NCBI RefSeq assembly: GCF_900182705.1
Contig: NZ_FXTP01000021.1
Location: forward strand, 1-61,748
Direction: 5' to 3'
Origin: Gracilimonas mengyeensis
GTDB lineage: Bacteria; Bacteroidota; Rhodothermia; Balneolales; Balneolaceae
Length of the DNA: 61,748 nucleotides
The notes beneath the pieces were generated by a model, which was given only the letters and a program-made list of their open reading frames with translations, did not search any database and was not told the origin of the DNA. The position numbers and the translations under genes were made by a program. Positions within the stretch are counted from its first letter, which is position 1, and each line of letters starts with the position of its first letter. Below are positions 1 through 61,748 of the stretch, in pieces.

Positions 1-468
1 CTCTGTTGGTACTGTTGAGGTTCAACGGCAGAAAAAACCAGCCTGGATATACCTGACGAAGTGCATCTGCCTGCAGGCAGTGCATAGACCAATACTGAAG
101 GTGCCAGGCTGGCTCGATTCCAATAAAACAGGCAGAGAGTAAAGATCACAAGCTACTTATACAACCTTTTGCCTGTTGGTAAATAGTTCTCCCTCTAACA
201 TATGAGACGAACTGGATTCGTACGAGACAAGTGGCTTGAAACAAGAACGCACTCAACTGACCACTGAATAGAAACTAACCGTTTAAGAAAACGCTAAGGC
301 TTTATATTGCAAATAGTACTAATCAGCAGGAAGTGGTCTGACGACTCAAAGTAAAAACCACCCAAAGAGTTTTTGCAGACATCTAAAAGTATAAAAGCTT
401 TTTGCCAGCAATGATTTTGTGGGAAGTTCTGTTTTACTGCTATCTTCCCAAAAATTAAATACTGCGTT
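1..468. other. Intergenic stretch with one structured segment
   Basis: No open reading frame here is convincing. The only clear structure is at 38-112. CCAGCCTGG (38-46) pairs with CCAGGCTGG (104-112), ACCT (51-54) can pair with AGGT (99-102), and the interior carries the 14-bp palindrome CTGCCTGCAGGCAG (67-80) flanked by direct TGCAT copies. This could be a structured RNA or the remains of a repeat. I tested it by eye against tRNA, tmRNA, RNase P and SRP patterns and it fits none. The rest of the stretch is featureless upstream sequence for the Nudix gene. Confidence 0.35.
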
Positions 469-1116
469 TTGCCTACTAAAGAATTTCAACAATTTCTGAA
501 ACACCGATTACAAGAACCCCTTCCCGGTCGTGCCGCCCAAGAAAAAATGGCTCCTCAGCCTAAAAATGGAACCAATCCTCACAGAAATTACGAACCGGCC
601 AATGATGACTTCAGAGATAACAGCGTTTTGGTGCCCGTGGTTGGGTGGAAAGAACAGCTTGAGGTGTTATTTACCCTGCGGACGGCTTCCATCAATCACG
701 GCGGACAGCTAAGCTTTCCCGGAGGCGGAAAAGAAGGCCATGAAACGGTGGAAGAAACGGCGTTGCGGGAGGCCCAGGAAGAAATTGGATTACGACCTGA
801 GAATGTGACGATTGTTGGGGAGCTTACGCCGCTCTATGTCGGTCATTCTGATAATATGGTAACACCGGTGGTGGCCATACTCCATCACGAACAGCGTTTT
901 ACTCCTAATCCCAACGAGGTGGATGAAATTCTTTCTGTACCTTTAGCTGATTTCCATTCCGGAGATCGTCTGATCACCGAAGAATGGAAGCTTCGCGATA
1001 TTCCCTATCGTGTTCCTTTTTGGGATATCCATCGCGTCCCACTTTGGGGTGCCACGGCTATGATGATGAGCGAATTTGTAGAAATCACCCGTGATTTCTT
1101 TGTAACCCGGGATTAG
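469..1116 (+). CDS. CoA-pyrophosphatase-type Nudix hydrolase
   Basis: This is a Nudix hydrolase of the CoA diphosphatase (NudL/UPF0035) type, expected to split CoA or related nucleotide-linked compounds using Mg or Mn. The Nudix box lies at about residues 86-108 and keeps the G-x5-E-x7-RE-x2-EE-x-G spacing (RE at 100-101, EE at 104-105). Just before it, an HGGQLSFPGG stretch matches the CoA-specific UPF0035 signature. The 215-residue length is normal. The TTG at 469 is preferred over the ATG at 547 because the segment between them (LPGRAAQEKMAP) is typical of this family; a start between them is possible. It is a single gene, and a hairpin follows its stop codon. The substrate is inferred from family alone. 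Confidence 0.85.
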   Translation: MPTKEFQQFLKHRLQEPLPGRAAQEKMAPQPKNGTNPHRNYEPANDDFRDNSVLVPVVGWKEQLEVLFTLRTASINHGGQLSFPGGGKEGHETVEETALREAQEEIGLRPENVTIVGELTPLYVGHSDNMVTPVVAILHHEQRFTPNPNEVDEILSVPLADFHSGDRLITEEWKLRDIPYRVPFWDIHRVPLWGATAMMMSEFVEITRDFFVTRD

Positions 1117-1167
1117 GGAATTAAGGAGTAAGGTGATAGGGACTCCTCCACTTATTTCCTAATTCCC
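1116..1167 (+). terminator. Nested inverted repeat after the Nudix gene
   Basis: GGGAATTA (1116-1123) pairs with TAATTCCC (1160-1167), and inside it GGAGT (1125-1129) pairs with ACTCC (1142-1146). There is no T-run, so this is only a possible terminator. A direct repeat AATTCCCATATC follows at 1161-1172 and again near 1184. Confidence 0.35.
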
Positions 1168-1256
1168 ATATCGCCTTATTAACCAATTCCCATATCTACT
1201 TATCACCTAACTCACGGAATTCCTATCTTTCAGCTTATCATTAATTAAACAGTTTC

Positions 1257-2186
1257 ATGTCTTTACTACTCGTTTCAAAAAAGCGCGATTTTACTTCACT
1301 CAAAAATGCCCTGCTGGAAAAAGACCCCAACCTGGATGTGGAAATCTGGCCCCGGGTTGAGAATAAAGAGCGGGTGAATTTTGCAGTCTGCTGGAATCAT
1401 CCGGAAAACGTACTGGGCAATTATCCCAATCTCCGAGCTGTCTCCTCGCTGGGTGCCGGAGTAAATCACTTATTAAATGATGAGAGCCTGAACAAAGATG
1501 TGTCGATTTGCCGGCTGATCACGGACTCGCTAAAGGATCAAATGGCGGATTATGTATTGAATGCCGTCACCAGTTATCGCCTGAATATTCCCACCTATGT
1601 AGATCGTAAACGCGTTGGCAAATGGGAACAGCTACGATCCATACCAAAAAAGAAAGTGACCGTCGGTATTATGGGACTTGGAGAGATGGGCATTCCCACA
1701 GCACAGACATTGGTTAAAAACGGCTACCAGGTAACGGGCTGGTCACGTTCCAAAAAGGAGATTGAAGGCGTAACAACTTATGCCGGTGAGGACGGACTGA
1801 GTGACTTTTTATCAGCTACCAATGCGTTGGTGTGCTTGTTACCACTGACAACCGAAACCGAGGAAATCCTGGATCTCGAACTATTCAAGCAGCTGAAGAA
1901 ACCCGCCTATTTAATCAACGTTGGTCGCGGACAGCAGCTGGTAGAGGAAGATGTGATTTATGCCCTTGAAACCGAAGATCTCTCCGGTGCCTGGCTGGAT
2001 GTGTTTCAGGATGAGCCGCTGCCGAATAACCATATTTTCTGGAACCGCTCCAAGATTATGATCACCCCTCACATAGCGGCAGTAACCCCAGCAAGCCAAG
2101 CCGCCGACATCCTGGTTGAAAACTACAAACGTGCGCTTTCCGGCATGGAACTGATTTATGAAGTGGACCGGGAGAAGGGGTATTAA
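1257..2186 (+). CDS. GhrA-like 2-hydroxyacid dehydrogenase
   Basis: This is an NAD(P)H-dependent D-2-hydroxyacid dehydrogenase that most resembles glyoxylate/hydroxypyruvate reductase A. It reduces 2-oxoacids such as glyoxylate in the cytosol. The Rossmann dinucleotide motif GLGEMG sits at 140-145. The catalytic Arg-Glu-His set is visible as R224 (NVGRG), E253 (DVFQDEP) and H272 (TPHIAA). The 309-residue length matches GhrA rather than the longer SerA/LdhA types, and the N-terminal CWNHPEN segment is typical of GhrA. The start is an ATG at 1257 after an AT-rich leader. A repeat-like double hairpin follows the stop codon and separates it from the convergent crcB. The exact substrate is uncertain. 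Confidence 0.85.
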   Translation: MSLLLVSKKRDFTSLKNALLEKDPNLDVEIWPRVENKERVNFAVCWNHPENVLGNYPNLRAVSSLGAGVNHLLNDESLNKDVSICRLITDSLKDQMADYVLNAVTSYRLNIPTYVDRKRVGKWEQLRSIPKKKVTVGIMGLGEMGIPTAQTLVKNGYQVTGWSRSKKEIEGVTTYAGEDGLSDFLSATNALVCLLPLTTETEEILDLELFKQLKKPAYLINVGRGQQLVEEDVIYALETEDLSGAWLDVFQDEPLPNNHIFWNRSKIMITPHIAAVTPASQAADILVENYKRALSGMELIYEVDREKGY

Positions 2187-2187
2187 T

Positions 2188-2276
2188 TGTAGGTCGGACA
2201 GCTTGTCCGACCAGTTGTCTTATATAACTTACAGTTCAACTAATTTAAACAGGACGGATAAGCTATCCGTCCTACA
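2188..2276. repeat. REP/MITE-like double hairpin between convergent genes
   Basis: There are two perfect hairpins with 3-nt loops. GGTCGGACA (2192-2200) pairs with TGTCCGACC (2204-2212), and AGGACGGATA (2251-2260) pairs with TATCCGTCCT (2264-2273). The outer ends are complementary as well: TGTAGG at 2188-2193 and CCTACA at 2271-2276. The whole unit is therefore a small terminal-inverted-repeat element that fills the gap between the GhrA-like gene and crcB. It probably also stops transcription from both sides. Confidence 0.7.
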
Positions 2277-2669
2277 TCACCCCACCAAGCGTACCAGCTG
2301 GTAGCCCAGCCATACAAAGATCAACCCAAAGAAAACCTGGAACCCCAGGTTGAACAAGCTCATTAGCAGTTTACCGTTTTCCCAAAGCAGAAAAGTTTCG
2401 TGGGAGAAAGTTGAGAAAGTGGTAAACCCGCCCAGCATCCCCACAAAAATGAAAAGGCGAAGTTCGGGATGTCCCCAAGATTTTAGCTGAAACAGTCCAG
2501 CCAGTAGACCAATAAACAAACATCCCAACAAATTAGCTGCAGTAGTACCGTAGGGATAGGTGCTACCGGGAAATTGGGATTGTGCAAAAAGAGAGATAAG
2601 ATAGCGGCCTGTGGCCCCGATGAATCCACCGGAGCCTACCGCCAATATTTTAAGCCAGTCGGTCTGCAT
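2277..2669 (-). CDS. crcB: Fluoride channel/exporter CrcB (Fluc)
   Basis: This is a small inner-membrane fluoride channel that works as an antiparallel dimer and lowers cytosolic fluoride. Four hydrophobic segments are visible. Family motifs are GGFIGATGRY near the start, TTAANLLGCLFIGLL in helix 2, and GMLGGFTTFSTFSHE containing the phenylalanine/threonine pore residues. I place the start at the ATG at 2669, whose A overlaps the ilvE stop codon (TAATG) and gives 130 residues, the usual length. An upstream in-frame start at 2693 would add eight residues inside ilvE. It is last in the ppc-ilvE-crcB run and probably translationally coupled to ilvE. No fluoride riboswitch was seen. Confidence 0.9.
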   Translation of the reverse strand: MQTDWLKILAVGSGGFIGATGRYLISLFAQSQFPGSTYPYGTTAANLLGCLFIGLLAGLFQLKSWGHPELRLFIFVGMLGGFTTFSTFSHETFLLWENGKLLMSLFNLGFQVFFGLIFVWLGYQLVRLVG

Positions 2670-3760
2670 TAAATTTTGACTTCGTGCACCCAACCAAATT
2701 TATCTTCGGCCCTTCCGTATTGAATGTCGGTGATGGCATCGAAGCATTTTTTGGCAAATTTGCCCGGCTTCTCGCGATCCAGCTCAATGGTTCGGCCTTT
2801 ATGATTGATGAATCCTACCGGTGATACTACCGCAGCGGTTCCGGAACCAAAAATTTCTTTCAATGAACCGTCTTCATGGGCCTCAAACACTTCATCAATC
2901 GTGATGCGGCGTTCCTCTACATTCAGTCCCCAGTCTTCAGCCAGGGCAATAATGGAACGTCGTGTTACGCCAGGTAAGATAGACCCTGTTAAAGCCGGCG
3001 TTACCAGCGTGTCATCGATCAGAAAGTGAATGTTCATGGTGCCCACTTCTTCCACATATTTATGCTCTTTGGCATCCAGCCAAAGCACCTGAGTGTAGCC
3101 TTCTTCTTTGGCCTTTTTAGCGGGAAGGAAACTGCCTGCGTAGTTACCGGCCGCTTTGGAATCACCTGTTCCTCCACTTACTGCACGAACATATTCGTCC
3201 GTTGTAGTTAGCGAAACGGGGTTGAATCCTTCCGCATAGTAAGCACCTACGGGGGAGGTGATAATCTGGTAGGTAAACTTGTCGGATGAACGGGCCGCCA
3301 GCAAGTCATCAGAGGCAAAAATAAAGGGGCGCAAATACAGCGCTGTGCCCGACTCCTGCGGAATCCATTGTTTATCCAGTTTAATCAGCGTTTCCAATGC
3401 TTCAATGAAGGTATCGTAATCCGTTTCTGGAATACAGAGGCGCCGGCAAGAGCGGTTAAAACGCTCGTGGTGTACCTTTGGACGAAAGATGTGGACCGTG
3501 TCCTCATCCACATAAAAAGCTTTCATCCCTTCAAAAACGGCTTGCCCGTAGTGCAGCACGTTCATGGCCGGGGTGATTTCGAAGGCTCCGTAGGGCTTCA
3601 CCTTCGGCTGCTGCCACTGTCCGTCTTCGTAGGTCATTTCGAACATGTGGTCAGAGAACTTCCGGCCAAATACGAGGTTATCAAAATCGACCTCGTGAAT
3701 ACGGCTTTCGTTGGTTAACTCTACATCAAATTTGGTGTTTGAAATAATCTCGTTCATCAT
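2669..3760 (-). CDS. ilvE: Branched-chain amino acid aminotransferase
   Basis: This is a PLP enzyme of fold type IV that moves amino groups between glutamate and the 2-oxoacids of leucine, isoleucine and valine, in the last step of their synthesis and the first of their breakdown. The 363-residue length and the sequence match the eukaryote-like BCAT II class rather than the shorter E. coli type. The PLP lysine is K202 in GDSKAAGNY. EVGTMN and LPGVTRRS are the cofactor phosphate and substrate motifs. Translation starts at one of two adjacent ATGs (3760 or 3757). The gene lies downstream of ppc, with a terminator-like hairpin between them, and overlaps crcB by one base. Confidence 0.93.
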   Translation of the reverse strand: MMNEIISNTKFDVELTNESRIHEVDFDNLVFGRKFSDHMFEMTYEDGQWQQPKVKPYGAFEITPAMNVLHYGQAVFEGMKAFYVDEDTVHIFRPKVHHERFNRSCRRLCIPETDYDTFIEALETLIKLDKQWIPQESGTALYLRPFIFASDDLLAARSSDKFTYQIITSPVGAYYAEGFNPVSLTTTDEYVRAVSGGTGDSKAAGNYAGSFLPAKKAKEEGYTQVLWLDAKEHKYVEEVGTMNIHFLIDDTLVTPALTGSILPGVTRRSIIALAEDWGLNVEERRITIDEVFEAHEDGSLKEIFGSGTAAVVSPVGFINHKGRTIELDREKPGKFAKKCFDAITDIQYGRAEDKFGWVHEVKI

Positions 3761-3790
3761 GCTCTAAAAATAACAGGTTTCGATTTAAAT

Positions 3791-3834
3791 AAAACAGCCT
3801 TAGCCATTACATAATAGTAATGGTTAAAGCTGTA
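3791..3834 (-). terminator. Terminator-like hairpin downstream of ppc
   Basis: Read on the minus strand, an imperfect stem (ACAGC-TTAACCATTAC with GTAATGG-CTAA-GGCTGT) is followed by TTTTATTT. It lies between the ppc stop codon and the ilvE start and should limit read-through from ppc into ilvE. Confidence 0.6.
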
Positions 3835-3870
3835 AAATGTAACTTCTAAAGATGAAAAGCGCCGAAAGAA

Positions 3871-6672
3871 TTAGCCGGTACTTTGCATGGCTGCAGCAAT
3901 ACCGTTAATGTTCAGGAACAGTACTTCCGTTAATTCATCTTTTTGCTCCTCTTTGTCGGTATTTTTCCAGCGTTTAAGGAGTTCCGCTTGTATGATATTC
4001 AGCGGATAGGTGAATGGGTTCCGGAACTTGATTGAGTTCTGAATGACTTTGTTATGATCCAGAACTTTTTCGTAGCCGGTAATAGACGTAATCCAGTCTT
4101 CCGTATTTTTGAAATTACCCGTGAGCAATTCCGGGAATTTGGAAGGTTCTGTATTGTACAGCTCCGAAGTCGGTAAATGGGTTCTTGCCATCTCGCGTTG
4201 ACTGTTGTTCAACACGGTACGGAAAAACGTCCATTCTTCGTTCCAGCGCTTCAGAACTTCCAGTACGTCATCATGGTCTTTTTTCACTTCTTCCAGGGCC
4301 GTTCCCAAGCCAAACCAGCCGGGCGTGTTGTAGCGCACCTGTGTCCATGCAAAAACCCAGGGAATCGCGCGTAGTGTATCAAAAGTCATATCATCTGAAG
4401 AACCGCGTGATACCGGACGGGAAGCAATCGGTAATTTACCAATGTGCTCAATGGGAGTGATACCGGAGTACCAATCCCAGAAATCGGAATCGTCAATCAG
4501 ATCACGGTAAGCCTTCATGCTGGTATCAGCCAGCTGTTCCATAATTTCTTTTTCGTCCTCTTTACCGCTGAGGTAGCCCGGCGTATCGGAATACTGTCCG
4601 GCTGTTACCCTGGCCACGGCATTCACAATTTGCTCGAGGTGACGGTGCGCAATAGAAGAAAGCGAATAACGGAATGAAATAACCTCACCCTGCTCGGTAA
4701 AGCGGATGCGACCGTTATTAGCAACTGCCGGCATGGCCACAATAGCCTGGTTCGACTGTCCGCCGCCACGACCTACCGTACCACCACGTCCGTGGAATAA
4801 ACGGAAGTCAATGTCATGCTCGCGGCATACAGTGCCTAATTCGTACTGGGCTTTGTTCAGTGCCCAGTTGGCCATCCAGTAACCGCCATCCTTGTTACTA
4901 TCGGAGTATCCCAGCATAATTTCCTGGAAATCGTCGCGGGATTTCAGGTGCTTGGAGTACAAGTCATGCTCGTACATCTGCCCCATTAACCCGGCACTGT
5001 TTTCAAGATCTTCGATGGTTTCAAATAGCGGTACGATATCCAGCTTGCTTTCAATGCTGTCGCCATTGTGCTTCCACAGGCCAAATTCTTTAGCCAGCAA
5101 CATCACTTCAAGCATATCACTGATGCCGTGTGTCATACTAATGATGTAGCTGCCAAAAATGTCTTCGTTCAAGTGCAGCATGTCACGGATTTCTTCAAAT
5201 ACCGTCATCACTTTTTCAGCTACTTCCGAGCGATCAGATTCAACAGGACTCAAAGGCCGCGGGTTAGAAAGCTGCTCAACCAACACATCAATTTTCTCTT
5301 CTTCGGATAGCTCACCATAATTATCAAGCACGCGTCCTTGTGACAATAGCTCTTCGATGGTTTCTTCGTGCAAACCGCTGTGCTGGCGGATATCCAGAGC
5401 ACTCAGGTGGAAACCAAAGGTTTTGGCACGGATAATCAGATCCTGCAATTTACCCTGTTGAGAAAGACCGGTAAGCCCGTTTTCCACCAAACTTTGTTTG
5501 ATAAGCTCCAGGTCTTCAATAAACTCTGGTGCCGTATATTTTTGCGATTCCGTAAGGATGGTTTTCTTATCCTCGGATAACTGATCCAGCAGAAACTGAA
5601 TTTTGTGCATAATGTGCGTCACCTTACGGCGGTACGGCTCATGCTTGTAACGGCGCTCATAGCGCTCCGAAATCGGAAACTTCTCTTCGTCTTTTTCTAC
5701 CGAAGCCTGCAATGCATCCGATACTTTAGCCTGCTTATCTGACACACTCAGGTATCGGCGCAGTTCATTCAATTCCTTTTGATACAGTTTGAGTACCGTG
5801 CGGCGCTGTTCTACCACCGTTTGCCAGGTTACACTGGAAGTCACATTGGGGTTCCCGTCACGGTCACTGCCAATCCAGGAACGGTATTTCAGTACAATGG
5901 GCACCTCTGGACGTTTGTCGTAATAGGTATCAAACGCCTGGCGGATATCCCGGTAAAGCACCGGAATAGAATCCCAGATAGAATGGGTAAAATAAAACAG
6001 TCCGTTTTCTACCTCATCTTCTACAGAAAGTCGTTCGGCACGCACTTCATCTGTAAGCAACAGCAGGTTTAACTGGTTCAGGATCTCCCGGCGTAAATCA
6101 ATTTTTTCATCCGGGGTGATGTCGCTGTCGCCCAGACGGGAAACCATAGAGGCCAGTTCCTGCTGTTTCAGCAACACACTGCGTCGGCGCGCTTCAGTTG
6201 GGTGTGCCGTAATGGTAGGCTGAATATCCATTTGGTGAAACATTGAGAGCGCCTTCTCATAATCATACCCGGCCTCTTTGAAACGATAAACCGCTTCTGC
6301 AATACTTTCTTTGCGGGGATTTTCCGGTGTTTCTTCAAATTCTCTACGACGGTTCACCCGGCTGATTTCATGTTGCTCCAGGGAGTTTACCAGATGGAAG
6401 AAAGTAGTGTACATGCTCAGAATTTCTTTGATTTCACTGAGCGACAGGCCTCCTAAATCTTCCTGAAGTTCTTTTAAAACCTCTTCATCGTTCTTATCCA
6501 GCGCTTTTAAACTTGCCAGCGGGAGTTCCCCTAATTTCTCTACAAACTCCTCACCATATTTTTCTACAGCAAGTTCTTCCAGAATTTCCGTAAGGTTAAT
6601 AACTCTTTTTGACAGGCTTTCGCTAATATTGCTGCTCTCAGCAAGTTCGCTGACCGTTTGTCTCCAATGCAT
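3871..6672 (-). CDS. ppc: Phosphoenolpyruvate carboxylase
   Basis: This enzyme carboxylates phosphoenolpyruvate with bicarbonate to give oxaloacetate, an anaplerotic feed to the TCA cycle. At 933 residues it is a full-length bacterial PEPC. The first catalytic histidine is H157 in TAHPTEARRRS. Further conserved blocks are GSDRDGNPNV, GYSDSNKDGGY (the second active-site block, PEP and metal), FHGRGGTVGRGGG (the mobile glycine loop) and the segment before PGWFGLG. One oddity is the C-terminus, AAAMQSTG, where many family members end in RNTG; the terminal glycine is kept. The gene is divergent from tag, with 115 bp between the starts. Confidence 0.95.
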   Translation of the reverse strand: MHWRQTVSELAESSNISESLSKRVINLTEILEELAVEKYGEEFVEKLGELPLASLKALDKNDEEVLKELQEDLGGLSLSEIKEILSMYTTFFHLVNSLEQHEISRVNRRREFEETPENPRKESIAEAVYRFKEAGYDYEKALSMFHQMDIQPTITAHPTEARRRSVLLKQQELASMVSRLGDSDITPDEKIDLRREILNQLNLLLLTDEVRAERLSVEDEVENGLFYFTHSIWDSIPVLYRDIRQAFDTYYDKRPEVPIVLKYRSWIGSDRDGNPNVTSSVTWQTVVEQRRTVLKLYQKELNELRRYLSVSDKQAKVSDALQASVEKDEEKFPISERYERRYKHEPYRRKVTHIMHKIQFLLDQLSEDKKTILTESQKYTAPEFIEDLELIKQSLVENGLTGLSQQGKLQDLIIRAKTFGFHLSALDIRQHSGLHEETIEELLSQGRVLDNYGELSEEEKIDVLVEQLSNPRPLSPVESDRSEVAEKVMTVFEEIRDMLHLNEDIFGSYIISMTHGISDMLEVMLLAKEFGLWKHNGDSIESKLDIVPLFETIEDLENSAGLMGQMYEHDLYSKHLKSRDDFQEIMLGYSDSNKDGGYWMANWALNKAQYELGTVCREHDIDFRLFHGRGGTVGRGGGQSNQAIVAMPAVANNGRIRFTEQGEVISFRYSLSSIAHRHLEQIVNAVARVTAGQYSDTPGYLSGKEDEKEIMEQLADTSMKAYRDLIDDSDFWDWYSGITPIEHIGKLPIASRPVSRGSSDDMTFDTLRAIPWVFAWTQVRYNTPGWFGLGTALEEVKKDHDDVLEVLKRWNEEWTFFRTVLNNSQREMARTHLPTSELYNTEPSKFPELLTGNFKNTEDWITSITGYEKVLDHNKVIQNSIKFRNPFTYPLNIIQAELLKRWKNTDKEEQKDELTEVLFLNINGIAAAMQSTG

Positions 6673-6787
6673 GAATGTTTTTGATTTAGTTTGAATGAGT
6701 GTGTGAATAGTGAGTAGCTTAATGTAGAAATAATAATGGTATTTTATAATTCCTAAACTTCAACTAATCTTCATAAATATAACTGAT
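6673..6787. promoter_or_regulatory. Divergent promoter region ppc / tag
   Basis: This 115-bp AT-rich gap separates two divergent starts and must hold both promoters. No operator-like palindrome stands out. Confidence 0.4.
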
Positions 6788-7360
6788 ATGAACGTAAAAC
6801 GCTGTGAATGGGCCGAAGGGCAATTTGACGAGTATAAGCAATATCATGATGAAGAGTGGGGCGTTCCTGTGCATGATGACCAAACCCATTTCGAATTCCT
6901 GATTTTGGAAGGAGCGCAGGCGGGTTTGAGCTGGTCCACCATCCTGAAACGACGTGAGGGATACCGAAAAGCCTTTGCCAATTTCGACCCAAAAAAAGTT
7001 GCCCAATTCGATGAAGATAGGATACAAGAGTTGCTTCAGTTTGAAGGAATTATCCGCAATAAACTTAAGGTGCGAAGTGCTGTTACCAACGCACGTCTGT
7101 TCCTGGAGATACAGGAAGAATTTGGAAGTTTTGATGCGTACATCTGGGATTTTGTGGGAGGAGAACCAATTATAAACCATTGGGAAAAGCTGAAAGACAT
7201 CCCGGCTACTACCAAAGAATCGGATGCGCTTAGCAAAGATCTCAAAAAACGTGGTTTTAAGTTTACGGGCAGCACCATTATGTATGCCCACATGCAGGCC
7301 TGCGGCTTGGTGATGGATCATACCACGGACTGTTTCAGGTATGAAGAGCTGAAAGAATAG
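6788..7360 (+). CDS. tag: DNA-3-methyladenine glycosylase I
   Basis: This is a base-excision repair enzyme that removes 3-methyladenine from alkylated DNA. It is a helix-hairpin-helix family member held by a structural zinc. The four expected zinc ligands are present as C6, H20, H178 and C182, matching the E. coli Tag set in order and spacing. The active-site glutamate is E41 in EGAQAGLSW. GGEPIINHW is a further Tag hallmark. The length (190 residues) is normal. It stands alone on the plus strand, convergent with serA across a strong bidirectional terminator. Confidence 0.94.
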   Translation: MNVKRCEWAEGQFDEYKQYHDEEWGVPVHDDQTHFEFLILEGAQAGLSWSTILKRREGYRKAFANFDPKKVAQFDEDRIQELLQFEGIIRNKLKVRSAVTNARLFLEIQEEFGSFDAYIWDFVGGEPIINHWEKLKDIPATTKESDALSKDLKKRGFKFTGSTIMYAHMQACGLVMDHTTDCFRYEELKE

Positions 7361-7463
7361 TGAATATTGATCAGAGGAATATCGAATATTGGAGTAGCAC
7401 TGCTTTGGATTGGATCGCTAAGAAGAACATTCAATTCCTTAGCACCTTTACCCACCCCTTAAT

Positions 7464-7578
7464 CCCCGCCCAAGCGGGGAAATGCTTATAATAGACTGAC
7501 TATTTTGAACAAAATTTCTCGTCTGATATCTATCAAAAAAAGCCAAAGCGAGTAGTAAATACCCACACTTTGGCTTTT
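7464..7578. terminator. Hairpins between tag and serA, the second a bidirectional terminator
   Basis: The clear terminator is AAAAGCCAAAG (7538-7548) pairing with CTTTGGCTTTT (7568-7578), an 11-bp stem with A- and T-runs on both sides, so it works in both directions. A smaller GC-rich hairpin CCCCGC/GCGGGG (7464-7469/7474-7479) lies upstream and resembles a common interspersed palindrome. Confidence 0.8.
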
Positions 7579-7609
7579 AGTAAACTATTGATACTGCTTC
7601 CTGTTTAGT

Positions 7610-9199
7610 TTAGGAAAAAGAAACGTACCGAATATGGTTTATACCGTCTAAGGAGCTGATGCTTTCAAACTCCTCATCATCCAGCTGCTTGTCAACGGAT
7701 ACAGCAGTGATGGCATTCGATCCTTTTCCGGAACGTCCCAGGCTCAGGGCCGCAATGTTTACGCCCTGCTTGGCCAACTCTCCACTTACGGAAGCCAGCA
7801 TACCGGGTTTATCCACGTTCTTATACAGAATCATATCGCCTTCAAGGCGCAGTTCGATACCGTAGTTATCAATTTCCACGATGCGATAGTCGCCTTCACC
7901 AAATACTGCTGCTGATATGGCTTGGTACTCGGCATCTTCGGCCAGACGTACCGTCACATAATCGCTATAGGTTTTGCCTTTTGAGGTAGAAACCTCACGT
8001 ATGGAAAATCCACGCTGATCGGCATACACTCGCGCGTTAATCAGGTTGATGGCTTCATCTACATATTCAGACAGCATTCCTTTAAGGATACCATCCGTGA
8101 GCACATCGGAGTACTTGGCACAGTCACCGGCATATTCAAATTCAAACTTGTTGGCATGCTTGGGCGAAAGCTGAGCTGCCATTTTGCCTAATTTCTCCGC
8201 CAGTTCCAGGTATGGCTGTACTTCTTTGTTGGTAAGCAGAGCGATGGATTTACCATTCAGGCTGCCCTTGTAATTTTTATTCTCGAGCGCATCCGCCATC
8301 TGATCGGCAATTTGCTGCGCCACTTTCTCCTGTGCTTCTTCGGTTGAAGCTCCAAGGTGAGGAGTACTTACCACGCGTTCATCCTTAAGTATTTCATATA
8401 CTTCTTCACTTGGTGGTTCTTCAGAATACACATCCAAAGCAATATCCGCTACATAGCCTTTGTCCAGCAATTCGGGAATATCTTTTTCTTCAAAGATTCC
8501 GCCGCGGGCACAGTTTACCAGGCGAATACCTTTTTTCAGCTTATCGGCATTTTCCATAGAAATCATGCCTTTGGTCTTTTCTGTAAGCGGTGTGTGTACG
8601 GTCAGGAAATCCACGCTGCCGAGCAGTTCGTCCAGCTCCACTAGCTTAACGCCCAGATCTTGCGCATGTTCGTGGGTTGAAAAGGGATCAAAAGCCAGCA
8701 CTTCCATGCCGAATACATTCATTCTTTTGGCTACTTCCGAACCGATTTTACCCAGTCCTACAATACCCAGCTTTTTGCCATGTACTTCGGTACCCATGTA
8801 TTTCTTGCGATCCCATCCACCGCTCTTCACTTTAGCTACTGCATTCGGGATGTTGCGTGCCATTGAAAGAATCAAACCACAAGTGTGTTCTGCAGTTGAA
8901 ATAGTGTTACCATCCGGCGTATTCATAACCAACACGCCTTTGGCTGTGGCTGCGGGGATATCAATATTATCGACCCCAACACCGGCCCGACCGATCACTT
9001 TCAGGTTGTCGGCTTTTTTAAGCAATTCTTCGGTTACCGTGGTTCCGCTTCTAACTACCATCCCATCATATTCACCGATGCGATCAAAAAGTTCTTCATC
9101 GGTCAGCTTTCCGGGCACATCGGCCTGAATTCCTCGCTGCTGAAAAACCTCGGCGCAAACCGGATCCACATTATCTAAAAGTAGTACTTTAAATGACAT
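7610..9199 (-). CDS. serA: D-3-phosphoglycerate dehydrogenase
   Basis: This enzyme carries out the committed step of serine synthesis, NAD-dependent oxidation of 3-phosphoglycerate to 3-phosphohydroxypyruvate. The 529-residue length indicates the long form, with catalytic and NAD domains (about 1-310), an intervening allosteric substrate-binding domain (about 320-450) and a C-terminal ACT domain (about 455-529) that senses serine. The NAD motif is GLGKIG at 148-153. The catalytic set is R232, a glutamate at 260-261 (YSEEPP) and H281 (TPHLGAS). It is third in the purF-engB-serA run, 17 bp after engB, so it is probably cotranscribed with them; serine also feeds purine synthesis through glycine and one-carbon units. 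Confidence 0.95.
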   Translation of the reverse strand: MSFKVLLLDNVDPVCAEVFQQRGIQADVPGKLTDEELFDRIGEYDGMVVRSGTTVTEELLKKADNLKVIGRAGVGVDNIDIPAATAKGVLVMNTPDGNTISTAEHTCGLILSMARNIPNAVAKVKSGGWDRKKYMGTEVHGKKLGIVGLGKIGSEVAKRMNVFGMEVLAFDPFSTHEHAQDLGVKLVELDELLGSVDFLTVHTPLTEKTKGMISMENADKLKKGIRLVNCARGGIFEEKDIPELLDKGYVADIALDVYSEEPPSEEVYEILKDERVVSTPHLGASTEEAQEKVAQQIADQMADALENKNYKGSLNGKSIALLTNKEVQPYLELAEKLGKMAAQLSPKHANKFEFEYAGDCAKYSDVLTDGILKGMLSEYVDEAINLINARVYADQRGFSIREVSTSKGKTYSDYVTVRLAEDAEYQAISAAVFGEGDYRIVEIDNYGIELRLEGDMILYKNVDKPGMLASVSGELAKQGVNIAALSLGRSGKGSNAITAVSVDKQLDDEEFESISSLDGINHIRYVSFS

Positions 9200-9216
9200 A
9201 ATTAGTGAGTGAGTTT

Positions 9217-9807
9217 TTAGTGATTAATAAATTCCTTAATTAAAGACCGAATCTCTTCAATTCCGTCGCGATTGTCGGCCGAGTATGGTATAATAGGTAC
9301 TTCGATGTTCATTTCTTTCAATACCCGGCGTACTTTGGCTTTCGACTGATTTACTTTATTCCTGGATATCTTATCGGCCTTGGACATCAGCACGCTGAAC
9401 GGCTTTTCATTCATGGCCATCCAGTAAAAAAAGTCTTCATCCAGGCGGCTGGGGTCGTGGCGGGCGTCAACTACATGTAACACCAACTTTAGATTTTGGC
9501 GATCCATTAGATAGGAACGAATATTCTGCCCCCACCGCTCCCGCTCTTTTTTAGGCACTTTCGCATATCCATATCCCGGTAAATCTACCAGGTAAAAGTC
9601 ATCTCCTACCTTATAGTAGTTCATCTGCTGGGTTTTGCCCGGCACATTGGAGGTCCGTGCGATTTTCTTCTTGTTCAACAACGCATTGATGAGGGATGAT
9701 TTACCCACATTTGAACGCCCTGCAAAACAAACTTCTGGTATTTCCGGAGGCGGACATTCTTCCAGAACGGTTGTACTTTTTATAAACGCTGGCTTTTGAT
9801 TAAACAT
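9217..9807 (-). CDS. engB: Ribosome biogenesis GTPase EngB/YsxC
   Basis: This is a GTPase of the TrmE-Era-EngA-EngB group that helps late assembly of the large ribosomal subunit. The P-loop is GRSNVGKS at 30-37, the G2 region includes PGKTQQ at 56-61, G3 is DLPGYG at 75-80, and G4 reads SKAD at 142-145 (T to S in the usual TKAD). The G5-like YSAD is near the C-terminus. The 196-residue length is normal. Its ATG overlaps the purF stop codon by one base (TAATG), the same arrangement as ilvE/crcB, which suggests coupled translation. It is probably essential. Confidence 0.94.
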   Translation of the reverse strand: MFNQKPAFIKSTTVLEECPPPEIPEVCFAGRSNVGKSSLINALLNKKKIARTSNVPGKTQQMNYYKVGDDFYLVDLPGYGYAKVPKKERERWGQNIRSYLMDRQNLKLVLHVVDARHDPSRLDEDFFYWMAMNEKPFSVLMSKADKISRNKVNQSKAKVRRVLKEMNIEVPIIPYSADNRDGIEEIRSLIKEFINH

Positions 9808-11309
9808 TAAAGCAGCTCGTTTTCTTCTTTGGCCACGCCAAAGTTTACCGGCACCGGATAGTTACCAGTGAAACAAGCGGTACAGTAATCATCCCCGGAA
9901 GGATTTGCATCTTTAACGGCACTAACCAGTCCGTCCGGTGAAAGATAGCGCAGGCTGTCGACTCCAATTTCTTTTGCCATTTCGTCAATATCCCGATCAA
10001 ATTTATTAGCCATTAACTCATCCGGGCTTGGAAAGTCCATCCCGTAATAACAAGGGCTGATGATAGGCGGCGAACTCACCAAAAAGTGCACCTCGGCCGG
10101 ATTACATTCCCGAATCATATCAACCAAATAACGGGAAGTGGTTCCCCGTACAATTGAATCATCTACAATAATAACAATACGGTCTTCTATCACTCCACGA
10201 ACCGGGTTAAATTTGGTGCGTACTTTTTGTACGCGAGATTTTTGTCCCGGAGATATGAACGTCCGACCTACATAATGATTACGGATCAGGCCGATATCAT
10301 ATTTACATTCGTGCCCCAGTTTCTGGCTTTCGCTGGCATAACCCAAGGCTGCGGTATTACTGGAATCAGGCACAGAAATCACCACCGGTTTTTTGCCGGT
10401 TTTATTTTCTTTCACAATCTCAGTTAGCGGGTGCTCTTTCGCCAGTTCTTTTCCAAGATTACGTCGAATCTTGTCCACCATCTCCCCAAAAATCATACTG
10501 TCGGGGCGGGAAAAATACACGTACTCAAAAATACATTGACTGGTGCCGGTTCCCTTGGTAGGTGGAATGAAGAACGAACGAGGTTCTCCTGTTTCTTCAG
10601 CTTCTTTATCAATAACCACCACTTCGCCCGGTTTTACATCCCGGATGTATTCGGCATTATTGATGTCAAAAGCACAAGTTTCGCTGGCTACACAAAAAGA
10701 GCCATCTACTTTACCCAGTGCCAGCGGACGGAATCCATTGGGATCACGTACGGCAATCAGCTTGTCATCCGTCAGAATTACCAGGCAGTAAGCCCCCTCA
10801 ATCTGCCGCAGTGCGTCCATAATCTGATCCATCTGATCCTCATACAAACTGTGAGAAATCAAATGAAGAATCAGCTCCGTGTCGGAAGTACTTTGAAACA
10901 GTACGCCCTCCTTTCGAAAACGCTCCCGAATTTGCCGGGCATTTGACAGGTTGCCATTATGGCCAATAGCCAGATTCCCATTTCTATAATGCACCCGGAA
11001 GGGCTGAATATTGGCGGGGTTCTTGGATGATCCAGAGGTGGAATACCGATTGTGGCCAATCGCATTCTTCCCTTTCAATACCTTCTTAAACACCTTAGAG
11101 TCATCAAACACATTTAATACCAGGCCAAAATCTTTATAAGCCGGCATCGAAAAGCGTTCTTTGTCATCGTCATAATACGAAGTCACAATACCAGCCGACT
11201 CTTGTCCGCGGTGTTGTAAGGAGTGAAGACCGTAATAGGTGTGCAGGGCAGCCTCAGGATGATTGTATATACCGTAGATTCCGCAATACTCGCGAGGTTT
11301 GTCGCTCAT
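9807..11309 (-). CDS. purF: Amidophosphoribosyltransferase
   Basis: This enzyme starts de novo purine synthesis: glutamine plus PRPP gives 5-phosphoribosylamine. The N-terminal glutaminase nucleophile is C9 (CGIYGI), exposed after removal of an eight-residue propeptide. HRGQESAG and GHNRYST are glutaminase motifs. The PRPP loop is VIIVDDSIVRGTT. Cysteines in TSQCIF, ISPCYYG and YCTACF sit where the Bacillus-type enzyme binds a 4Fe-4S cluster, so this is the iron-sulfur class. The length of 500 residues fits. It is first in the purF-engB-serA run, with a 357-bp upstream gap shared with the divergent heme module. Confidence 0.95.
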   Translation of the reverse strand: MSDKPREYCGIYGIYNHPEAALHTYYGLHSLQHRGQESAGIVTSYYDDDKERFSMPAYKDFGLVLNVFDDSKVFKKVLKGKNAIGHNRYSTSGSSKNPANIQPFRVHYRNGNLAIGHNGNLSNARQIRERFRKEGVLFQSTSDTELILHLISHSLYEDQMDQIMDALRQIEGAYCLVILTDDKLIAVRDPNGFRPLALGKVDGSFCVASETCAFDINNAEYIRDVKPGEVVVIDKEAEETGEPRSFFIPPTKGTGTSQCIFEYVYFSRPDSMIFGEMVDKIRRNLGKELAKEHPLTEIVKENKTGKKPVVISVPDSSNTAALGYASESQKLGHECKYDIGLIRNHYVGRTFISPGQKSRVQKVRTKFNPVRGVIEDRIVIIVDDSIVRGTTSRYLVDMIRECNPAEVHFLVSSPPIISPCYYGMDFPSPDELMANKFDRDIDEMAKEIGVDSLRYLSPDGLVSAVKDANPSGDDYCTACFTGNYPVPVNFGVAKEENELL

Positions 11310-11666
11310 ATTAATAAAGTCCAGAGAAATAAATTAGAGTGAGTGTTTAAGATAAGAAATGAAACGCGGTTTCGGGAATTAGAAGCGGAATAAGTTTTCT
11401 ACAGGTTATGCACACTTTGCAATCTGCCAAATGCATGAAAGGCATTTAACCCAATCTTAAAGATATTTCGATGCCTTTCGTATTCCTTCAAATAAATCAA
11501 AGCTTCACACTGCTTTTTAGCTAAAACAATGGCCGATTTTCAATATTTCACACTTTATTTAGAATTATTCTAAATAAATCTTGCCAATTACAATCAGCCC
11601 TCCTATTTTCGATTCGTTATTTAAATCAAGTCTAAATTAACAATAAAACAGAGCCTCTACAATCCT
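11310..11666. promoter_or_regulatory. Divergent regulatory region purF / TonB receptor
   Basis: This gap is AT-rich and holds no gene. It carries the promoters for purF (minus) and the heme module (plus). The only strong signal is the palindrome described separately at 11554-11578. No purine riboswitch pattern was recognised. Confidence 0.6.
11554..11578. promoter_or_regulatory. Fur-box-like operator upstream of heme module
   Basis: This is a perfect 12+1+12 palindrome: TTTATTTAGAAT (11554-11565), a central T, then ATTCTAAATAAA (11567-11578). The core TTAGAAT-T-ATTCTAA has the 7-1-7 layout of Fur boxes. It ends 88 bp before the receptor start codon, a suitable place for an iron-dependent repressor. 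A DtxR-type or other dyad-binding regulator cannot be excluded. Confidence 0.65.
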
Positions 11667-13994
11667 ATGAGGGTTTTTTTACTGATCATCTTCTTCTGCT
11701 TTCTACCCTGCCTGCTTTTGGCTCAACAGTCTTCCCTATGCGGAACGGTTCATAGCAGCCGGTCCCAACCGGTAACAGGGGCCCACATTAAACTGTTTTC
11801 AAATACTACAACGCTGACTACGGTTTCAGATGCAGATGGACACTATTGTTTTAAGAAAATTAATTCTGGTAAATACACCGTATTGGTTACAAGTGTGGGC
11901 TACCGTGAGGCCCGGGAGCAACTTGAATTAGAGGCTCAGGAATCCGCCAAAGTTGATTTTAAACTGAAGCGCCGGATGTATGAAGAGGAAATCACTGTAG
12001 TTACTGCTTCCAGAACCATTAAAGAGCTGGAAGATGTGAGCGTGCCCGTTAGCGTAATTCCTGATTCGGAAATTGAAATGAGTGGCAGCACCCGTTTGCG
12101 GGATATTTTGATTGAGCAAACAGGTTTAAATGTAGTTTCTGACCATGGAAATGGCATTCAGATGCAGGGCTTTGATCCCGATTACACATTAATCATGATT
12201 GATAACCAGCCGGTGATTGGTCGCACGGCCGGTACGCTTGACCTGGACCGCATAACGATAGGTGATGTACAACAGATTGAAATTGTTAAAGGCCCTTCCT
12301 CTGCCCTTTGGGGAAGTGATGCCCTGGCCGGTGTCATTAACATCATCACCAAAAAAGGGGTACAACCCTTTAAATGGGATATGACCGGCCGGTTTGGATC
12401 CCATGATTCTTATGACGGATCTACCAACCTATCCTTTAATCAGGAAAAATTAAGCGGACAGTTTTTTGCAAATACCAGTGGCTCAGGTGGCTACGATATG
12501 GATACCACCAGCATTGCTCCTACCAAGCCCTCTTTTCAGAGTTATACTTTTTCGGGTCGGCTCAATTATGATCTTTCCAAAAAAATAGCACTGGGCGTAG
12601 ACTCTCGCTTTTACCGGGAAGATGTCTCCTACCCCCAGCAGCTGGAAATTGATGAAAGTCTTTACCGGATTAACGGAGATGAATATCAACAGAATTACAA
12701 CATCACTCCGGAATTGAGTGTACGGCTTAACGATCGCCAGCTGTTTGAAGCGACTGCTTTCCTGAGCCGGTTTGAAAGTGAGACAGAACTTAATTATCAG
12801 GAAGACGGCTCACTGTATAACAGAAGCACCTTCGATCAGCAATTAAATAAATACGAGCTTAAAAGTTCCACTTTCTGGAGCAAAACGCATACTACCATCA
12901 TAGGCGCCGGATTAAACCATGAAGAACTATTGGGCGGAAATTATAAGGGCACGCCAACATTTAACAGTTACTTCGCCTTTGGACAGCATGAATGGGAATT
13001 GTCCAAGCAGCTGTCATTTACGGCCGGTTTTCGCTTTGATGCTCATAGTGAGTACGCTTCACAGTTCAGTCCCAAATTTTCAGGCCTGTACCGACCCAAT
13101 GATTTTATTCACCTGCGGGCTTCTTTGGGCGGAGGATATAAAGCTCCCGAATTCCGTCAGCTTTTCCTCGATTTCACCAATGCCCAGGTTGGTTACAGCG
13201 TGTTTGGTTCTTCAACAGTAGTAGAAGGCGTAGAACGCCTGCAAGCCGAAGGGGTGATTGAGGAGCTGCTTATCAACCCGGAAAATATCGGGGAGATAGA
13301 GGCTGAGCGCTCCTTTGCCTACAACGTTGGGGTAGATCTTTTCCCTCTAGACGGCATGCAATTGCGCATCAACGCCTTCCGGAACAATGTGCAGGACCTG
13401 ATCGATACTCAGCGTATTGCCGTGCGGCAGAATGGGCAATCGGTGTTTTCCTATTTCAACCTAAACAGAATTTATACACAGGGCATTGAAACGGAACTGC
13501 GATACCGACCGGCCTTTAATGATAACCTGCAGCTTTCCCTTGGCTATCAGTATTTGGATGCCCGCCGGCAAATCACTCGTGAATTTGACGATGTGGTGGA
13601 CGGCCGTGTAGTAACGGTTACCAAAAAAGATTACATCCCAATGCTCAACCGGTCGAAGCATACGACCAATGCCAAAATCTATTACACCTTTGAAGAGCCC
13701 GGCATCGAATCGAGCCTGAGAGTACAATACCGTGGCCGCTACTGGTTTGCCGACTACAATAATAACAACCAGGCCGAAGACAATGAATATGCCCTTAGCG
13801 CCAATACTCCCAACTCCGACATTGACAATTTCTGGGAAAAAGCCATCGTGAACTTCTCTTTGGCCAAGACTTTTTATGACCGGTATCGCCTGCAGGCAGG
13901 CATAGACAACCTCACCAACTTCCAGAGCCCCCAGTTTATGCCCTACAACCCGGGACGAACATTTTACGCACAATTAAACATCCAACTTTATTAA
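11667..13994 (+). CDS. TonB-dependent outer-membrane receptor (heme/siderophore type)
   Basis: This is an energised outer-membrane transporter, predicted here to take up heme or a heme-like iron source. It begins with a signal peptide ending at about residue 19 (LLLAQQ). A carboxypeptidase-regulatory-like beta-sandwich follows (about 22-110), then a TonB-box-like EEITVVTASR, a plug domain (about 115-228, with the WGSDALAGVINIITKK plug end), and a beta-barrel to a terminal aromatic residue (QLNIQLY). At 775 residues the length is normal. The HmuY-like lipoprotein starts 18 bp downstream and the Fur-like palindrome lies upstream; these point to iron-repressed heme uptake. The substrate is inferred from neighbours, not from the receptor itself. 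Confidence 0.88.
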   Translation: MRVFLLIIFFCFLPCLLLAQQSSLCGTVHSSRSQPVTGAHIKLFSNTTTLTTVSDADGHYCFKKINSGKYTVLVTSVGYREAREQLELEAQESAKVDFKLKRRMYEEEITVVTASRTIKELEDVSVPVSVIPDSEIEMSGSTRLRDILIEQTGLNVVSDHGNGIQMQGFDPDYTLIMIDNQPVIGRTAGTLDLDRITIGDVQQIEIVKGPSSALWGSDALAGVINIITKKGVQPFKWDMTGRFGSHDSYDGSTNLSFNQEKLSGQFFANTSGSGGYDMDTTSIAPTKPSFQSYTFSGRLNYDLSKKIALGVDSRFYREDVSYPQQLEIDESLYRINGDEYQQNYNITPELSVRLNDRQLFEATAFLSRFESETELNYQEDGSLYNRSTFDQQLNKYELKSSTFWSKTHTTIIGAGLNHEELLGGNYKGTPTFNSYFAFGQHEWELSKQLSFTAGFRFDAHSEYASQFSPKFSGLYRPNDFIHLRASLGGGYKAPEFRQLFLDFTNAQVGYSVFGSSTVVEGVERLQAEGVIEELLINPENIGEIEAERSFAYNVGVDLFPLDGMQLRINAFRNNVQDLIDTQRIAVRQNGQSVFSYFNLNRIYTQGIETELRYRPAFNDNLQLSLGYQYLDARRQITREFDDVVDGRVVTVTKKDYIPMLNRSKHTTNAKIYYTFEEPGIESSLRVQYRGRYWFADYNNNNQAEDNEYALSANTPNSDIDNFWEKAIVNFSLAKTFYDRYRLQAGIDNLTNFQSPQFMPYNPGRTFYAQLNIQLY

Positions 13995-14012
13995 TAAATC
14001 ACTCCTTATATC

Positions 14013-15482
14013 ATGAAAGTAGTATTACAGAAAGCATCCATTCTATTCATATTTACCGCACTGCTGGTAACCGGCTGCGACAGTGGTGGAAATGACGGTC
14101 CGGCCCCGGTGGTTGGCGAATTAGCTGAGGATATACCCGGTGACATTTCCACCGTTGAACAAACCCGCTCCCCTGTTGAGAATATCCCAGCCAATCCCAG
14201 TACGGTAACACAACCGCGTACTCCAGTTGCCAATATTGAAGGCGATGTAGAATCCAATCCCGGCTACACCTTTTTTGACCTCGATGCCGGAGCGGTTGTT
14301 GAAGATTCTGCCTCGGATGCCTGGGACATCGGCTTTGGTGGTACTACCCTGATTGCCAATTCTGGAAATGAGGGCGGTATTCAAGTCATCTCCGGTGCGT
14401 ATGCCGATGTAGAAGAAGCTCCCGCCGATGGTTATGAAGCTGAGACCGCTCAGAGTTCCTGGTATAATTATGATTTCACCTCCCACCAGGTAACTCCCAA
14501 AGAAGACCAAACGATTGTGGTAGAGACACCGGATGGCAATTACGCCAAAATCGAAATCCTGAGCTATTACCGGGATTCCAATACCGAAAATGAAAGCCGT
14601 TATTTCACCTTTAATTACACCCTTAAAACAAATGGTGAAACTGCGCTTTACCACGAAGACACCTACACCTACTATGACTTAGAAGCCGGTGAGATTATCG
14701 AAGACGCTGCTTCATCTGATTGGGATGTTGCTTTTGACGGCACCACTGTAATGGCCAACGACGCCAATGGCGGCGGCATTCAGGTAGTTGCAGGTGCTTA
14801 TGCTGAGGTAGAAGAAGCACCCGAATCCGGTTATGCAGCAGCAACTGCACAGAGTTCCTGGTATAATTATGATTTTGCCACCCACGTCATCACCCCAAAA
14901 GAAGATCAAACCATTGTGGTACACACCCCGGAAGGCAACTATGGAAAAATTCAGGTGCTGAGCTATTACGAGGATGGAGAACCTACCAATGACAGCCGCT
15001 ACTACACCTTTAATTACCTGGTAAAAACCACCGGCGAAACACAGCTTTATCATGAAAGCGAACCTACTTACTTCGATTTAGAATCTGGTGAAATTGTGCA
15101 AGACGCTACCTCTCCGCAGTGGGATATTGCGTTCTCCGGTACTACCATTGCGGCCAATGCAGAAAACAACGGCGGCATTCAATCTCTCAATATTGCTTTT
15201 GCCGATGTAGACGAAGCACCTGTTGAAGGATACGCAGCTACCAATGCCGAATGGTATAACTATACCGGAAATACCCCTCCTACTCACGCAGTACTGCCTG
15301 TTGAAGGGGTAACATTAGTCGTTCAAACCCCGGATGGCAATTATGCCAAGGTTCGCATCATTAGTTATTACGAAGGCAATCCTGATACTTCTTCCGAGGA
15401 GTTTATAACCGATCGTCCGGATCCACGCTATTTCACTTTTGAATATGCCGTGCAGACCGACGGTTCTGTTTACTTCGAGTAA
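14013..15482 (+). CDS. Lipoprotein with three tandem HmuY-like domains
   Basis: The protein has a signal peptide and lipobox (LLVTGC, lipidated C22), so it is anchored in the outer membrane, probably at the surface. After a Pro/Thr-rich linker with an 18-residue duplication (STVxQxRxPVxNI), there are three tandem copies of about 130 residues: 85-213, 218-346 and 352-489. Each contains FDL/YDL-[AE]xG, WDI/WDV-[GA]F, GGIQ, YNY and DGNY/EGNY-[AG]K followed by SYY and YFTF/YYTF. The pattern matches HmuY-family heme-binding lipoproteins, which normally have one domain. A histidine followed two residues later by x-P recurs in each copy (H158, H291, H425). DNA near 14450 and 14850 is almost identical, so copies 1 and 2 are a recent duplication. 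Partner of the upstream receptor. Confidence 0.82.
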   Translation: MKVVLQKASILFIFTALLVTGCDSGGNDGPAPVVGELAEDIPGDISTVEQTRSPVENIPANPSTVTQPRTPVANIEGDVESNPGYTFFDLDAGAVVEDSASDAWDIGFGGTTLIANSGNEGGIQVISGAYADVEEAPADGYEAETAQSSWYNYDFTSHQVTPKEDQTIVVETPDGNYAKIEILSYYRDSNTENESRYFTFNYTLKTNGETALYHEDTYTYYDLEAGEIIEDAASSDWDVAFDGTTVMANDANGGGIQVVAGAYAEVEEAPESGYAAATAQSSWYNYDFATHVITPKEDQTIVVHTPEGNYGKIQVLSYYEDGEPTNDSRYYTFNYLVKTTGETQLYHESEPTYFDLESGEIVQDATSPQWDIAFSGTTIAANAENNGGIQSLNIAFADVDEAPVEGYAATNAEWYNYTGNTPPTHAVLPVEGVTLVVQTPDGNYAKVRIISYYEGNPDTSSEEFITDRPDPRYFTFEYAVQTDGSVYFE

Positions 15483-15502
15483 GTAGTACGTAGCTAACAC
15501 AC

Positions 15503-15540
15503 AGCGTTTGTCTCATGTATTTGGGGCAAACGCTTTTTTA
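15503..15540 (+). terminator. Intrinsic terminator after the HmuY-like gene
   Basis: AGCGTTTG (15503-15510) pairs with CAAACGCT (15527-15534). The stem extends inward by four pairs including G-U wobbles, and a seven-base T-run follows. It lies inside the heme module, so the chelatase-like gene must be reached by read-through or its own promoter. Confidence 0.85.
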
Positions 15541-15585
15541 TACCCTTCGCCTTAAATCAACCCTAACTTTCCGAAAACTGAACTT

Positions 15586-16563
15586 ATGAAGCTTCAAACC
15601 CGAAACTTAACGCACATTTTAACTTCTTTACTGTTGGTTTTATGTGCCGTCTCTACCACTGCAGCCCAGGATACCGGCGTACTCATACTGGCCCACGGAG
15701 GCAGCGAAGAATGGAACGACCTCATCCATGAAGCAGCGGAACCACTTAAAGCAAATCACAAGGTGGAAGTCGCTTTTGGGATGGCCAACTATGTGAGCAT
15801 GCACCACGGGCTTAAAGCACTGGAAGAGCAAGGAGTTTCAAAAATTGCCGTAGTGCAGCTGTTTATCTCAAGCTACAGCCCCATCATTGAACAAAATGCC
15901 TATTTGCTGGGTAAGCGTGATTCCCTTCCCGAAACACCGATGCCTTTGATGCATCATGTAGATGAGTACAAAGAAATGATGGGCATTGAAGAGGAAGAAA
16001 CAGCGGGCCATCATGGCGGTGGACATCGTTTTTACATGCCTAAAAACTTGCAGCCTATCCCGCTGGAAGCCGAAGTAGTGTTGACCCCGGCTCTGGATGA
16101 TCATCCCGTAGTGGCTGAAATCCTGAACAAGCGCATACAGGAATTAAGCTCTGATCCTGCAAACGAAACGGTACTGATGGTAGCTCATGGTCCTAATAGT
16201 GAGGAAAACAATAAAAAATGGATTGACACGATGGAAAGCCTGTCGCAAAAAATTCAATCTACGCAAGCTGACAATGGCACGCCTTACAAGCAAATATTTG
16301 CCCTCACCGTCCGGGATGATGCGCCGGAACCTGTTTTTGAACAAGCCAAGGCTAACCTTCGTACCCTGGTTCGTCAGGCCGGTCAAAATGGTGAGGTGAT
16401 TGTAGTGCCTTTATTTCTTTCTTCGGGCGGACGCGAGCAAGCCGTTGCTCAGCGACTGGAAGGTCTCGACTTTGAATGGAGTGGCAAAACCTTACTGCCC
16501 GACCCGCTGATTACCGATTTCATCCAGAAATCAGTTAAAGCCGGATTTGCAGAGATGAACTAA
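15586..16563 (+). CDS. Exported double-domain CbiX-like chelatase
   Basis: This belongs to the sirohydrochlorin/cobalt chelatase superfamily (CbiX type), with two half-domains. The motif AHGG is at 36-39 and AHGPNSEEN at 200-208, each with the histidine expected at a metal/tetrapyrrole site. Unlike biosynthetic CbiX or SirB, it starts with a clear signal peptide (hydrophobic core at about 11-22, cleavage after TTAAQ near 28), so it acts in the periplasm or at the envelope. A histidine-rich loop GHHGGGH lies at 141-147 between the domains. No siroheme or cobalamin genes are nearby. Its place after a TonB receptor and HmuY-like lipoprotein suggests that it handles imported heme or metal, perhaps inserting or removing iron. 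That role is inference. Confidence 0.78.
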   Translation: MKLQTRNLTHILTSLLLVLCAVSTTAAQDTGVLILAHGGSEEWNDLIHEAAEPLKANHKVEVAFGMANYVSMHHGLKALEEQGVSKIAVVQLFISSYSPIIEQNAYLLGKRDSLPETPMPLMHHVDEYKEMMGIEEEETAGHHGGGHRFYMPKNLQPIPLEAEVVLTPALDDHPVVAEILNKRIQELSSDPANETVLMVAHGPNSEENNKKWIDTMESLSQKIQSTQADNGTPYKQIFALTVRDDAPEPVFEQAKANLRTLVRQAGQNGEVIVVPLFLSSGGREQAVAQRLEGLDFEWSGKTLLPDPLITDFIQKSVKAGFAEMN

Positions 16564-16900
16564 AAGTTGCTTCAGTAATAGTTCCAGATATCAATATTGG
16601 ATGCTATTCATACCCGGGTTTTGCCCGGGTATTTTTTTTTAACTACTGCCTGCCGATATCTTTACGAAGCATTGAACTTTGATAATTACGTCCGGACTTT
16701 GGCACCAACACCCTCCGCCTCCCATTTGGTCGGCACCTCTCTCCCCGACCTATTGGTACGGGACAGGCAAGGGAGGACTTGCTTTCCTGTAGACATTCTT
16801 TGGATTAATTCACTCCTTTTTACATCGAACTCAGGCTTACTCTTTTTTAGACAATCGTCGGTATCTCATCATCACCTCATCACCTTATCGCTATATCACC
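16564..16900. other. Intergenic gap with terminator and decayed repeat
   Basis: After the terminator at 16610-16640, positions 16730-16790 contain CTCTCCCCGACC and GGGACAGGCAAGGGAG. These resemble an inverted copy of the hairpin half of the dispersed repeats seen at 25-35 kb. No gene is supported. Confidence 0.5.
16610..16640 (+). terminator. Intrinsic terminator of the chelatase gene
   Basis: ATACCCGGG (16610-16618), a four-to-five-base loop, CCCGGGTAT (16624-16632), then nine consecutive T residues. It is a textbook rho-independent terminator closing the heme module. Confidence 0.92.
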
Positions 16901-19006
16901 TTATTCCCCTTTAGGGAGCTCTATATAAAAAGTAGTGCCTTTTGCTTCTTTGCTTTCAAACCAGATTTCTCCGCCCATTCGTTCTACAAAATCCTTGGTC
17001 ATGCTTAATCCAAAACCGGAGCCTTTTTCTTTTTTAGTTCCGCTGCGAGTCCAGCTATTGCTGTTGAAAATCTTGTGTTGTTCCGCTTCCGGAATACCCA
17101 CTCCATTATCCCGAACAGAAACAATTACAGAACAATCCTCCTCTTTAGATTCTACCTGAATCCTCCCTCCCTCGCCGGTGTATTTAATAGCATTTGAAAC
17201 GAGATTCCTGAAAATAACCCGCAGTGCATTTGCGTCGGCAAGTACCTTTTCGTGCCCCACATTGGATTCAAGATCAATCTTTTTACGGATGGCGATGAAA
17301 GACTGCGTGGTTACCACATCTTTAATGACGGGATTCAGGTTTTGTGAGGTCACATTTAGATCAAAACCGGAGAGCTGGTCCTTGGCCCAGGCCAGTAAAT
17401 CCTCGATTACGTTTACATTTTCCCTGATAGAAAGCTCAATATCGTCAATCAACCGCATCAGGTCCTCTCCCTCAAGTACATCATCCCTGATTAAACTAAT
17501 AACGCCTTGTACGGATGTAAGTGGAGAACGGAGGTCGTGACTAACGATGGCAAACACTTCATCCTTCGCCTGATTTAGCTCCTGTAACTCCTTCTTTTGT
17601 TTCTCCAATTCCGCAAGCAATTGTTCTTTTTCCCTGGCATTTTTGCGTGCCAGATAAAGCAGCGCTCCAATCAGTATTAGGATAAGAATAGCTGCTGCAA
17701 TCAGGATATTTTGGATTTCTATTCTTCTTTCTTGTTGAGCCTGTTTCTCCTGCAACAGTTCGTTGATTTCATTTTGCCGATTTAGCTCAAGCTGACTCTC
17801 CATATTGGCCAATTCCCGTTCCTGCTCGATGGTTGCCATACTATCTGCCACCCATTTATTCTTCTCAAAATAAGTCAGGGCTTCCTCAAACTGTCTACTT
17901 GCTCTATAAGTTTTATACAGGCTCTCACTCGCTGAAATGACAAATTCTGCATTGTCCAGTTGTTCAGCAACGTTCAAACTCCGCTGAAAATAAGGTAAAG
18001 CTTCCTCGAAATTTCCCTGATCATAGTACAACTCCCCCAATTCCCACACATTGTAATATATACCTTCAAACACATTACTCTGTTCAGAATAATCCAATGA
18101 CTCCCTCAGATATCCTTCCGCCTGATCGTAATTCTTCATTAGTCTGTTCAGATTGCCCATGTTAAAAAACAGAATCATCGGCGGTCTATTGGGAAACAAT
18201 TCCTGATGCAGTGCATATGCCCTCTCGTAATAAGTCAATGCCTCCTCCAGTTCCCCCTGATCTTTGCGCATTACCCCCAAATTGATGTTGGCTCGGTATA
18301 ACTCCCCTCGTAATCCCTTTTCCCGGGCCAGTTCCATGGTTCTTTCCAGGTAATGATCTGCCTTTTCATACTCCTCCATTTCGGAATAGACCAGAGAGAT
18401 ATTATTCAGGGTGGTAGCCCAAAGCACGGTGTCCCGGGTCATTTCAGCATCTTTTATCACATTCAGATATCCTTCAACCGCATTGGCAAAATCCCCAACC
18501 TTATCATAGGCTGACGCGATATTCATTTTTACCCCCGTCCTGAATCCCTGTACTTCTGAGGAATCCATTAACGAGATTTCTTCCAGGGCTTTTTGATAGG
18601 CCCTGAGTGACTCAGTTGTATTTCCCTGGTCTTTATAAATGTTTCCCAACTCGTTGTACAGGTCTGGAGAGTTTCGTTTCCCTTCAAAGGTTTCCAAGGC
18701 TCCTTGTATCAAAACAAGAGCCGAATCTAGTTTACGCTCTGCCCTCAGTATACCAGAAAAACGAACCGTTGCCGTTAATATCCCATTTTGATAACCAATG
18801 GCACGAGCCAGTGAGTCAGCCCTCTCTGCATACTTTTTTGATAACTGAAGATCTCCCTGATTTAAAAGACTATATGAAGTATTGGCGTATTCCAGCACTT
18901 TGGTTGTATCTGGTATTACTTCACTGGTCTTTTGTGCACATATTATACTTGGCAATAGCATGAATATTACCCACACCAAAGCCTTCCTTTCTGATAAAAC
19001 CAACAT
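16901..19006 (-). CDS. TPR-containing membrane sensor histidine kinase
   Basis: This is a two-component sensor with an exported tetratricopeptide-repeat sensor region. It has an N-terminal signal peptide (to about residue 24), then about eight TPR-like helical repeats up to residue 400, a helix, one membrane span near 440-460 (NILIAAAILILILIG), a coiled coil and the kinase core. The H-box histidine is H490 in IVSHDLRSPL. The N-box is NLVSNAIKYT, the G1 box DNGVGIPE and the G2 box GSGFGLSM; all look intact. No response regulator is next to it, so it is an orphan. Its signal is unknown; TPR sensors may respond to protein partners. The gene is divergent from the DAO-family oxidoreductase. Confidence 0.9.
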   Translation of the reverse strand: MLVLSERKALVWVIFMLLPSIICAQKTSEVIPDTTKVLEYANTSYSLLNQGDLQLSKKYAERADSLARAIGYQNGILTATVRFSGILRAERKLDSALVLIQGALETFEGKRNSPDLYNELGNIYKDQGNTTESLRAYQKALEEISLMDSSEVQGFRTGVKMNIASAYDKVGDFANAVEGYLNVIKDAEMTRDTVLWATTLNNISLVYSEMEEYEKADHYLERTMELAREKGLRGELYRANINLGVMRKDQGELEEALTYYERAYALHQELFPNRPPMILFFNMGNLNRLMKNYDQAEGYLRESLDYSEQSNVFEGIYYNVWELGELYYDQGNFEEALPYFQRSLNVAEQLDNAEFVISASESLYKTYRASRQFEEALTYFEKNKWVADSMATIEQERELANMESQLELNRQNEINELLQEKQAQQERRIEIQNILIAAAILILILIGALLYLARKNAREKEQLLAELEKQKKELQELNQAKDEVFAIVSHDLRSPLTSVQGVISLIRDDVLEGEDLMRLIDDIELSIRENVNVIEDLLAWAKDQLSGFDLNVTSQNLNPVIKDVVTTQSFIAIRKKIDLESNVGHEKVLADANALRVIFRNLVSNAIKYTGEGGRIQVESKEEDCSVIVSVRDNGVGIPEAEQHKIFNSNSWTRSGTKKEKGSGFGLSMTKDFVERMGGEIWFESKEAKGTTFYIELPKGE

Positions 19007-19183
19007 ACCCTAATTTTTTAGCTGAAACTGATTTTTTAAACGGGCCTGAAAATAATAAAGAAGCGACTATATAAAATTATATTAACATAAATTAAATCTA
19101 TTGCTTAGCCGATCTACTTCTTCCTTTCGAATTGATGCTTTAGATAGCTAATTTTCAGTTTCTTATTAACATCAAATCACATC

Positions 19184-20299
19184 ATGTCACAGCCAGATTT
19201 ATCCTATTGGGAAAAAGAACTCTACCAGCAAAAATACGACCTTATTGTTGTTGGGGGCGGACTTACCGGGCAATCCGCAGCTCTCTTCTATAAAAAAAAC
19301 AATCCCCACGCGAAGGTCCTGGTTATAGATCGCGGTTTTTTTCCGCTTGGGGCAAGCACCCGAAATGCCGGTTTTGCTTGTTTTGGATCGGTGACCGAGC
19401 ACATGTCAGATCTCAAAATAGAAGATGAGGAAAAAATTGTTGACCGCATCAGGCGACGCATCAATGGTTTGAAATTATTGCGGCAAACGCTTGGGGATGA
19501 AGCTATCGACTACCAGGAACCCGGCTCCTATGAAATCTTTACGGATGAAGAAACTTACAGTGAAGCTATTTCTTACCTGGATACATGCAATGCTCTGCTA
19601 AGGCAAGCTTCGGATATACAGGATGTTTATTCCAAAAGTACCTATCAGGAATTCCCGGCCATTACTATAAAGAGGGAAGGGTGTCTGCATCCCGGTAAAA
19701 TGATGAAGTCCCTGTATCAAAAAAACCTCAGTTCCGGCGTGGAATTTCGCTGGCAGACGCCGGTGCAAAAAATTCATTCAGATGATGGAAAAATAGAACT
19801 GGAAAATGGAATCAACCTTAGTGGTTCAACCGTGGTTGTAGCCACCAATGCCTTTACCTCAAAATTACTGCCGGAGGTGGAGATTAAGCCCGGGCGGGGC
19901 TATGTATTTGTCACTAAGCCCATCCCCGAGCTAAAATGGCAGGGCACCTTTCATTACGACCGGGGTTATTACTATTTCCGCAATGTAGATCAAAACCGAT
20001 TGCTGCTTGGCGGTGCCCGAAGTTTAGACATTGATGGAGAAACAACGACCAAGTTTGGCGTAAATGATTTGATTAAAAATCATTTATTAGAGTTTACCAA
20101 TGATGTTCTTAAGCTACCTTCGGATTGGGAGATTGAAACAGAATGGTCAGGAATCATGGGATTCACCCAAACGAAAAGTCCACTCTTGAGAGCTATTTCT
20201 GATCGGTGTTTAGTGGTAGCCGGATTGAGTGGAATGGGAGTGGCTCTGGGAATGCAGCTTGGTAAAGAGGCAGCGGAAACTATTGATGGGAATAGATAA
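19184..20299 (+). CDS. DAO-family FAD-dependent oxidoreductase
   Basis: This is a flavoprotein of the D-amino-acid-oxidase/DadA-like fold (PF01266). The FAD-binding GGGLTGQSAAL (about 24-34) is followed by the acidic end of strand 2 (VIDRG) and the ASTRNAGFACFGS segment. A C-terminal GLSGMGVALG closes the FAD site. At 371 residues it is complete and soluble. The substrate is not evident: sarcosine, glycine or other secondary amines are typical for the fold. It converges with mnmD. In E. coli MnmC, an MnmD-like methyltransferase is fused to a DAO-family oxidase that trims cmnm5U34, so this gene could be the unfused oxidase partner. That is a suggestion from context only. Confidence 0.75.
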   Translation: MSQPDLSYWEKELYQQKYDLIVVGGGLTGQSAALFYKKNNPHAKVLVIDRGFFPLGASTRNAGFACFGSVTEHMSDLKIEDEEKIVDRIRRRINGLKLLRQTLGDEAIDYQEPGSYEIFTDEETYSEAISYLDTCNALLRQASDIQDVYSKSTYQEFPAITIKREGCLHPGKMMKSLYQKNLSSGVEFRWQTPVQKIHSDDGKIELENGINLSGSTVVVATNAFTSKLLPEVEIKPGRGYVFVTKPIPELKWQGTFHYDRGYYYFRNVDQNRLLLGGARSLDIDGETTTKFGVNDLIKNHLLEFTNDVLKLPSDWEIETEWSGIMGFTQTKSPLLRAISDRCLVVAGLSGMGVALGMQLGKEAAETIDGNR

Positions 20300-20436
20300 T
20301 TCGATGATCATTTTTTAAAGCTCCGAAATGGGGACGACATTCAATAGTCCATGTCAAATAGTTGTTTTTTAAAGTCACTCTTGAGAAGGCAGAGATCTGT
20401 TATAATCACAACTTTCCTTATCTACTTATTTCCTTA

Positions 20437-21204
20437 TCAACTAAAATCCCCCTCTTTATACCGGTGAATAAGCCGTTCTTCATTCACTCTCTTAAACCCT
20501 TCCAGTTTTTCTGCATTACGGGAAGCCAGCGTCATCTCTCTTTTACCCAAAGCACCACGGGCACGGGCTACCTTCCATCCCGCTACCGCCATTGCAGCCC
20601 TTGCTCCTGAAGCCGCACAGTAGGTGGTTAGCATCGTATCTTTTTGGGAGAAAGAAGCCAGCTTCTTGAAGGCTTCATCAGTCCAAAGCTCTCCGTTTAC
20701 ACCTGGTGAGAATGGATCGTGAAATATAAAATCAGCTTCTACATCTTCAGAAGAGAAATCCTCAAACTTTCCCTGGAATACAATCAACTCCACATCCAGC
20801 TCATCTACAGGTTTAAACGAATTCATACCCGGCTGTAAATCACGAAAGATATCAGGTAGAATCGTATTCAAGTGAGGCTTCTTCAAATGTCCGGTGAAAT
20901 CAAATTCTTTGGCTGTCTCTGCATCAACTGGAAAAGCTTCTATAGAAAAAAAACGGACCGGAACCTGCAGATCGTGTTCTTTCAGGTAATCCAGGAGCAG
21001 CAGGAAATTGAGTCCAGTGCCAAAGCCTACCTCCAATATTGTTAGAGTAGGAGCTTCCTTGAGGAAAGAAAATACACCCGGTTGTTCAAAAAATACATGC
21101 AGGCTTTCGGAAGCGGCCCCATTCGGGTTGTGATAGTACTGATTGAAAGATTCGGAATAAACGGTAGAGGAACCGTCTTTGGTTTGATGGATTGATGAGT
21201 TCAT
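20437..21204 (-). CDS. mnmD: tRNA mnm5(s2)U34 methyltransferase MnmD
   Basis: This is an AdoMet-dependent methyltransferase matching the N-terminal domain of MnmC (DUF752). It would methylate aminomethyl-uridine at the wobble position of certain tRNAs. The AdoMet motif I is EVGFGTGLNFL. The DUF752 signature HDPFSPGVNGELWT and the ARGALGKREMTLA tail are present. I start at the ATG at 21204, because family members begin shortly before the TKDGS segment; a GTG at 21228 would add eight residues but lies in the loop of a perfect inverted repeat. It converges with the DAO-family oxidoreductase. Confidence 0.82.
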   Translation of the reverse strand: MNSSIHQTKDGSSTVYSESFNQYYHNPNGAASESLHVFFEQPGVFSFLKEAPTLTILEVGFGTGLNFLLLLDYLKEHDLQVPVRFFSIEAFPVDAETAKEFDFTGHLKKPHLNTILPDIFRDLQPGMNSFKPVDELDVELIVFQGKFEDFSSEDVEADFIFHDPFSPGVNGELWTDEAFKKLASFSQKDTMLTTYCAASGARAAMAVAGWKVARARGALGKREMTLASRNAEKLEGFKRVNEERLIHRYKEGDFS

Positions 21205-21214
21205 ACCCGAATAT

Positions 21215-21243
21215 ACCGGTTTATGCACTCACCATAAACCGGT
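21215..21243. promoter_or_regulatory. Perfect palindrome just upstream of mnmD
   Basis: ACCGGTTTATG (21215-21225) and CATAAACCGGT (21233-21243) are perfect inverted repeats around a 7-nt spacer. The dyad sits 11 bp before the chosen mnmD start. It could be an operator or a 5' UTR hairpin. Confidence 0.5.
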
Positions 21244-21277
21244 GTTATAAGCTATTGGAGAATCCAAAAATACAGTA

Positions 21278-22552
21278 TCAGTCTCTTACTTTAACCGATA
21301 CTTTTCCGTAATTGGTTTTGGCTTTTATAACAGGTCCGCCATTGCCGAGTGTACCGGAAACAGATGAAGAACTCTTATTGCCATCGAATGAAAAAGCAGA
21401 ATCCAATTCGATACTACTGCCGGACAAATCCAGGTAAGCATCAATATTTCTTGGTAACCAGATCGTAATACTGCCGGCTCCTGTTTCAGCTTGGGAATCT
21501 CCGGTAAGTTCCTGGAAACGTAAATCAATATTCCCGCCATTGGTTGTAGCCGTTACCGTACCAGAAGTGTTAAATGCCTCAAGATTTCCGCCTGAAGTCT
21601 TCATGGTTAAGGTGCCTTCAAAATCATCGGTCCTGATATGACCTCCCATAGACCGCAAGCTCATATTGCCTGTTGACTCGTTTACTTTAATATGTCCACC
21701 AAAAGTTTTCGCCTCTACCTCACCGGAAAGATCGTTTAAAGTGATGTGACCGCCCTTGGTTTCATATACCTGAACGCCCTTTAAATCATTGGATGACACA
21801 TGACCAGCGCCGGTGCTGGAATTTACCTGCATATTTTGAGGGACACTCAGCGTGGTTTGTAGATGGATGTTGTTGCTACCATCATTATTATTTTTGAGGG
21901 ATCGCACTTCAAAAGCGGCCGTTTGATTTTTTACCGTAGGAAGTACACGAATTTTTGATTGCAGATCGGTTTTGGTAGCAATTTGTCCGGAGGCCTGAAT
22001 GGTCAGCTTGGCCTTCTCATTGGTGGAGCCAACCACTTCAATAGAGCCAAATGGTATGGATAGTTCTGTTTCTGTTAGCCCGGATCCGTCTATCTCTTTT
22101 ACATAGGTATAAATACCAGGGGATACCACGCTCCAGTTGCCGGGATTAGCCGCCACTGATTTATTAATCTCCACAGTACCTTTTTCCGGATCGAAATTAA
22201 TTTTCAGGCTCTCGTCCTCGAACTCTCTGAGAGCTTCCTCAATTTCTTTATCAAATTCAGATTGAATCTCGGAAGGTAAGAAGTTGGTGAGATTCTTCAG
22301 GTTTTCCAGATTCTTGATATTCTCAAGATTCTCCAGTTTCTCTAATTCTTTAAGTCCTTCCAGGTGTTTCAAGTTTTCCAGGCTTTTCAGTTCAATCACC
22401 CGAATCCTATCGCCATCTACCTGTACACGAATGCTATCAACACGTGATTCGGTGTGTTTTGGAGGGGCATCAGAGTTCTGAGTAATCAAGTAGATAGATA
22501 TGCCTGAAAAAAAGAGTCCTGCCAGTATTATTTCCCAAGAAATGGTTTTCAT
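21278..22552 (-). CDS. DUF4097-type adhesin-like protein with Lxx-repeat stalk
   Basis: The protein has one N-terminal hydrophobic segment (about 6-24, a signal anchor). Next comes a highly regular region (about 55-92) in which leucine or isoleucine recurs every third residue for about twelve triplets (LENLKHLEGLKEL and so on). An acidic helix follows, and then a long DUF4097-like beta-solenoid (about 140-424) of short Gly/Thr-rich turns such as TKGGHITLNDLSG and TFGGHIKVNEST. DUF4097 proteins are envelope proteins of unknown function, often next to anti-sigma genes; none is here. It is divergent from the M20 gene, so it has its own promoter. Confidence 0.75.
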   Translation of the reverse strand: MKTISWEIILAGLFFSGISIYLITQNSDAPPKHTESRVDSIRVQVDGDRIRVIELKSLENLKHLEGLKELEKLENLENIKNLENLKNLTNFLPSEIQSEFDKEIEEALREFEDESLKINFDPEKGTVEINKSVAANPGNWSVVSPGIYTYVKEIDGSGLTETELSIPFGSIEVVGSTNEKAKLTIQASGQIATKTDLQSKIRVLPTVKNQTAAFEVRSLKNNNDGSNNIHLQTTLSVPQNMQVNSSTGAGHVSSNDLKGVQVYETKGGHITLNDLSGEVEAKTFGGHIKVNESTGNMSLRSMGGHIRTDDFEGTLTMKTSGGNLEAFNTSGTVTATTNGGNIDLRFQELTGDSQAETGAGSITIWLPRNIDAYLDLSGSSIELDSAFSFDGNKSSSSVSGTLGNGGPVIKAKTNYGKVSVKVRD

Positions 22553-22663
22553 AAATCATCTTATTAATTTTGCAATAACGCAGTACGCAAGGCTAATCAA
22601 AAGGTTACGTTCAGTCGTACATTATTCTTATCATCCAAAAAACGAATCAACATAACAGCACGC
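22553..22663. promoter_or_regulatory. Divergent promoter region DUF4097 / M20
   Basis: This is a 111-bp AT-rich gap between two divergent starts. No palindrome stands out. Confidence 0.35.
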
Positions 22664-23845
22664 ATGCACTCCAAAATCAAAGAGCTTTCTGAAAAATACT
22701 TCGAAGACACCGTATCCATTCGTAAATATTTGCATCAACATCCTGAAGTAAGTTATAAGGAATTTGAGACCACCAAGTATATAAAAAATAAGCTTAAAGA
22801 GTGGGGAATTCCCTTTGAGAGCCCTCTTGAAACCGGCTGCGTTGGTATTATTGAGGGAGAACGGGCTTCCGACAAAGTCATTGCTTTGCGGGCTGATATC
22901 GATGCATTACCTATTCAGGAAACGGGAGCTGCCAAACAGGGGTTCCTCTCCAAGAATGAGGGAGTGGCCCATTGTTGTGGTCATGATGCCCACACGGCCA
23001 ACTTGCTAACGGCTGCCCGCATCCTCAATGAGCTAAAAAGTGAGATAGAAGGAAAAGTACTACTTGTTTTTCAACCAGGAGAAGAGAAGTTACCCGGCGG
23101 AGGAAAGTTACTGAGTGAAACCGGTTTTCTTCAGGATCAAAACGTCCAGTCTATTTATGGCTTACACACCTCTCCCAATCATGCGCCGGGCACCATAGCT
23201 ACAAAAACCGGTCCTTTGATGGCAGCTCCAGATGAGTTTGAAATTGAGATTATAGGGAAAGGCGGTCATGCGGCAAAAGCTCACGAGGCCATCGATCCTG
23301 TAGTACTTTCGGCCCAGTTTATCAATGCTGCACAAACGATAGCCAGCCGCAGCGTGGATCCAACCGAACCCGTAGTGGTGACCATTGGCAGGATAGAAGG
23401 CGGAACCGCCCATAACATCATCCCCGAAAAAGTAAAACTTTGGGGCACCGCCCGAACCCTCACTCCTGAAACGGCAGACCTGGTAGAAAATCGTCTGGAA
23501 ACTTTACTCAAAGGTATTACGGCATCGGCTGGCGGATCCTACAATTTTGCTTTCAATAAAGGATACCCTGCAGTCATCAATACGGAAAAAGAAGCGGAGA
23601 CCGTACTTCGCAGTATGCGGAATTTATTTGGGGATGAGCGAGCTATTGAAATGAAACGCCCCATTATGGCCGGAGAAGACTTCGCCTTTTACCAGCAATA
23701 TTTTCCCGGGGCTTTCTACTTTGTAGGAAGCGGAAGCCCGGCCTCCGATTCTCAATACCCCTGGCATCACCCCAAATACAACGTGGATCATGGGTTCTTC
23801 AAAGTAGCCACGCCCATGATGGTTTCACTGGTATTTGAGCACTAA
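22664..23845 (+). CDS. M20D-family amidohydrolase
   Basis: This is a di-zinc amidohydrolase of the IAA-amino-acid/N-acyl-amino-acid/hippurate hydrolase group, which releases amino acids from acylated forms. The signature HCCGHDAH is at 103-110 (metal ligands C105, H107), and the general-base pair E140/E141 lies in PGEEKLPGGG. GLHTSP and AGEDFAFYQQ supply the remaining ligands. The dimerisation domain covers about 185-300. With 393 residues it is full length and has no signal peptide, so it is cytosolic. The exact substrate is unknown. Two small hairpins with a CTGAAAG loop follow the stop codon. Confidence 0.9.
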   Translation: MHSKIKELSEKYFEDTVSIRKYLHQHPEVSYKEFETTKYIKNKLKEWGIPFESPLETGCVGIIEGERASDKVIALRADIDALPIQETGAAKQGFLSKNEGVAHCCGHDAHTANLLTAARILNELKSEIEGKVLLVFQPGEEKLPGGGKLLSETGFLQDQNVQSIYGLHTSPNHAPGTIATKTGPLMAAPDEFEIEIIGKGGHAAKAHEAIDPVVLSAQFINAAQTIASRSVDPTEPVVVTIGRIEGGTAHNIIPEKVKLWGTARTLTPETADLVENRLETLLKGITASAGGSYNFAFNKGYPAVINTEKEAETVLRSMRNLFGDERAIEMKRPIMAGEDFAFYQQYFPGAFYFVGSGSPASDSQYPWHHPKYNVDHGFFKVATPMMVSLVFEH

Positions 23846-23858
23846 CTGGACTAAACCA

Positions 23859-23904
23859 CCCTGCACTGAAAGTGCAGGGGTATGGTTGGGAACTGAAAGT
23901 CCCA
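23859..23904. repeat. Paired hairpins after the M20 gene
   Basis: CCCTGCACT-GAA-AGTGCAGGG (23859-23879) is followed by GGGAACT-GAA-AGTCCC. Both share the loop region ACTGAAAGT. There is no T-run. They may be part of the larger inverted-repeat element that follows. Confidence 0.5.
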
Positions 23905-23928
23905 GTCTCCCCACCATCCCGGTCCATA

Positions 23929-24317
23929 TAGATGTTAGATAATTCGTTGACAAAACTTACTTAAGAAGACCCCGAATGGGGTCTAACATCAATAGCCCCG
24001 GGTAAGCCTGTTTAGGTTTACCCGCTTGCGGGGAGCAAACAGGCGCAACCCGGGGTACATAAAAAAGAGCCCAAGCTTCGCCCCGTTGACAGGTGAGATA
24101 ATCTTGCCTTACGAAGCTTTGGCTTTGGCTCCCCATAGCACGCAGTTGCCCAACCCTCGTTAGATGTTCCTACCTCAAAGTAAAACAAGCCTCGGGTTCT
24201 TTTTTTGTGATAGCCAACCCAGGGTTGCATCCACTTGAGTGGATTTACCCTGGGCTATTGATGTTTGTCCCCATTCGGGGACGGCCAGAAAATTGTCACC
24301 GAATTATCTAACATCTA
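23929..24317. mobile_element. 389-bp nested inverted-repeat element (MITE-like)
   Basis: The two ends are inverted copies: TAGATGTTAGATAATTCG from 23929, and its reverse complement ending at 24317. Homology continues inward through CCCCGAATGGGG, ACATCAATAGCCC and a GGGT/ACCC stem on both sides. A second inverted pair, AAAAAAGAGCCC and GGGTTCTTTTTT, lies nearer the centre (about 24061-24207). The only reading frame inside (24018-24230, minus) looks like a by-product of the structure. There is no transposase and no clear target-site duplication, so it would be non-autonomous. Confidence 0.7.
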
Positions 24318-24396
24318 CAAGAATGACCCCATGACCTTAGCCATTGGATTTTTTCGAAATACTAAAGTGCAGGGTTTTTAACCTGCTGGGGCCAAT

Positions 24397-24425
24397 AAAA
24401 AAACCTGCCTGGTAATGGGCAGGTT
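24397..24425 (-). terminator. Intrinsic terminator of the OsmC gene
   Basis: On the minus strand, AAACCTGCC pairs with GGCAGGTTT and a run of T follows. It sits 28 bp past the OsmC stop codon. Confidence 0.88.
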
Positions 24426-24452
24426 TAAGTAAATTATATGCAGGAATTCTTT

Positions 24453-24884
24453 TTAAGAATTGACGAGGGTAGCATCCAATTTGATGTTGACTCCCGCTAA
24501 TGCTTTTGACACCGGGCATCCTTTTTTAGCGGCTTCTGCAATTTCCTGGAATTTATCATCGTCAATTCCAGGTACATCTCCTTTTGCAGTCAGGGTAATA
24601 GTAGTTATAGCCGGGCCGTCATCGGTTGATTCAAGTACTACATCTGCATGAGTTTCAACTGAATTTGGGGTGAACCCTGCTTTATCCAATTCATTAGAAA
24701 AAGCCATCGAGTAACATCCTGCATGGGCTGCCCCGATGAGTTCTTCCGGATTGGATCCTTCTTTATCTTCAAACCGGGTCGCAAAACTATATTTCCCTTC
24801 GTAGGAGCCACTCTCTAATTTCATGGTTCCGCTTCCGGATTTTAAATCTCCCGTCCATTTTGCATCTGCTTTCTTAGTTGGCAT
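24453..24884 (-). CDS. OsmC/Ohr-family thiol peroxidase
   Basis: This small cytosolic peroxidase reduces organic hydroperoxides with a redox-active cysteine pair. C57 (AAHAGCYSMA) and C123 (KKGCPVSKAL) are the peroxidatic and resolving residues. The N-terminal KWTGDLKSGSG is typical of the OsmC subgroup rather than Ohr. The 143-residue length is normal. It stands alone, with its own terminator at 24397-24425. Whether it answers to osmotic or peroxide stress cannot be read from the sequence. Confidence 0.92.
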   Translation of the reverse strand: MPTKKADAKWTGDLKSGSGTMKLESGSYEGKYSFATRFEDKEGSNPEELIGAAHAGCYSMAFSNELDKAGFTPNSVETHADVVLESTDDGPAITTITLTAKGDVPGIDDDKFQEIAEAAKKGCPVSKALAGVNIKLDATLVNS

Positions 24885-25228
24885 AATGATGTATTGGTTT
24901 ATAGTTCTTGGTTTTTATGTGTTGTGCAAAATAACAAAAGGGAGTATAAATACATTCCCTTATTTATTGACATATAACCATTTACACGTTTCTAAAAACG
25001 GTTTATATACCTGCCCAATCAGAGGCAAATGTTTTGCTTAGCAAAGAACCACATCCAACTTTATTATAATTCAGGAACACTTTGTTCACATCACCATATA
25101 ATAGAATGGAGATAAAAAAGGAATAAAGAGAGAAAAGTTATGACCAACCCAAATTCACCTGTCATTATATTCTAACCGTCGCTCAACACAAGCTTTCTAT
25201 AATTTAGCGGCTTAGGGGATGTTTTACG

Positions 25229-25363
25229 ATGATGATTGATAATCGTGAATACAATGCCCAAAACATTCCTGAACCGTTAGATACCCCGACTGCATCTAGT
25301 GGTCGGGGTTTTTTATTTTTTGATGTTTTTTGGAATGGCACGAGAAGAAGTGAAGTCCTGTAG
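25229..25363 (+). CDS. Possible 44-residue small ORF spanning a terminator
   Basis: ATGATG at 25229 opens a frame of 44 codons ending with TAG at 25361, with a GGGGA stretch 11-16 bases before the start. The frame runs through the GC-rich hairpin at 25283-25309. Codons after the hairpin are a T-run read as Phe/Leu, so translation beyond it is doubtful. It resembles nothing I recognise. It may be a leader peptide or chance. Confidence 0.2.
   Translation: MMIDNREYNAQNIPEPLDTPTASSGRGFLFFDVFWNGTRRSEVL
25283..25320 (+). terminator. Strong plus-strand terminator without an annotated gene
   Basis: ACCCCGAC (25283-25290) and GTCGGGGT (25302-25309) form an 8-bp GC-rich stem followed by a T-rich tail to 25320. 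The only gene to its right is convergent, so it is not that gene's terminator. Confidence 0.85.
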
Positions 25364-25427
25364 GACTTCATTTGTGTATTGGAAAAAATTTACATCTTTT
25401 GATAGCCTGCATTGGTTTGATGGTGGT

Positions 25428-25628
25428 TGCCTACTTCAGCAGGATCCTTCACTGCACTTCCTCTGGTCGTTTGTTCAGGATGACAGGCCCTGCAATATAG
25501 AATCTAAGCCTCACTCCGCTCGGCAGGGTGGCATCAGGCCCAAAGCGTCTTCTTCCCTTATCAAAGGGAAGAAACAACCTGTCCCGAGAAGTTCGGGGAG
25601 AGGGGTTCGGTAACCAAAGGCTGGATGA
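25428..25628 (+). repeat. Dispersed composite repeat, family A, copy 1
   Basis: It begins AGCAGGATCCTTCACTGCAC, runs through TTCAGGATGACAGG and CGCTCGGCAGGG, and ends with the hairpin TTCTTCCCTT/AAGGGAAGAA and GGTAACCAAAGG. The same order of blocks recurs at 27760, 28092 and, in diverged form, at 30-35 kb. Confidence 0.8.
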
Positions 25629-25646
25629 CAAAACTTATTCAATCAA

Positions 25647-27632
25647 CTACCGCTCCAGATATTCTTCAAACCATTCCAGCACGCGCTGTCCAACATCTAC
25701 ACTTAATTTTGGCTCGGAAGGGCCGTGTCCCGAGCGTGGATATAGCACCAACTCAGTGGGCACCTCCATACGCTTAAGCACCTGGTACATTTCATAGCTT
25801 TGAGAGGCAGGCACTCGCTGGTCGTTGGAACTGTGAAGCAGTTGTACGGGCGTGGTCACTTCATCCACGCGGGTGTGGGGTGAGAGATCTGCAAAAAGCT
25901 GCTTCAGCTCCTCAGACTCCCAGTAGCCGCCACCCATCAAACCGAGGCCATAATCAATTACATCTGTGGTTACAAACATGCTTTCCAGGTTAAAGAGCCC
26001 GGCTCCCATGCTGATGGCCTTAAAGCGGTCGGTTTTAGTGGCAATGCGAGCTGCCATATAGCCACCATAACTCCACCCCGCCATCACCAGGCTATCTGGG
26101 TGGGCAATGCCCCGCTCAATTACTTCATCCACCCCGGTCATGATATCCTGGTAATCGCCTTCTCCTAAATCCTGAAAATTAGCATAACGGAATTCCTTGC
26201 CATAGGCACTGCTACCACGGGGATTGGGTTTTAAAATGGCATATCCTTTATGTGCAAAAAAGGCCGCATTATAAAAAGCCCCGGTTCCTAAAAAAGTATT
26301 GGAGTATACGCCCCCAGGACCGCCATGTACATTTAAAAACAGGGGATATTGCTTTCCTTTCTCATAACCAACAGGATAAATCAGCAGGCCTTCTATTTCC
26401 ATGCCATCGGTGGAAGTCCATGTAATGGTTTCAACTTTGGGCATTTCCGGAAATACATATTCATCTTCAAAATTAGAAATTTGCACCGGATTAAAACGAC
26501 GGCCTTTGCTTACATATACTTCTTCATACTGTCCACCCATTTGCATCGTAAATGCGGTGATGCCGGCTGTTGGAGCATCCGAAAAACTATAATAAGCATC
26601 GTTTGAGTGAATCATTTCAGGCTCTCCACCATCCAGTGGTAATTTGTACATAGCTGCCAAGGTCTTTCTTCCCTCGGTAACATATACAGCATCACTTTCA
26701 TCACCCACATACACACTGCGGATGTTACGATCAAAAGTATGGGCCAGGGCCTGAGCTTCGCCGCCAGCTGCTGGAATTACATACGCATCCGTTTGTCCGA
26801 TGGGTTCTGGTTGGTCTCCATCCGAGAGAAATACAATCTGTTCGCCATCTTTTGTATAAACCGGTGAATGATCGGCGCCTCCCATATCAACCAATGCAGT
26901 TACCGTTCCTGAATCAGCCGGTACGGTGCTGATAGCCCCGGTATCACCATCATCCAACATAGGAGTTTCACGATGCGAGAAAACCAATGTTTCCCCATCG
27001 GGCGACCAACTGAAATCCTGAGCGTGCATATCTTCCGAATACACAGCTTTGGCTGAATGCTCCAGTGGCTCATCCCCTATTTCCTGAACATAAATCCGTG
27101 CATATCGAACCTCTTCTCCTACTACCGTGACATCTTCTTTAGCTTTTGCTTTTTCTTTGGATGCTTCTGACTCGGCATCTGTACTGGTAAAAGCAATCCG
27201 GCTGCCATCCGGTGACCATTTATAGTCCTGTACCCCTGTTTCAATATTGGTGATCGCTTCTGCCTCACCTCCATTGAGGGGAATCCGATACAGCTGGGTA
27301 CTTTCTCCGCGATTGGCGGTAAAACTCAGGTATTTTCCATCCGGGCTAAATGCAGGATTTCCAGCCGACTTTTCACCCCGCGTGAACTGACGGTTCCAGT
27401 TCCCTTCGGTATCCGCAACCCAAATTTGTGAATGGTATTCCGATTCCGTATCAGAAACAATACCCCAGCTAACCGTGTAGGCCAGGTATTTACCATCCGG
27501 TGAGATAACAGGCGCACTGGCGTTTTTAACCTGTACAAAATCCGACAAATCAACGCTGACCGTGTCCTGGGCTGCTGCCGTTGTGATCCATGTTAAACTG
27601 ATGAGCATTAAGAGAGTAAAGAATCGTTTCAT
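25647..27632 (-). CDS. S9-family prolyl oligopeptidase-like peptidase
   Basis: This is an exported serine peptidase of the S9C/DPP-acylaminoacyl-peptidase group. A signal peptide covers about residues 1-22. A beta-propeller of WD40/TolB-like blades (SPDGKYL, SPDGSRIAF, SPDGETLVF) fills about 30-390. The alpha/beta-hydrolase domain then carries the triad S521 (GWSYGGYMA), D604 (SSNDQRVPAS) and H636 (SGHGPSEP). The oxyanion segment HGGPGGVYS is present. At 661 residues it is full length. It probably degrades peptides in the periplasm. It is a single gene with repeats on both sides. Confidence 0.92.
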   Translation of the reverse strand: MKRFFTLLMLISLTWITTAAAQDTVSVDLSDFVQVKNASAPVISPDGKYLAYTVSWGIVSDTESEYHSQIWVADTEGNWNRQFTRGEKSAGNPAFSPDGKYLSFTANRGESTQLYRIPLNGGEAEAITNIETGVQDYKWSPDGSRIAFTSTDAESEASKEKAKAKEDVTVVGEEVRYARIYVQEIGDEPLEHSAKAVYSEDMHAQDFSWSPDGETLVFSHRETPMLDDGDTGAISTVPADSGTVTALVDMGGADHSPVYTKDGEQIVFLSDGDQPEPIGQTDAYVIPAAGGEAQALAHTFDRNIRSVYVGDESDAVYVTEGRKTLAAMYKLPLDGGEPEMIHSNDAYYSFSDAPTAGITAFTMQMGGQYEEVYVSKGRRFNPVQISNFEDEYVFPEMPKVETITWTSTDGMEIEGLLIYPVGYEKGKQYPLFLNVHGGPGGVYSNTFLGTGAFYNAAFFAHKGYAILKPNPRGSSAYGKEFRYANFQDLGEGDYQDIMTGVDEVIERGIAHPDSLVMAGWSYGGYMAARIATKTDRFKAISMGAGLFNLESMFVTTDVIDYGLGLMGGGYWESEELKQLFADLSPHTRVDEVTTPVQLLHSSNDQRVPASQSYEMYQVLKRMEVPTELVLYPRSGHGPSEPKLSVDVGQRVLEWFEEYLER

Positions 27633-27759
27633 TGCAAAATCCTTGGTTACGGTTTGCTTGAAAGAAAAGAAATGAGTTCGGTCTTTCCTATGGTACTTAC
27701 AAGTTTTAAAAGAGAGAGTGGATTCGGGATTTATGATTGATGATTTCTTCTTTTTTTAG

Positions 27760-27950
27760 GCAAGTCTGCTTCTGCAAGATCATTCACTGCACTCCCTCTG
27801 GTCGTTTGTTCAGGATGACACGGTATGTGAACCAAGCACTTAGCCTAGCTCGGTGGAGGTAATTCCAGTCAAATCTCACCAAAGCGTTTTCTCCCCTTAT
27901 CAAGGGGAGAAACAAAGAGGGGTCCGGCAACCAAGGGCTCGATTCCTTAG
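27760..27950 (+). repeat. Family A repeat, copy 2
   Basis: It shares TTCACTGCACTCCCTCTGG, TTCAGGATGACA and the hairpin CTCCCCTTATCAAGGGGAG followed by GAGGGGTCCGGCAACCAAGG with copy 1. Confidence 0.8.
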
Positions 27951-28009
27951 TTTAGCAATGAAAATATCAATCATTGCTTGTATATAAACATCAATATTCT
28001 TCGCAACTC

Positions 28010-28065
28010 AACCCCTCTCTGGCTTTCCCTCCCGGAGATTCGGGACAAGGGAGAGGACGCCTTTA
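28010..28065 (-). repeat. Inverted half copy of family A
   Basis: CAACCCCTCTCTGG, CCCGGAGATTCGGG and AAGGGAGAGGACGC correspond to the reverse complement of the second half of the family A unit (as in CCCGAGAAGTTCGGG near 25582). Similar inverted halves occur at 29847-29922 and, decayed, near 16730. Confidence 0.65.
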
Positions 28066-28091
28066 AATCTACAAAACTTTATATTTAACAG

Positions 28092-28282
28092 ATTGCCTGC
28101 TTCCGCAGGATCCTTCACTGCACTCCCGCCGGTCGTTTGTTCAGGATGACAGGTCCTGCAATATAGAATCTAAGCCTCGCTCCGCTCGGCAGGGTGGCAT
28201 TGCGCCCATTTCTATCCAAAGCGTCTTCTCCCCTTATCAAAGGGGAGAAACAAAGAGGGGTCCTGGAGCCAAGGGTGTGATG
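28092..28282 (+). repeat. Family A repeat, copy 3
   Basis: It is almost identical to copy 1 over the block CTGCAATATAGAATCTAAGC and GCTCCGCTCGGCAGGGTGGC, and ends with the CTCCCCTTATCAAAGGGGAG hairpin. Confidence 0.85.
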
Positions 28283-28466
28283 TATTCATTAAATCTTTAA
28301 TCCCCGGAAAATAAGTACTAAAGTATTTCACTTCTGTAATCAAAGAATTCTAAAAACTCTGACATCTCACATTGCCTTAACAAACAAACAAAACTACTTC
28401 GTATAAAGGGAAAATGTGTTTACCTTCAGCATCCGAAATCGTAATAGAAACAACCGTGACAGGCAG

Positions 28467-29798
28467 ATGGACATCAGCGCGTTACTTGAGAAAATTGAGA
28501 ACAAAACATACACCGTAGGTATAATCGGTTTGGGCTATGTGGGGTTGCCGCTGATGTGGACCTTTCATAAAGAAGGACTTCCGGTTATTGGTTTTGATAT
28601 TGATGAAAAGAAGATCAACCATCTTCATGAGGGCACACCTTATATCAAGCACTTGGGTTCAGAGATGATGAAAAGCCTGGCAGACTCTGATCGCTGTGAA
28701 GCCACGACGGATTTCTCGCGGCTAACTGAAGCCGATGCCATCTTGTTATGCGTGCCTACCCCGCTCGATTATCACCGGGAACCGGATATGAGCTATGTGG
28801 AACAGACCACAGAGACGGTCTCAAAATATTTACGAAAAGGGCAGTTGGTGATTTTGGAATCTACTACCTGGCCGGGAACTACCGAGGAACTGATGATTCC
28901 CATCCTCGAGAAGAACTCTGGCTTGAAGGCCGGTACCGATTTCTACGTGGCCTACAGCCCGGAACGAGAAGATCCCGGAAACCCTGATTTCAACACGGCT
29001 AAAATTCCCAAAGTTGTAGGCGGGCACGGTGAAGATGCTCTTGCCCTCGCCCAGGCCATGTACGATACCGCAATTGTTGAAACGGTTCCCGTATCAAATT
29101 GCAAAACCGCAGAGGCGGTAAAACTCACGGAAAACATTTTTCGTTCTGTGAATATCGCTTTGGTAAACGAGCTGAAGGTGGTGTATGAATCAATGGGCAT
29201 TGACGTTCACGAAGTGCTCGATGCCGCCGACAGTAAACCTTTTGGTTTTATGAAGTTTACACCGGGTCCTGGTTTGGGCGGCCACTGCATCCCCATCGAT
29301 CCATTTTATTTAACATGGAAAGCCCGCGAATATGAGCAACATACCCGCTTTATTGAGCTGGCCGGTGAGGTGAATACCCACATGCCTCAATATGTTTTAG
29401 ACCGTACGATAATGGCTCTGAATGCTCATAAAAAAGCACTCAACGGGTCTAAAGTATTAGTAATCGGACTGGCTTATAAACCCGATGTGGATGACATGCG
29501 GGAATCACCCACTTTCAAAATCTTTAACCTGTTAAAAGCTACGGGTGTCGAAATTTCTTATTACGATCCCCACATCCCCGAGATTCCCCCCTCCCGAGAA
29601 CATGACGAATGGACTGGCACTTTATCCATCGACTGGAATGAAGAAACCATCCGCCAGTTTGATGCCGTCATCATCTCTACCAATCACAGCAACATCAATT
29701 ACCAGGAGCTGGCAAACTGGAATAACTGTATCATCGATACCCGAAATGCCATGAAAGGCATTGAGCCTAAAAATAAGCGGCATATCTTTAAAGCTTGA
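28467..29798 (+). CDS. UDP-N-acetylhexosamine-type nucleotide-sugar dehydrogenase
   Basis: This four-electron NAD-dependent dehydrogenase turns a nucleotide-bound sugar into its uronic acid for surface polysaccharide synthesis. The NAD motif is GLGYVGLPL. STTWPGTTEE and SPEREDPGN are family motifs, the catalytic cysteine lies in GGHCIPID, and the UDP-binding end has GLAYKPDVDDMRES. The pattern favours the WbpA/TviB group (UDP-GlcNAc or UDP-GalNAc) over UDP-glucose dehydrogenase. I start at the ATG at 28467; a GTG at 28416 would add 17 unlikely Arg/Asn-rich residues. It is the only plus-strand gene at this end of the polysaccharide locus and faces ugd across 1.4 kb of repeats. A matching epimerase is not in view. 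Confidence 0.85.
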   Translation: MDISALLEKIENKTYTVGIIGLGYVGLPLMWTFHKEGLPVIGFDIDEKKINHLHEGTPYIKHLGSEMMKSLADSDRCEATTDFSRLTEADAILLCVPTPLDYHREPDMSYVEQTTETVSKYLRKGQLVILESTTWPGTTEELMIPILEKNSGLKAGTDFYVAYSPEREDPGNPDFNTAKIPKVVGGHGEDALALAQAMYDTAIVETVPVSNCKTAEAVKLTENIFRSVNIALVNELKVVYESMGIDVHEVLDAADSKPFGFMKFTPGPGLGGHCIPIDPFYLTWKAREYEQHTRFIELAGEVNTHMPQYVLDRTIMALNAHKKALNGSKVLVIGLAYKPDVDDMRESPTFKIFNLLKATGVEISYYDPHIPEIPPSREHDEWTGTLSIDWNEETIRQFDAVIISTNHSNINYQELANWNNCIIDTRNAMKGIEPKNKRHIFKA

Positions 29799-29982
29799 TT
29801 GCTGTCTAGCATTGCCATAACAATTCTACTATTTGCAAACTTTACTCCCCTTGGTAGCACGCCCCATCTCTGGCTCTCCCTCCCGAGGATTCGGAACAAG
29901 GGAGAGAACGCATTTAAAGCTGTGATTTTCGCTTAAACATATTATTTCAATTTAATCCCTTGCCGTCGTCACGTTCAGGTTA

Positions 29983-30240
29983 GAACTGAAAAATGAACAA
30001 TGACAAGATCAAAAAAACCGTCATTCAGAGGCTACCGCCGAAGAAACTAAGCCAGAAAATGATTACCGACATGCCATAGACTATAGAGTATGATTCACTG
30101 GCAATGGTTTTCAAGTAATAAGCGATATACAGCTACAGATTCGCAAAATGTAGGCTCCTTCACCTCGACTCCCTGCGGTCGTCTCGTTCAGGATGACACG
30201 GTGCATTGAGTAAGCACTTAGATCCCTACGGTCGCTTATG
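29983..30240 (+). repeat. Family B composite repeat, copy 1
   Basis: The unit starts CTGAAAAATGAACAATGACAAG. It continues through GTCATTCAGAGGCTACCGCC and AAGCCAGAAAATGATTACCG to CTCCTTCACCTCGACTCCC and TTCAGGATGACACGGTGCAT. Copy 2 begins at 30775. Confidence 0.85.
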
Positions 30241-30520
30241 CAGGAAGGGGACTTTAATATACTTACAAATACATCTTTGGATCGAACAGACCATGTAAAC
30301 ATCCTCTCCACTTATTCAAGAAGAAAGGCAGAGTGGAGTCGGTAGCAAAGAATTCAATGCAAAATTAAAAGACTGTATAAAAATATCTTTTCCAAACTCC
30401 GTTCGTGCCTGTAGATCCTTCACTGCACTCCCTTCAGTCGTTTGTTCAGGATGACAGGCTTCAGGAAGTAAATACAAAGCTCCCTACGGTCGCACTTTTT
30501 ACAGGCCATTTGCTCCTTTA

Positions 30521-30615
30521 CAACTCCAGTATCCCTCCAGTATAAGTCCAGTACAACTCCAGTTAGATTGTATTCTGAAATGGAGCGGTATTGGAGGAAT
30601 ACTGGAGGGGTATTA
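30521..30615. repeat. Cluster of CTCCAGTA-like motifs in both orientations
   Basis: Four forward motifs (ACTCCAGTA, CCTCCAGTA, AGTCCAGTA, ACTCCAGTT) at 30521-30564 face two reversed ones (TATTGGAGG, ATACTGGAGG) at 30589-30609. Together they can fold into one long imperfect hairpin. Confidence 0.6.
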
Positions 30616-30774
30616 TAGCGAATAGATAGATCTACAATTTATCGACTTATTCCTGCTATTGGAACAGCCTGAATTTTTTCTAGAATACTTGAATGAACCC
30701 GGCATGTCCTATCACAACCAAAGAGTCCTCTCCCCTTATTCAAGAGAAGAGACAGGTTACCAGGGATTCGATGC

Positions 30775-31020
30775 TGAAAAATGAACAATAACAAGATCAA
30801 AAAAACCGTCATTCAGAGGCTACCGCTGAAGAAACTAAGCCAGAAAATGATTACCGAAATACCATAGACTATAGAGTATGATTCACTGGCAATGGTTTTC
30901 AAGAAATAAGCGATATACAGCTTCGCAAAATGCAAGATCCTTCACCTCGACTCCCTGCGGTCGTCTCGTTCAGGATGACACGGTGCATGGAGTAAACACT
31001 TAGCTCCCTACGGTCGCTTT
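30775..31020 (+). repeat. Family B composite repeat, copy 2
   Basis: It differs from the copy at 29983 at only a handful of sites, including a short deletion where copy 1 reads CTACAGATTCG and this copy reads CTTCG. A further GTCGCTTTTTCAGGATGACA block follows to about 31185. Confidence 0.85.
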
Positions 31021-31188
31021 TTCAGGATGACAGGCCACGTGGAATAAATTCTTAGCTCCCTGCGGTCGCTTACTCGGGGAATGAGGCTTTGGTATACATG
31101 TCTATTCAGCTTGTGTAGACAACTATTTGCAACCAGTGCGTCTTTTCCACTTATTCAAGTGGAGTCCCGTTGTCAGAGGCTCGCTTGC

Positions 31189-32364
31189 TTAATTATTCCC
31201 GAATAAGTCCCTTGTGTACACTTTTTCTTTCACATCCTGGATTTCATCAACCATACGATTGGCCACAATCACCTCAGATTCTTTCTTGAAAGCGTCCAGA
31301 TCTTTAATAACTCGGGAATGGTAGAATTCTTCTTTATCCAAGTAGGGCTCATATACAATGACTTCGATGCCCTTTGCCTTGATACGTTTCATAATCCCCT
31401 GAATAGCACTCTGGCGGAAATTGTCTGAGCCCTGTTTCATCACCAGGCGATAGATGCCTACAACCTTGGGATCATTTTTCCAAATCTGGCGGGCAATGAA
31501 GTCCTTGCGGGTAGTATTGGCATCCACAATGGCTTTGATAAGGTTATTGGGTACATTTTCGAAATTTGCCAATAACTGCTTGGTATCTTTAGGTAAGCAA
31601 TAGCCCCCATATCCAAAAGAGGGGTTATTGTAATGATCACCAATACGGGGATCCAGGCCTACGCCGCTAATCACTTGCTTGGTGTTCAGTCCATGGGTTT
31701 CACAATAAGAATCCAATTCATTGAAATAAGCTACCCGCATGGCCAGATACGTATTGGAAAATAGCTTGATAGCCTCGGCTTCCGTACTGTCAGTAAATAA
31801 GATATCAATATCCCCGGCATCGTCTGCCGCTCCCTCTTCCAACAATCCTGCAAACTTCTCGGCACGATCAGAACATTCCCCAACTACAATGCGGGAAGGA
31901 TAAAGATTATCATGCAAAGCCTTACCCTCTCTCAAAAACTCGGGAGAAAAAATCAGGTTACTGGTTTGAAACCGCTGACGCGCTTCCTTCACAAAACCTA
32001 CCGGTATGGTCGATTTGATCACCATTAACGCATCCGGATTTATTTCCTTCACGTCCTGAATAACAGCCTCTACCGAACGGGTATCAAATTTATTGGTTTC
32101 CGGATCATAATTGGTAGGGGTGGCTATAATTACAAACTCGGCCCCTTTGTACGCCTCTTCTTTATCCAGAGTGGCTGTTAGGTTCAAATCATCTTTATCA
32201 TTAAAAAACCGTTCTATTTCCTTATCCGAAATGGGCGATTTTCTCTCATTAATCGACTTTACTTTTTTCTCGTCGATGTCCAGTGCTACTACTTCGTGAT
32301 TCTGGGATAATAATACGGAGAGAGAGAGGCCTACATAGCCAGTACCTGCTACTGCAATTTTCAT
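31189..32364 (-). CDS. ugd: UDP-glucose 6-dehydrogenase
   Basis: This enzyme oxidises UDP-glucose to UDP-glucuronate, a precursor for acidic capsule or exopolysaccharide sugars. The N-terminal NAD motif is GTGYVGLS. The catalytic cysteine is C256 in [18 protein letters not shown] and [12 protein letters not shown] are conserved. The 391-residue length is that of the short E. coli-like Ugd class. This is the last minus-strand gene of the polysaccharide locus, 249 bp after the sugar transferase, so it may have its own promoter. It is clearly different in sequence from the plus-strand dehydrogenase at 28467. Confidence 0.92.
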
Positions 32365-32613
32365 TCGGTTACTGCGATGATTATGAATTATAATTTCTTT
32401 GAACAGTTTTATGAAGACACCTGTAGAACAAGTTAATATTGTTTTTCATACACTTGCCACTCGGGAATCTAAATAATTTATATTTAGCCCAAAAACTAAA
32501 GACATGCCATAAAAGATAGTCTAATGCCTAAGGATAGTTTTAGACTAAAAAGCTAAGGTAAGAAATACGATTAAGCACAGTGGCTAAACTGGCGAAGCCT
32601 ATCAAGGCTACCA

Positions 32614-33324
32614 TTAATGCGCGTTAGTTTGATTATTAAACATTTGCATAACAGTACCAAAGATGATTTTCACATCCATCATCAAAGACTGTTTTTGCAC
32701 GTAGATAAGATCTTTGTCCAATCTTTTTCGCATATGGTCATTGTCCAAGGTCCCTCCTCTAAGTCCTTTTACCTGGGCAAAACCGGTGATACCCGGACGT
32801 ACCGCATAGCGATAATAAAAATCGTCAAAACGTTTGTTCCAGTAAACCGTTTCATCTTTCATGTATGGTCTTGGACCTACTAAACTCATATCCCCTTTAA
32901 GGACATTAAACAACTGGGGAAGTTCATCAAGATTTGACTTACGCAAGAAGCTACCAAATTTAAAAACCCTGATATCACCTTTCTGAGTTACCGCTGGTTT
33001 TTCACGATTTGGAGCTTCATAGAATTCATGCATAGTCCGCACTTTATAGCAGAGAAAAGATTCACCGCCCCTGCCGGTTCTCTTTTGCTTAAAAAATATA
33101 GGGCCTGGCGAAGATAATTTTATACCCAGTGCTAAAAACGGAAACAATACAGCTAATACCGTTAAGCCGATTAATGATAGGATAATATCAAGTGCCCTTT
33201 TACCGGTGTATTCCTTTTGTGTAAGAGCATAGAATTTACTTGGAAGAACCGTGTTATTATTGACTATCTGATATTCACTTTCCCGAGCTTTTCGTACAAT
33301 TGTATCCCTAACTGTCATATCCAT
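32614..33324 (-). CDS. Polyprenyl-phosphate sugar-1-phosphate transferase (initiating)
   Basis: This is a monotopic phosphoglycosyl transferase (PF02397, WcaJ/WbaP C-terminal type). It would load the first sugar-1-phosphate of the repeat unit onto undecaprenyl phosphate at the inner face of the membrane. One hydrophobic re-entrant segment is near residues 48-70, followed by SSPGPIFFKQKRTGRGG. The catalytic block DELPQLFNVLKGDMSLVGPRP and RPGITGFAQVKGLRGG are intact. At 236 residues it has the catalytic core only and lacks the N-terminal multispanning domain. The sugar used cannot be read from the sequence. It lies between ugd and 1.8 kb of repeats. Confidence 0.9.
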   Translation of the reverse strand: MDMTVRDTIVRKARESEYQIVNNNTVLPSKFYALTQKEYTGKRALDIILSLIGLTVLAVLFPFLALGIKLSSPGPIFFKQKRTGRGGESFLCYKVRTMHEFYEAPNREKPAVTQKGDIRVFKFGSFLRKSNLDELPQLFNVLKGDMSLVGPRPYMKDETVYWNKRFDDFYYRYAVRPGITGFAQVKGLRGGTLDNDHMRKRLDKDLIYVQKQSLMMDVKIIFGTVMQMFNNQTNAH

Positions 33325-33968
33325 AAATACCTGCTTTTTGTATTAACCCATAAATAAATTAATGACAATGCTTAAACCTGAAGATCTCATATATCTCTTA
33401 GACTTAAGTCTGTCTTGTTTACATATTGCTAAACCCTAACAAAATTATCGAGTCTGAATATTTGGTTACTTGTATCTCTTTGTACTGGAAATATTCCAGT
33501 TTTATTATTTCGATCTATTAAGTAATTCGATACCTGAATCCCTAATACCCACATCAAAAAATAAATGATTTAATGTAAAGCCAAAAAGATATTTAGGTTA
33601 AATTATTTTATAGCTTAATAAAGCATATAATTTTATCCTTTCGTCTATCCATCAACTTTTCACGAAACGAAGATACTCAATCGGTTTAAAAGCTTTAATT
33701 AGGAACTATTAATAGTACATTTGTTAAGTCATTAGGTTCAAAAAAGGCGAGATTTTCTCTCTTTGTTCATAGCCCGACCCTGATAAAAAAGTTCCTGATT
33801 ATTTAATGAGCTTTAAAATAAGCATTCTCTGTAGAAGTTCAATGTTTCAAATATTTTAGATAAGCATTTTAGGACCCGCCTGAAATACCTTTTCTATACT
33901 CCACAGCCCACGTCCTTTATTTCGAATCCTTACGGCCTTATCAGCTAGTATTATGCTGAGAAATCGAC
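33325..33968. other. AT-rich gap with no recognised feature
   Basis: This is the upstream region of the sugar transferase gene. It is very AT-rich and I see no gene or clear palindrome in it. The transferase promoter should be near 33330-33450. Confidence 0.5.
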
Positions 33969-34168
33969 CATGATAAGATCATAACCCCGTCATTCAGACG
34001 CTACCGCCGAAGAACCTTAGCCAGATAATGATTAACGACATGCCATAATAATGCCCCTTTTAAACATCATAGCAAACCAATTAAAGGATCCTTCACAGCA
34101 CTCCCTCTGGTCGTTTGTTCAGGATGACACGCTGCATGGTGTTAAACACGTAGCTCCCTTCGGTCGCT
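33969..34168 (+). repeat. Family B repeat, copy 3
   Basis: The blocks are GTCATTCAGACGCTACCGCC, AGCCAGATAATGATTAACG, CCCCTTTTAAACATCATAGC and AGGATCCTTCACAGCACTCC. It is nearly identical to the copy at 34492. The CTCCCCTTATTCAAGGGGAG hairpin follows at about 34250-34270. Confidence 0.85.
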
Positions 34169-34491
34169 TATTCAGGAAGGAGACTTTGATACACATACAA
34201 ATTCATACTCGAATTGAACAAACCGGCCATGCCGCACCAAAGCGTCTTCTCCCCTTATTCAAGGGGAGAGAAAGAGAGGGGTCTTGTAGCCAAGGGCTCG
34301 ATGCCATTATAAAAACCCTGTTTCATAGACTAAAAGAACCAAAATTAATTTCTATGAATCAGCAATTTCATTACTGGCCATACTTAGATCCCTGAATGAC
34401 TTAATAATATACTCCGCGTCTGTCTTTTCGATTTCAGCAAAATGCAGGATCCTTCACTTTGATTGCTTACGATCGTCACATCCAGAACAAC

Positions 34492-34690
34492 CATGACAAG
34501 ATCAAACAAAACACCGTCATTCAGACGCTACCGCCGAAGAACCTCAGCCAGATAATGATTAACGACATGCCATAATAATGCCCCTTTTAAACATCATAGC
34601 AAACCAATTAAAGGATCCTTCACGGCACTCCCTCTGGTCGTTTGTTCAGGATGACACTTTGCATGATGTAAACACGTAGCTCCCTGCGGT
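34492..34690 (+). repeat. Family B repeat, copy 4
   Basis: It is a direct near-copy of 33969-34168, displaced by about 525 bp, with only scattered substitutions. It is preceded by a truncated GGATCCTTCACTTTG copy at 34447. Confidence 0.85.
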
Positions 34691-34734
34691 CGTCTCGTTC
34701 ACAATAACGCTTGGAAATCAATTGGATAAAATCA

Positions 34735-35075
34735 CAAACCCGTCATTCAGAGGCTACCGCCGAAGAACCTCAGCCAGAACTTGATTACCTGCATGCCATT
34801 AGTTGGGAAGTGTGGGGCACTGGCGATGGTTTTAAAGAAATAAGAGATGTGGTGCTTGCAAAATGCAAGATCCTTCACCTCGACTCCTTACAGTCGTCTC
34901 GTTCAGGATGACACGGTGCATGGAGTGAACACGTTGCCCCCCCTGCGGTCGCTTATTCGGAAAGGAGGCTTTGATGTACATGTCTCTTCAGCTTGGATAA
35001 ACAGCCATTTGTAACCAGTGTGTCTTCTCCCCTTATTCAAGGGGAGAGGCAGAGAGGGAGCTAGTAGACAAGGGC
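34735..35075 (+). repeat. Family B repeat, copy 5, with terminal hairpin
   Basis: The blocks are GTCATTCAGAGGCTACCGCC, a diverged middle (GGCGATGGTTTTAAAGAAAT), AGATCCTTCACCTCGACTCC, TTCAGGATGACACGGTGCAT and the closing CTCCCCTTATTCAAGGGGAG hairpin. Positions 33969-35082 contain no gene. Confidence 0.8.
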
Positions 35076-35082
35076 ATATTAT

Positions 35083-36618
35083 TTAAAGGCTTAAGCTCAG
35101 TGTTAAATGAATATTATTCAGATCTCTTGGTCGTTCGTAATACCAGTTATTGCGGCGGGAATAGGTGAGTGCATATCCGATGTCGTACCCGTCTAGTTGG
35201 AGTCTGCCTTCGTAAGTTGCATTAATCTCCAGGTCATGATGATAGCGGTCATCAAAAGTTGCATAATAATAGTCATCATCAAAGCGGATGTTTTGAATGA
35301 CTAGACGATGCCACAATTTAGGGCCATACAGTTTTACATCTATCGTATTTGAATGAGAACCGGGTCCAATACCAGCTCCCATGATTTGTCCCTGATGGGT
35401 GTACCCCTGTTTTACTACACCATGTACATAATACGTTGGAGTAGGACGTACCAAAACAGAACGTGACTGCCCCAAGGTAGTATGCTCTGCGGTAAGAACC
35501 AGGTCACGGTCATTATTTAGCTCAAACCATTTTGTGATGCCGAGTGTAAATGCCCGGGTATGTTCGGGCTGAAACCCCCAAATCTCTCCTCCAAAATCGT
35601 TTTTAGCAAACTCAAAATAGGGCTCAAATCCCACTTCCGGGAAGGTCCACCGGGCAGAGACCGAGGCTATCTGATCAAATTCATCATTTTGCGCTTCAGC
35701 CTCAACGTCCGAAGGAGTTTCAAAGCGGTAGGCCGTTATAAAAAAATCTTCCCAGTTAAGATCCTGCCAGTTCTCATACATAACACGATTGAATCCAAGA
35801 TTCAGACCTGGTATCCACTTGGGCTCATACCCCAGACTTAAACCGGTAATAAATCGCTCATCATTGGAAGAATTATCATCAAAATAAGAAGACTCTGAAA
35901 GCTGTCCCCAAAACTGTTTGATTTCAATATCCCCGATACCGGTATCAAAAGGACGGTCGCTGCCTACATAGACATGCGGAAATCCGGGTGCGTGGGAACT
36001 CATTACGATCGGGTTATGCCGGGCCGGTCCCCATTGGAAGTTTTGAGTAGACACACCTGCCCGTATATTAAAAGCTTCCACACTCACATCGGATTGACCG
36101 GGTAGCAGTTTTACAAAAGCGTCATCGCCGTAACGCATCACATAATCGATATTTTGCTGAAAAGGATAGGAATACTCGTTCTTATTGGGATTAGATGGGA
36201 TGTAAAAAGAAGCATTGGAACTGTAATATACCATCGGGTTTAGGGTCACGGATAAAACTCCCCACTGCCCTTGAATACCTCCTTTTAAAGCAGCGGTTAA
36301 TCCTTTTCCCTGCCACAACGGACCATCATTATAGCCTCTGGGATAAGCAGAGTTGTAAGAAACCAGTGCCCGGGGCGATAGTAAAGACAATCCGGTGCTT
36401 CCTATTGATGATACTGATTCTTCCTCAAGACAAGGTGCATGATTCTGTATAGCGTCCAGCTGATTTATGTATTGTAAACAGTCTTCATTGATGATAGAAT
36501 AATCCCGGGCATAGGTTTTCTCAAAGCTCCCGGGAGATAGTACCTGAGCTTTAACATTGCTGGTTAGGAATAATGCAGCCAATAGAACTACTGAAAAACC
36601 AAAAATTGTATACCTCAT
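35083..36618 (-). CDS. Wzi-like capsule assembly outer-membrane protein
   Basis: This is an outer-membrane beta-barrel of the capsule assembly Wzi family (PF14052), thought to anchor or organise capsule at the surface. A signal peptide is present (hydrophobic core FGFSVVLLAALFLTS, cleavage after VKAQ). The rest is rich in alternating aromatic beta-strands and ends in a strand with LTLSLSL. I start at the ATG at 36618, which sets the signal peptide at the N-terminus and lies 10 bp after the upstream gene's stop codon; a frame opening 15 codons earlier overlaps that gene. It is likely cotranscribed with the small membrane protein before it. Confidence 0.8.
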   Translation of the reverse strand: MRYTIFGFSVVLLAALFLTSNVKAQVLSPGSFEKTYARDYSIINEDCLQYINQLDAIQNHAPCLEEESVSSIGSTGLSLLSPRALVSYNSAYPRGYNDGPLWQGKGLTAALKGGIQGQWGVLSVTLNPMVYYSSNASFYIPSNPNKNEYSYPFQQNIDYVMRYGDDAFVKLLPGQSDVSVEAFNIRAGVSTQNFQWGPARHNPIVMSSHAPGFPHVYVGSDRPFDTGIGDIEIKQFWGQLSESSYFDDNSSNDERFITGLSLGYEPKWIPGLNLGFNRVMYENWQDLNWEDFFITAYRFETPSDVEAEAQNDEFDQIASVSARWTFPEVGFEPYFEFAKNDFGGEIWGFQPEHTRAFTLGITKWFELNNDRDLVLTAEHTTLGQSRSVLVRPTPTYYVHGVVKQGYTHQGQIMGAGIGPGSHSNTIDVKLYGPKLWHRLVIQNIRFDDDYYYATFDDRYHHDLEINATYEGRLQLDGYDIGYALTYSRRNNWYYERPRDLNNIHLTLSLSL

Positions 36619-36628
36619 AGAAAATGTC

Positions 36629-37114
36629 TCATTTATTTTCGTCTGATAAATTCTGTCCCACACTTCTCTTGTTATACATACCTAATAATATGATTCCGAA
36701 GGAAGACAATGGAATAAGATATTCAGAGAGCAGGTCTGCTCCAAATAACAAAGGAAGGTAGGCGTAAAGCCCCGTATACAGAAATACATTTAGCAGCACA
36801 AAACCTAAACCGTGGATATATACCAGGTAAGCAGCATCTTTAAAAGATAAGCCCATTAAAAGGCTTCCTGTCAGTGCCAGCAAAAAATATCTCCCAAAAG
36901 GTATTTTATACATCCCTTCAGACTCTACCCCTCCCAGGCTGTAAGTAAAACCAATAGCTGTAGGACGGTATTCAAAAGTAATCTCTAAATCTTCTGATAT
37001 TGCGTGACTATAAACCTGTTCAGATTGCCAACTCATAAACATAGTTCTGGCTGGTCGGATAAGCAGAAAATATCCGGCAATAATTAAAGCAACTATAAGA
37101 ATGCGCTTCTGCAT
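36629..37114 (-). CDS. Small multispanning membrane protein, unknown
   Basis: A 161-residue protein that I do not recognise. It has an N-terminal membrane segment (about 5-22), a soluble loop with EDLEITFEYRP and GGVESEGMYKIP, and about three further hydrophobic helices (about 73-92, 95-118, 120-148), ending in a polar tail. It is closely paired with the Wzi-like gene (10-bp gap), so a role in polysaccharide export or envelope assembly is plausible. The layout recalls small proteins that accompany exosortases, but no exosortase is in the window. Confidence 0.55.
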   Translation of the reverse strand: MQKRILIVALIIAGYFLLIRPARTMFMSWQSEQVYSHAISEDLEITFEYRPTAIGFTYSLGGVESEGMYKIPFGRYFLLALTGSLLMGLSFKDAAYLVYIHGLGFVLLNVFLYTGLYAYLPLLFGADLLSEYLIPLSSFGIILLGMYNKRSVGQNLSDENK

Positions 37115-37216
37115 GCTCTGAATACTCTTATTCTTTAGTCAAAAGTGATTGAATATACTGTTTGTATTGGACTTTAAAACTGTCCTTTGGCTTTGATTAG
37201 AATCATGGGCGGTGAA

Positions 37217-37367
37217 AGGAGATCCCGGTTCTGCGCCTTCACTTCGTTGCGGCTTGCCCGGGATGACTGGTTATTTATACCATTTTATCCAAGAGCAGTC
37301 ATCCCGCACGCAGCGAATGCGGAGATGCGGGATCTCCTTGGTACCGGCAATGCACTGGCCAAGGAAG
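37217..37367. repeat. Family C half elements, right then left
   Basis: GGAGATCCCGG to CCGGGATGACT (37217-37268) is the right half. AGTCATCCCGCACG to ATGCGGGATCTCC followed by CTGGCCAAGG (37297-37364) is the left half. They are in the same order as in the array at 41-43 kb. Confidence 0.8.
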
Positions 37368-37476
37368 CGCTGTTCAACATCTCAGGCAATGCAGGGAGAT
37401 TGCCGCGTCGTTTGGCATACTAAGCTTGCGTTCAGCATTTTGGGCTCCTCGCAAAGACTGGTTTTTATTAAATATC

Positions 37477-37537
37477 GTCATTGCGAGGAGGCAACCCATT
37501 CTATACCAGGGCTGTTGCCCGGCGACGAAGCAATCTG
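37477..37537 (+). repeat. GTCATTGCGAGG repeat, copy 1
   Basis: GTCATTGCGAGGAGGCAACC to GACGAAGCAATCTG. It is repeated at 37910-37970 with the flanking block TTCAGCATTTTGGGCT, a 433-bp period. Confidence 0.8.
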
Positions 37538-37729
37538 TTTAATCGTAGCAACTACTTTTCTACTGGTTACTTGGCTCTTTTACCAACATATTGGTCGAAT
37601 TCACACCTCCTGCTGCTCCGGGCTTTTCCACCTCTTCTGTCTTCTCCTTCAACAAGGAGAAGGACGCTTTTATCGGTTTTATGCCGGTGCTGAATAACGG
37701 CCTTTTTCACCTAGCTCTTCCTTCCAACC

Positions 37730-38081
37730 AGTCATCCCGCACGTAGCAGAGCGAAGATGCGGGATCTCCTTGATACGGGCAACTCTCTGGCCAGGGAGAG
37801 CGTTGTTTTTCATCCCAAGTATTTTGGAGAGATTGCCGCGTCGTTTGGCATACTAAGCTTGCATTCAGCATTTTGGGCTACTCGCAAAGACTGGTTTTTA
37901 TTAAATATCGTCATTGCGAGGAGGCAACCCAGTCTATACCAAGACTGTTGTCCGGCGACGAAGCAATCTGTATAATCGTAGCCTAACAGTTCCAAAGGGG
38001 ACGTTGTTAGCATTCCAAATTGATTCGAGGAGATCCCGGATCTGCGTCTCCACTTCGTTACGACTTGTCCGGGATGACTTG
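37730..38081. repeat. Second copy of the 433-bp unit with family C halves
   Basis: The left half at 37730-37796, GATTGCCGCGTCGTTTGGC near 37829, the second GTCATTGCGAGG copy (37910-37970) and a right half (38028-38081). The block CTCCTTCAACAAGGAGAAGG occurs in both units (near 37646 and 38170). Confidence 0.75.
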
Positions 38082-38254
38082 GTGGGTACTTTATTGGTTC
38101 CTCTGCTTCTAACTTTCTGAGTGAATGCATACAACTTGCTACTACAGGCTTTTCGACCTCATCTGTCTTCTCCTTCAACAAGGAGAAGGACGCTTCTATC
38201 GGTTTTATGCCGGTGCTGAATGACGGCCTTTTTCACCTAACTCTTCCTTCCAAC

Positions 38255-38402
38255 CAGTCATCCCGCACGTAGCAGAGCGGAGATCCCGGATCGGCGCCTA
38301 CGCATTCGCTTCGGCTTGTTGGGATTACTGGATGGTTTTATGCTCCTAACCAAAGGCAAGTCATCGCGAGCGAAGTGCTCACGGAGACCCACGATCTCTT
38401 CG
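38255..38402. repeat. Fused family C element plus variant
   Basis: AGTCATCCCGCACGTAGCAG runs straight into GAGATCCCGGATCGGCGCC, so the core is missing (38255-38331). A diverged AGTCATCGCGAGCGAAGTGC copy follows (38360-38402). Confidence 0.7.
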
Positions 38403-38417
38403 AATAAACTTAGGATA

Positions 38418-39791
38418 TTAATCACGCCACCCGTCCTTCCACATTTGTTTATATTTCTTGAGTAGTTCCGGGAATAAAAAAACCATCGGCAAGGAAAATA
38501 GCGACCAATAGCCAATGTGATACCAAAATAATGCAATGGGGATGCTTAACATCACTACAACGATATCATTTGAAAGCATAACCCCGAATCTTTTCTTAAG
38601 GGATTTAAAGACCAATAAGTAGAAAGGCAAGGCAGCCAATTCCGCTACACCATATCCAATGATACCCCATTCACGAATTGCGAAAAATGCCGTCAGAAAA
38701 AAAAGCACATTAAAAGCCATCCAAAAAAAGGTCACATCCTTAAGCCCATCGTACATCTGCAAATGTATCACAGGTATAGTTAATAGGATGTAATAGAAGA
38801 AGCCCGTTGCCAAAAAAGGATATAACTCATTCATCCATATCCACAAATCATCTCCACTCCACAGAGATACGCCAAAAACGGCTACACTTCCTAATAATAG
38901 AATTATTCCGATTGGAACTATCTGCACAAGTGTGCCTTCTATAATCAACTTCCGCAGTCGTGCCTCATTTCCCTCTGCTGCACCAGCTGCGGAAGCTGCA
39001 ACTCTCTGCACCGCATTTTTATAAAATGAAAAGCCTTGTACAATCTTTTCAGCAAACGAGACAACACCAACCCCACCAGCTCCCGCAAAATAACCCACAA
39101 GTACAGGATTGGCCAGCTTCTTGGCCTGAACTGATAAATTCTGTATAAATATATGGCGGGAATGATTCTTTAATTTGGTCAGTGATTCGCGACTTATTTT
39201 CAGCTTGGGGACATACCCTGATGCCACAAAAGAAAACGCCGCGATGCTTACAACATACACGTACCAACTTGCGACAAGTATAAGGTAACTTTCATAGATA
39301 AAGATCAGCAGCAGCGTGGTAGTATGCTGCAAAAGTGCCGCCCCCAACTCTTGATTAGAGATAAGCGGAAATCGCATTTTCCTTTCTAACACCGCCCGGG
39401 GAATTTCTGTTACCACGGCTAAAGGAAGGGTTCCGATAAGCACCAATAGTGGAAACGAAAAAGCCTTGTATGGGTTAGCTGAATTCGGAACAAAAAACAG
39501 CAACAGCCCAACAACTAATATAGCCACTAAACTGATCCCCATTAGCAACGAAAAAGAGGTGTGATACAGACTCGGTTCTTCTTCCGGATCAGCCTTCAGT
39601 AATACCAGTTTAATCTCAAACTTCAGTAATAGCTCCAGGAATAAAACAACCGCAAATGCACCGGCAAATTTTCCGTATTCTTCTACCCCAATCAGATAAA
39701 TAACCAACAGGGTTGAAAGAAATCCAACAGCAGAAGCTATCACCGATTTACTCAGCAAATGAGAAAAACCCTTAACCAGTGTAGCCCGCAT
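38418..39791 (-). CDS. Oligosaccharide flippase (Wzx-like), first of two
   Basis: This is a multispanning lipid-linked oligosaccharide flippase of the MOP superfamily, moving repeat units across the inner membrane. About 12-13 hydrophobic helices are spread over 457 residues. The N-terminal SHLLSKSVIASAVGFLSTLLV and the EIPRAVLERKMRF loop are typical of the RfbX/Wzx group. It starts 22 bp downstream of the glycosyltransferase at 39814-40923. A second flippase gene lies at 51323. The C-terminus ends abruptly where the repeat field begins, but the length is normal. Confidence 0.85.
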   Translation of the reverse strand: MRATLVKGFSHLLSKSVIASAVGFLSTLLVIYLIGVEEYGKFAGAFAVVLFLELLLKFEIKLVLLKADPEEEPSLYHTSFSLLMGISLVAILVVGLLLFFVPNSANPYKAFSFPLLVLIGTLPLAVVTEIPRAVLERKMRFPLISNQELGAALLQHTTTLLLIFIYESYLILVASWYVYVVSIAAFSFVASGYVPKLKISRESLTKLKNHSRHIFIQNLSVQAKKLANPVLVGYFAGAGGVGVVSFAEKIVQGFSFYKNAVQRVAASAAGAAEGNEARLRKLIIEGTLVQIVPIGIILLLGSVAVFGVSLWSGDDLWIWMNELYPFLATGFFYYILLTIPVIHLQMYDGLKDVTFFWMAFNVLFFLTAFFAIREWGIIGYGVAELAALPFYLLVFKSLKKRFGVMLSNDIVVVMLSIPIALFWYHIGYWSLFSLPMVFLFPELLKKYKQMWKDGWRD

Positions 39792-39813
39792 ATATGAGAT
39801 TAGATTTTAAAAT

Positions 39814-40923
39814 TTATTGATATCCTGCCGCTTGTTCGTAAACAAGTATCGTTTTTTGAGCTGCCGTTTTCCAGTCAAATTTCCGGCTTTGCTGTTTACC
39901 CTTTTTAATCAGCTGTTCCTTAAGTCCATCATCCAAGCCTAATTTTTCTATAGCCTTCCTGATTGAAATAATGGATTCCGGTTTTACCATTAAAGCCGCA
40001 TCTCCGGCTACTTCAGGCAAGGATGTACAATTGGATGTAATAACCGGAACGCCCAGAGCCATGGCTTCTAAAACTGGCAGCCCAAAGCCCTCATATAACG
40101 ACGGATACACCAAGGCGTAGGCCTGTTGATAATAGCCCAGAAGTTCCTCCTCTGTTACATATCCTTTAAAGTGTACGCCCTTTTTTCTCAGTTTTTTTAG
40201 CTCGTTTTGCGACTTGTTCAGGTTGACAGTTTCCCCTACAAAATAGAGATCCATCTTTTCTCGGGTAGATGATGAAAGATAGGCCGCAATCAAACGCTCT
40301 ACATTCTTATTTCTCCGGGAGCCCCCCACATGTAACAAATAGGGCCTTTGACTATTCATTTTTTTTGATATAGCAGAAGATGGATCTATAGTTAAGCCCG
40401 GGTAAGTTACGCGGATTTTATCTTCAGGGATGCCCATCTCGGTTATTATTTCCTTCTTTGAAAATTCAGATACAGTCAAAATATCAGATGCTTTCTCGGC
40501 AGAAAGCTTATTGACCCACATCCTGAATTTTTGGTGAAGTCCGGAGTGTCGTTGTCCATGTTGCTCTGCTAAATCATGCAAGGTCACTACATGCGGAACA
40601 TCAAACGTGTTATACAAAGGAACAGGATTGGGCAGATGAAATACATCAATATCGTATTTCTGAAAGAGTTTTCCGGCTAATGCATTTTGCCAAAAGAAGT
40701 ACCAGGGCCGCATAATCTTCCTAGGATGGTGTGGAATATCTACCCGGATGAATTTAAAATTAGGATGAGATACGGTTAAAAAACTTTCAAAATCCTTATT
40801 TACTATAATATAAAAGGCATGAGGGGAATCCACTTCCTCCAATCCCTTAATCAGATAGCGTATGTATTGCCCCAGACCGTTGCTTACTGCAGGATTAACA
40901 TGCGTAGTGATGGCAATATTCAA
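39814..40923 (-). CDS. Glycosyltransferase family 4-like
   Basis: This is a retaining GT-B glycosyltransferase, predicted to add one sugar of the repeat unit from a nucleotide sugar. The N-terminal acceptor domain begins with TTHVNPAVSNGLGQYIRYL, and LHDLAEQHG and ILTVSEFSKKEI follow. The C-terminal donor domain has LLHVGGSRRNKNVERLI and the diagnostic YEGFGLPVLEAMALGVPVI with the two glutamates. At 369 residues it is complete. It is probably cotranscribed with the flippase downstream. The donor sugar is unknown. Confidence 0.9.
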   Translation of the reverse strand: MNIAITTHVNPAVSNGLGQYIRYLIKGLEEVDSPHAFYIIVNKDFESFLTVSHPNFKFIRVDIPHHPRKIMRPWYFFWQNALAGKLFQKYDIDVFHLPNPVPLYNTFDVPHVVTLHDLAEQHGQRHSGLHQKFRMWVNKLSAEKASDILTVSEFSKKEIITEMGIPEDKIRVTYPGLTIDPSSAISKKMNSQRPYLLHVGGSRRNKNVERLIAAYLSSSTREKMDLYFVGETVNLNKSQNELKKLRKKGVHFKGYVTEEELLGYYQQAYALVYPSLYEGFGLPVLEAMALGVPVITSNCTSLPEVAGDAALMVKPESIISIRKAIEKLGLDDGLKEQLIKKGKQQSRKFDWKTAAQKTILVYEQAAGYQ

Positions 40924-41028
40924 GGGTGGCTTGTCTTGTTTACTTTCCAGTGATTTAGTTTTTCGAATATACCAAAGTACGAGAGATAATCATGAGAGAT
41001 GTTTCTGAGAGACGATCTGGCCCCAACA

Positions 41029-41176
41029 AGTCATCCCGCACGTAGCAGAGCGGAGATGCGGGATCTCCTTGGTACGGGTAATGCGCTTGCTAAGGAAGGC
41101 TTTGGCTCCACCGCCTCATGTGGTGGGAGATCCCGGTTCAGCGCCTTCGCTCCACTGCGGCTTGACCGGGATGACT
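41029..41176. mobile_element. Family C inverted-repeat element, 148 bp
   Basis: The ends are AGTCATCCCG and CGGGATGACT, perfect 10-bp terminal inverted repeats. The left arm folds as TCCCGCA/TGCGGGA and the right arm as ATCCCGGT/ACCGGGAT. The core includes TTGGTACGGG. It has no coding capacity and is MITE-like. Confidence 0.75.
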
Positions 41177-41350
41177 GGTGTTTACTTTTTTTGGTTGTTC
41201 TGTTTATAGCTTTCCGGGCGAATGCTTACTACCTGCTACTCCAGGCTTCTCGACCTCTTCTGTCTTCTCCTTCAGCAAGGAGGAGAACGCTCGTATCCGT
41301 TTCATGCCGGTGCCGGTTGACTGCCTTTTTCTATCTCACTTCTCCCAACG

Positions 41351-41753
41351 AGTCATCCCGCACGCAGCGGAGCGGAGATGCGGGATCTCCCCGGTACGGG
41401 CAACCCTCTTCCCAACGGTACGTTTTTACACATCACAGGTCGTTTCCGGGAGATCCTTCACTTCGTCCCGAATTCTTGGGACTCCGTTCAGGATGACCGG
41501 GGCCTTTTTTATACATACTTAGCCTCCCGCTGGTCGGCATGACCGGCACGGGCATTGACGCCACAGGCGGCACCCGGTTGTACCCACACGCCCCGTCACC
41601 CTGAGGAATGAGCGTAGTGTAACGGAGCGAATGAACGAAGGGTCTCCTTAATACGGGCAACACACTGGCCAAGGGGCTTTGGCGCCATCGCATCATGTTG
41701 CGGGAGATCCCGGTTCAGCGCCTTCGCTCCACTGCGGCTTGACCGGGATGACT
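41351..41753. repeat. Two chimeric family C elements
   Basis: 41351-41499 joins a family C left arm to a GGAGATCCTTCACTTCG/TTCAGGATGACC right arm of family A type. 41595-41753 joins a GTCACCCTGAGGAATGAGCG left arm to a family C right arm. The mixed arms show that the arm types are interchangeable. Confidence 0.7.
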
Positions 41754-41780
41754 TGGTTTTTTATTTAACTTCCCCTACCC

Positions 41781-41927
41781 AGTCATCCCGCACGCAGCGG
41801 AGCGGAGATGCGGGATCTCCCCGGCACGGGCAACGCACTGGCCAAGGAATGCGTTGCACCACCCTACCATGTGGCGGGAGATCCCGGATCTGCGACTCCG
41901 TTTCACTTCGTCTTGTCCGGGATGACT
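41781..41927. mobile_element. Family C element directly upstream of GIY-YIG gene, 147 bp
   Basis: It has the terminal AGTCATCCCG/CGGGATGACT, with GATCTCC and GGAGATC flanking the core. Its upstream spacer TTATTTAACTTCCCCTACCC is nearly the same as the spacer at 42388-42408 beyond the gene, so gene and repeats appear to lie in a duplicated unit of about 628 bp. Confidence 0.78.
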
Positions 41928-41980
41928 GGATCTTAAAAAACATTGTAAGGATTTGCCTTTTCATCGCTCTTACTTAGCAA

Positions 41981-42310
41981 ATGAGCAAAAAGGGATATCT
42001 ATATATATTATCAAACAAGCATCGCACGGTGTATTACACCGGAGTTACTTCACAGCTGCTTGAACGGGTATATGATCACCGAAGAGGAAGAGGCTGTCAC
42101 TTTACCAAAAAGTATAATATCAGGGAACTGTTGTATTATGAAGAGTTCCCAACTATGCTTGAGGCCATCCAGGCGGAAAAGCGAGTAAAGAGATGGAAGC
42201 AAGCCTGGAAGATTGAGCTTATTAAAACTATAAATCCTGAGATGGTTGATCTGTGGTCTGAGGTTTCTACTCTTGGTCAGCCGGGGTTGTTGGATGATGA
42301 GGATGGATAG
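41981..42310 (+). CDS. Small GIY-YIG nuclease inside repeat array
   Basis: This is a 109-residue single-domain GIY-YIG endonuclease of the UPF0213/UvrC-N-like type. The GIY equivalent is GYLYIL (5-10) and the YIG equivalent is YYTG (18-21). Further active-site candidates are R29, H33, the metal-binding E66 in AIQAEKRVKRW and the NP of INPEMVDLW (85-86). The last 15 residues (STLGQPGLLDDEDG) look like an extension. It is on the plus strand, opposite to every glycosylation gene around it, and is flanked within 54 bp and 16 bp by family C repeats. It is therefore more likely part of the repeat system than of capsule synthesis. Its function is unproved. Confidence 0.88.
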   Translation: MSKKGYLYILSNKHRTVYYTGVTSQLLERVYDHRRGRGCHFTKKYNIRELLYYEEFPTMLEAIQAEKRVKRWKQAWKIELIKTINPEMVDLWSEVSTLGQPGLLDDEDG

Positions 42311-42325
42311 TACAACATAAACCTT

Positions 42326-42556
42326 GGCGGGAGATCCCGGTTCTACACCTCCGCTATCGCTACGGTTTGACCGGGATGACTTGGTTTTTTATTTAACTTT
42401 TCCTACCCAGTCATCCCGCACGTAGCAGAGCGGAGATGCGGGATCTCCTTGGTACGGGCAACGCTCTGGCCAGGGAGGACGTTAGCACCATCGCTCCATG
42501 TGGTGGGAGGTCCCGGATCTGCGCCTTCACTTCGTTACGACTTGTCCGGGACGACT
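42326..42556. mobile_element. Right half plus full family C element after GIY-YIG gene
   Basis: A lone right arm (42326-42380) begins 16 bp after the GIY-YIG stop codon. A full 148-bp element (42409-42556) follows, ending in CGGGACGACT (one mismatch to its left end). Confidence 0.75.
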
Positions 42557-42577
42557 GCCTTTTTGTAGTAAAGGATT

Positions 42578-42714
42578 AGTCATCGCGGGCATAGACCCGC
42601 GATCTCCTTGATGCAGGCAACGCACTTGCCAATGGGCTTTGGCGCCATCGCACCATATGGCGGGAGATCCCGGTTCTGCACCTCCGCTATCGCTACGGCC
42701 GGACCGGGATGACT
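42578..42714. mobile_element. Family C element with variant left arm, 137 bp
   Basis: The left arm reads AGTCATCGCGGGCATAGACC. It is shorter but still folds (CGCGGG/CCCGCG), so sequence changes have kept the hairpin. The right arm is standard, ending CGGGATGACT. Confidence 0.75.
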
Positions 42715-42746
42715 GCCTTTTTTCTATCTTTCTCTTCCCACCACCC

Positions 42747-42895
42747 AGTCATCCCGCACGCAGCGAAGCGGAGATGCGGGATCTCCTTGGTACGGGCAAC
42801 GCTCTGGCTAAGGGGGGACATTGCCACCACCAAGCCATGTGGAAGGAGATCCCGGTTCGGCGCCTTCACTCCGCTGCGGCTTGACCGGGATGACT
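42747..42895. mobile_element. Family C element, 149 bp
   Basis: A standard copy with AGTCATCCCGCACG, ATGCGGGATCTCC, core TTGGTACGGGCAACGC, then GGAGATCCCGG and CGGGATGACT. It ends 13 bp before the stop codon of the convergent WecG-like gene and may stop its transcription. Confidence 0.78.
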
Positions 42896-42908
42896 GGTGA
42901 TTTAGTGA

Positions 42909-43616
42909 CTACTTAGAGAACTTCTCGCGGCTGACAGCCCATAGAAACTTGACATTACCTACCAGGTAACGGCGCCACATGCGTCTGGGCTCGCGGACTA
43001 ATCGGTACAACCACTCGAGACCGGCATCAATCATCCATTGGGGGGCGCGGGTGATGGTGCCAGCATAAAAATCAAATACGGCTCCGATACAGCAGATATG
43101 TCCTGTTTCAAGAGCGTCTAAATGTTGGTATGCCCATTTTTCCTGTTTTGGTGCTGTCAGGCCGATAAATAACACATCCGGCTGCATCTCATTTACGGCC
43201 TGCACCATGGCTGCAGAATCTTCTTCGGAGAATTCAGGTTTATACGGCGGAGAATAGGTACCGACCGTTACATCAGGATATTCTTCAGCAGCACGGTTCT
43301 TTATTCTTTTAAGGGTTTCGTTTGTACTCCCCAAAAAGAAACAAGAGCCACCCTGCTGTTGCAGTCGGTCCATTTCATAAAAGAATAAATCGGCCCCGGC
43401 TATTTTCTTTAGCTGGGTACCGTTTAACCACTTTAGGGCCCACACTACACTAATGCCATCCGGGATCAGTACATCGCAATTTTTTAGTGAATCCGTAAAT
43501 AATGCATCCTTCCGGGATACATTGTAGGAATGAGCATTGATGGTATTTATTAGGACCTTGTCCTTTTTAATCTCGGACAACTCCCCGCCGTACACCTGGT
43601 AATCCTGAAGCCTCAT
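42909..43616 (-). CDS. WecG/TagA/CpsF-family glycosyltransferase
   Basis: This is an inverting GT26 enzyme that typically adds the second sugar (ManNAcA or ManNAc type) to an undecaprenyl-linked sugar. The N-terminal half has INTINAHSYNVSRKD and DVLIPDGISVVWALKW with the catalytic aspartate. The C-terminal half has FIGLTAPKQEKWAYQHL and GAVFDFYAGTITRAPQWM, followed by GLEWLYRLVREPRRMWRRYL, a membrane-binding tail. At 235 residues it is complete. It overlaps the upstream glycosyltransferase by four bases (ATGA). The GT26 choice fits an acidic-sugar repeat unit, as do the two sugar dehydrogenases. Confidence 0.92.
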   Translation of the reverse strand: MRLQDYQVYGGELSEIKKDKVLINTINAHSYNVSRKDALFTDSLKNCDVLIPDGISVVWALKWLNGTQLKKIAGADLFFYEMDRLQQQGGSCFFLGSTNETLKRIKNRAAEEYPDVTVGTYSPPYKPEFSEEDSAAMVQAVNEMQPDVLFIGLTAPKQEKWAYQHLDALETGHICCIGAVFDFYAGTITRAPQWMIDAGLEWLYRLVREPRRMWRRYLVGNVKFLWAVSREKFSK

Positions 43617-44713
43617 GATTTTTGCACTACCTGGGTTAATATTTCAGTCATTCGTTCTTCGAACTTTTGCAGAGTAAACCTGGCTTCATATTTTTCTCTG
43701 CCGGCTTTACCCATTTTTTGTCTAAGCTCTTTGTCTCTGATTAGCTCTTCCAGTTTTTCGCTCAGTTCTTCAACATTCTTCTGCTCCACCAGGTAACCGG
43801 TTTTACCTGAATCCACCAAATCCCGGATACCACCTTCGTAAGTCGAGACCACCGGCAACCGGTGCTGCATCGCTTCAATCAAAACCAGTGGCAGGCATTC
43901 TTTATCATAAAAGGTGGGAAATACGAAAATGTCGGCTTTTGAGAAGGCTTTTTCTTTTTCTTCACCGTATTTTTTTCCAGCATATACTACCTGTTTCTCC
44001 AGCCCTCTTTCTTTGATTACCTGGTTTATCTGAGGTTCAGAAACATCTCCTTCTCCACCAATAAATGTACACTTAAAGCTTAACCCCTTCTCTCGGAGTT
44101 TTTCACAGGCCTCCAATAATACATAGACCCCTTTGGATTCAATCAAGTTAGACAAAAATAGCAGGGATACTTCCTTTTCAGATTCCTCACTTTCCACATA
44201 ATCAGGTTCGGGGATGCCATTGGGGCAAACATGCACCTGTTGCTTGCCTACATAATCATCTACATCCTCATACAAATATTCAGAAAGCATGATGACATCG
44301 GTATCTTTAAACATAAACGAATAGAAGAAATCATACAGCTTTTGCTTCCCGTGGGTTTTCACACCTTTATTATGCATGTGATATACACGCCGCACCCCAA
44401 ATACTTTTAATAAAGAGACCAACAACACATCCCGGAAAAAAGCTGCCCCAGTGGCACTCAGGGCAAGGTAACATAGGTCCGGTTTGTTGTTACTCAGTTC
44501 TTTAAGCAACTGAAACCAAATGCTGATGAAGACCATTATTTTGCCAATACTTACCTTCCCAGAATCACTAACGTTTTTGGAGGCTAATAGATTTATATAA
44601 CGGGTATTGAACGCTCCGTTAATCCTAGAACTTTCCTTTATAAACTCGCCCACCATGGATGAACCGTGAACTGGTGGAGGAAGTTGGAGAATAAAGAGTA
44701 TGTTTTTTTTCAC
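43613..44713 (-). CDS. Glycosyltransferase family 4-like
   Basis: This is a retaining GT-B enzyme. It begins with the characteristic ILQLPPPVHGSSMVGEFI acceptor-domain signature and has LSNLIESKGVYVLLEAC at the start of the donor domain. The nucleotide-sugar site TFYDKECLPLVLIEAMQHRLPVV carries the E-x7-E pair. It has 366 residues and no membrane span. It overlaps both its neighbours by four bases (44710-44713 and 43613-43616), so translation of the three genes is coupled. The sugar is unknown. Confidence 0.9.
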   Translation of the reverse strand: MKKNILFILQLPPPVHGSSMVGEFIKESSRINGAFNTRYINLLASKNVSDSGKVSIGKIMVFISIWFQLLKELSNNKPDLCYLALSATGAAFFRDVLLVSLLKVFGVRRVYHMHNKGVKTHGKQKLYDFFYSFMFKDTDVIMLSEYLYEDVDDYVGKQQVHVCPNGIPEPDYVESEESEKEVSLLFLSNLIESKGVYVLLEACEKLREKGLSFKCTFIGGEGDVSEPQINQVIKERGLEKQVVYAGKKYGEEKEKAFSKADIFVFPTFYDKECLPLVLIEAMQHRLPVVSTYEGGIRDLVDSGKTGYLVEQKNVEELSEKLEELIRDKELRQKMGKAGREKYEARFTLQKFEERMTEILTQVVQKS

Positions 44714-45594
44714 AGGGTAATCTTTTCTAATAATCGGTTTTTAAAAGAAAATTTCTTTCTGAATTCCTTCGCCAAAATTTTATCAATCTTTGTTTCGGCT
44801 TCAAATTCGAAGTCCCGCTGTTCTCCTTGGTCAAGGATAGTATCAAAGCGGTTAGTATCCTTAGTATGAGTGGCATCTTCCCCAAATCCAATGCTTACCA
44901 CTTTGGATGTTGAAGGAAATACGGTGTACATATCTCTTTTAAATTGATCATAGCACCACCGAACCGCCCAGGAATCAATTTTACCGTTCATTTGCTTCGA
45001 TAACATTCGGGGTAAATCGGAGCCCCCGCGCATAAATTTTAGTTGTTCAGCTAAATTCCATTTAAAACCGGAATAATTGGATACTTCCCAATCGACTTTC
45101 TCCCACTGCTCTCTCCAGGTGCCCCAGCCCCAGGAAGAAGCACGGTATCCTACATAATAATCTTTAGGATAATCTTTTAATGATGGCAGATCCATAGTAT
45201 AGCCAGAGATGGAAAAGATATCTTCTGAATCTTGGTGAAAATCTAATGCCTGATTCATGAAGTCAAGAAAATTTGGAGAAGTTATCAGGTCGTCTTCAAG
45301 AACAATCACTTTACCATATTCTTCAATGACTTGGCTTACACCTGAAATGATGGATTGGGCTAGTCCATTATTTTCTTTCGACTTTACTATCTCAATTGAC
45401 TTGAAACCTTCAACTGTCTGCAGGAACTCCCGCACCTCTTTTACTTTGGCATGATCTTTGAACTTTTTTGGACCATCTGAAAATATGAATAGTATACTTT
45501 TTTCAGACAAATAGTTTTCTTTTAATGCTTGGATAGTTTGTTGAGTTTCATTAAGCCGATTGTAACAAAATATTATTACTGGTGCTAAATCCAT
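44710..45594 (-). CDS. Glycosyltransferase, GT-A type
   Basis: This is a GT-A fold sugar transferase of the group that begins PVIIFCYNRLNETQQTIQAL. The metal-binding DxD-like motif is VLEDDLITSPNFLDFMNQAL, and a conserved aromatic block (YRASSWGWGTWREQWEKVDW) follows; this pattern is frequent in Bacteroidetes polysaccharide loci. I start at the ATG at 45594 (MDLAP), four bases after the stop of the broken sulfotransferase; a frame opening 13 codons earlier overlaps it. The product has 294 residues and its C-terminus overlaps the next gene by four bases. The sugar specificity is unknown. Confidence 0.82.
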   Translation of the reverse strand: MDLAPVIIFCYNRLNETQQTIQALKENYLSEKSILFIFSDGPKKFKDHAKVKEVREFLQTVEGFKSIEIVKSKENNGLAQSIISGVSQVIEEYGKVIVLEDDLITSPNFLDFMNQALDFHQDSEDIFSISGYTMDLPSLKDYPKDYYVGYRASSWGWGTWREQWEKVDWEVSNYSGFKWNLAEQLKFMRGGSDLPRMLSKQMNGKIDSWAVRWCYDQFKRDMYTVFPSTSKVVSIGFGEDATHTKDTNRFDTILDQGEQRDFEFEAETKIDKILAKEFRKKFSFKNRLLEKITL

Positions 45595-45598
45595 TGAA

Positions 45599-46390
45599 TT
45601 ACAAAACTGACTTATATTCAAGAGCTTTTGCATAAAACTCTAACTCAGGTTCCATTTTACTTTTTATAGGCTGGAAAACTTCTTCTAAGTCTATTTCTTT
45701 CTTTGCCATATTTTTTCTCGTGTGAATTGGTTTTAATTTTACACACAATATGTCATTTATATTTTTAATGTCTTCGTCAAAGTTTTTTAAATCAATGATA
45801 TAATCTATCGAAGCAAGTTGTTTCAATCCCTCTTCGACGTCTAAATGTTTTGAAAACATATAGAGTTGGTGGCACAACTCTTCACTAGGAATATTTTTTA
45901 AATAATCATTAAAACTATTCCCTTACCATCCAAATTCTTTTGGATGATTTCGAATAGGGTTTCCGTCATTATAATATTTAATTAGCTGTTTATATCGTGA
46001 AAACACCCTTTGACGTGGGTCCCTCAATGTTGTAATTGTAAAAGTACCGTTCGGCAATATTGTCTTATAAATAGGACGATGTGACCACCCATAATGCCAC
46101 AAACCAGAACTTAATGACAATTGATTCCAAGCTGTAAAAACCCAATTATTATGAAACAAACGTAAGTCAATTTGACTCATCAATTTGCTATATAAATCAG
46201 CTTCTCGATCCTTCTGATTGTGCGATAGGTTAAGGAACATGTTATTTAAAGAGGTTCCACCAGTTTTCATAAGATGATGGTGGTACACCCTCTTCACCCC
46301 ATTCCCAAAATGATTATTTTCTCTATACACTCTAAATATCCTTAAGTTTTTTTTAGGATTAAAAAAAGTATAGAAATATTTCTTTACCAT
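45599..46390 (-). pseudogene. Sulfotransferase-family gene with one in-frame stop
   Basis: Two pieces in the same frame make one gene of about 263 codons. The first (46390-45923) has the PAPS 5'-phosphosulfate loop KTGGTS at 42-47 and the 3'-phosphate block TLRDPRQRVFSRY at 121-133. A TAA at 45923-45925 (codon 156) follows EFGW. In the same frame, GNSFNDYLKNIPSEELCHQ continues to the stop at 45599, four bases before the next start. No frameshift is needed, so a single substitution such as GAA to TAA would account for it. The intact enzyme would sulfate a polysaccharide sugar. Reinitiation, read-through or a sequencing error are alternatives. Confidence 0.82.
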
Positions 46391-46483
46391 AACTAATTAA
46401 TACCTTTAAAATAATTACATGTTCTTTTTAATTTCATTATAGATCTTGCCAAACTCTAATTCGATACAATCAAGTTATATTAA

Positions 46484-47419
46484 TTATTCTCTATCAAATG
46501 GGTCTACACCTAATTTTTTTTTGTAATACATTCTTATTGCAGAGATTTGTTTATCATTTCTACTATTCTCACCCACATTCAAACTATGTAAATCATAATT
46601 TTCTCTATATAAGATGGAAATCAACCTTTTATCATAACCAGTGTATAAAACATTGGTACCATTCAAATAGGCCATAGAATTAAGCCATAAATCATCTCCA
46701 TAGAAACATGTTTCTATAAATATCTCTTTCTTTAGAACATCTTTATATAATGAATTAGGTGGGTACAAAACCCCTCCACAGCCAGTAGGTAATAGTTTAT
46801 TACTTTTTAGTGGCTTTGAATTAATTGTTTCCCAATCATTATAACTTGCGTTTTTGTCGATGATACAACAACGATTAGCACATACACAATCAGGATTCTC
46901 TAAATACTTATCTAATAAGAATTGCAATGTATCTGGTGAATAAATAATGTCATCATCCAATGTTATTATTACTTTATTAGGAAACTCTTGCATTGCGTAA
47001 TAATATTTTTTGTGTGACTTAAGATCTTCATCACACATTCTTATCCTTAGCCCCCTATCTGTTAACTTTTTTAGTCTATCAGGTATGGATTCATCAGTTG
47101 GAAATTGATCTTTAGCAAGCCATAAATAAATCTGACTAGGGGGAATATTTTGGTTTAAAATGGATTCAATTACTATCCATAATTTATCGATACGCAAAGG
47201 AAATGACGTTAAACTAACTATAAAGTCAATTTCTCCATATTTTTCTTTAAATTTATTATTTACTTTATTATTCTCTTTTAATTTAAAGAATATTGGGGCT
47301 ATCAAATTTAATAAATACTTATAAAATAATCTCTTTATTTTATTATAATTATCATTATGCTTTTTACCAGAAACAGGGTCAAAAGTTTTATTAAATTGTT
47401 TATAAAAGAAACTTATCAT
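46484..47419 (-). CDS. Glycosyltransferase, GT-A type
   Basis: A 311-residue predicted GT-A enzyme. VSLTSFPLRIDKLWIVIESI opens the nucleotide domain, IYLWLAKDQFP and DRGLRI follow, and KVIITLDDDIIYSPDTLQFL supplies the DDD metal site. The acceptor side has GCGGVLYPPNSLYKDVL and CFYGDDLWLNSMAY, the latter a likely catalytic acidic pair. The sequence is strongly AT-rich with Asn/Lys/Ile-heavy codons. It overlaps the pyruvyltransferase gene by four bases. The donor sugar is unknown. Confidence 0.8.
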   Translation of the reverse strand: MISFFYKQFNKTFDPVSGKKHNDNYNKIKRLFYKYLLNLIAPIFFKLKENNKVNNKFKEKYGEIDFIVSLTSFPLRIDKLWIVIESILNQNIPPSQIYLWLAKDQFPTDESIPDRLKKLTDRGLRIRMCDEDLKSHKKYYYAMQEFPNKVIITLDDDIIYSPDTLQFLLDKYLENPDCVCANRCCIIDKNASYNDWETINSKPLKSNKLLPTGCGGVLYPPNSLYKDVLKKEIFIETCFYGDDLWLNSMAYLNGTNVLYTGYDKRLISILYRENYDLHSLNVGENSRNDKQISAIRMYYKKKLGVDPFDRE

Positions 47420-48465
47420 TTTAAAAACTTTTCTAAAAAGTTAATCGAGTCCTTTCTTAGATCTTCAATCTTACTAAAGACAGAGGGATAATTAATCTTT
47501 TTTTCCCAAATTTTTGATTCTACGACCTCTTCATAAGTTTGAAAATATCTATCGGAAAGTCCTAAATCACTTAAAAGGGATTTCATCCTAGAACTTCTTT
47601 TATAAGATGAAGGAAGTACAACAAAATCTTTCTTAAATAAGATCGCAAATACCATGCAGTGAAAAGAGTCAGTGATTACGAATGACGCATTAGAGATCGT
47701 CGTAACCCATTTTTCAACTGTGGGAAATGGAATAGCTTTAATATTCTTATTCAAAATTATATCATTCAACGAAATGGGCTTCAATTCCATCTTTTGGGAT
47801 AAGTCATGAAGATCATCATACCATTTCTCATTCTTAGAATACTTATAACTGACAATAGTTTTTTTATTATTTTCTTTTTTATTTTCTAATAGAAAATCAT
47901 AAGATCTAAGTAAAAAGACAGGATCAAGAACTTTGACAGATTGAATTCCATAAAAACTCTTACAGATGTTAACTCCTACTTCCTCTCTTATACTAATTCC
48001 TGAGAATTTTTTTAAATGATCTCTTATTTCACTAGCATTACTTGGATTATAATCCTTCTCATCTAATCCAAAACTAGCAGCATAAGATATTCTCTTTTCA
48101 TTATTTTTTAGAAAATTAAAATAGTACAGCAATTGATCTTCTTTAGTAATATCGTAATTCCACACTTGATCGCTACCAACTATATATAGATCAGCTTCAG
48201 GGTAATTCTGTTTTAAAGAAACCTCATCGAATACTTTTGAAGAATCAGGTAAATATTTTTTTCTAAATTTACCAGTTCTATTCTTTATTAACCATTCTCT
48301 TACTTTTCCCTTTATTCCAAATTTCTTTTTTGAATCTTTCTTCAAGGGAATATCAAGCAGTTCAACTTCGTGTCCATATTCTTTAACCTTTTGAGATAAA
48401 GCATAACACTGAAGCAATGCCCCATAATTATTTGCTTTATAGAATGTCAATATAATTACTTTCAT
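47416..48465 (-). CDS. Polysaccharide pyruvyl transferase family protein
   Basis: A PF04230 enzyme that would transfer pyruvate from PEP to a sugar hydroxyl pair as a ketal, adding negative charge to the polymer. The opening ILTFYKANNYGALLQCYALSQ is the family signature, and DLYIVGSDQVWN and ISYAASFGLDE follow. VITDSFHCMVFAILFKKDFVVL carries the conserved D-S-F-H motif. At 349 residues it is complete. It overlaps genes on both sides by four bases. Its PEP demand links it only loosely to ppc. Some members act on other substrates. Confidence 0.88.
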   Translation of the reverse strand: MKVIILTFYKANNYGALLQCYALSQKVKEYGHEVELLDIPLKKDSKKKFGIKGKVREWLIKNRTGKFRKKYLPDSSKVFDEVSLKQNYPEADLYIVGSDQVWNYDITKEDQLLYYFNFLKNNEKRISYAASFGLDEKDYNPSNASEIRDHLKKFSGISIREEVGVNICKSFYGIQSVKVLDPVFLLRSYDFLLENKKENNKKTIVSYKYSKNEKWYDDLHDLSQKMELKPISLNDIILNKNIKAIPFPTVEKWVTTISNASFVITDSFHCMVFAILFKKDFVVLPSSYKRSSRMKSLLSDLGLSDRYFQTYEEVVESKIWEKKINYPSVFSKIEDLRKDSINFLEKFLK

Positions 48466-49652
48466 TTTATACTTCTTTTATACGTAGATTTATCAATTAA
48501 ATAAAACACCAAAGCTTCTATTCCAAACATACCAGTTCTATATATTTCTACTGTCGTTATTGATGATATTATCAAGTAAAGAAGATATGCACTCAAATAT
48601 ACATCTTGTCGATTAGTTTTAATAAATATACCTTTAATAAAAAGGTATAAAAACAAAAATAAACTAAGCAATCCATAAATAAATGTGAATCCAATAAGTC
48701 CTATATCGGCAAATATAAAGCCTTGATCTTGAACTCCTCTATTATATACAAATTTACCATAGCTACTATCCTCCTGCGGAAAACCATTCCCAAAAATTAA
48801 ACTAAACTCATTTACATTAACTTGTTCACTAAAAAAATAGAATGTTTGTATCCTTATATAATTTTCCTCTTGTTCTATCTGTGAGGATGTCCGAACAAAC
48901 ATATCTTCAATAAATTCATTTACAGTTGGAACACTGTATACCATGTATCCTATAATAAATGTAATTGCAATATTTCGAAGCAATAACACAGAGTTATTAC
49001 TTACTCTTATTATTAAATAAATACTAGTAATTATGCTTGTTGCAAGAAACGTCCTAAAACCGAGCATGAAAAGGGTAACCAGACATATAAAATAAAATAA
49101 AAGACGACGCTTTTTACCATAAACCAAAAATCTGTTTAACGATAAAAAACCTGCAAGCATTAAGAAACCTGCCCCTTCAATTCTTATTCTTAATAAGCCC
49201 CTGTCAAAGCTATCAATTCGCCCCAAAGGGACAATATCAAATGGAAAAAGAATGAACTGCAAATAAAATATCCCTATGTATATCAGACAAGAATAAATTA
49301 TAAACTTTTCGAGCCATTTTTTTTCCAGATTTAACTTGTGGTATACAAAATAAAGTGCCAAAAAGCCCCAATACCTCATTGAAATAAAGGTAGCTATCAT
49401 ACTCTGGGAATGAAACCATAGACAAGAGACTGCACTTAAAAAAAGAAAGAAAAATAAAATTATTAGTGGAGTATAAAATCGCTGATTTGCTTTGTTAATT
49501 TTATTTCTGCCAGCAATTAGAATGAGAAGGATTAATGCAAAACCAATAGCATCAATCAATATAAATGTAGTGCGTCCTCCTAATCTATGGTACAAGCCAA
49601 AGAAATGGAGTGAGCAATAAATTGAAATAATAAATAGTAATCTACTTTGCAT
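48462..49652 (-). CDS. Wzy-like O-antigen/capsule polymerase
   Basis: A multispanning protein with about 10-11 hydrophobic helices over 396 residues and a large loop (about 230-290) between the later helices. The start MQSRLLFIISIYCSLHFF is itself hydrophobic. Wzy proteins share almost no sequence, so the call rests on topology, length and context. It is the only such protein in a locus that otherwise has flippases, transferases and an initiating enzyme. It overlaps the pyruvyltransferase gene by four bases and is highly AT-rich. Confidence 0.75.
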   Translation of the reverse strand: MQSRLLFIISIYCSLHFFGLYHRLGGRTTFILIDAIGFALILLILIAGRNKINKANQRFYTPLIILFFFLFLSAVSCLWFHSQSMIATFISMRYWGFLALYFVYHKLNLEKKWLEKFIIYSCLIYIGIFYLQFILFPFDIVPLGRIDSFDRGLLRIRIEGAGFLMLAGFLSLNRFLVYGKKRRLLFYFICLVTLFMLGFRTFLATSIITSIYLIIRVSNNSVLLLRNIAITFIIGYMVYSVPTVNEFIEDMFVRTSSQIEQEENYIRIQTFYFFSEQVNVNEFSLIFGNGFPQEDSSYGKFVYNRGVQDQGFIFADIGLIGFTFIYGLLSLFLFLYLFIKGIFIKTNRQDVYLSAYLLYLIISSITTVEIYRTGMFGIEALVFYLIDKSTYKRSIK

Positions 49653-49660
49653 TTTGTCGG

Positions 49661-50668
49661 TTATTCTTCCTCAGGATAACATACAGTTCTATCTAACTCA
49701 TACTTTTTTGAAGAAGCTATTGAAAACTCTTCCGGAGGTATACCACATGCAATCATAGCAATGAATACTTCTGATTCATTTATCATACATAATTTTCGAA
49801 GTTCTTTGTCTTTTTTTGGGGTATGACTACAATTCAATATACAGGCTGCAACTTCATGATAATGGAGTGAATAAAGTAAATTCATTGCATAAATACCTCC
49901 ATCAATAAAAGCCTGATTCCTCTCACTTACGTTGAAATACATATTTAAATCGCAAGTAACTATTAATAGTTTATTAGCAAGATGCCCAAACCCTCTATTG
50001 CCTCCCTGCTTTTTTAGAATCTTTTGGATCAATGATTTCTCGGTATACACATTCACTCTATAAGCTTGTCTATTACACGCTGAAGGTGTATTCCTGCACA
50101 AGTCTAATATATCAACAATTTTCTCTTTTGGGATATCTACTTTACTGTAATTTCTAAGACTTGATCTCGAATTTGAAAACTCCTTAAAAGGTTTTCTAAC
50201 ATTAGAAAAATACTCTGACCTGGTTGTTTTTATTTGCTTAGAATTTACTATTTCTATCAAATTTCGCACTTCAAATATGTCTTCCAACAAATCAGCATCT
50301 AATTGATATCCTACTTCCTCATGGAAATCTACGTATTCTCTTAAAACACTAACCGCGTGCTTTACTTGACTATCAGAATCACCAAACTTTAGAATATACT
50401 CTTTACATTTACCGCACAATTTACGAATGCGCTCTTTTCCAAAACCATATCTTGTTTTTGGCATTGTAAGCCCTTTTTCCACAACATGATAACCCATTAT
50501 TATTTCGGCGGCAAGCTTCCCCTTATAATCAGCTTTTCTTGATGCAGAATGTTTAAAGTATCTTTTAAAGTCATAGCAATACGACAAAAAAATAGGTACA
50601 ACCCGTACAATATCTTTCAAATATAGGAATAAAAACCTTGGTAATATTTTTCTTAAAAAATTCTTCAT
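49661..50668 (-). CDS. Nitroreductase-fold protein with N-terminal extension
   Basis: The C-terminal half (about 165-325) is a nitroreductase-like flavin fold: SRSSLRNYSKVDIPKEKIVDIL, then TPSACNRQAYRVNVY (the FMN-binding Ser/Asn/Arg segment) and FIDGGIYAMNLLYSLHYHEVAACIL. The N-terminal 150 residues are basic and helical and match nothing I know. It sits tightly between the polymerase (8 bp) and the acyltransferase (26 bp). Proteins of this kind do recur in surface-polysaccharide loci, but the reaction is unknown; a redox step on a sugar or prosthetic group is possible. Confidence 0.75.
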   Translation of the reverse strand: MKNFLRKILPRFLFLYLKDIVRVVPIFLSYCYDFKRYFKHSASRKADYKGKLAAEIIMGYHVVEKGLTMPKTRYGFGKERIRKLCGKCKEYILKFGDSDSQVKHAVSVLREYVDFHEEVGYQLDADLLEDIFEVRNLIEIVNSKQIKTTRSEYFSNVRKPFKEFSNSRSSLRNYSKVDIPKEKIVDILDLCRNTPSACNRQAYRVNVYTEKSLIQKILKKQGGNRGFGHLANKLLIVTCDLNMYFNVSERNQAFIDGGIYAMNLLYSLHYHEVAACILNCSHTPKKDKELRKLCMINESEVFIAMIACGIPPEEFSIASSKKYELDRTVCYPEEE

Positions 50669-50694
50669 AATAATTTCTTATTTCCATAAATCAT

Positions 50695-51330
50695 TTAATG
50701 CCTCATCTTTCCCCAATATTCGAATTCTTTTATAGCTTGCAATGGGTTACCAGCATAAATTGTATTACCACTTAGCTTTCCTTTTACTAGAGAATTAGCC
50801 CCTATAATGCAATTATCTTCAATTTGAGTATTTCTGAGTATTGTGCTATTTGCTCCAATCCAAACATTACTTCCAATTTTTACAGGCTTATTCTCATTCA
50901 ATAAATTTCCATTGCTATAAATTCCGTGTTCATCCGTATCCAGTATATTGACATTCCAAGAAATAGCACATTTTTCTCCTATTGAAACACTTAATCGACA
51001 GTGCAATCTACTGTTCTCATTTAGAAAACTATTACTTCCAATTTTTAGCTGAGCACCTTTACCCACTACAATTTTGCATCCTCTATTTAAATAAACAGAT
51101 TTTCCTACTATCATTCTACCTTTATCATGAATATCAACTATAGTGGGTACGGGATAATTAAAATTAACACCTATATAAAGAGGTGTTCTATTCTTAGAAA
51201 AAACAATCTTAGAATCTTTACCCATAAATATTTTACTACCCCACCCTACTAAAACTATTCCATTACTTCTAAGACTATATAAAACCGATTTAACAGGATT
51301 TATTTTTAGAAACAATTTCCAGTTAATCAT
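50695..51330 (-). CDS. Left-handed beta-helix acyltransferase
   Basis: A hexapeptide-repeat acyltransferase (LbH/CatB-NodL group) that would O-acetylate a polysaccharide sugar with acetyl-CoA. Irregular hexapeptides (KIVVGKGAQLKIGSN, CAISWNVNILDTDEH) lead to the catalytic region NVWIGANSTILRNTQIEDN and CIIGANSLVKGKL, ending in the typical IYAGNPLQAIKEF. With 211 residues it lacks membrane spans. Its start overlaps the end of the flippase gene by eight bases. AT-rich like its neighbours. Confidence 0.87.
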   Translation of the reverse strand: MINWKLFLKINPVKSVLYSLRSNGIVLVGWGSKIFMGKDSKIVFSKNRTPLYIGVNFNYPVPTIVDIHDKGRMIVGKSVYLNRGCKIVVGKGAQLKIGSNSFLNENSRLHCRLSVSIGEKCAISWNVNILDTDEHGIYSNGNLLNENKPVKIGSNVWIGANSTILRNTQIEDNCIIGANSLVKGKLSGNTIYAGNPLQAIKEFEYWGKMRH

Positions 51331-52801
51331 TAGATTTTTTTATTTTTTTTAATATCATATTTATCAATGAAATCGACATGTTTTTTTTCAGCACTTGATC
51401 AATCCACCATGACATTACCAATAATACTATTATTCCTAGTATATTAATATATATACCTGAATAAATATCAGTCACAATCCATGAACCAAGTATGATTGAG
51501 TACACAATCAGTATAATTCTTAATAATAACATTGATGGTTTGTAACTAAACATTTTATAGCAAATAACGCCAGTAACTGACAAGTATAGCAGGTATGCTA
51601 TAAAGTAGTTTATTCCTAAACCATCGAACCCATATAGATTGGAAAAAAATATTATTAATAAATAATCACTTACAGAAAATAAAGATTGAACTAAAACATA
51701 AATTATTGGTTTCTCTCTTGCCATTATCGTGTGGCTAAATGGAAAGCCTAAAACTCTTAAACTTACCCCCAGAATTTGCCATCTTATTATTTCTTCTCCA
51801 ACCACGAAGCTTTTAGAGTACAAAACTTGCAGAATCAATGGAGCAAAAAAAAGCACGAATATAATACCAATGCTTGAAACTAATAACCCCAATTCCATTT
51901 GCTCATTTATCAGCGTATTCATTCTTTTTTCACTGTCTATCACTTTCATAAGTCTTGGCATAAAATCAATACCCATAGCTGTCAATAAAATACCAACATA
52001 TAGGTTTGAAATAGTCCAACTCGCTTGGTAGATACCTACAACCTCGACATCAAAATTTTGAGAAAGATATACCTTGGACAAGTAAGTCATAAAAGAAAAT
52101 ATGATACCAGCGATACTAAAACCTAACCCAAGTTTTACTAACTGAAATAATAGTTTTTTGTACTCATTAAATTCAGGTTTAATAACTGGTATTCTTAATT
52201 TTCTAACAAACCACCAAGTTGACATTACCAGTGTTAAGCCTACCAAAAATAGGTAAAAAGGAATACCATCTATTCCTAGCCAATAAACAAATATGATTGT
52301 TGAGACTGTGCCTACAAAAGAACCTAATATTTGACTCAGAGCAAGTCCTTTTAAGTCTCTTAAACCATTTAAGATTGAAACTTGGCCTTTTGAAACACTA
52401 TTGAAGATTATAGCGAAAGAAACAATTACTATCCCTATTGCATATTCACTAGAATCAAAAAGTGATCTACTAATAGTTTTTGAGAATATAATTGATAATA
52501 AAGCAAAAAAGGATGATGAAACTAATAGTGTTCTCCGGAATACATAAATACATTTAGCTACTGCCTCTTCATCATCAGAAATCTTGGAAATTTCTCTTAC
52601 CCCACTTTTATCTAATCCAAGTGTAGAAAAAGTATTAACCATCTCAAGGTAAGTCATGTAAAGACTCCAAACCCCAAAACCTTGAGTTCCTAATAAAACA
52701 GCAATTACCTTGTTACGGATTAGCCCAAAAAACATTTTTGAGACTTGGACAAACCCAATAAGCCCATTCGATTTAATAATGCTTTTATAGGAATTATTCA
52801 T
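51323..52801 (-). CDS. Oligosaccharide flippase (Wzx-like), second of two
   Basis: A 492-residue MOP-superfamily transporter with about 14 hydrophobic helices. The N-terminal SNGLIGFVQVSKMFFGLIRNKVIAV followed by GTQGFGVWSLYMTY is typical of Wzx/RfbX proteins from Bacteroidetes O-antigen clusters. It is distinct in sequence from the flippase at 38418 and much more AT-rich. It is the first gene of the AT-rich block and is followed immediately by the acyltransferase. Having two flippases and one polymerase suggests two merged clusters. Confidence 0.9.
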   Translation of the reverse strand: MNNSYKSIIKSNGLIGFVQVSKMFFGLIRNKVIAVLLGTQGFGVWSLYMTYLEMVNTFSTLGLDKSGVREISKISDDEEAVAKCIYVFRRTLLVSSSFFALLSIIFSKTISRSLFDSSEYAIGIVIVSFAIIFNSVSKGQVSILNGLRDLKGLALSQILGSFVGTVSTIIFVYWLGIDGIPFYLFLVGLTLVMSTWWFVRKLRIPVIKPEFNEYKKLLFQLVKLGLGFSIAGIIFSFMTYLSKVYLSQNFDVEVVGIYQASWTISNLYVGILLTAMGIDFMPRLMKVIDSEKRMNTLINEQMELGLLVSSIGIIFVLFFAPLILQVLYSKSFVVGEEIIRWQILGVSLRVLGFPFSHTIMAREKPIIYVLVQSLFSVSDYLLIIFFSNLYGFDGLGINYFIAYLLYLSVTGVICYKMFSYKPSMLLLRIILIVYSIILGSWIVTDIYSGIYINILGIIVLLVMSWWIDQVLKKNMSISLINMILKKIKKSND

Positions 52802-52883
52802 ATAGACATAAAAGTGTTACAAATCATTATATCTCTTACCAAATTCCTAAACCAATTTTTCCAATGAATAGTAATAGTATTAA

Positions 52884-54041
52884 TTACTCAGCTTGCGTTA
52901 AAACCTTGTGTCCAGCCTCTTTCAAATCCAGATCTTTTTGGAAGAGCTTCACATCTTCTTTCATCATATCTTCCAAAAGGCCTTGCAGATCATACTTGGG
53001 TTTCCACCCAAGTTTTTCCTGGGCTTTCGTGGGATCGCCAATCAGCAAATCCACTTCGGTGGGACGGAAATAGCGGGGATCTACTTCAATGACGGCTTCG
53101 CCGGCTGAAAGCTGAAAGTCCGAAGCAGAAAGATTGGTGGCAGCTTTGTATTTCGCTTCATCCACTGAGTCGATGATTCCAATTTCTTCCACACCTTCGC
53201 CTTCAAATCTCAGTTTAATTCCAACCTCATTAAAGGCGGCGATAATGAAGTCGCGTACTTTGGTGGTTACTCCAGTGGCGATTACGAAGTCTTCTGCTTT
53301 GTCTTGTTGCAGCATCAGCCACATGGCTTCTACGTAATCTTTAGCATGGCCCCAGTCGCGTTTGGCATCCATGTTACCAATGTACATTTTGTCTTGGAGT
53401 CCTAAAGCAATTTTGGCAGCAGCACGCGTAATTTTCCGGGTTACAAAAGTCTCACCACGCAGCGGAGATTCATGGTTAAACAAAATACCGTTACAGGCAT
53501 ACATGTCGTAGGCTTCACGGTAGTTTACGGTAATCCAGTAGCCGTACAACTTAGCCGCGGCATAAGGCGAGCGGGGATAGAACGGAGTGGTTTCGGATTG
53601 GGGTACTTCCTGTACCAGTCCGTATAATTCTGAAGTGGAGGCCTGGTAGATCTTGGTTTTTTCGGTCATACCCAATAGCCGCACTGCTTCCAATACACGA
53701 AGAACTCCCAATGCATCCACATTGGCGGTATATTCAGGAGAATCAAAACTTACCTGCACATGACTCATAGCCCCGAGGTTATAAATCTCATCCGGCTGGG
53801 ATTCTTGAATAATGCGAGTGATGTTTAAAGAGTCAGACAAATCCCCATAATGCAAAATAAGCCGTTGATCTTTCTCATGCGGATCCTGGTACAAGTGATC
53901 AATACGATCGGTATTGAACTGGGAAGCTCTTCGTTTTATACCGTGTACGATGTACCCTTTTTTGATTAATAGTTCAGCCAGGTAAGCCCCGTCTTGTCCG
54001 GTGATGCCAGTGATTAAGGCAACTTTGTTTTGTTTACTCAT
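52884..54041 (-). CDS. gmd: GDP-mannose 4,6-dehydratase
   Basis: The first enzyme of GDP-L-fucose synthesis, turning GDP-D-mannose into GDP-4-keto-6-deoxymannose. It is an extended SDR with the NADP motif [14 protein letters not shown]. The catalytic Ser/Thr-Glu lie in ASTSELYG, and the Tyr-Lys pair is in [28 protein letters not shown] and [15 protein letters not shown] are diagnostic for Gmd. With 385 residues it is complete. Only a four-helix-bundle gene separates it from fcl, the next enzyme of the pathway. Its composition resembles the core genome more than the AT-rich block that follows. Confidence 0.95.
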
Positions 54042-54053
54042 GGTTATTTTAAG

Positions 54054-54139
54054 TTGAAAGGTGGAAGCTCAAAGCTGAAAAGAGTGTAGCTCAAAGCTGA
54101 AAGTACTTTGAGCTTTCAGCTTCAGCCTTTCAGCTTTTT
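54054..54139. repeat. Direct/inverted repeat flanking the four-helix-bundle gene, left
   Basis: It contains TGAAAGGTGGAAGCTCAAAG, AGCTCAAAG/CTTTGAGCT as an inverted pair, GAGCTTTCAGCTT and CTTTCAGCTTTTTTT. The same sequence order is found on the other side of the gene at 54521-54571. The T-run may also end transcription on the plus strand. Confidence 0.75.
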
Positions 54140-54141
54140 TT

Positions 54142-54507
54142 CTAAATTGATTTATGTATTGAATTGATCAAACCTTTGATCATGGATGCTATTTCAAGTG
54201 CATCTGATTCTAATTTTGTTAACTGTTCGTTATTTATCCAATTCCTTCGTGCAAAAATAATTGCTAATGTTACTGTTTCATATGCTGAGCCTCTGGCAAT
54301 GTACAGGTAATGAATAAACTCTTTTTTCGAATTTCGTCCTTTACCCTCGGCAATATTCATTGCTATTGAGGTACTTGCTGCTTCAAATTGCTCCACAAGT
54401 CGAAAATGCTTTCTTGGCGTATTCAAATCTTCTGTCAGAGAGATCGCATAATCAGCAAAATCAATTGCCTTTTGCCATACCTGTAAATCCTTGAATGCAA
54501 AATCCAT
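54142..54507 (-). CDS. Four-helix-bundle protein (S23/IVP-Avd-like)
   Basis: A 121-residue all-helical protein of the 23S-rRNA-intervening-sequence/Avd-like four-helix-bundle family. It opens with FAFKDLQVWQKAIDFADYAI, followed by FRLVEQFEAASTSIAMNIAEGKGR, FIHYLYIARGSAYETVTLAI and a C-terminal helix ending IKGLINSIHK. This helix-bundle family includes rRNA intervening-sequence products and the Avd accessory protein of diversity-generating retroelements; most members have no known role. It interrupts the gmd-fcl pair and is bracketed by matching repeats, so it looks like an insertion. No reverse transcriptase is in the window. Confidence 0.88.
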   Translation of the reverse strand: MDFAFKDLQVWQKAIDFADYAISLTEDLNTPRKHFRLVEQFEAASTSIAMNIAEGKGRNSKKEFIHYLYIARGSAYETVTLAIIFARRNWINNEQLTKLESDALEIASMIKGLINSIHKSI

Positions 54508-54520
54508 GTTTTATAGTGTT

Positions 54521-54571
54521 TGAAGGTGAAAGCTCAAATCTGAAAGCACTTTGAGCCTTGAGCTTTCAGCT
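54521..54571. repeat. Direct/inverted repeat flanking the four-helix-bundle gene, right
   Basis: TGAAGGTGAAAGCTCAAATC, CACTTTGAGC and GAGCTTTCAGCTT match the left repeat block for block, with an internal deletion of about 20 bp relative to it. Confidence 0.75.
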
Positions 54572-54574
54572 TAT

Positions 54575-55537
54575 TCAGCTATTGATTTCCACTTCTTTAA
54601 TTTCATCCAGGTGATCCAAAAACCACTGGTACGTATCCCGGATACCTTCCTCTAATCCAATATCAGCTTTCCAGCCGAGTTCGTTGATGCGGGACACATC
54701 CATCAATTTTCTTGGAGTGCCATCCGGCTTTGAAGAGTCCCAATCGATATCGCCTTCATGTCCCACGACCTGCTGAACGGTTTCGGCCAGTTTCTTAATG
54801 GTCAGATCTTCTCCGGTTCCGGCATTGGTGAGGTCGTATTCCAGCTCATCTTCGTATTCCATAATAAACAATACGGACTCAGCCAAATCTTCCACATGCA
54901 AGAATTCGCGCATGGGTGAACCGGTTCCCCACAAAGGCACCGGTGCATGCCCATTTTCCTTGGCTTCATGAAACTTACGAATCATGGCGGGGAGTACGTG
55001 CGACGTTTTCAGATCAAAGTTATCGCGGGGCCCGTACAGGTTCGTAGGCATCATAGAAATGTACTTTCTGCCATACTGTTTATTTAAGGCCTGACATAAT
55101 TTAATGCCTGAAATCTTAGCTATGGCATACCACTCATTGGTAGGCTCCAGTGGCCCGGTTAATAAATATTCTTCTTTAAGTGGCTGATCAGCGTGCTTGG
55201 GATAGATACAGGAACTTCCCAGAAAAATTAAATCCTGTATATCGTTTTCATGCGCCGCATTAATGAGGTTGGCCTCTATCATCAGATTATCATACAAAAA
55301 CTGCCACGGATATTCATTATTGGCAAGAATTCCACCTACCCGGGCAGCTGCAATAATTACTACATCCGGTTTCTGTTCTGCAATAAAAGCATTGGTTGCT
55401 TTCTGGTTCCGTAAATCGAGTTCACTGCTGGTAGCAGTTAACAAGTTCTCGTACCCATTGGCTTTTAAATTTTCAACAATAGCAGAACCCACCATTCCAC
55501 GGTGTCCAGCTACATAAATCTTTGCGTTTTTATTCAT
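54575..55537 (-). CDS. fcl: GDP-L-fucose synthase
   Basis: The bifunctional epimerase/reductase (WcaG) that converts GDP-4-keto-6-deoxymannose to GDP-L-fucose. It is an SDR with the NADP motif GHRGMVGSAIV, the catalytic Ser-Ser-Cys segment LGSSCIYPKHADQPLKE, the Tyr-Lys pair in EWYAIAKISG and NLYGPRDNFD. At 320 residues it is complete. It is the first biosynthetic gene after UpxY on the minus strand, with an 824-bp gap that should contain a promoter or a long antitermination leader. Together with gmd it shows that the surface polymer probably contains fucose or a derivative. Confidence 0.95.
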   Translation of the reverse strand: MNKNAKIYVAGHRGMVGSAIVENLKANGYENLLTATSSELDLRNQKATNAFIAEQKPDVVIIAAARVGGILANNEYPWQFLYDNLMIEANLINAAHENDIQDLIFLGSSCIYPKHADQPLKEEYLLTGPLEPTNEWYAIAKISGIKLCQALNKQYGRKYISMMPTNLYGPRDNFDLKTSHVLPAMIRKFHEAKENGHAPVPLWGTGSPMREFLHVEDLAESVLFIMEYEDELEYDLTNAGTGEDLTIKKLAETVQQVVGHEGDIDWDSSKPDGTPRKLMDVSRINELGWKADIGLEEGIRDTYQWFLDHLDEIKEVEINS

Positions 55538-56361
55538 TGTTGATTGCTGATTGAAATTTGCAGATTACAGATTTGGTCTTGCTTCACCCTAATATTTTTT
55601 CTGTGAATAATTTAGTCAAAAACTAAGTTCAATTTTAATTTATAAGTGTTAGAAATTTTTATGGTTATGGAAGCGGTTCTTTGGATTACAGATTGCAAAT
55701 TACAGATTTATCAGTAGTGTAGTTGTTGATGGTGGTTTTGTTCCTTTCTTAACACCTCTCGGTCTGACGGCACAAAGCCCGTCTGACCGATGGTTGCATT
55801 CGAGGAATTGAGCCTTAAGCTATCCATCAGACGGCTCTCTGCAGGATTTTGTGCACTAATCTTTAAGCAGCCGTCAGATGGATTAAGGCACCACCACAAT
55901 CTTCAATTTTTAATCTTTAATTACCCATACATCTCACATCCCTCACACTCCGTGACATCAAGCAATTAAACTTAATCAAGGAGATCCCGGATCGGCGCTT
56001 CCGCTTGTCCGATATGACTTAACGTTTACGGTCAACCTCACCGTCAGCAACAATCATGATAATCCTTTAATCCTGAACATCATGGTTCGCAATGATAAAC
56101 TTACCAGAGCTTCAGTGTTTTAACCACCTCCAAACTTTCCAAAGAATCCTTCCCCTTGCCAAGGGGAAGACAGATGGGGGCGATAATTCAGGCACCTTCA
56201 ACTTCCCAAACCTTTAGAACCGGAGGTTCTGGCATGCATCACGAACGAGACGTTCGTAACGAGCACTAGGGGGCGAAGATGTCCAATTCAACCCATCATT
56301 GCGTTCCAACGCAGAGCGTAGGAACGAGTCAATAAACCATTCAATGTTGAATGTTTCTTGT
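55538..56361. other. Gap between fcl and UpxY with several repeat types
   Basis: No gene is supported. It holds AGATTACAGATT-type simple repeats (near 55560 and 55684), a long imperfect palindrome around 55725-55905 (GGTGGT to ACCACC, with GTCTGACGG and CCGTCAGA arms), a fragment of hairpin family P (about 55920-55965), a family Q copy (56143-56197) and a GCGTTCCAACGC hairpin (56294-56329). Confidence 0.65.
56294..56329. repeat. GTTCC hairpin element, copy 1 of 3
   Basis: CATCATTGCGTTCCAACGC pairs as CGTTCC-ACGC with GCGT-GGAACG around AGA. Copies 2 and 3 are at 59511-59546 and 61469-61501. Confidence 0.7.
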
Positions 56362-56862
56362 TCAATGTTCCCCAAGCATCACTCCTTCGACCTCGGCGCT
56401 GATCTGCAGCCCCAGGCTTTCCAGGCGAATTCCTACTCGGGAATCTTTGGTGTACATCACTTCGCCGTCTCTGCCTTGCAGCGGACCAGCCTGTACCGTT
56501 ACTTTTTGTCCGGCTTTGAAATTGCTGACCTTCAAATCCATGTGGCTGTAATCAGCCAGGAATTTCCACATACGGTTCATGTCTTCATCACGGATCACAG
56601 CCGGTTTTCCGCGGTAGAACACAAAATTTACTACTGCGTCATCTTGCAACACCTGAAATCGCTCTTTCTCCGTACAACAGACAAATACATAGGAAGATAT
56701 CACCGGGACTGCCACCACTTTCACGCGATCACTCCACTGCCGTTTACTTTTCTTGAGTGGCAGGTAGACTTCAAAACCACGATCCTCAAGCCGGTCATGC
56801 ACTTTTTTCTCAGCCCGAGCCCGGGTGTATATGGCCATCCAGTTTTTTGGTGATGTTGGCAT
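56362..56862 (-). CDS. UpxY-like NusG-family transcription antiterminator
   Basis: A specialised NusG paralogue like UpxY/RfaH, which loads on RNA polymerase near the start of a polysaccharide operon and lets it read through long AT-rich DNA. The NGN domain begins NWMAIYTRARAEKKVHDRL and includes VYLPLKKSKRQWSDR and VPVISSYVFV. The C-terminal KOW domain has FKAGQKVTVQAGPLQGRDGEV. I start at the ATG at 56862; a frame opening 10 codons earlier reads through repeat-derived sequence. The product has 166 residues. It heads the minus-strand capsule genes, as UpxY does in Bacteroides. No UpxZ-like partner is seen. Confidence 0.88.
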   Translation of the reverse strand: MPTSPKNWMAIYTRARAEKKVHDRLEDRGFEVYLPLKKSKRQWSDRVKVVAVPVISSYVFVCCTEKERFQVLQDDAVVNFVFYRGKPAVIRDEDMNRMWKFLADYSHMDLKVSNFKAGQKVTVQAGPLQGRDGEVMYTKDSRVGIRLESLGLQISAEVEGVMLGEH

Positions 56863-56954
56863 GGTGTAATGATTATAGATTACAGATTGCAACTTGGTAC
56901 TACTTGGAATTCATTTTAACAAACTAGCGTGTAAAGCATCCTTGCTTATACAGT

Positions 56955-57020
56955 ATCCCACATCCCTCACAATCAGTCAGGAACTCACTGACTGATTGGT
57001 CTCCCTTCAAAGGGAGACTG
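56955..57020. repeat. Hairpin family P, copy 1
   Basis: CATCCCTCACAATCAGTCAG, loop GAACTCA, CTGACTGATT, then the second hairpin CTCCCTTCAAAGGGAG. See the finding on compensating stem changes. Confidence 0.8.
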
Positions 57021-57065
57021 ATTCTGGTCATAAAAGAGAATCTGTGAACTTTTTATAATTAAATT

Positions 57066-57113
57066 TAACCAAAGAGCCCTTCCCCTTACGAAGGGGAAGA
57101 CAGAAGGGGTCAA
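57066..57113 (+). repeat. Family Q hairpin copy upstream of UpxY
   Basis: TTCCCCTTACGAAGGGGAA is followed by GACAGAAGGGGTC. The same block recurs at 56150, 58302, 58618 and 58934. Confidence 0.75.
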
Positions 57114-57154
57114 AGATATAAGATTCAACTTACCTCGCTTCCATCTTTTAATTT

Positions 57155-57697
57155 TCAATCTTCAATTTCCCCATCTCCTTCGAAAATTAGCACGTGGTCT
57201 TCATTTTCCAGCAACTTGGGATCCCATTCAGCGGGACTGAACACAGCTATGCGTATCTTCTTACCAGTCAGTTTCTCGGCTTTTTGGTTAAGTGAACTTA
57301 AATAATCACGGTTCACTTCACCGATTACATATAAATCTATGGTAGGACCTTCTTTTCCCCGTGCCAAAGAACCGGTCAGATACACTTTCTTGGGTTTACC
57401 CAAACGGTTGATCACCTTCTCTACCACCTGCTCGATGCCTACTGTTTTCATCAGCAAATTCCGTACTTCATTGTACAATGGATATTGCTGATTTACACTA
57501 AATAGCTTCTTGTTCCCTTCTTTTTCTGCAGCAATGATACCCGCTTCTTCCAACTTATTTAACTCTTGCCGAACAGCGTTACTGGACACGTCAAATTCTC
57601 CTGATAATCCTCTTAAGTAAGATTTCAGTTCAGGATTAATAAAGAACTTGAGCAGCAACTTTACACGAAGTTGACTGGATATTAAAGCATCAAGCAT
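57155..57697 (-). CDS. Winged-helix plus nucleotidyltransferase-fold protein
   Basis: Residues 1-70 form a winged helix (LRGLSGEFDVSSNAVRQELNKL with the wing EKEGNKKLFSVN), like ArsR/MarR-type regulators. Residues 100-165 resemble a minimal nucleotidyltransferase: VYLTGSLARGKEGPTIDLYVIG. The GS-x-ARG motif is kept (109-114), but the usual D-x-D has become T-x-D (T119, D121), so one metal-binding aspartate is missing and activity is doubtful. It stands before UpxY on the same strand with a 292-bp gap. Regulation of the capsule operon is the likely role, from context. Confidence 0.72.
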   Translation of the reverse strand: MLDALISSQLRVKLLLKFFINPELKSYLRGLSGEFDVSSNAVRQELNKLEEAGIIAAEKEGNKKLFSVNQQYPLYNEVRNLLMKTVGIEQVVEKVINRLGKPKKVYLTGSLARGKEGPTIDLYVIGEVNRDYLSSLNQKAEKLTGKKIRIAVFSPAEWDPKLLENEDHVLIFEGDGEIED

Positions 57698-57902
57698 ATG
57701 TGCATTTTAGAAAAAGTGATAAAATAGAATGGATTTAAAAACCAGCTTCAGATGCAGTAAACCTGGCTTACAGATTAAAACATCTGCTTAACCAAGTCTT
57801 TTAACCCCCACATAAGTATTCATTTTATTTGTGAATGCATCTGTCGCCGGCCAATTTGAACACAGCTTCGCCACGTCAGTCACATAAATGCAACCAAAAT
57901 AT

Positions 57903-57921
57903 TGAGTATCAATTATACTCA
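57903..57921. promoter_or_regulatory. Operator-like dyad upstream of the capsule regulator
   Basis: TGAGTAT (57903-57909), spacer CAATT, ATACTCA (57915-57921): a perfect 7-5-7 dyad about 206 bp before the winged-helix gene. Its size suits a dimeric winged-helix regulator. The link is not proved. Confidence 0.35.
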
Positions 57922-58110
57922 TATTCGAACAGCGTATACAACTGGTTAAAGAATTTCTAATCGGAAGGCTACCCGAAACTGAAAACCTGTTTTTTTAACC
58001 TAACTGCGTGCTATACCCTAACACTATTTCGGGACAAAGAAACTGAGTTTCCTTTTAAAGTAAAATTAGTATCTGTTAAGGGAAGTTTGTGCCGTGTGTG
58101 TGTTTGATCT

Positions 58111-58200
58111 TGAATTATCCCCGCTTCAAACATCGCATATCCCTCACAATCAATTCAAAAACTTATTGAATTGATTGATCTCCCTTCGAAGGGAGATTTT
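58111..58200. repeat. Hairpin family P, copy 2
   Basis: AATCAATTCAA, loop AAACTTA, TTGAATTGATT, then CTCCCTTCGAAGGGAG, preceded by GAATTATCCCCGC and CATATCCCTCAC. Confidence 0.8.
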
Positions 58201-58268
58201 TCATTGCATATATTGAAGCTTAATTCAAATAGGAGCCGTTCAATATTCCACCATCATCCAACTATTGA

Positions 58269-59130
58269 TAATTGTAAGATTTTAAACTCCCCAACGAGTC
58301 CTTCCCTTTATCAAGGGGAAGACAGATGGGATCGAAAATGCAGGACATGCTTAATCTGCCTTATTTTCTCATCTTGTCAACTATTCTACCGGAATACAAG
58401 TCTAAGACTTGTCAAGTTTAAGCTATTTGCTATGTCAGACTTAGTCAGGGCTTTAACTTTTAAGTTGTAAACTTAAAAGATCTACTTATGGATTCTGTTG
58501 ATCTCAGATTCTAAATAATAATCATGCTCATCCTCTAATCCTGATAATCATGGTTCAAAATGATAAACTTGCCAGGGCCATGATATTTTAGTAACCACAA
58601 AACTCACCAACGAGTCCTTCCCCTTACGAAGGGGAAGACAGAAGGGGTCGAGAATGCAGGACAAGCTTAATCTGCCTTATTTTCTCATCATGTCAACTAT
58701 CCTGCCGGAATACAAGTTTAAGACTTGACAGGTTTAAGCCATTTGCTATGCCAGATTTACTCAGGACTTAGACTTTCAAGTTGCAAACTTAAAAGATCTA
58801 TTTATAGCCACTATCGTTCTCAGGTTACAAACTATCATCATGCACATCCTCTAATCCTTAAAATCGTGGTTCACAATGATAAACTTGCCAGGGCCTTGAT
58901 ATTTTAGCAACCACAAAACTCACCAATGAGTCCTTCCCCTTATCAAGGGGAAGACAGAAGGGGGCGAAAATGCAAGACAAGCTTAATCTGCCTTATTTCC
59001 TCATCATGTCAACTATACTACCAAAATACAAGTCTAAGACTTGTCAGGTTAAAGCCAGTTGCCATGTCAGACTTAGTCAGGGCTTTTAACTTTTAAGTTG
59101 CAAACTTAAAAGATCTCGTGACGCTCAATC
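58269..59130. repeat. Tandem repeat with 316-bp period
   Basis: The anchor GAGTCCTTCC occurs at 58296, 58612 and 58928, exactly 316 bp apart each time. Each unit holds the family Q hairpin (CCCCTTATCAAGGGG type), CTTAATCTGCCTTATTT, a short palindrome (ACAAGTCT-A-AGACTTGT), TTAAGTT/AACTTAA, and ATCCTCTAATCC. The third unit is truncated at about 59130. Single fragments lie at 56048-56200 and 59263-59400. Confidence 0.85.
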
Positions 59131-59138
59131 TTTAATCT

Positions 59139-59220
59139 TGAATTATCCCCACATCTCACATCCCTCACACTCAGTCAGGAACTCACTGACTGAGTGATCT
59201 CCCTTCGAAGGGAGACTTGC
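59139..59220. repeat. Hairpin family P, copy 3
   Basis: CACTCAGTCAG, loop GAACTCA, CTGACTGAGTG, then CTCCCTTCGAAGGGAG. Again it follows GAATTATCCCCAC. Confidence 0.8.
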
Positions 59221-59510
59221 TCTTTAATTGGTCTTTGAACTTGAAATACCTATTCGAAAACAAAATCATGTTCATCCTTTAATCCTGAAAATCATGGTTC
59301 AAACATGATGTGACTACCAATGTTTTGAAGGTCTTAACTACCAAAACTTTCAATCTAAACAAGAGGAAAACAGATGGGCTTGTGGCCAGTGGCTTTGCAA
59401 TTTTAGCAAACCAAAAATTAAAAATTGAATCGCTGCGCTATGGAAGATTGGTTTATTTGCACCGTACCAATTTTCAATCTTCAATTTTTAATCCTGAATC
59501 CCCCCGCACC

Positions 59511-59546
59511 CATCATTGTGTTCCAACGCAGAGCGTAGGAACGAGT
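59511..59546. repeat. GTTCC hairpin element, copy 2 of 3
   Basis: CATCATTGTGTTCCAACGC and AGCGTAGGAACGAG; nearly identical to 56294-56329. Confidence 0.7.
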
Positions 59547-59649
59547 TAGATAATGCAGGGCAAGCTTGATCTGCAATGTTGTTTATTGTGGCGGGGACTT
59601 TCCGTAAGTTTGCACGATTGCAATCTAAACGCACATTTTGCAGTTTATT

Positions 59650-60537
59650 ATGAAAAACGATTATGAATTTGTGGACGGCACAAGGCTTTCGTCAGTGATT
59701 GAAGCCTTAATTTTTGCCAGTGAAGAACCGATCCCGGGATCTAAAGTCCGGGATATTATTGTGGATAATGAGGAACAAATTGAGATCACCGAAGAAACGG
59801 TACAGGATTTTGTTGATAAGCTGAACCAACGCTATGACGAGAACGGACTGAGTTTTCGTATTGAACGCATGGGCGGCGGATACACGTTTGTCACCCAAAA
59901 GAAATATCACTACTGGCTGAGCATCTTTCAGCATGAAAATGCCTACCGAAAACTGTCGCAGTCGGCAATTGAGTCGCTGGCTATTGTGGCCTACCGGCAG
60001 CCTATCACCAAACCGGAAGTGGACCAAATACGAGGTGTGGATTCGGGTTATATATTAAGGCAACTAATGGAGAAAGCATTGATTGAAGTATCAGGTCGTG
60101 CTGACAGCCCAGGGAAGCCGCTGCTGTATCGTACCACCAAACACTTTCTGCGGCACTTTGGTATTAACTCGGTGGATGAACTTCCGAAACCGCGTGAGAT
60201 TGATGAGATCCTGAAAGATGACGACATGGCCGAACATCGGCAGTTATTGATGGAACGCCAGTTGATGATGGACGAGATGGAAGATGAAGAAATTGAGGAA
60301 GAGGAAAATGCTATCGACAAAGTCCTTTATGAAATGAAGGACCAGGGCGTGGAGGAAACCATTGAGGAACAAAAGCCGGATGATCCGGATGAAGAAGATA
60401 GCGAGACTTCTGATTCTGTCGATGAGAAGGATGCGGATGCCCCGATATCTACCAATGGCCAAAATGGCGAAGAAGATCATCACCCCAAAAAGAACAAAGA
60501 AACTAAAGACAACGACCAAACTAACGAGGAAGAATGA
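59650..60537 (+). CDS. scpB: Segregation and condensation protein B
   Basis: ScpB binds ScpA (the kleisin) and SMC in the bacterial condensin complex that compacts and separates chromosomes. Two winged-helix domains occupy about residues 8-180; LSSVIEALIFASEEPIPGSKV opens the first, and SQSAIESLAIVAYRQPITKPEVDQIRGVDS is the hallmark block. A long acidic tail rich in Glu and Asp (about 205-295) extends beyond the usual core. I start at the ATG at 59650; a TTG at 59638 would add four residues. Its stop overlaps the rluB start by four bases (ATGA). No scpA is in the window. Confidence 0.93.
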   Translation: MKNDYEFVDGTRLSSVIEALIFASEEPIPGSKVRDIIVDNEEQIEITEETVQDFVDKLNQRYDENGLSFRIERMGGGYTFVTQKKYHYWLSIFQHENAYRKLSQSAIESLAIVAYRQPITKPEVDQIRGVDSGYILRQLMEKALIEVSGRADSPGKPLLYRTTKHFLRHFGINSVDELPKPREIDEILKDDDMAEHRQLLMERQLMMDEMEDEEIEEEENAIDKVLYEMKDQGVEETIEEQKPDDPDEEDSETSDSVDEKDADAPISTNGQNGEEDHHPKKNKETKDNDQTNEEE

Positions 60538-61364
60538 GTAAGGGAAAAGGCGGAAACAAGAATTATAAAAACAAGGCCGATTATAAGAAACCGGCCAAAG
60601 CCGACCAGAATTATTCGCAAGATGAGGAAATCCGGATTAATAAATTTATAGCCCACGCCGGATTTTGCTCGCGCCGGGAGGCTGATACCTATATTTCTGC
60701 CGGCAAAGTACAAGTGAACGGTGAAGTGGTAACCGAACTCGGCACTAAAGTCCGCCGTAAGGATACCGTAGTTGTTGATGGGCAGAATCTGAGCCTTGAG
60801 CCTTTTGTGTACCTGTTACTGCATAAATCTAAGGATGTGATCACCACCACCGATGACGAAAAAGACCGCACTACAGTGATGGACCAGATCGAATCAGCTA
60901 CCGGTCACCGTGTGTATCCTGTGGGACGCCTGGACCGCAACACCACCGGCCTGCTCTTACTTACCAACGATGGTGACCTGGCTCACCGGCTGATGCACCC
61001 CAGCTATAGTGTGCGCAAAACCTATCAAGTGAGGACAGACAACCCGCTTTCAGAAGCGCAACTGGAGCAGTTCCTGGACGGTATTGAACTCGAAGACGGT
61101 CCTGCCAAAGGCTATAACGTAGTCCAGTTTGTGGATGATCCGCATACTTTTGAGATGTCGGTTTTTGAAGGAAGGAACCGTTTGATCCGTCGTATGGTGG
61201 AATTTCATGGCACGGAAGTAACCAAGCTGAAACGTATTGAATATGCCGGCCTTACTTTAAAGGATGTGCCTATGGGCCGCTGGCGTTTTCTCCGTCAGAA
61301 TGAGGTGAATAACCTCCGGAAGATGGTGAAGCTGGAGACCCTGGATTTTAATAAGGGGAATTAG
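60534..61364 (+). CDS. Pseudouridine synthase RluB/RsuA family
   Basis: An rRNA pseudouridine synthase of the RsuA/RluB/E/F family, probably acting on 23S rRNA helix 89 like RluB. A lysine-rich N-terminal tail (1-30) precedes an S4 RNA-binding domain (INKFIAHAGFCSRREADTYI). The catalytic aspartate is in PVGRLDRNTTGLLLLTNDGDL, and RLMHPSYSVRKTYQV and GRNRLIRRMVEFHGTEVTKLKRI complete the fold. The length of 276 residues suits RluB. It is translationally coupled to scpB by a four-base overlap, the common scpB-rluB pairing in many bacteria. The target site within rRNA is inferred. Confidence 0.92.
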   Translation: MSKGKGGNKNYKNKADYKKPAKADQNYSQDEEIRINKFIAHAGFCSRREADTYISAGKVQVNGEVVTELGTKVRRKDTVVVDGQNLSLEPFVYLLLHKSKDVITTTDDEKDRTTVMDQIESATGHRVYPVGRLDRNTTGLLLLTNDGDLAHRLMHPSYSVRKTYQVRTDNPLSEAQLEQFLDGIELEDGPAKGYNVVQFVDDPHTFEMSVFEGRNRLIRRMVEFHGTEVTKLKRIEYAGLTLKDVPMGRWRFLRQNEVNNLRKMVKLETLDFNKGN

Positions 61365-61468
61365 GGGGATTGCAGATTGCAGATTGCAGATTAAAAATTG
61401 GTTATTTGTGTAGTTATTAATTGTGACACTATTCGTAACTTTTTGTTTTAACTGGTCCAAAATCCTGT

Positions 61469-61501
61469 CATTTCGTTCCAACGCAGAGCGTGGGAACGAG
61501 G
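61469..61501. repeat. GTTCC hairpin element, copy 3 of 3
   Basis: GTCATTTCGTTCCAACGC with GCGTGGGAACGAGG. Here the right arm has G where copies 1 and 2 have A. Confidence 0.7.
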
Positions 61502-61529
61502 AAATAAGGACATCTGCTTATGCAGGCAT

Positions 61530-61600
61530 CTTACATCCCTCATAATCAATTCAAGAACTCATTGAATTGATTGATCTCCCTTCAAAGGGAGACTTTCCTA
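61530..61600. repeat. Hairpin family P, copy 4
   Basis: AATCAATTCAA, loop GAACTCA, TTGAATTGATT, then CTCCCTTCAAAGGGAG, following CATCCCTCAT. Confidence 0.8.
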
Positions 61601-61748
61601 TTTAGCAAGTATATAAATGGTTGAGACGGACATCGGCGTTGTAGGCGGAATTGTGGAATTGCAACAAAAAAGAGGACAGAGAGTTAGGGTAGTCAAGCCG
61701 CTATGTTCTTTGTTAGTAGTTGTTCAATTTGTGTTGGAGTCCGGTAGC

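What the first reader, a model, noticed from the sequence alone, without database searches (positions are those of the whole stretch)
40924..42908. GIY-YIG nuclease gene embedded in an array of 147-149 bp inverted-repeat elements
Five complete elements with AGTCATCCCG/CGGGATGACT ends and several half or chimeric copies surround a 109-residue GIY-YIG gene that runs opposite to the glycosylation genes. Repeats begin 54 bp before it and 16 bp after it. The spacer TTGGTTTTTTATTTAACTT before the element at 41781 is repeated before the element at 42409, so gene plus repeats look duplicated as a unit. This is similar in concept to REP elements and their RAYT transposase: a small nuclease that may cleave palindromic repeats and drive their spread. 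The nuclease-repeat partnership is inference.
Basis: partly seen in the sequence, partly recalled or inferred. Interest (0 to 1): 0.78.

Follow-up and report, generated by a model that had tools for sequence, protein, structure and literature searches.

The report
Small nuclease gene inside its hairpin repeats
A tiny DNA-cutting enzyme gene sits in a nest of short DNA hairpins, and many of its relatives in other bacteria sit beside matching hairpins of their own, so enzyme and repeats probably form a partnership that may let the repeats spread.

Summary
A 109-aa GIY-YIG gene (41981-42310) lies inside an array of ~137-149 bp elements. Each element is two "GTC-AT…AT-CT" hairpins facing each other: REPIN-like dimers resembling the CGTC-tagged REPs, which a 2013 survey found "apparently lack a dedicated transposase". 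All four full-length matches in this genome are in the window. A second paralog elsewhere in the genome sits in its own, different array. In the family (relatives in 46 of 92 genomes), 125 of 143 genes have such a hairpin within 300 bp (sham tags 5-16). In other families of the phylum it is 32 of 42, and in a cross-phylum set 52 of 73. The hairpin stem follows the protein, not the genome: 95 of 126 against 38.7±6.0 in within-genome shuffles. In one genus, hairpin-gene-hairpin cassettes of ~423 bp occur at several sites with truncated derivatives, so the unit relocates; the one relocation that could be dissected used an enclosing MITE-like unit. Best reading: an Ssn-type ssDNA nuclease (recalled from a 2025 paper not held here) with its cognate repeats. 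Cleavage, and nuclease-driven spread, are not shown.

The parts
41981..42310 (+). GIY-YIG nuclease gene, 109 aa, Ssn-like
   Evidence: Pfam PF01541 E=1e-14; Y8, Y19, G21, R29, H33, E66, N85 invariant in an alignment of 19; AlphaFold2 mean pLDDT 87.8; one PDB fold hit at E<=0.001, UPF0213 1zg2 (E=6.4e-4), then Slx1 and the UvrC N-domain at weaker E
41029..41176 (+). full dimer element: GTC-ATCCC hairpins 41030-41066 (+) and 41128-41175 (-)
41351..41499 (+). variant dimer: left hairpin 41352-41388 (ATCCC), right hairpin 41451-41497 (ATCCT)
41594..41753 (+). chimeric dimer: left hairpin 41595-41645 (ACCCT), right hairpin 41705-41752 (ATCCC)
41754..41780 (+). spacer copy 1 (TTGGTTTTTTATTTAACTT…)
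41781..41927 (+). full dimer element, 53 bp upstream of the gene
   Evidence: ssDNA fold z=-7.65
42330..42381 (+). right half-element directly after the gene
42382..42408 (+). spacer copy 2
42409..42556 (+). dimer element, one mismatch at the right end (CGGGACGACT)
   Evidence: ssDNA fold z=-1.63
42578..42714 (+). variant dimer: left hairpin 42579-42605 (ATCGC), right 42665-42713 (ATCCC)
42747..42895 (+). full dimer element (query for the genome-wide count)
37212..38318 (.). second cluster of half and chimeric elements; mixes the ATCCC family with the ATTGC family that belongs to the genome's other paralog

Best explanation
The gene encodes a small GIY-YIG nuclease of the Ssn-like subfamily, and the elements around it are its cognate recognition repeats: GTC-tagged hairpins like the CGTC class of REPs, arranged as inverted dimers (REPIN-like). 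Proposed working: when the DNA is single-stranded (replication, repair, incoming transforming DNA), GTC-tagged hairpins fold, and the nuclease recognises the tag plus stem and nicks one strand. Nicked hairpins and the homology among copies let dimers be amplified locally and copied elsewhere. The nuclease gene rides between two hairpins, so gene and repeats spread together and each nuclease lineage keeps its own stem sequence. Shown: physical pairing far above chance, specificity to this subfamily, stem following protein, non-syntenic relocation, cassettes with termini at the hairpins. Inferred: binding, single-strand cleavage, and that cleavage causes the spread.
For: Family: 125 of 143 genes with a GTC-A4…T-C hairpin within 300 bp, 93 on both sides; 4.06/kb near against 0.24/kb beyond 1.3 kb and 0.098/kb in 20 random loci; eight sham tags give 5-16 of 143. 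Cross-phylum: 52 of 73 (sham 2-12), 37 of the 52 with the ATTGC stem of the D-clade query. Other families of the phylum: 32 of 42 (sham 1-6). Repeat types on the protein tree need 14 changes against a shuffled mean of 66.1. Stem shared with the best homolog in another genome in 95 of 126 against 38.7±6.0 in within-genome shuffles, max 61 of 1000. Both Ssn-like genes of this genome have their own array, with the closest copies at the gene. Other GIY-YIG genes lack the hairpins. Non-synteny: 42 of 59 genes whose best homolog in another genome has 60% identity or more share no flank homology with it. Cassettes: 68 of 73 matches to one cassette start or end at a hairpin terminus, with truncated derivatives.
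Against: No binding or cleavage data. 18 of 143 family genes and 21 of 73 cross-phylum loci have no hairpin by the relaxed scan. Beyond the five stem bases that the scan requires, unique hairpins pair at chance-like rates at positions 6 and 7 (32%, 25%), though 68% at position 8. Some genomes hold many type-A hairpins without a detectable close partner. Out-of-family stem prediction is modest: 11 of 34 exact against 4.5±1.9 with a random reference, whose best of 2000 draws was 13. In the one relocation that could be dissected the cassette moved inside a larger MITE-like unit with its own inverted ends and an apparent ATTTC target duplication, which needs no action by the nuclease. 15 of 59 homolog pairs are syntenic, so shared descent explains part of the stem-protein match.
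Confidence: 0.75

Rival explanations
1. Host-serving role: the nuclease and its repeats tune natural transformation by cutting incoming ssDNA at the repeats, as recalled for Ssn/NTS in Neisseria; spread is a side effect.
For: ComEC-type (PF03772) and DprA-type (PF02481) genes are present in this genome; Neisseria dRS3 belongs to the CGTC-tagged repeats (PMC3733652). The Ssn work itself is recalled, not read.
Against: The same two families are found in 10 and 11 of the 14 control genomes, so they do not discriminate; relocation of cassettes and lineage-specific stems look more like a selfish pair; no transformation data.
Confidence: 0.35
2. Homing-like gene: the nuclease cuts empty copies of its repeat and is copied in by recombination using repeat homology, so gene and repeats co-localise because the repeat is the target.
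For: The gene lies between direct copies of the same block in the window and between 274-bp direct repeats (94% identical) in L068; in the A clade it sits in what would be the spacer of one dimer.
Against: Truncated derivatives keep both hairpin ends, as for a transposing unit; among the two sites examined in relatives no empty dimer with the same flanks as a filled one was found for the nuclease cassette itself.
Confidence: 0.25
3. Passenger: repeats and gene are moved by unrelated transposases of MITE-like units or tend to insert into existing repeats; the pairing reflects shared landing sites.
For: G001:C17 copy: cassette within a 531-bp unit with TGTAGATGT/ACATCTACA ends, inserted inside another GTC hairpin dimer that is intact in G004, G002 and G007.
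Against: Stem type follows the protein clade and the association holds in other families and phyla, which shared landing sites do not predict; 12 divergent GIY-YIG loci lack it.
Confidence: 0.15
4. The hairpins are ordinary terminators or regulatory RNA structures of the gene and its neighbours.
For: They lie between genes and fold.
Against: No Rfam match at E<=0.1 in 37000-43000; the GTC tag is enriched while sham tags stay near background; arrays and scattered copies far from this gene; stems differ with the protein clade.
Confidence: 0.03

Closest known systems
Ssn family (site-specific single-stranded GIY-YIG nucleases; Chenal et al., Nature Communications 2025) with NTS repeats of Neisseria - recalled only; not found in the library
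   Same: Small stand-alone GIY-YIG protein paired with a high-copy inverted repeat; different homologs with different cognate repeats (recalled). Neisseria dRS3 is a CGTC-tagged repeat (PMC3733652); that NTS overlaps dRS3 is recalled
   Different: Here the repeats are long-loop hairpins in ~148-bp dimers forming a local array around the gene, and relatives show relocating hairpin-gene-hairpin cassettes; ssDNA cleavage untested
CGTC-tagged REPs (Di Nocera et al. 2013, PMC3733652; abstract, section list and passages read)
   Same: GTC tag, stem beginning with A-T pairs, short unpaired tail, inverted dimers, Bacteroidetes among hosts
   Different: Window hairpins have longer loops and an A before GTC; the paper found no associated enzyme, whereas a GIY-YIG gene is associated here
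REPIN/RAYT (2011 paper PMC3116915; abstract and passages read)
   Same: Inverted dimers folding as hairpins, enzyme gene near its own repeats, cognate repeat per enzyme lineage
   Different: Enzyme is GIY-YIG, not a tyrosine transposase; tag is GTC, not GTAG; cassettes in genus g2 are multicopy in one genome, whereas that paper calls RAYTs single-copy
UPF0213-type GIY-YIG proteins (1zg2, 1ywl)
   Same: Closest solved relatives by sequence; 1zg2 also by fold
   Different: Of 12 divergent GIY-YIG loci in seven genomes, ten had no hairpin near the gene and two had one chance-like match each

Membership tests
Ssn-like GIY-YIG nuclease | GIY-YIG domain with catalytic residues in a small stand-alone protein | tested here: met
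   PF01541 E=1e-14; Y8, Y19, R29, H33, E66, N85 invariant in 19 sequences; assignment of these residues to catalysis is recalled
Ssn-like GIY-YIG nuclease | paired with a repeated cognate inverted repeat | tested here: met
   pairing and stem-protein matching; cognate recognition itself is inferred
Ssn-like GIY-YIG nuclease | sequence relationship to the Neisseria Ssn protein | not tested
   no Neisseria Ssn sequence was obtained
Ssn-like GIY-YIG nuclease | cuts single-stranded, not double-stranded, DNA at the repeat | not testable with these tools
   needs biochemistry
CGTC-tagged REP | unpaired CGTC (or TGTC/CCTC) tag at one end | tested here: inconclusive
   GTC is present by the definition of the scan; the base before it is A at the window's full elements, a variant that the passages read do not list
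CGTC-tagged REP | stem with complementary A-T in first and second position | tested here: met
   stems ATCCC, ATCGC, ATCCT, ATTGC in 37.2-42.9 kb, one ACCCT
CGTC-tagged REP | 8-9 bp stem and 4-5 bp loop | tested here: not met
   most window hairpins span 37-60 nt with long loops; relatives of clades A and B have loops of 2-5. So the window elements resemble, but are not filed in, the published families
REPIN/RAYT | tyrosine transposase partner | tested here: not met
   the gene inside the array is GIY-YIG; whether a RAYT exists elsewhere in the genome was not searched
REPIN/RAYT | inverted REP dimer forming one long hairpin | tested here: met
   predicted ssDNA folds of six elements, weak for 42409-42556 (z=-1.63)

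The most novel reading that the evidence does not exclude
Ssn-like GIY-YIG nucleases are the missing mobilising enzymes of GTC-tagged REP-like repeats throughout bacteria: a ~0.4 kb hairpin-gene-hairpin unit is an autonomous mobile element and the widespread dimers are its non-autonomous derivatives, a GIY-YIG counterpart of the RAYT/REPIN system using a different chemistry.
Probability: 0.35. Interest if true: 0.88.

Novelty: new variant of a known kind. Interest (0 to 1): 0.72.

Why it matters
CGTC-tagged palindromes were reported in five phyla, and the survey that defined them could name no enzyme for them (PMC3733652). A consistent gene-repeat pairing in a whole family and in loci from many phyla, with stems that follow the protein, supplies a candidate and an immediate test: two paralogs in one genome with two different repeats. 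It would also connect repeat spread, ssDNA nucleases and possibly DNA uptake, and would give a large set of small nucleases with predictable ssDNA recognition sequences.

Tried and rejected
Rejected: chance repeats; gene duplication as a unit in the window (the gene is single); known RNA families (no Rfam match at E<=0.1); a PADLOC defence family (none); GIY-YIG genes in general as partners.

Led nowhere or weak: the strict 7-pair hairpin scan (75 of 143 genes, 60 both sides; 4.1% of 2000 fake genes, none both sides) with hand-made labels missed the short-stem types and left 72 of 146 tree rows 'none'; reading 25 of those flanks showed short-stem hairpins in many, so the relaxed 5-base scan replaced it, its definition chosen after seeing those flanks. 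The cross-phylum and out-of-family sets were scanned afterwards with the same hairpin definition, the gene limits there being the match plus a margin. Some misses are real repeats with another tag: L119 of the Gracilimonas contig has 189-bp direct repeats at 91% but no GTC hairpin (L254). Exact stem prediction outside the family was only modest. A clean filled/empty pair for the nuclease cassette alone was not found; at the second site examined the intergenic region differs in each of the relatives looked at. The Ssn paper could not be found in the library. In one search the second query was translated in the wrong frame, so the gene of L123 was masked at part length; it is correct, and the main counts use onwards.

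Rows dropped before counts: 4 of 147 family genes and 3 of 45 out-of-family genes had under 150 bp on one side; 7 of 80 cross-phylum loci likewise; one gene was too short for the tree (146 of 147). The synteny test used the 59 of 60 genes in the long loci whose best homolog elsewhere had 60% identity or more. Of the 200 genomes asked for in the family, 92 are held. Papers in the listings were not opened except PMC3733652 and PMC3116915.
Full report
WHAT IS THERE. The window is contig 21 of a 4.67-Mb genome. A relative listed as same genus has a 47,206-bp contig (G028:C16), the length of one titled Gracilimonas sp. (L254), so the organism is most likely a Gracilimonas-like member of the Balneolaceae (inference; for the lineage). 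Between glycosyltransferase genes on the minus strand lies a plus-strand gene, 41981-42310, for a 109-residue GIY-YIG protein (PF01541, E=1e-14). Their anatomy is clearer as hairpins. Each element is two GTC-tagged hairpins facing each other, for example GTC-ATCCCGC…GCGGGAT-CTCC, a spacer, then GGAG-ATCCCGG…CCGGGAT-GAC. The window scan finds 33 such hairpins (4-19 with sham tags), 20 of them between 37.2 and 42.9 kb. Six elements folded as ssDNA give z from -1.63 to -7.65.

NURSERY AND SCATTER. The 149-bp element at 42747 has 32 matches in the genome at E<=1. Seventeen are in this window, all four that cover the whole element among them; the other fifteen are shorter or diverged pieces, the longest 118 bp at 72%. 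The genome has six GIY-YIG matches. One other, on contig 5, is of the same subfamily (E=4.9e-20 to the window protein) and sits in an array of a different hairpin family. That family has 22 matches in the genome at E<=0.01, the five best all at its own gene. The other four GIY-YIG loci show at most one stray motif in about 3.2 kb.

IS THE PAIRING GENERAL? In the family, 46 of 92 held genomes have relatives at E<=1e-10, 147 matches in all. I examined the flanks of all 147, in 144 loci. Motif-free self-similarity in the first 61 loci (62 genes): 31% of bases within 300 bp of the gene are repeated in the locus, 10% at 300-600 bp, 2-4% farther out, 0.6% in 20 random loci (one gene wrongly delimited there). 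A tag-based scan (GTC, five-base stem starting with A, tail starting with C) finds a hairpin within 300 bp for 125 of 143 genes, both sides for 93; eight sham tags give 5-16 and 0-2, a sham tail 10 and 0. I chose that relaxed definition after reading flanks that a stricter scan had missed, so its fair tests are the sets scanned later. Those are other families of the phylum, 32 of 42 (sham 1-6), and 80 named loci, of which 73 have flanks: 52 with a hairpin, 28 on both sides (sham 2-12 and 0-4). By record titles the 52 include Cyanobacteria, Chloroflexi, Omnitrophota, Elusimicrobia, Planctomycetes, Spirochaetes, Clostridia, Gammaproteobacteria and candidate phyla. Of twelve more divergent GIY-YIG loci from seven of the same family's genomes, ten have no such hairpin near the gene and two have one chance-like match each.

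DOES THE REPEAT FOLLOW THE PROTEIN? On a tree of 146 proteins, repeat classes need 14 changes against a shuffled mean of 66.1, none of 200 shuffles as low (classes assigned by hand-made rules on the strict scan, 72 rows 'none', many forks weak). A test free of those labels is stronger. Of 126 genes with hairpins, 95 share a five-base stem with their best homolog in another genome, against 38.7±6.0 (maximum 61 of 1000) when stems are shuffled among paralogs within each genome. Of 112 genes with paralogs, 87 (78%) share a stem with the best homolog elsewhere, against 29% on average with own-genome paralogs and 25% for random pairs. Shared descent of flanks contributes: 15 of 59 best-homolog pairs at 60% identity or more are syntenic. 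But 42 of 59 have no detected flank homology within about 10 kb, including the window gene and its nearest relative at 82%. In the cross-phylum set, found with a query from the ATTGC/ATCGC clade, 37 of 52 loci with hairpins have ATTGC. Exact stem prediction in other families of the phylum was modest: 11 of 34 against 4.5±1.9, best of 2000 random draws 13. Beyond the five bases that the scan requires, pairing of unique hairpins is near chance at positions 6 and 7 and 68% at position 8, so the conserved stem is short in most types.

One hairpin type (GTCATCCTGAACTTGTTTCAGGATCT, up to 2 mismatches) occurs at least twice in 19 of 19 genomes with a gene of that clade (median 26) and in 12 of 73 without (median 0); the reversed pattern gives zero in all 92. 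This is confounded by kinship, and there are exceptions: seven of the 73 have 10 or more. G067 has 73 copies with only divergent GIY-YIG genes (best E=3.7e-7), and G045, 81% complete, has 45 with none found. Loss of the gene, incomplete assembly or action by another enzyme are all possible.

DOES IT MOVE? In genus g2 hairpin-gene-hairpin cassettes of about 423 bp occur on four contigs of one genome, 95-96% identical to the query copy. Of 73 matches to one cassette in four genomes, 68 begin or end at a hairpin terminus, and some are truncated derivatives that keep both hairpins (e.g. L445, L448). So the unit with hairpin ends has been copied and has decayed as mobile elements do. The one insertion that could be dissected against relatives tells a mixed story. 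At G001:C17 the cassette lies inside a 531-bp unit with TGTAGATGT/ACATCTACA ends and an apparent ATTTC duplication, inserted into a different GTC hairpin dimer that is intact in G004, G002 and G007 and absent in G005. That move is best credited to an enclosing MITE-like element, not to the nuclease. A second site differs in each relative looked at.

HOW IT PROBABLY WORKS. The protein has the conserved GIY-YIG residues (their catalytic role is recalled), a confident model (mean pLDDT 87.8) and its nearest solved folds among GIY-YIG proteins, only one at E<=0.001. I propose that it nicks GTC-tagged hairpins in single-stranded DNA, each lineage with its own stem preference, and that nicking plus homology amplifies dimers locally and lets hairpin-flanked genes relocate. 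Pairing, specificity to the subfamily, stem-protein matching and relocation are shown; binding, cutting and causation are inferred. ComEC- and DprA-type genes are present, so a role in DNA uptake is possible, but most of the control genomes have them too.

WHAT IS KNOWN. Di Nocera et al. 2013 (PMC3733652; abstract, section list and passages read) define CGTC-tagged REPs, equate the Neisseria ones with dRS3 and state that they 'apparently lack a dedicated transposase'. The window hairpins share the GTC tag, the A-T stem start and the inverted dimers, but not the published stem and loop lengths, so I call them like that class, not members of its families. A 2011 paper (PMC3116915; abstract and passages read) defines REPINs and their RAYT partners. 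From memory, and not readable here, Chenal et al. (Nature Communications 2025) describe Ssn, a widespread family of GIY-YIG nucleases specific for single-stranded DNA whose Neisseria member recognises a repeat called NTS and modulates transformation. If that recollection is right, the basic partnership is already known and this locus is a variant with its own features: long-loop dimers, a local array, two paralogs with two repeat families, and relocating cassettes in relatives. Library searches combining GIY-YIG with palindromic, REP, RAYT, inverted repeats, dRS3, Neisseria or Ssn terms returned no paper whose listing shows the link; the listed papers were not opened beyond the two named, and the library lacks papers under other licences.

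VERDICT. Real, seen well beyond this genome, and testable.

Noticed in passing
window 25442-34912, minus strand: Seven further GTC-ATCCT hairpins (25442, 28108, 30413, 30935, 34086, 34613, 34868) of another family lie in the same window; the only GIY-YIG match on this contig is the gene at 41981.
   Followed up: no
window 37212-38318: A mosaic cluster joins half-elements of the window family to halves of the family belonging to the genome's other GIY-YIG paralog (37393-37457 and 37829-37890 match the contig-5 element), suggesting recombination between repeat families.
   Followed up: partly
L002 1240-1815 (G000:C8 about 211 kb): A different small GIY-YIG gene lies between tRNA-like sequences, the copy after it overlapping or abutting its 3' end (read by eye; no tRNA search was run); perhaps a nuclease associated with a tRNA gene.
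   Followed up: no
L113, query positions 1383-1913 (G001:C17): A MITE-like unit with TGTAGATGT/ACATCTACA ends carries a nuclease cassette; gene-less forms of about 150 bp appear as adjacent pairs of matches elsewhere in the same genomes.
   Followed up: partly
G067 and G045: 73 and 45 copies of one hairpin type in genomes with no close partner gene found; orphan repeats or an undetected enzyme.
   Followed up: partly
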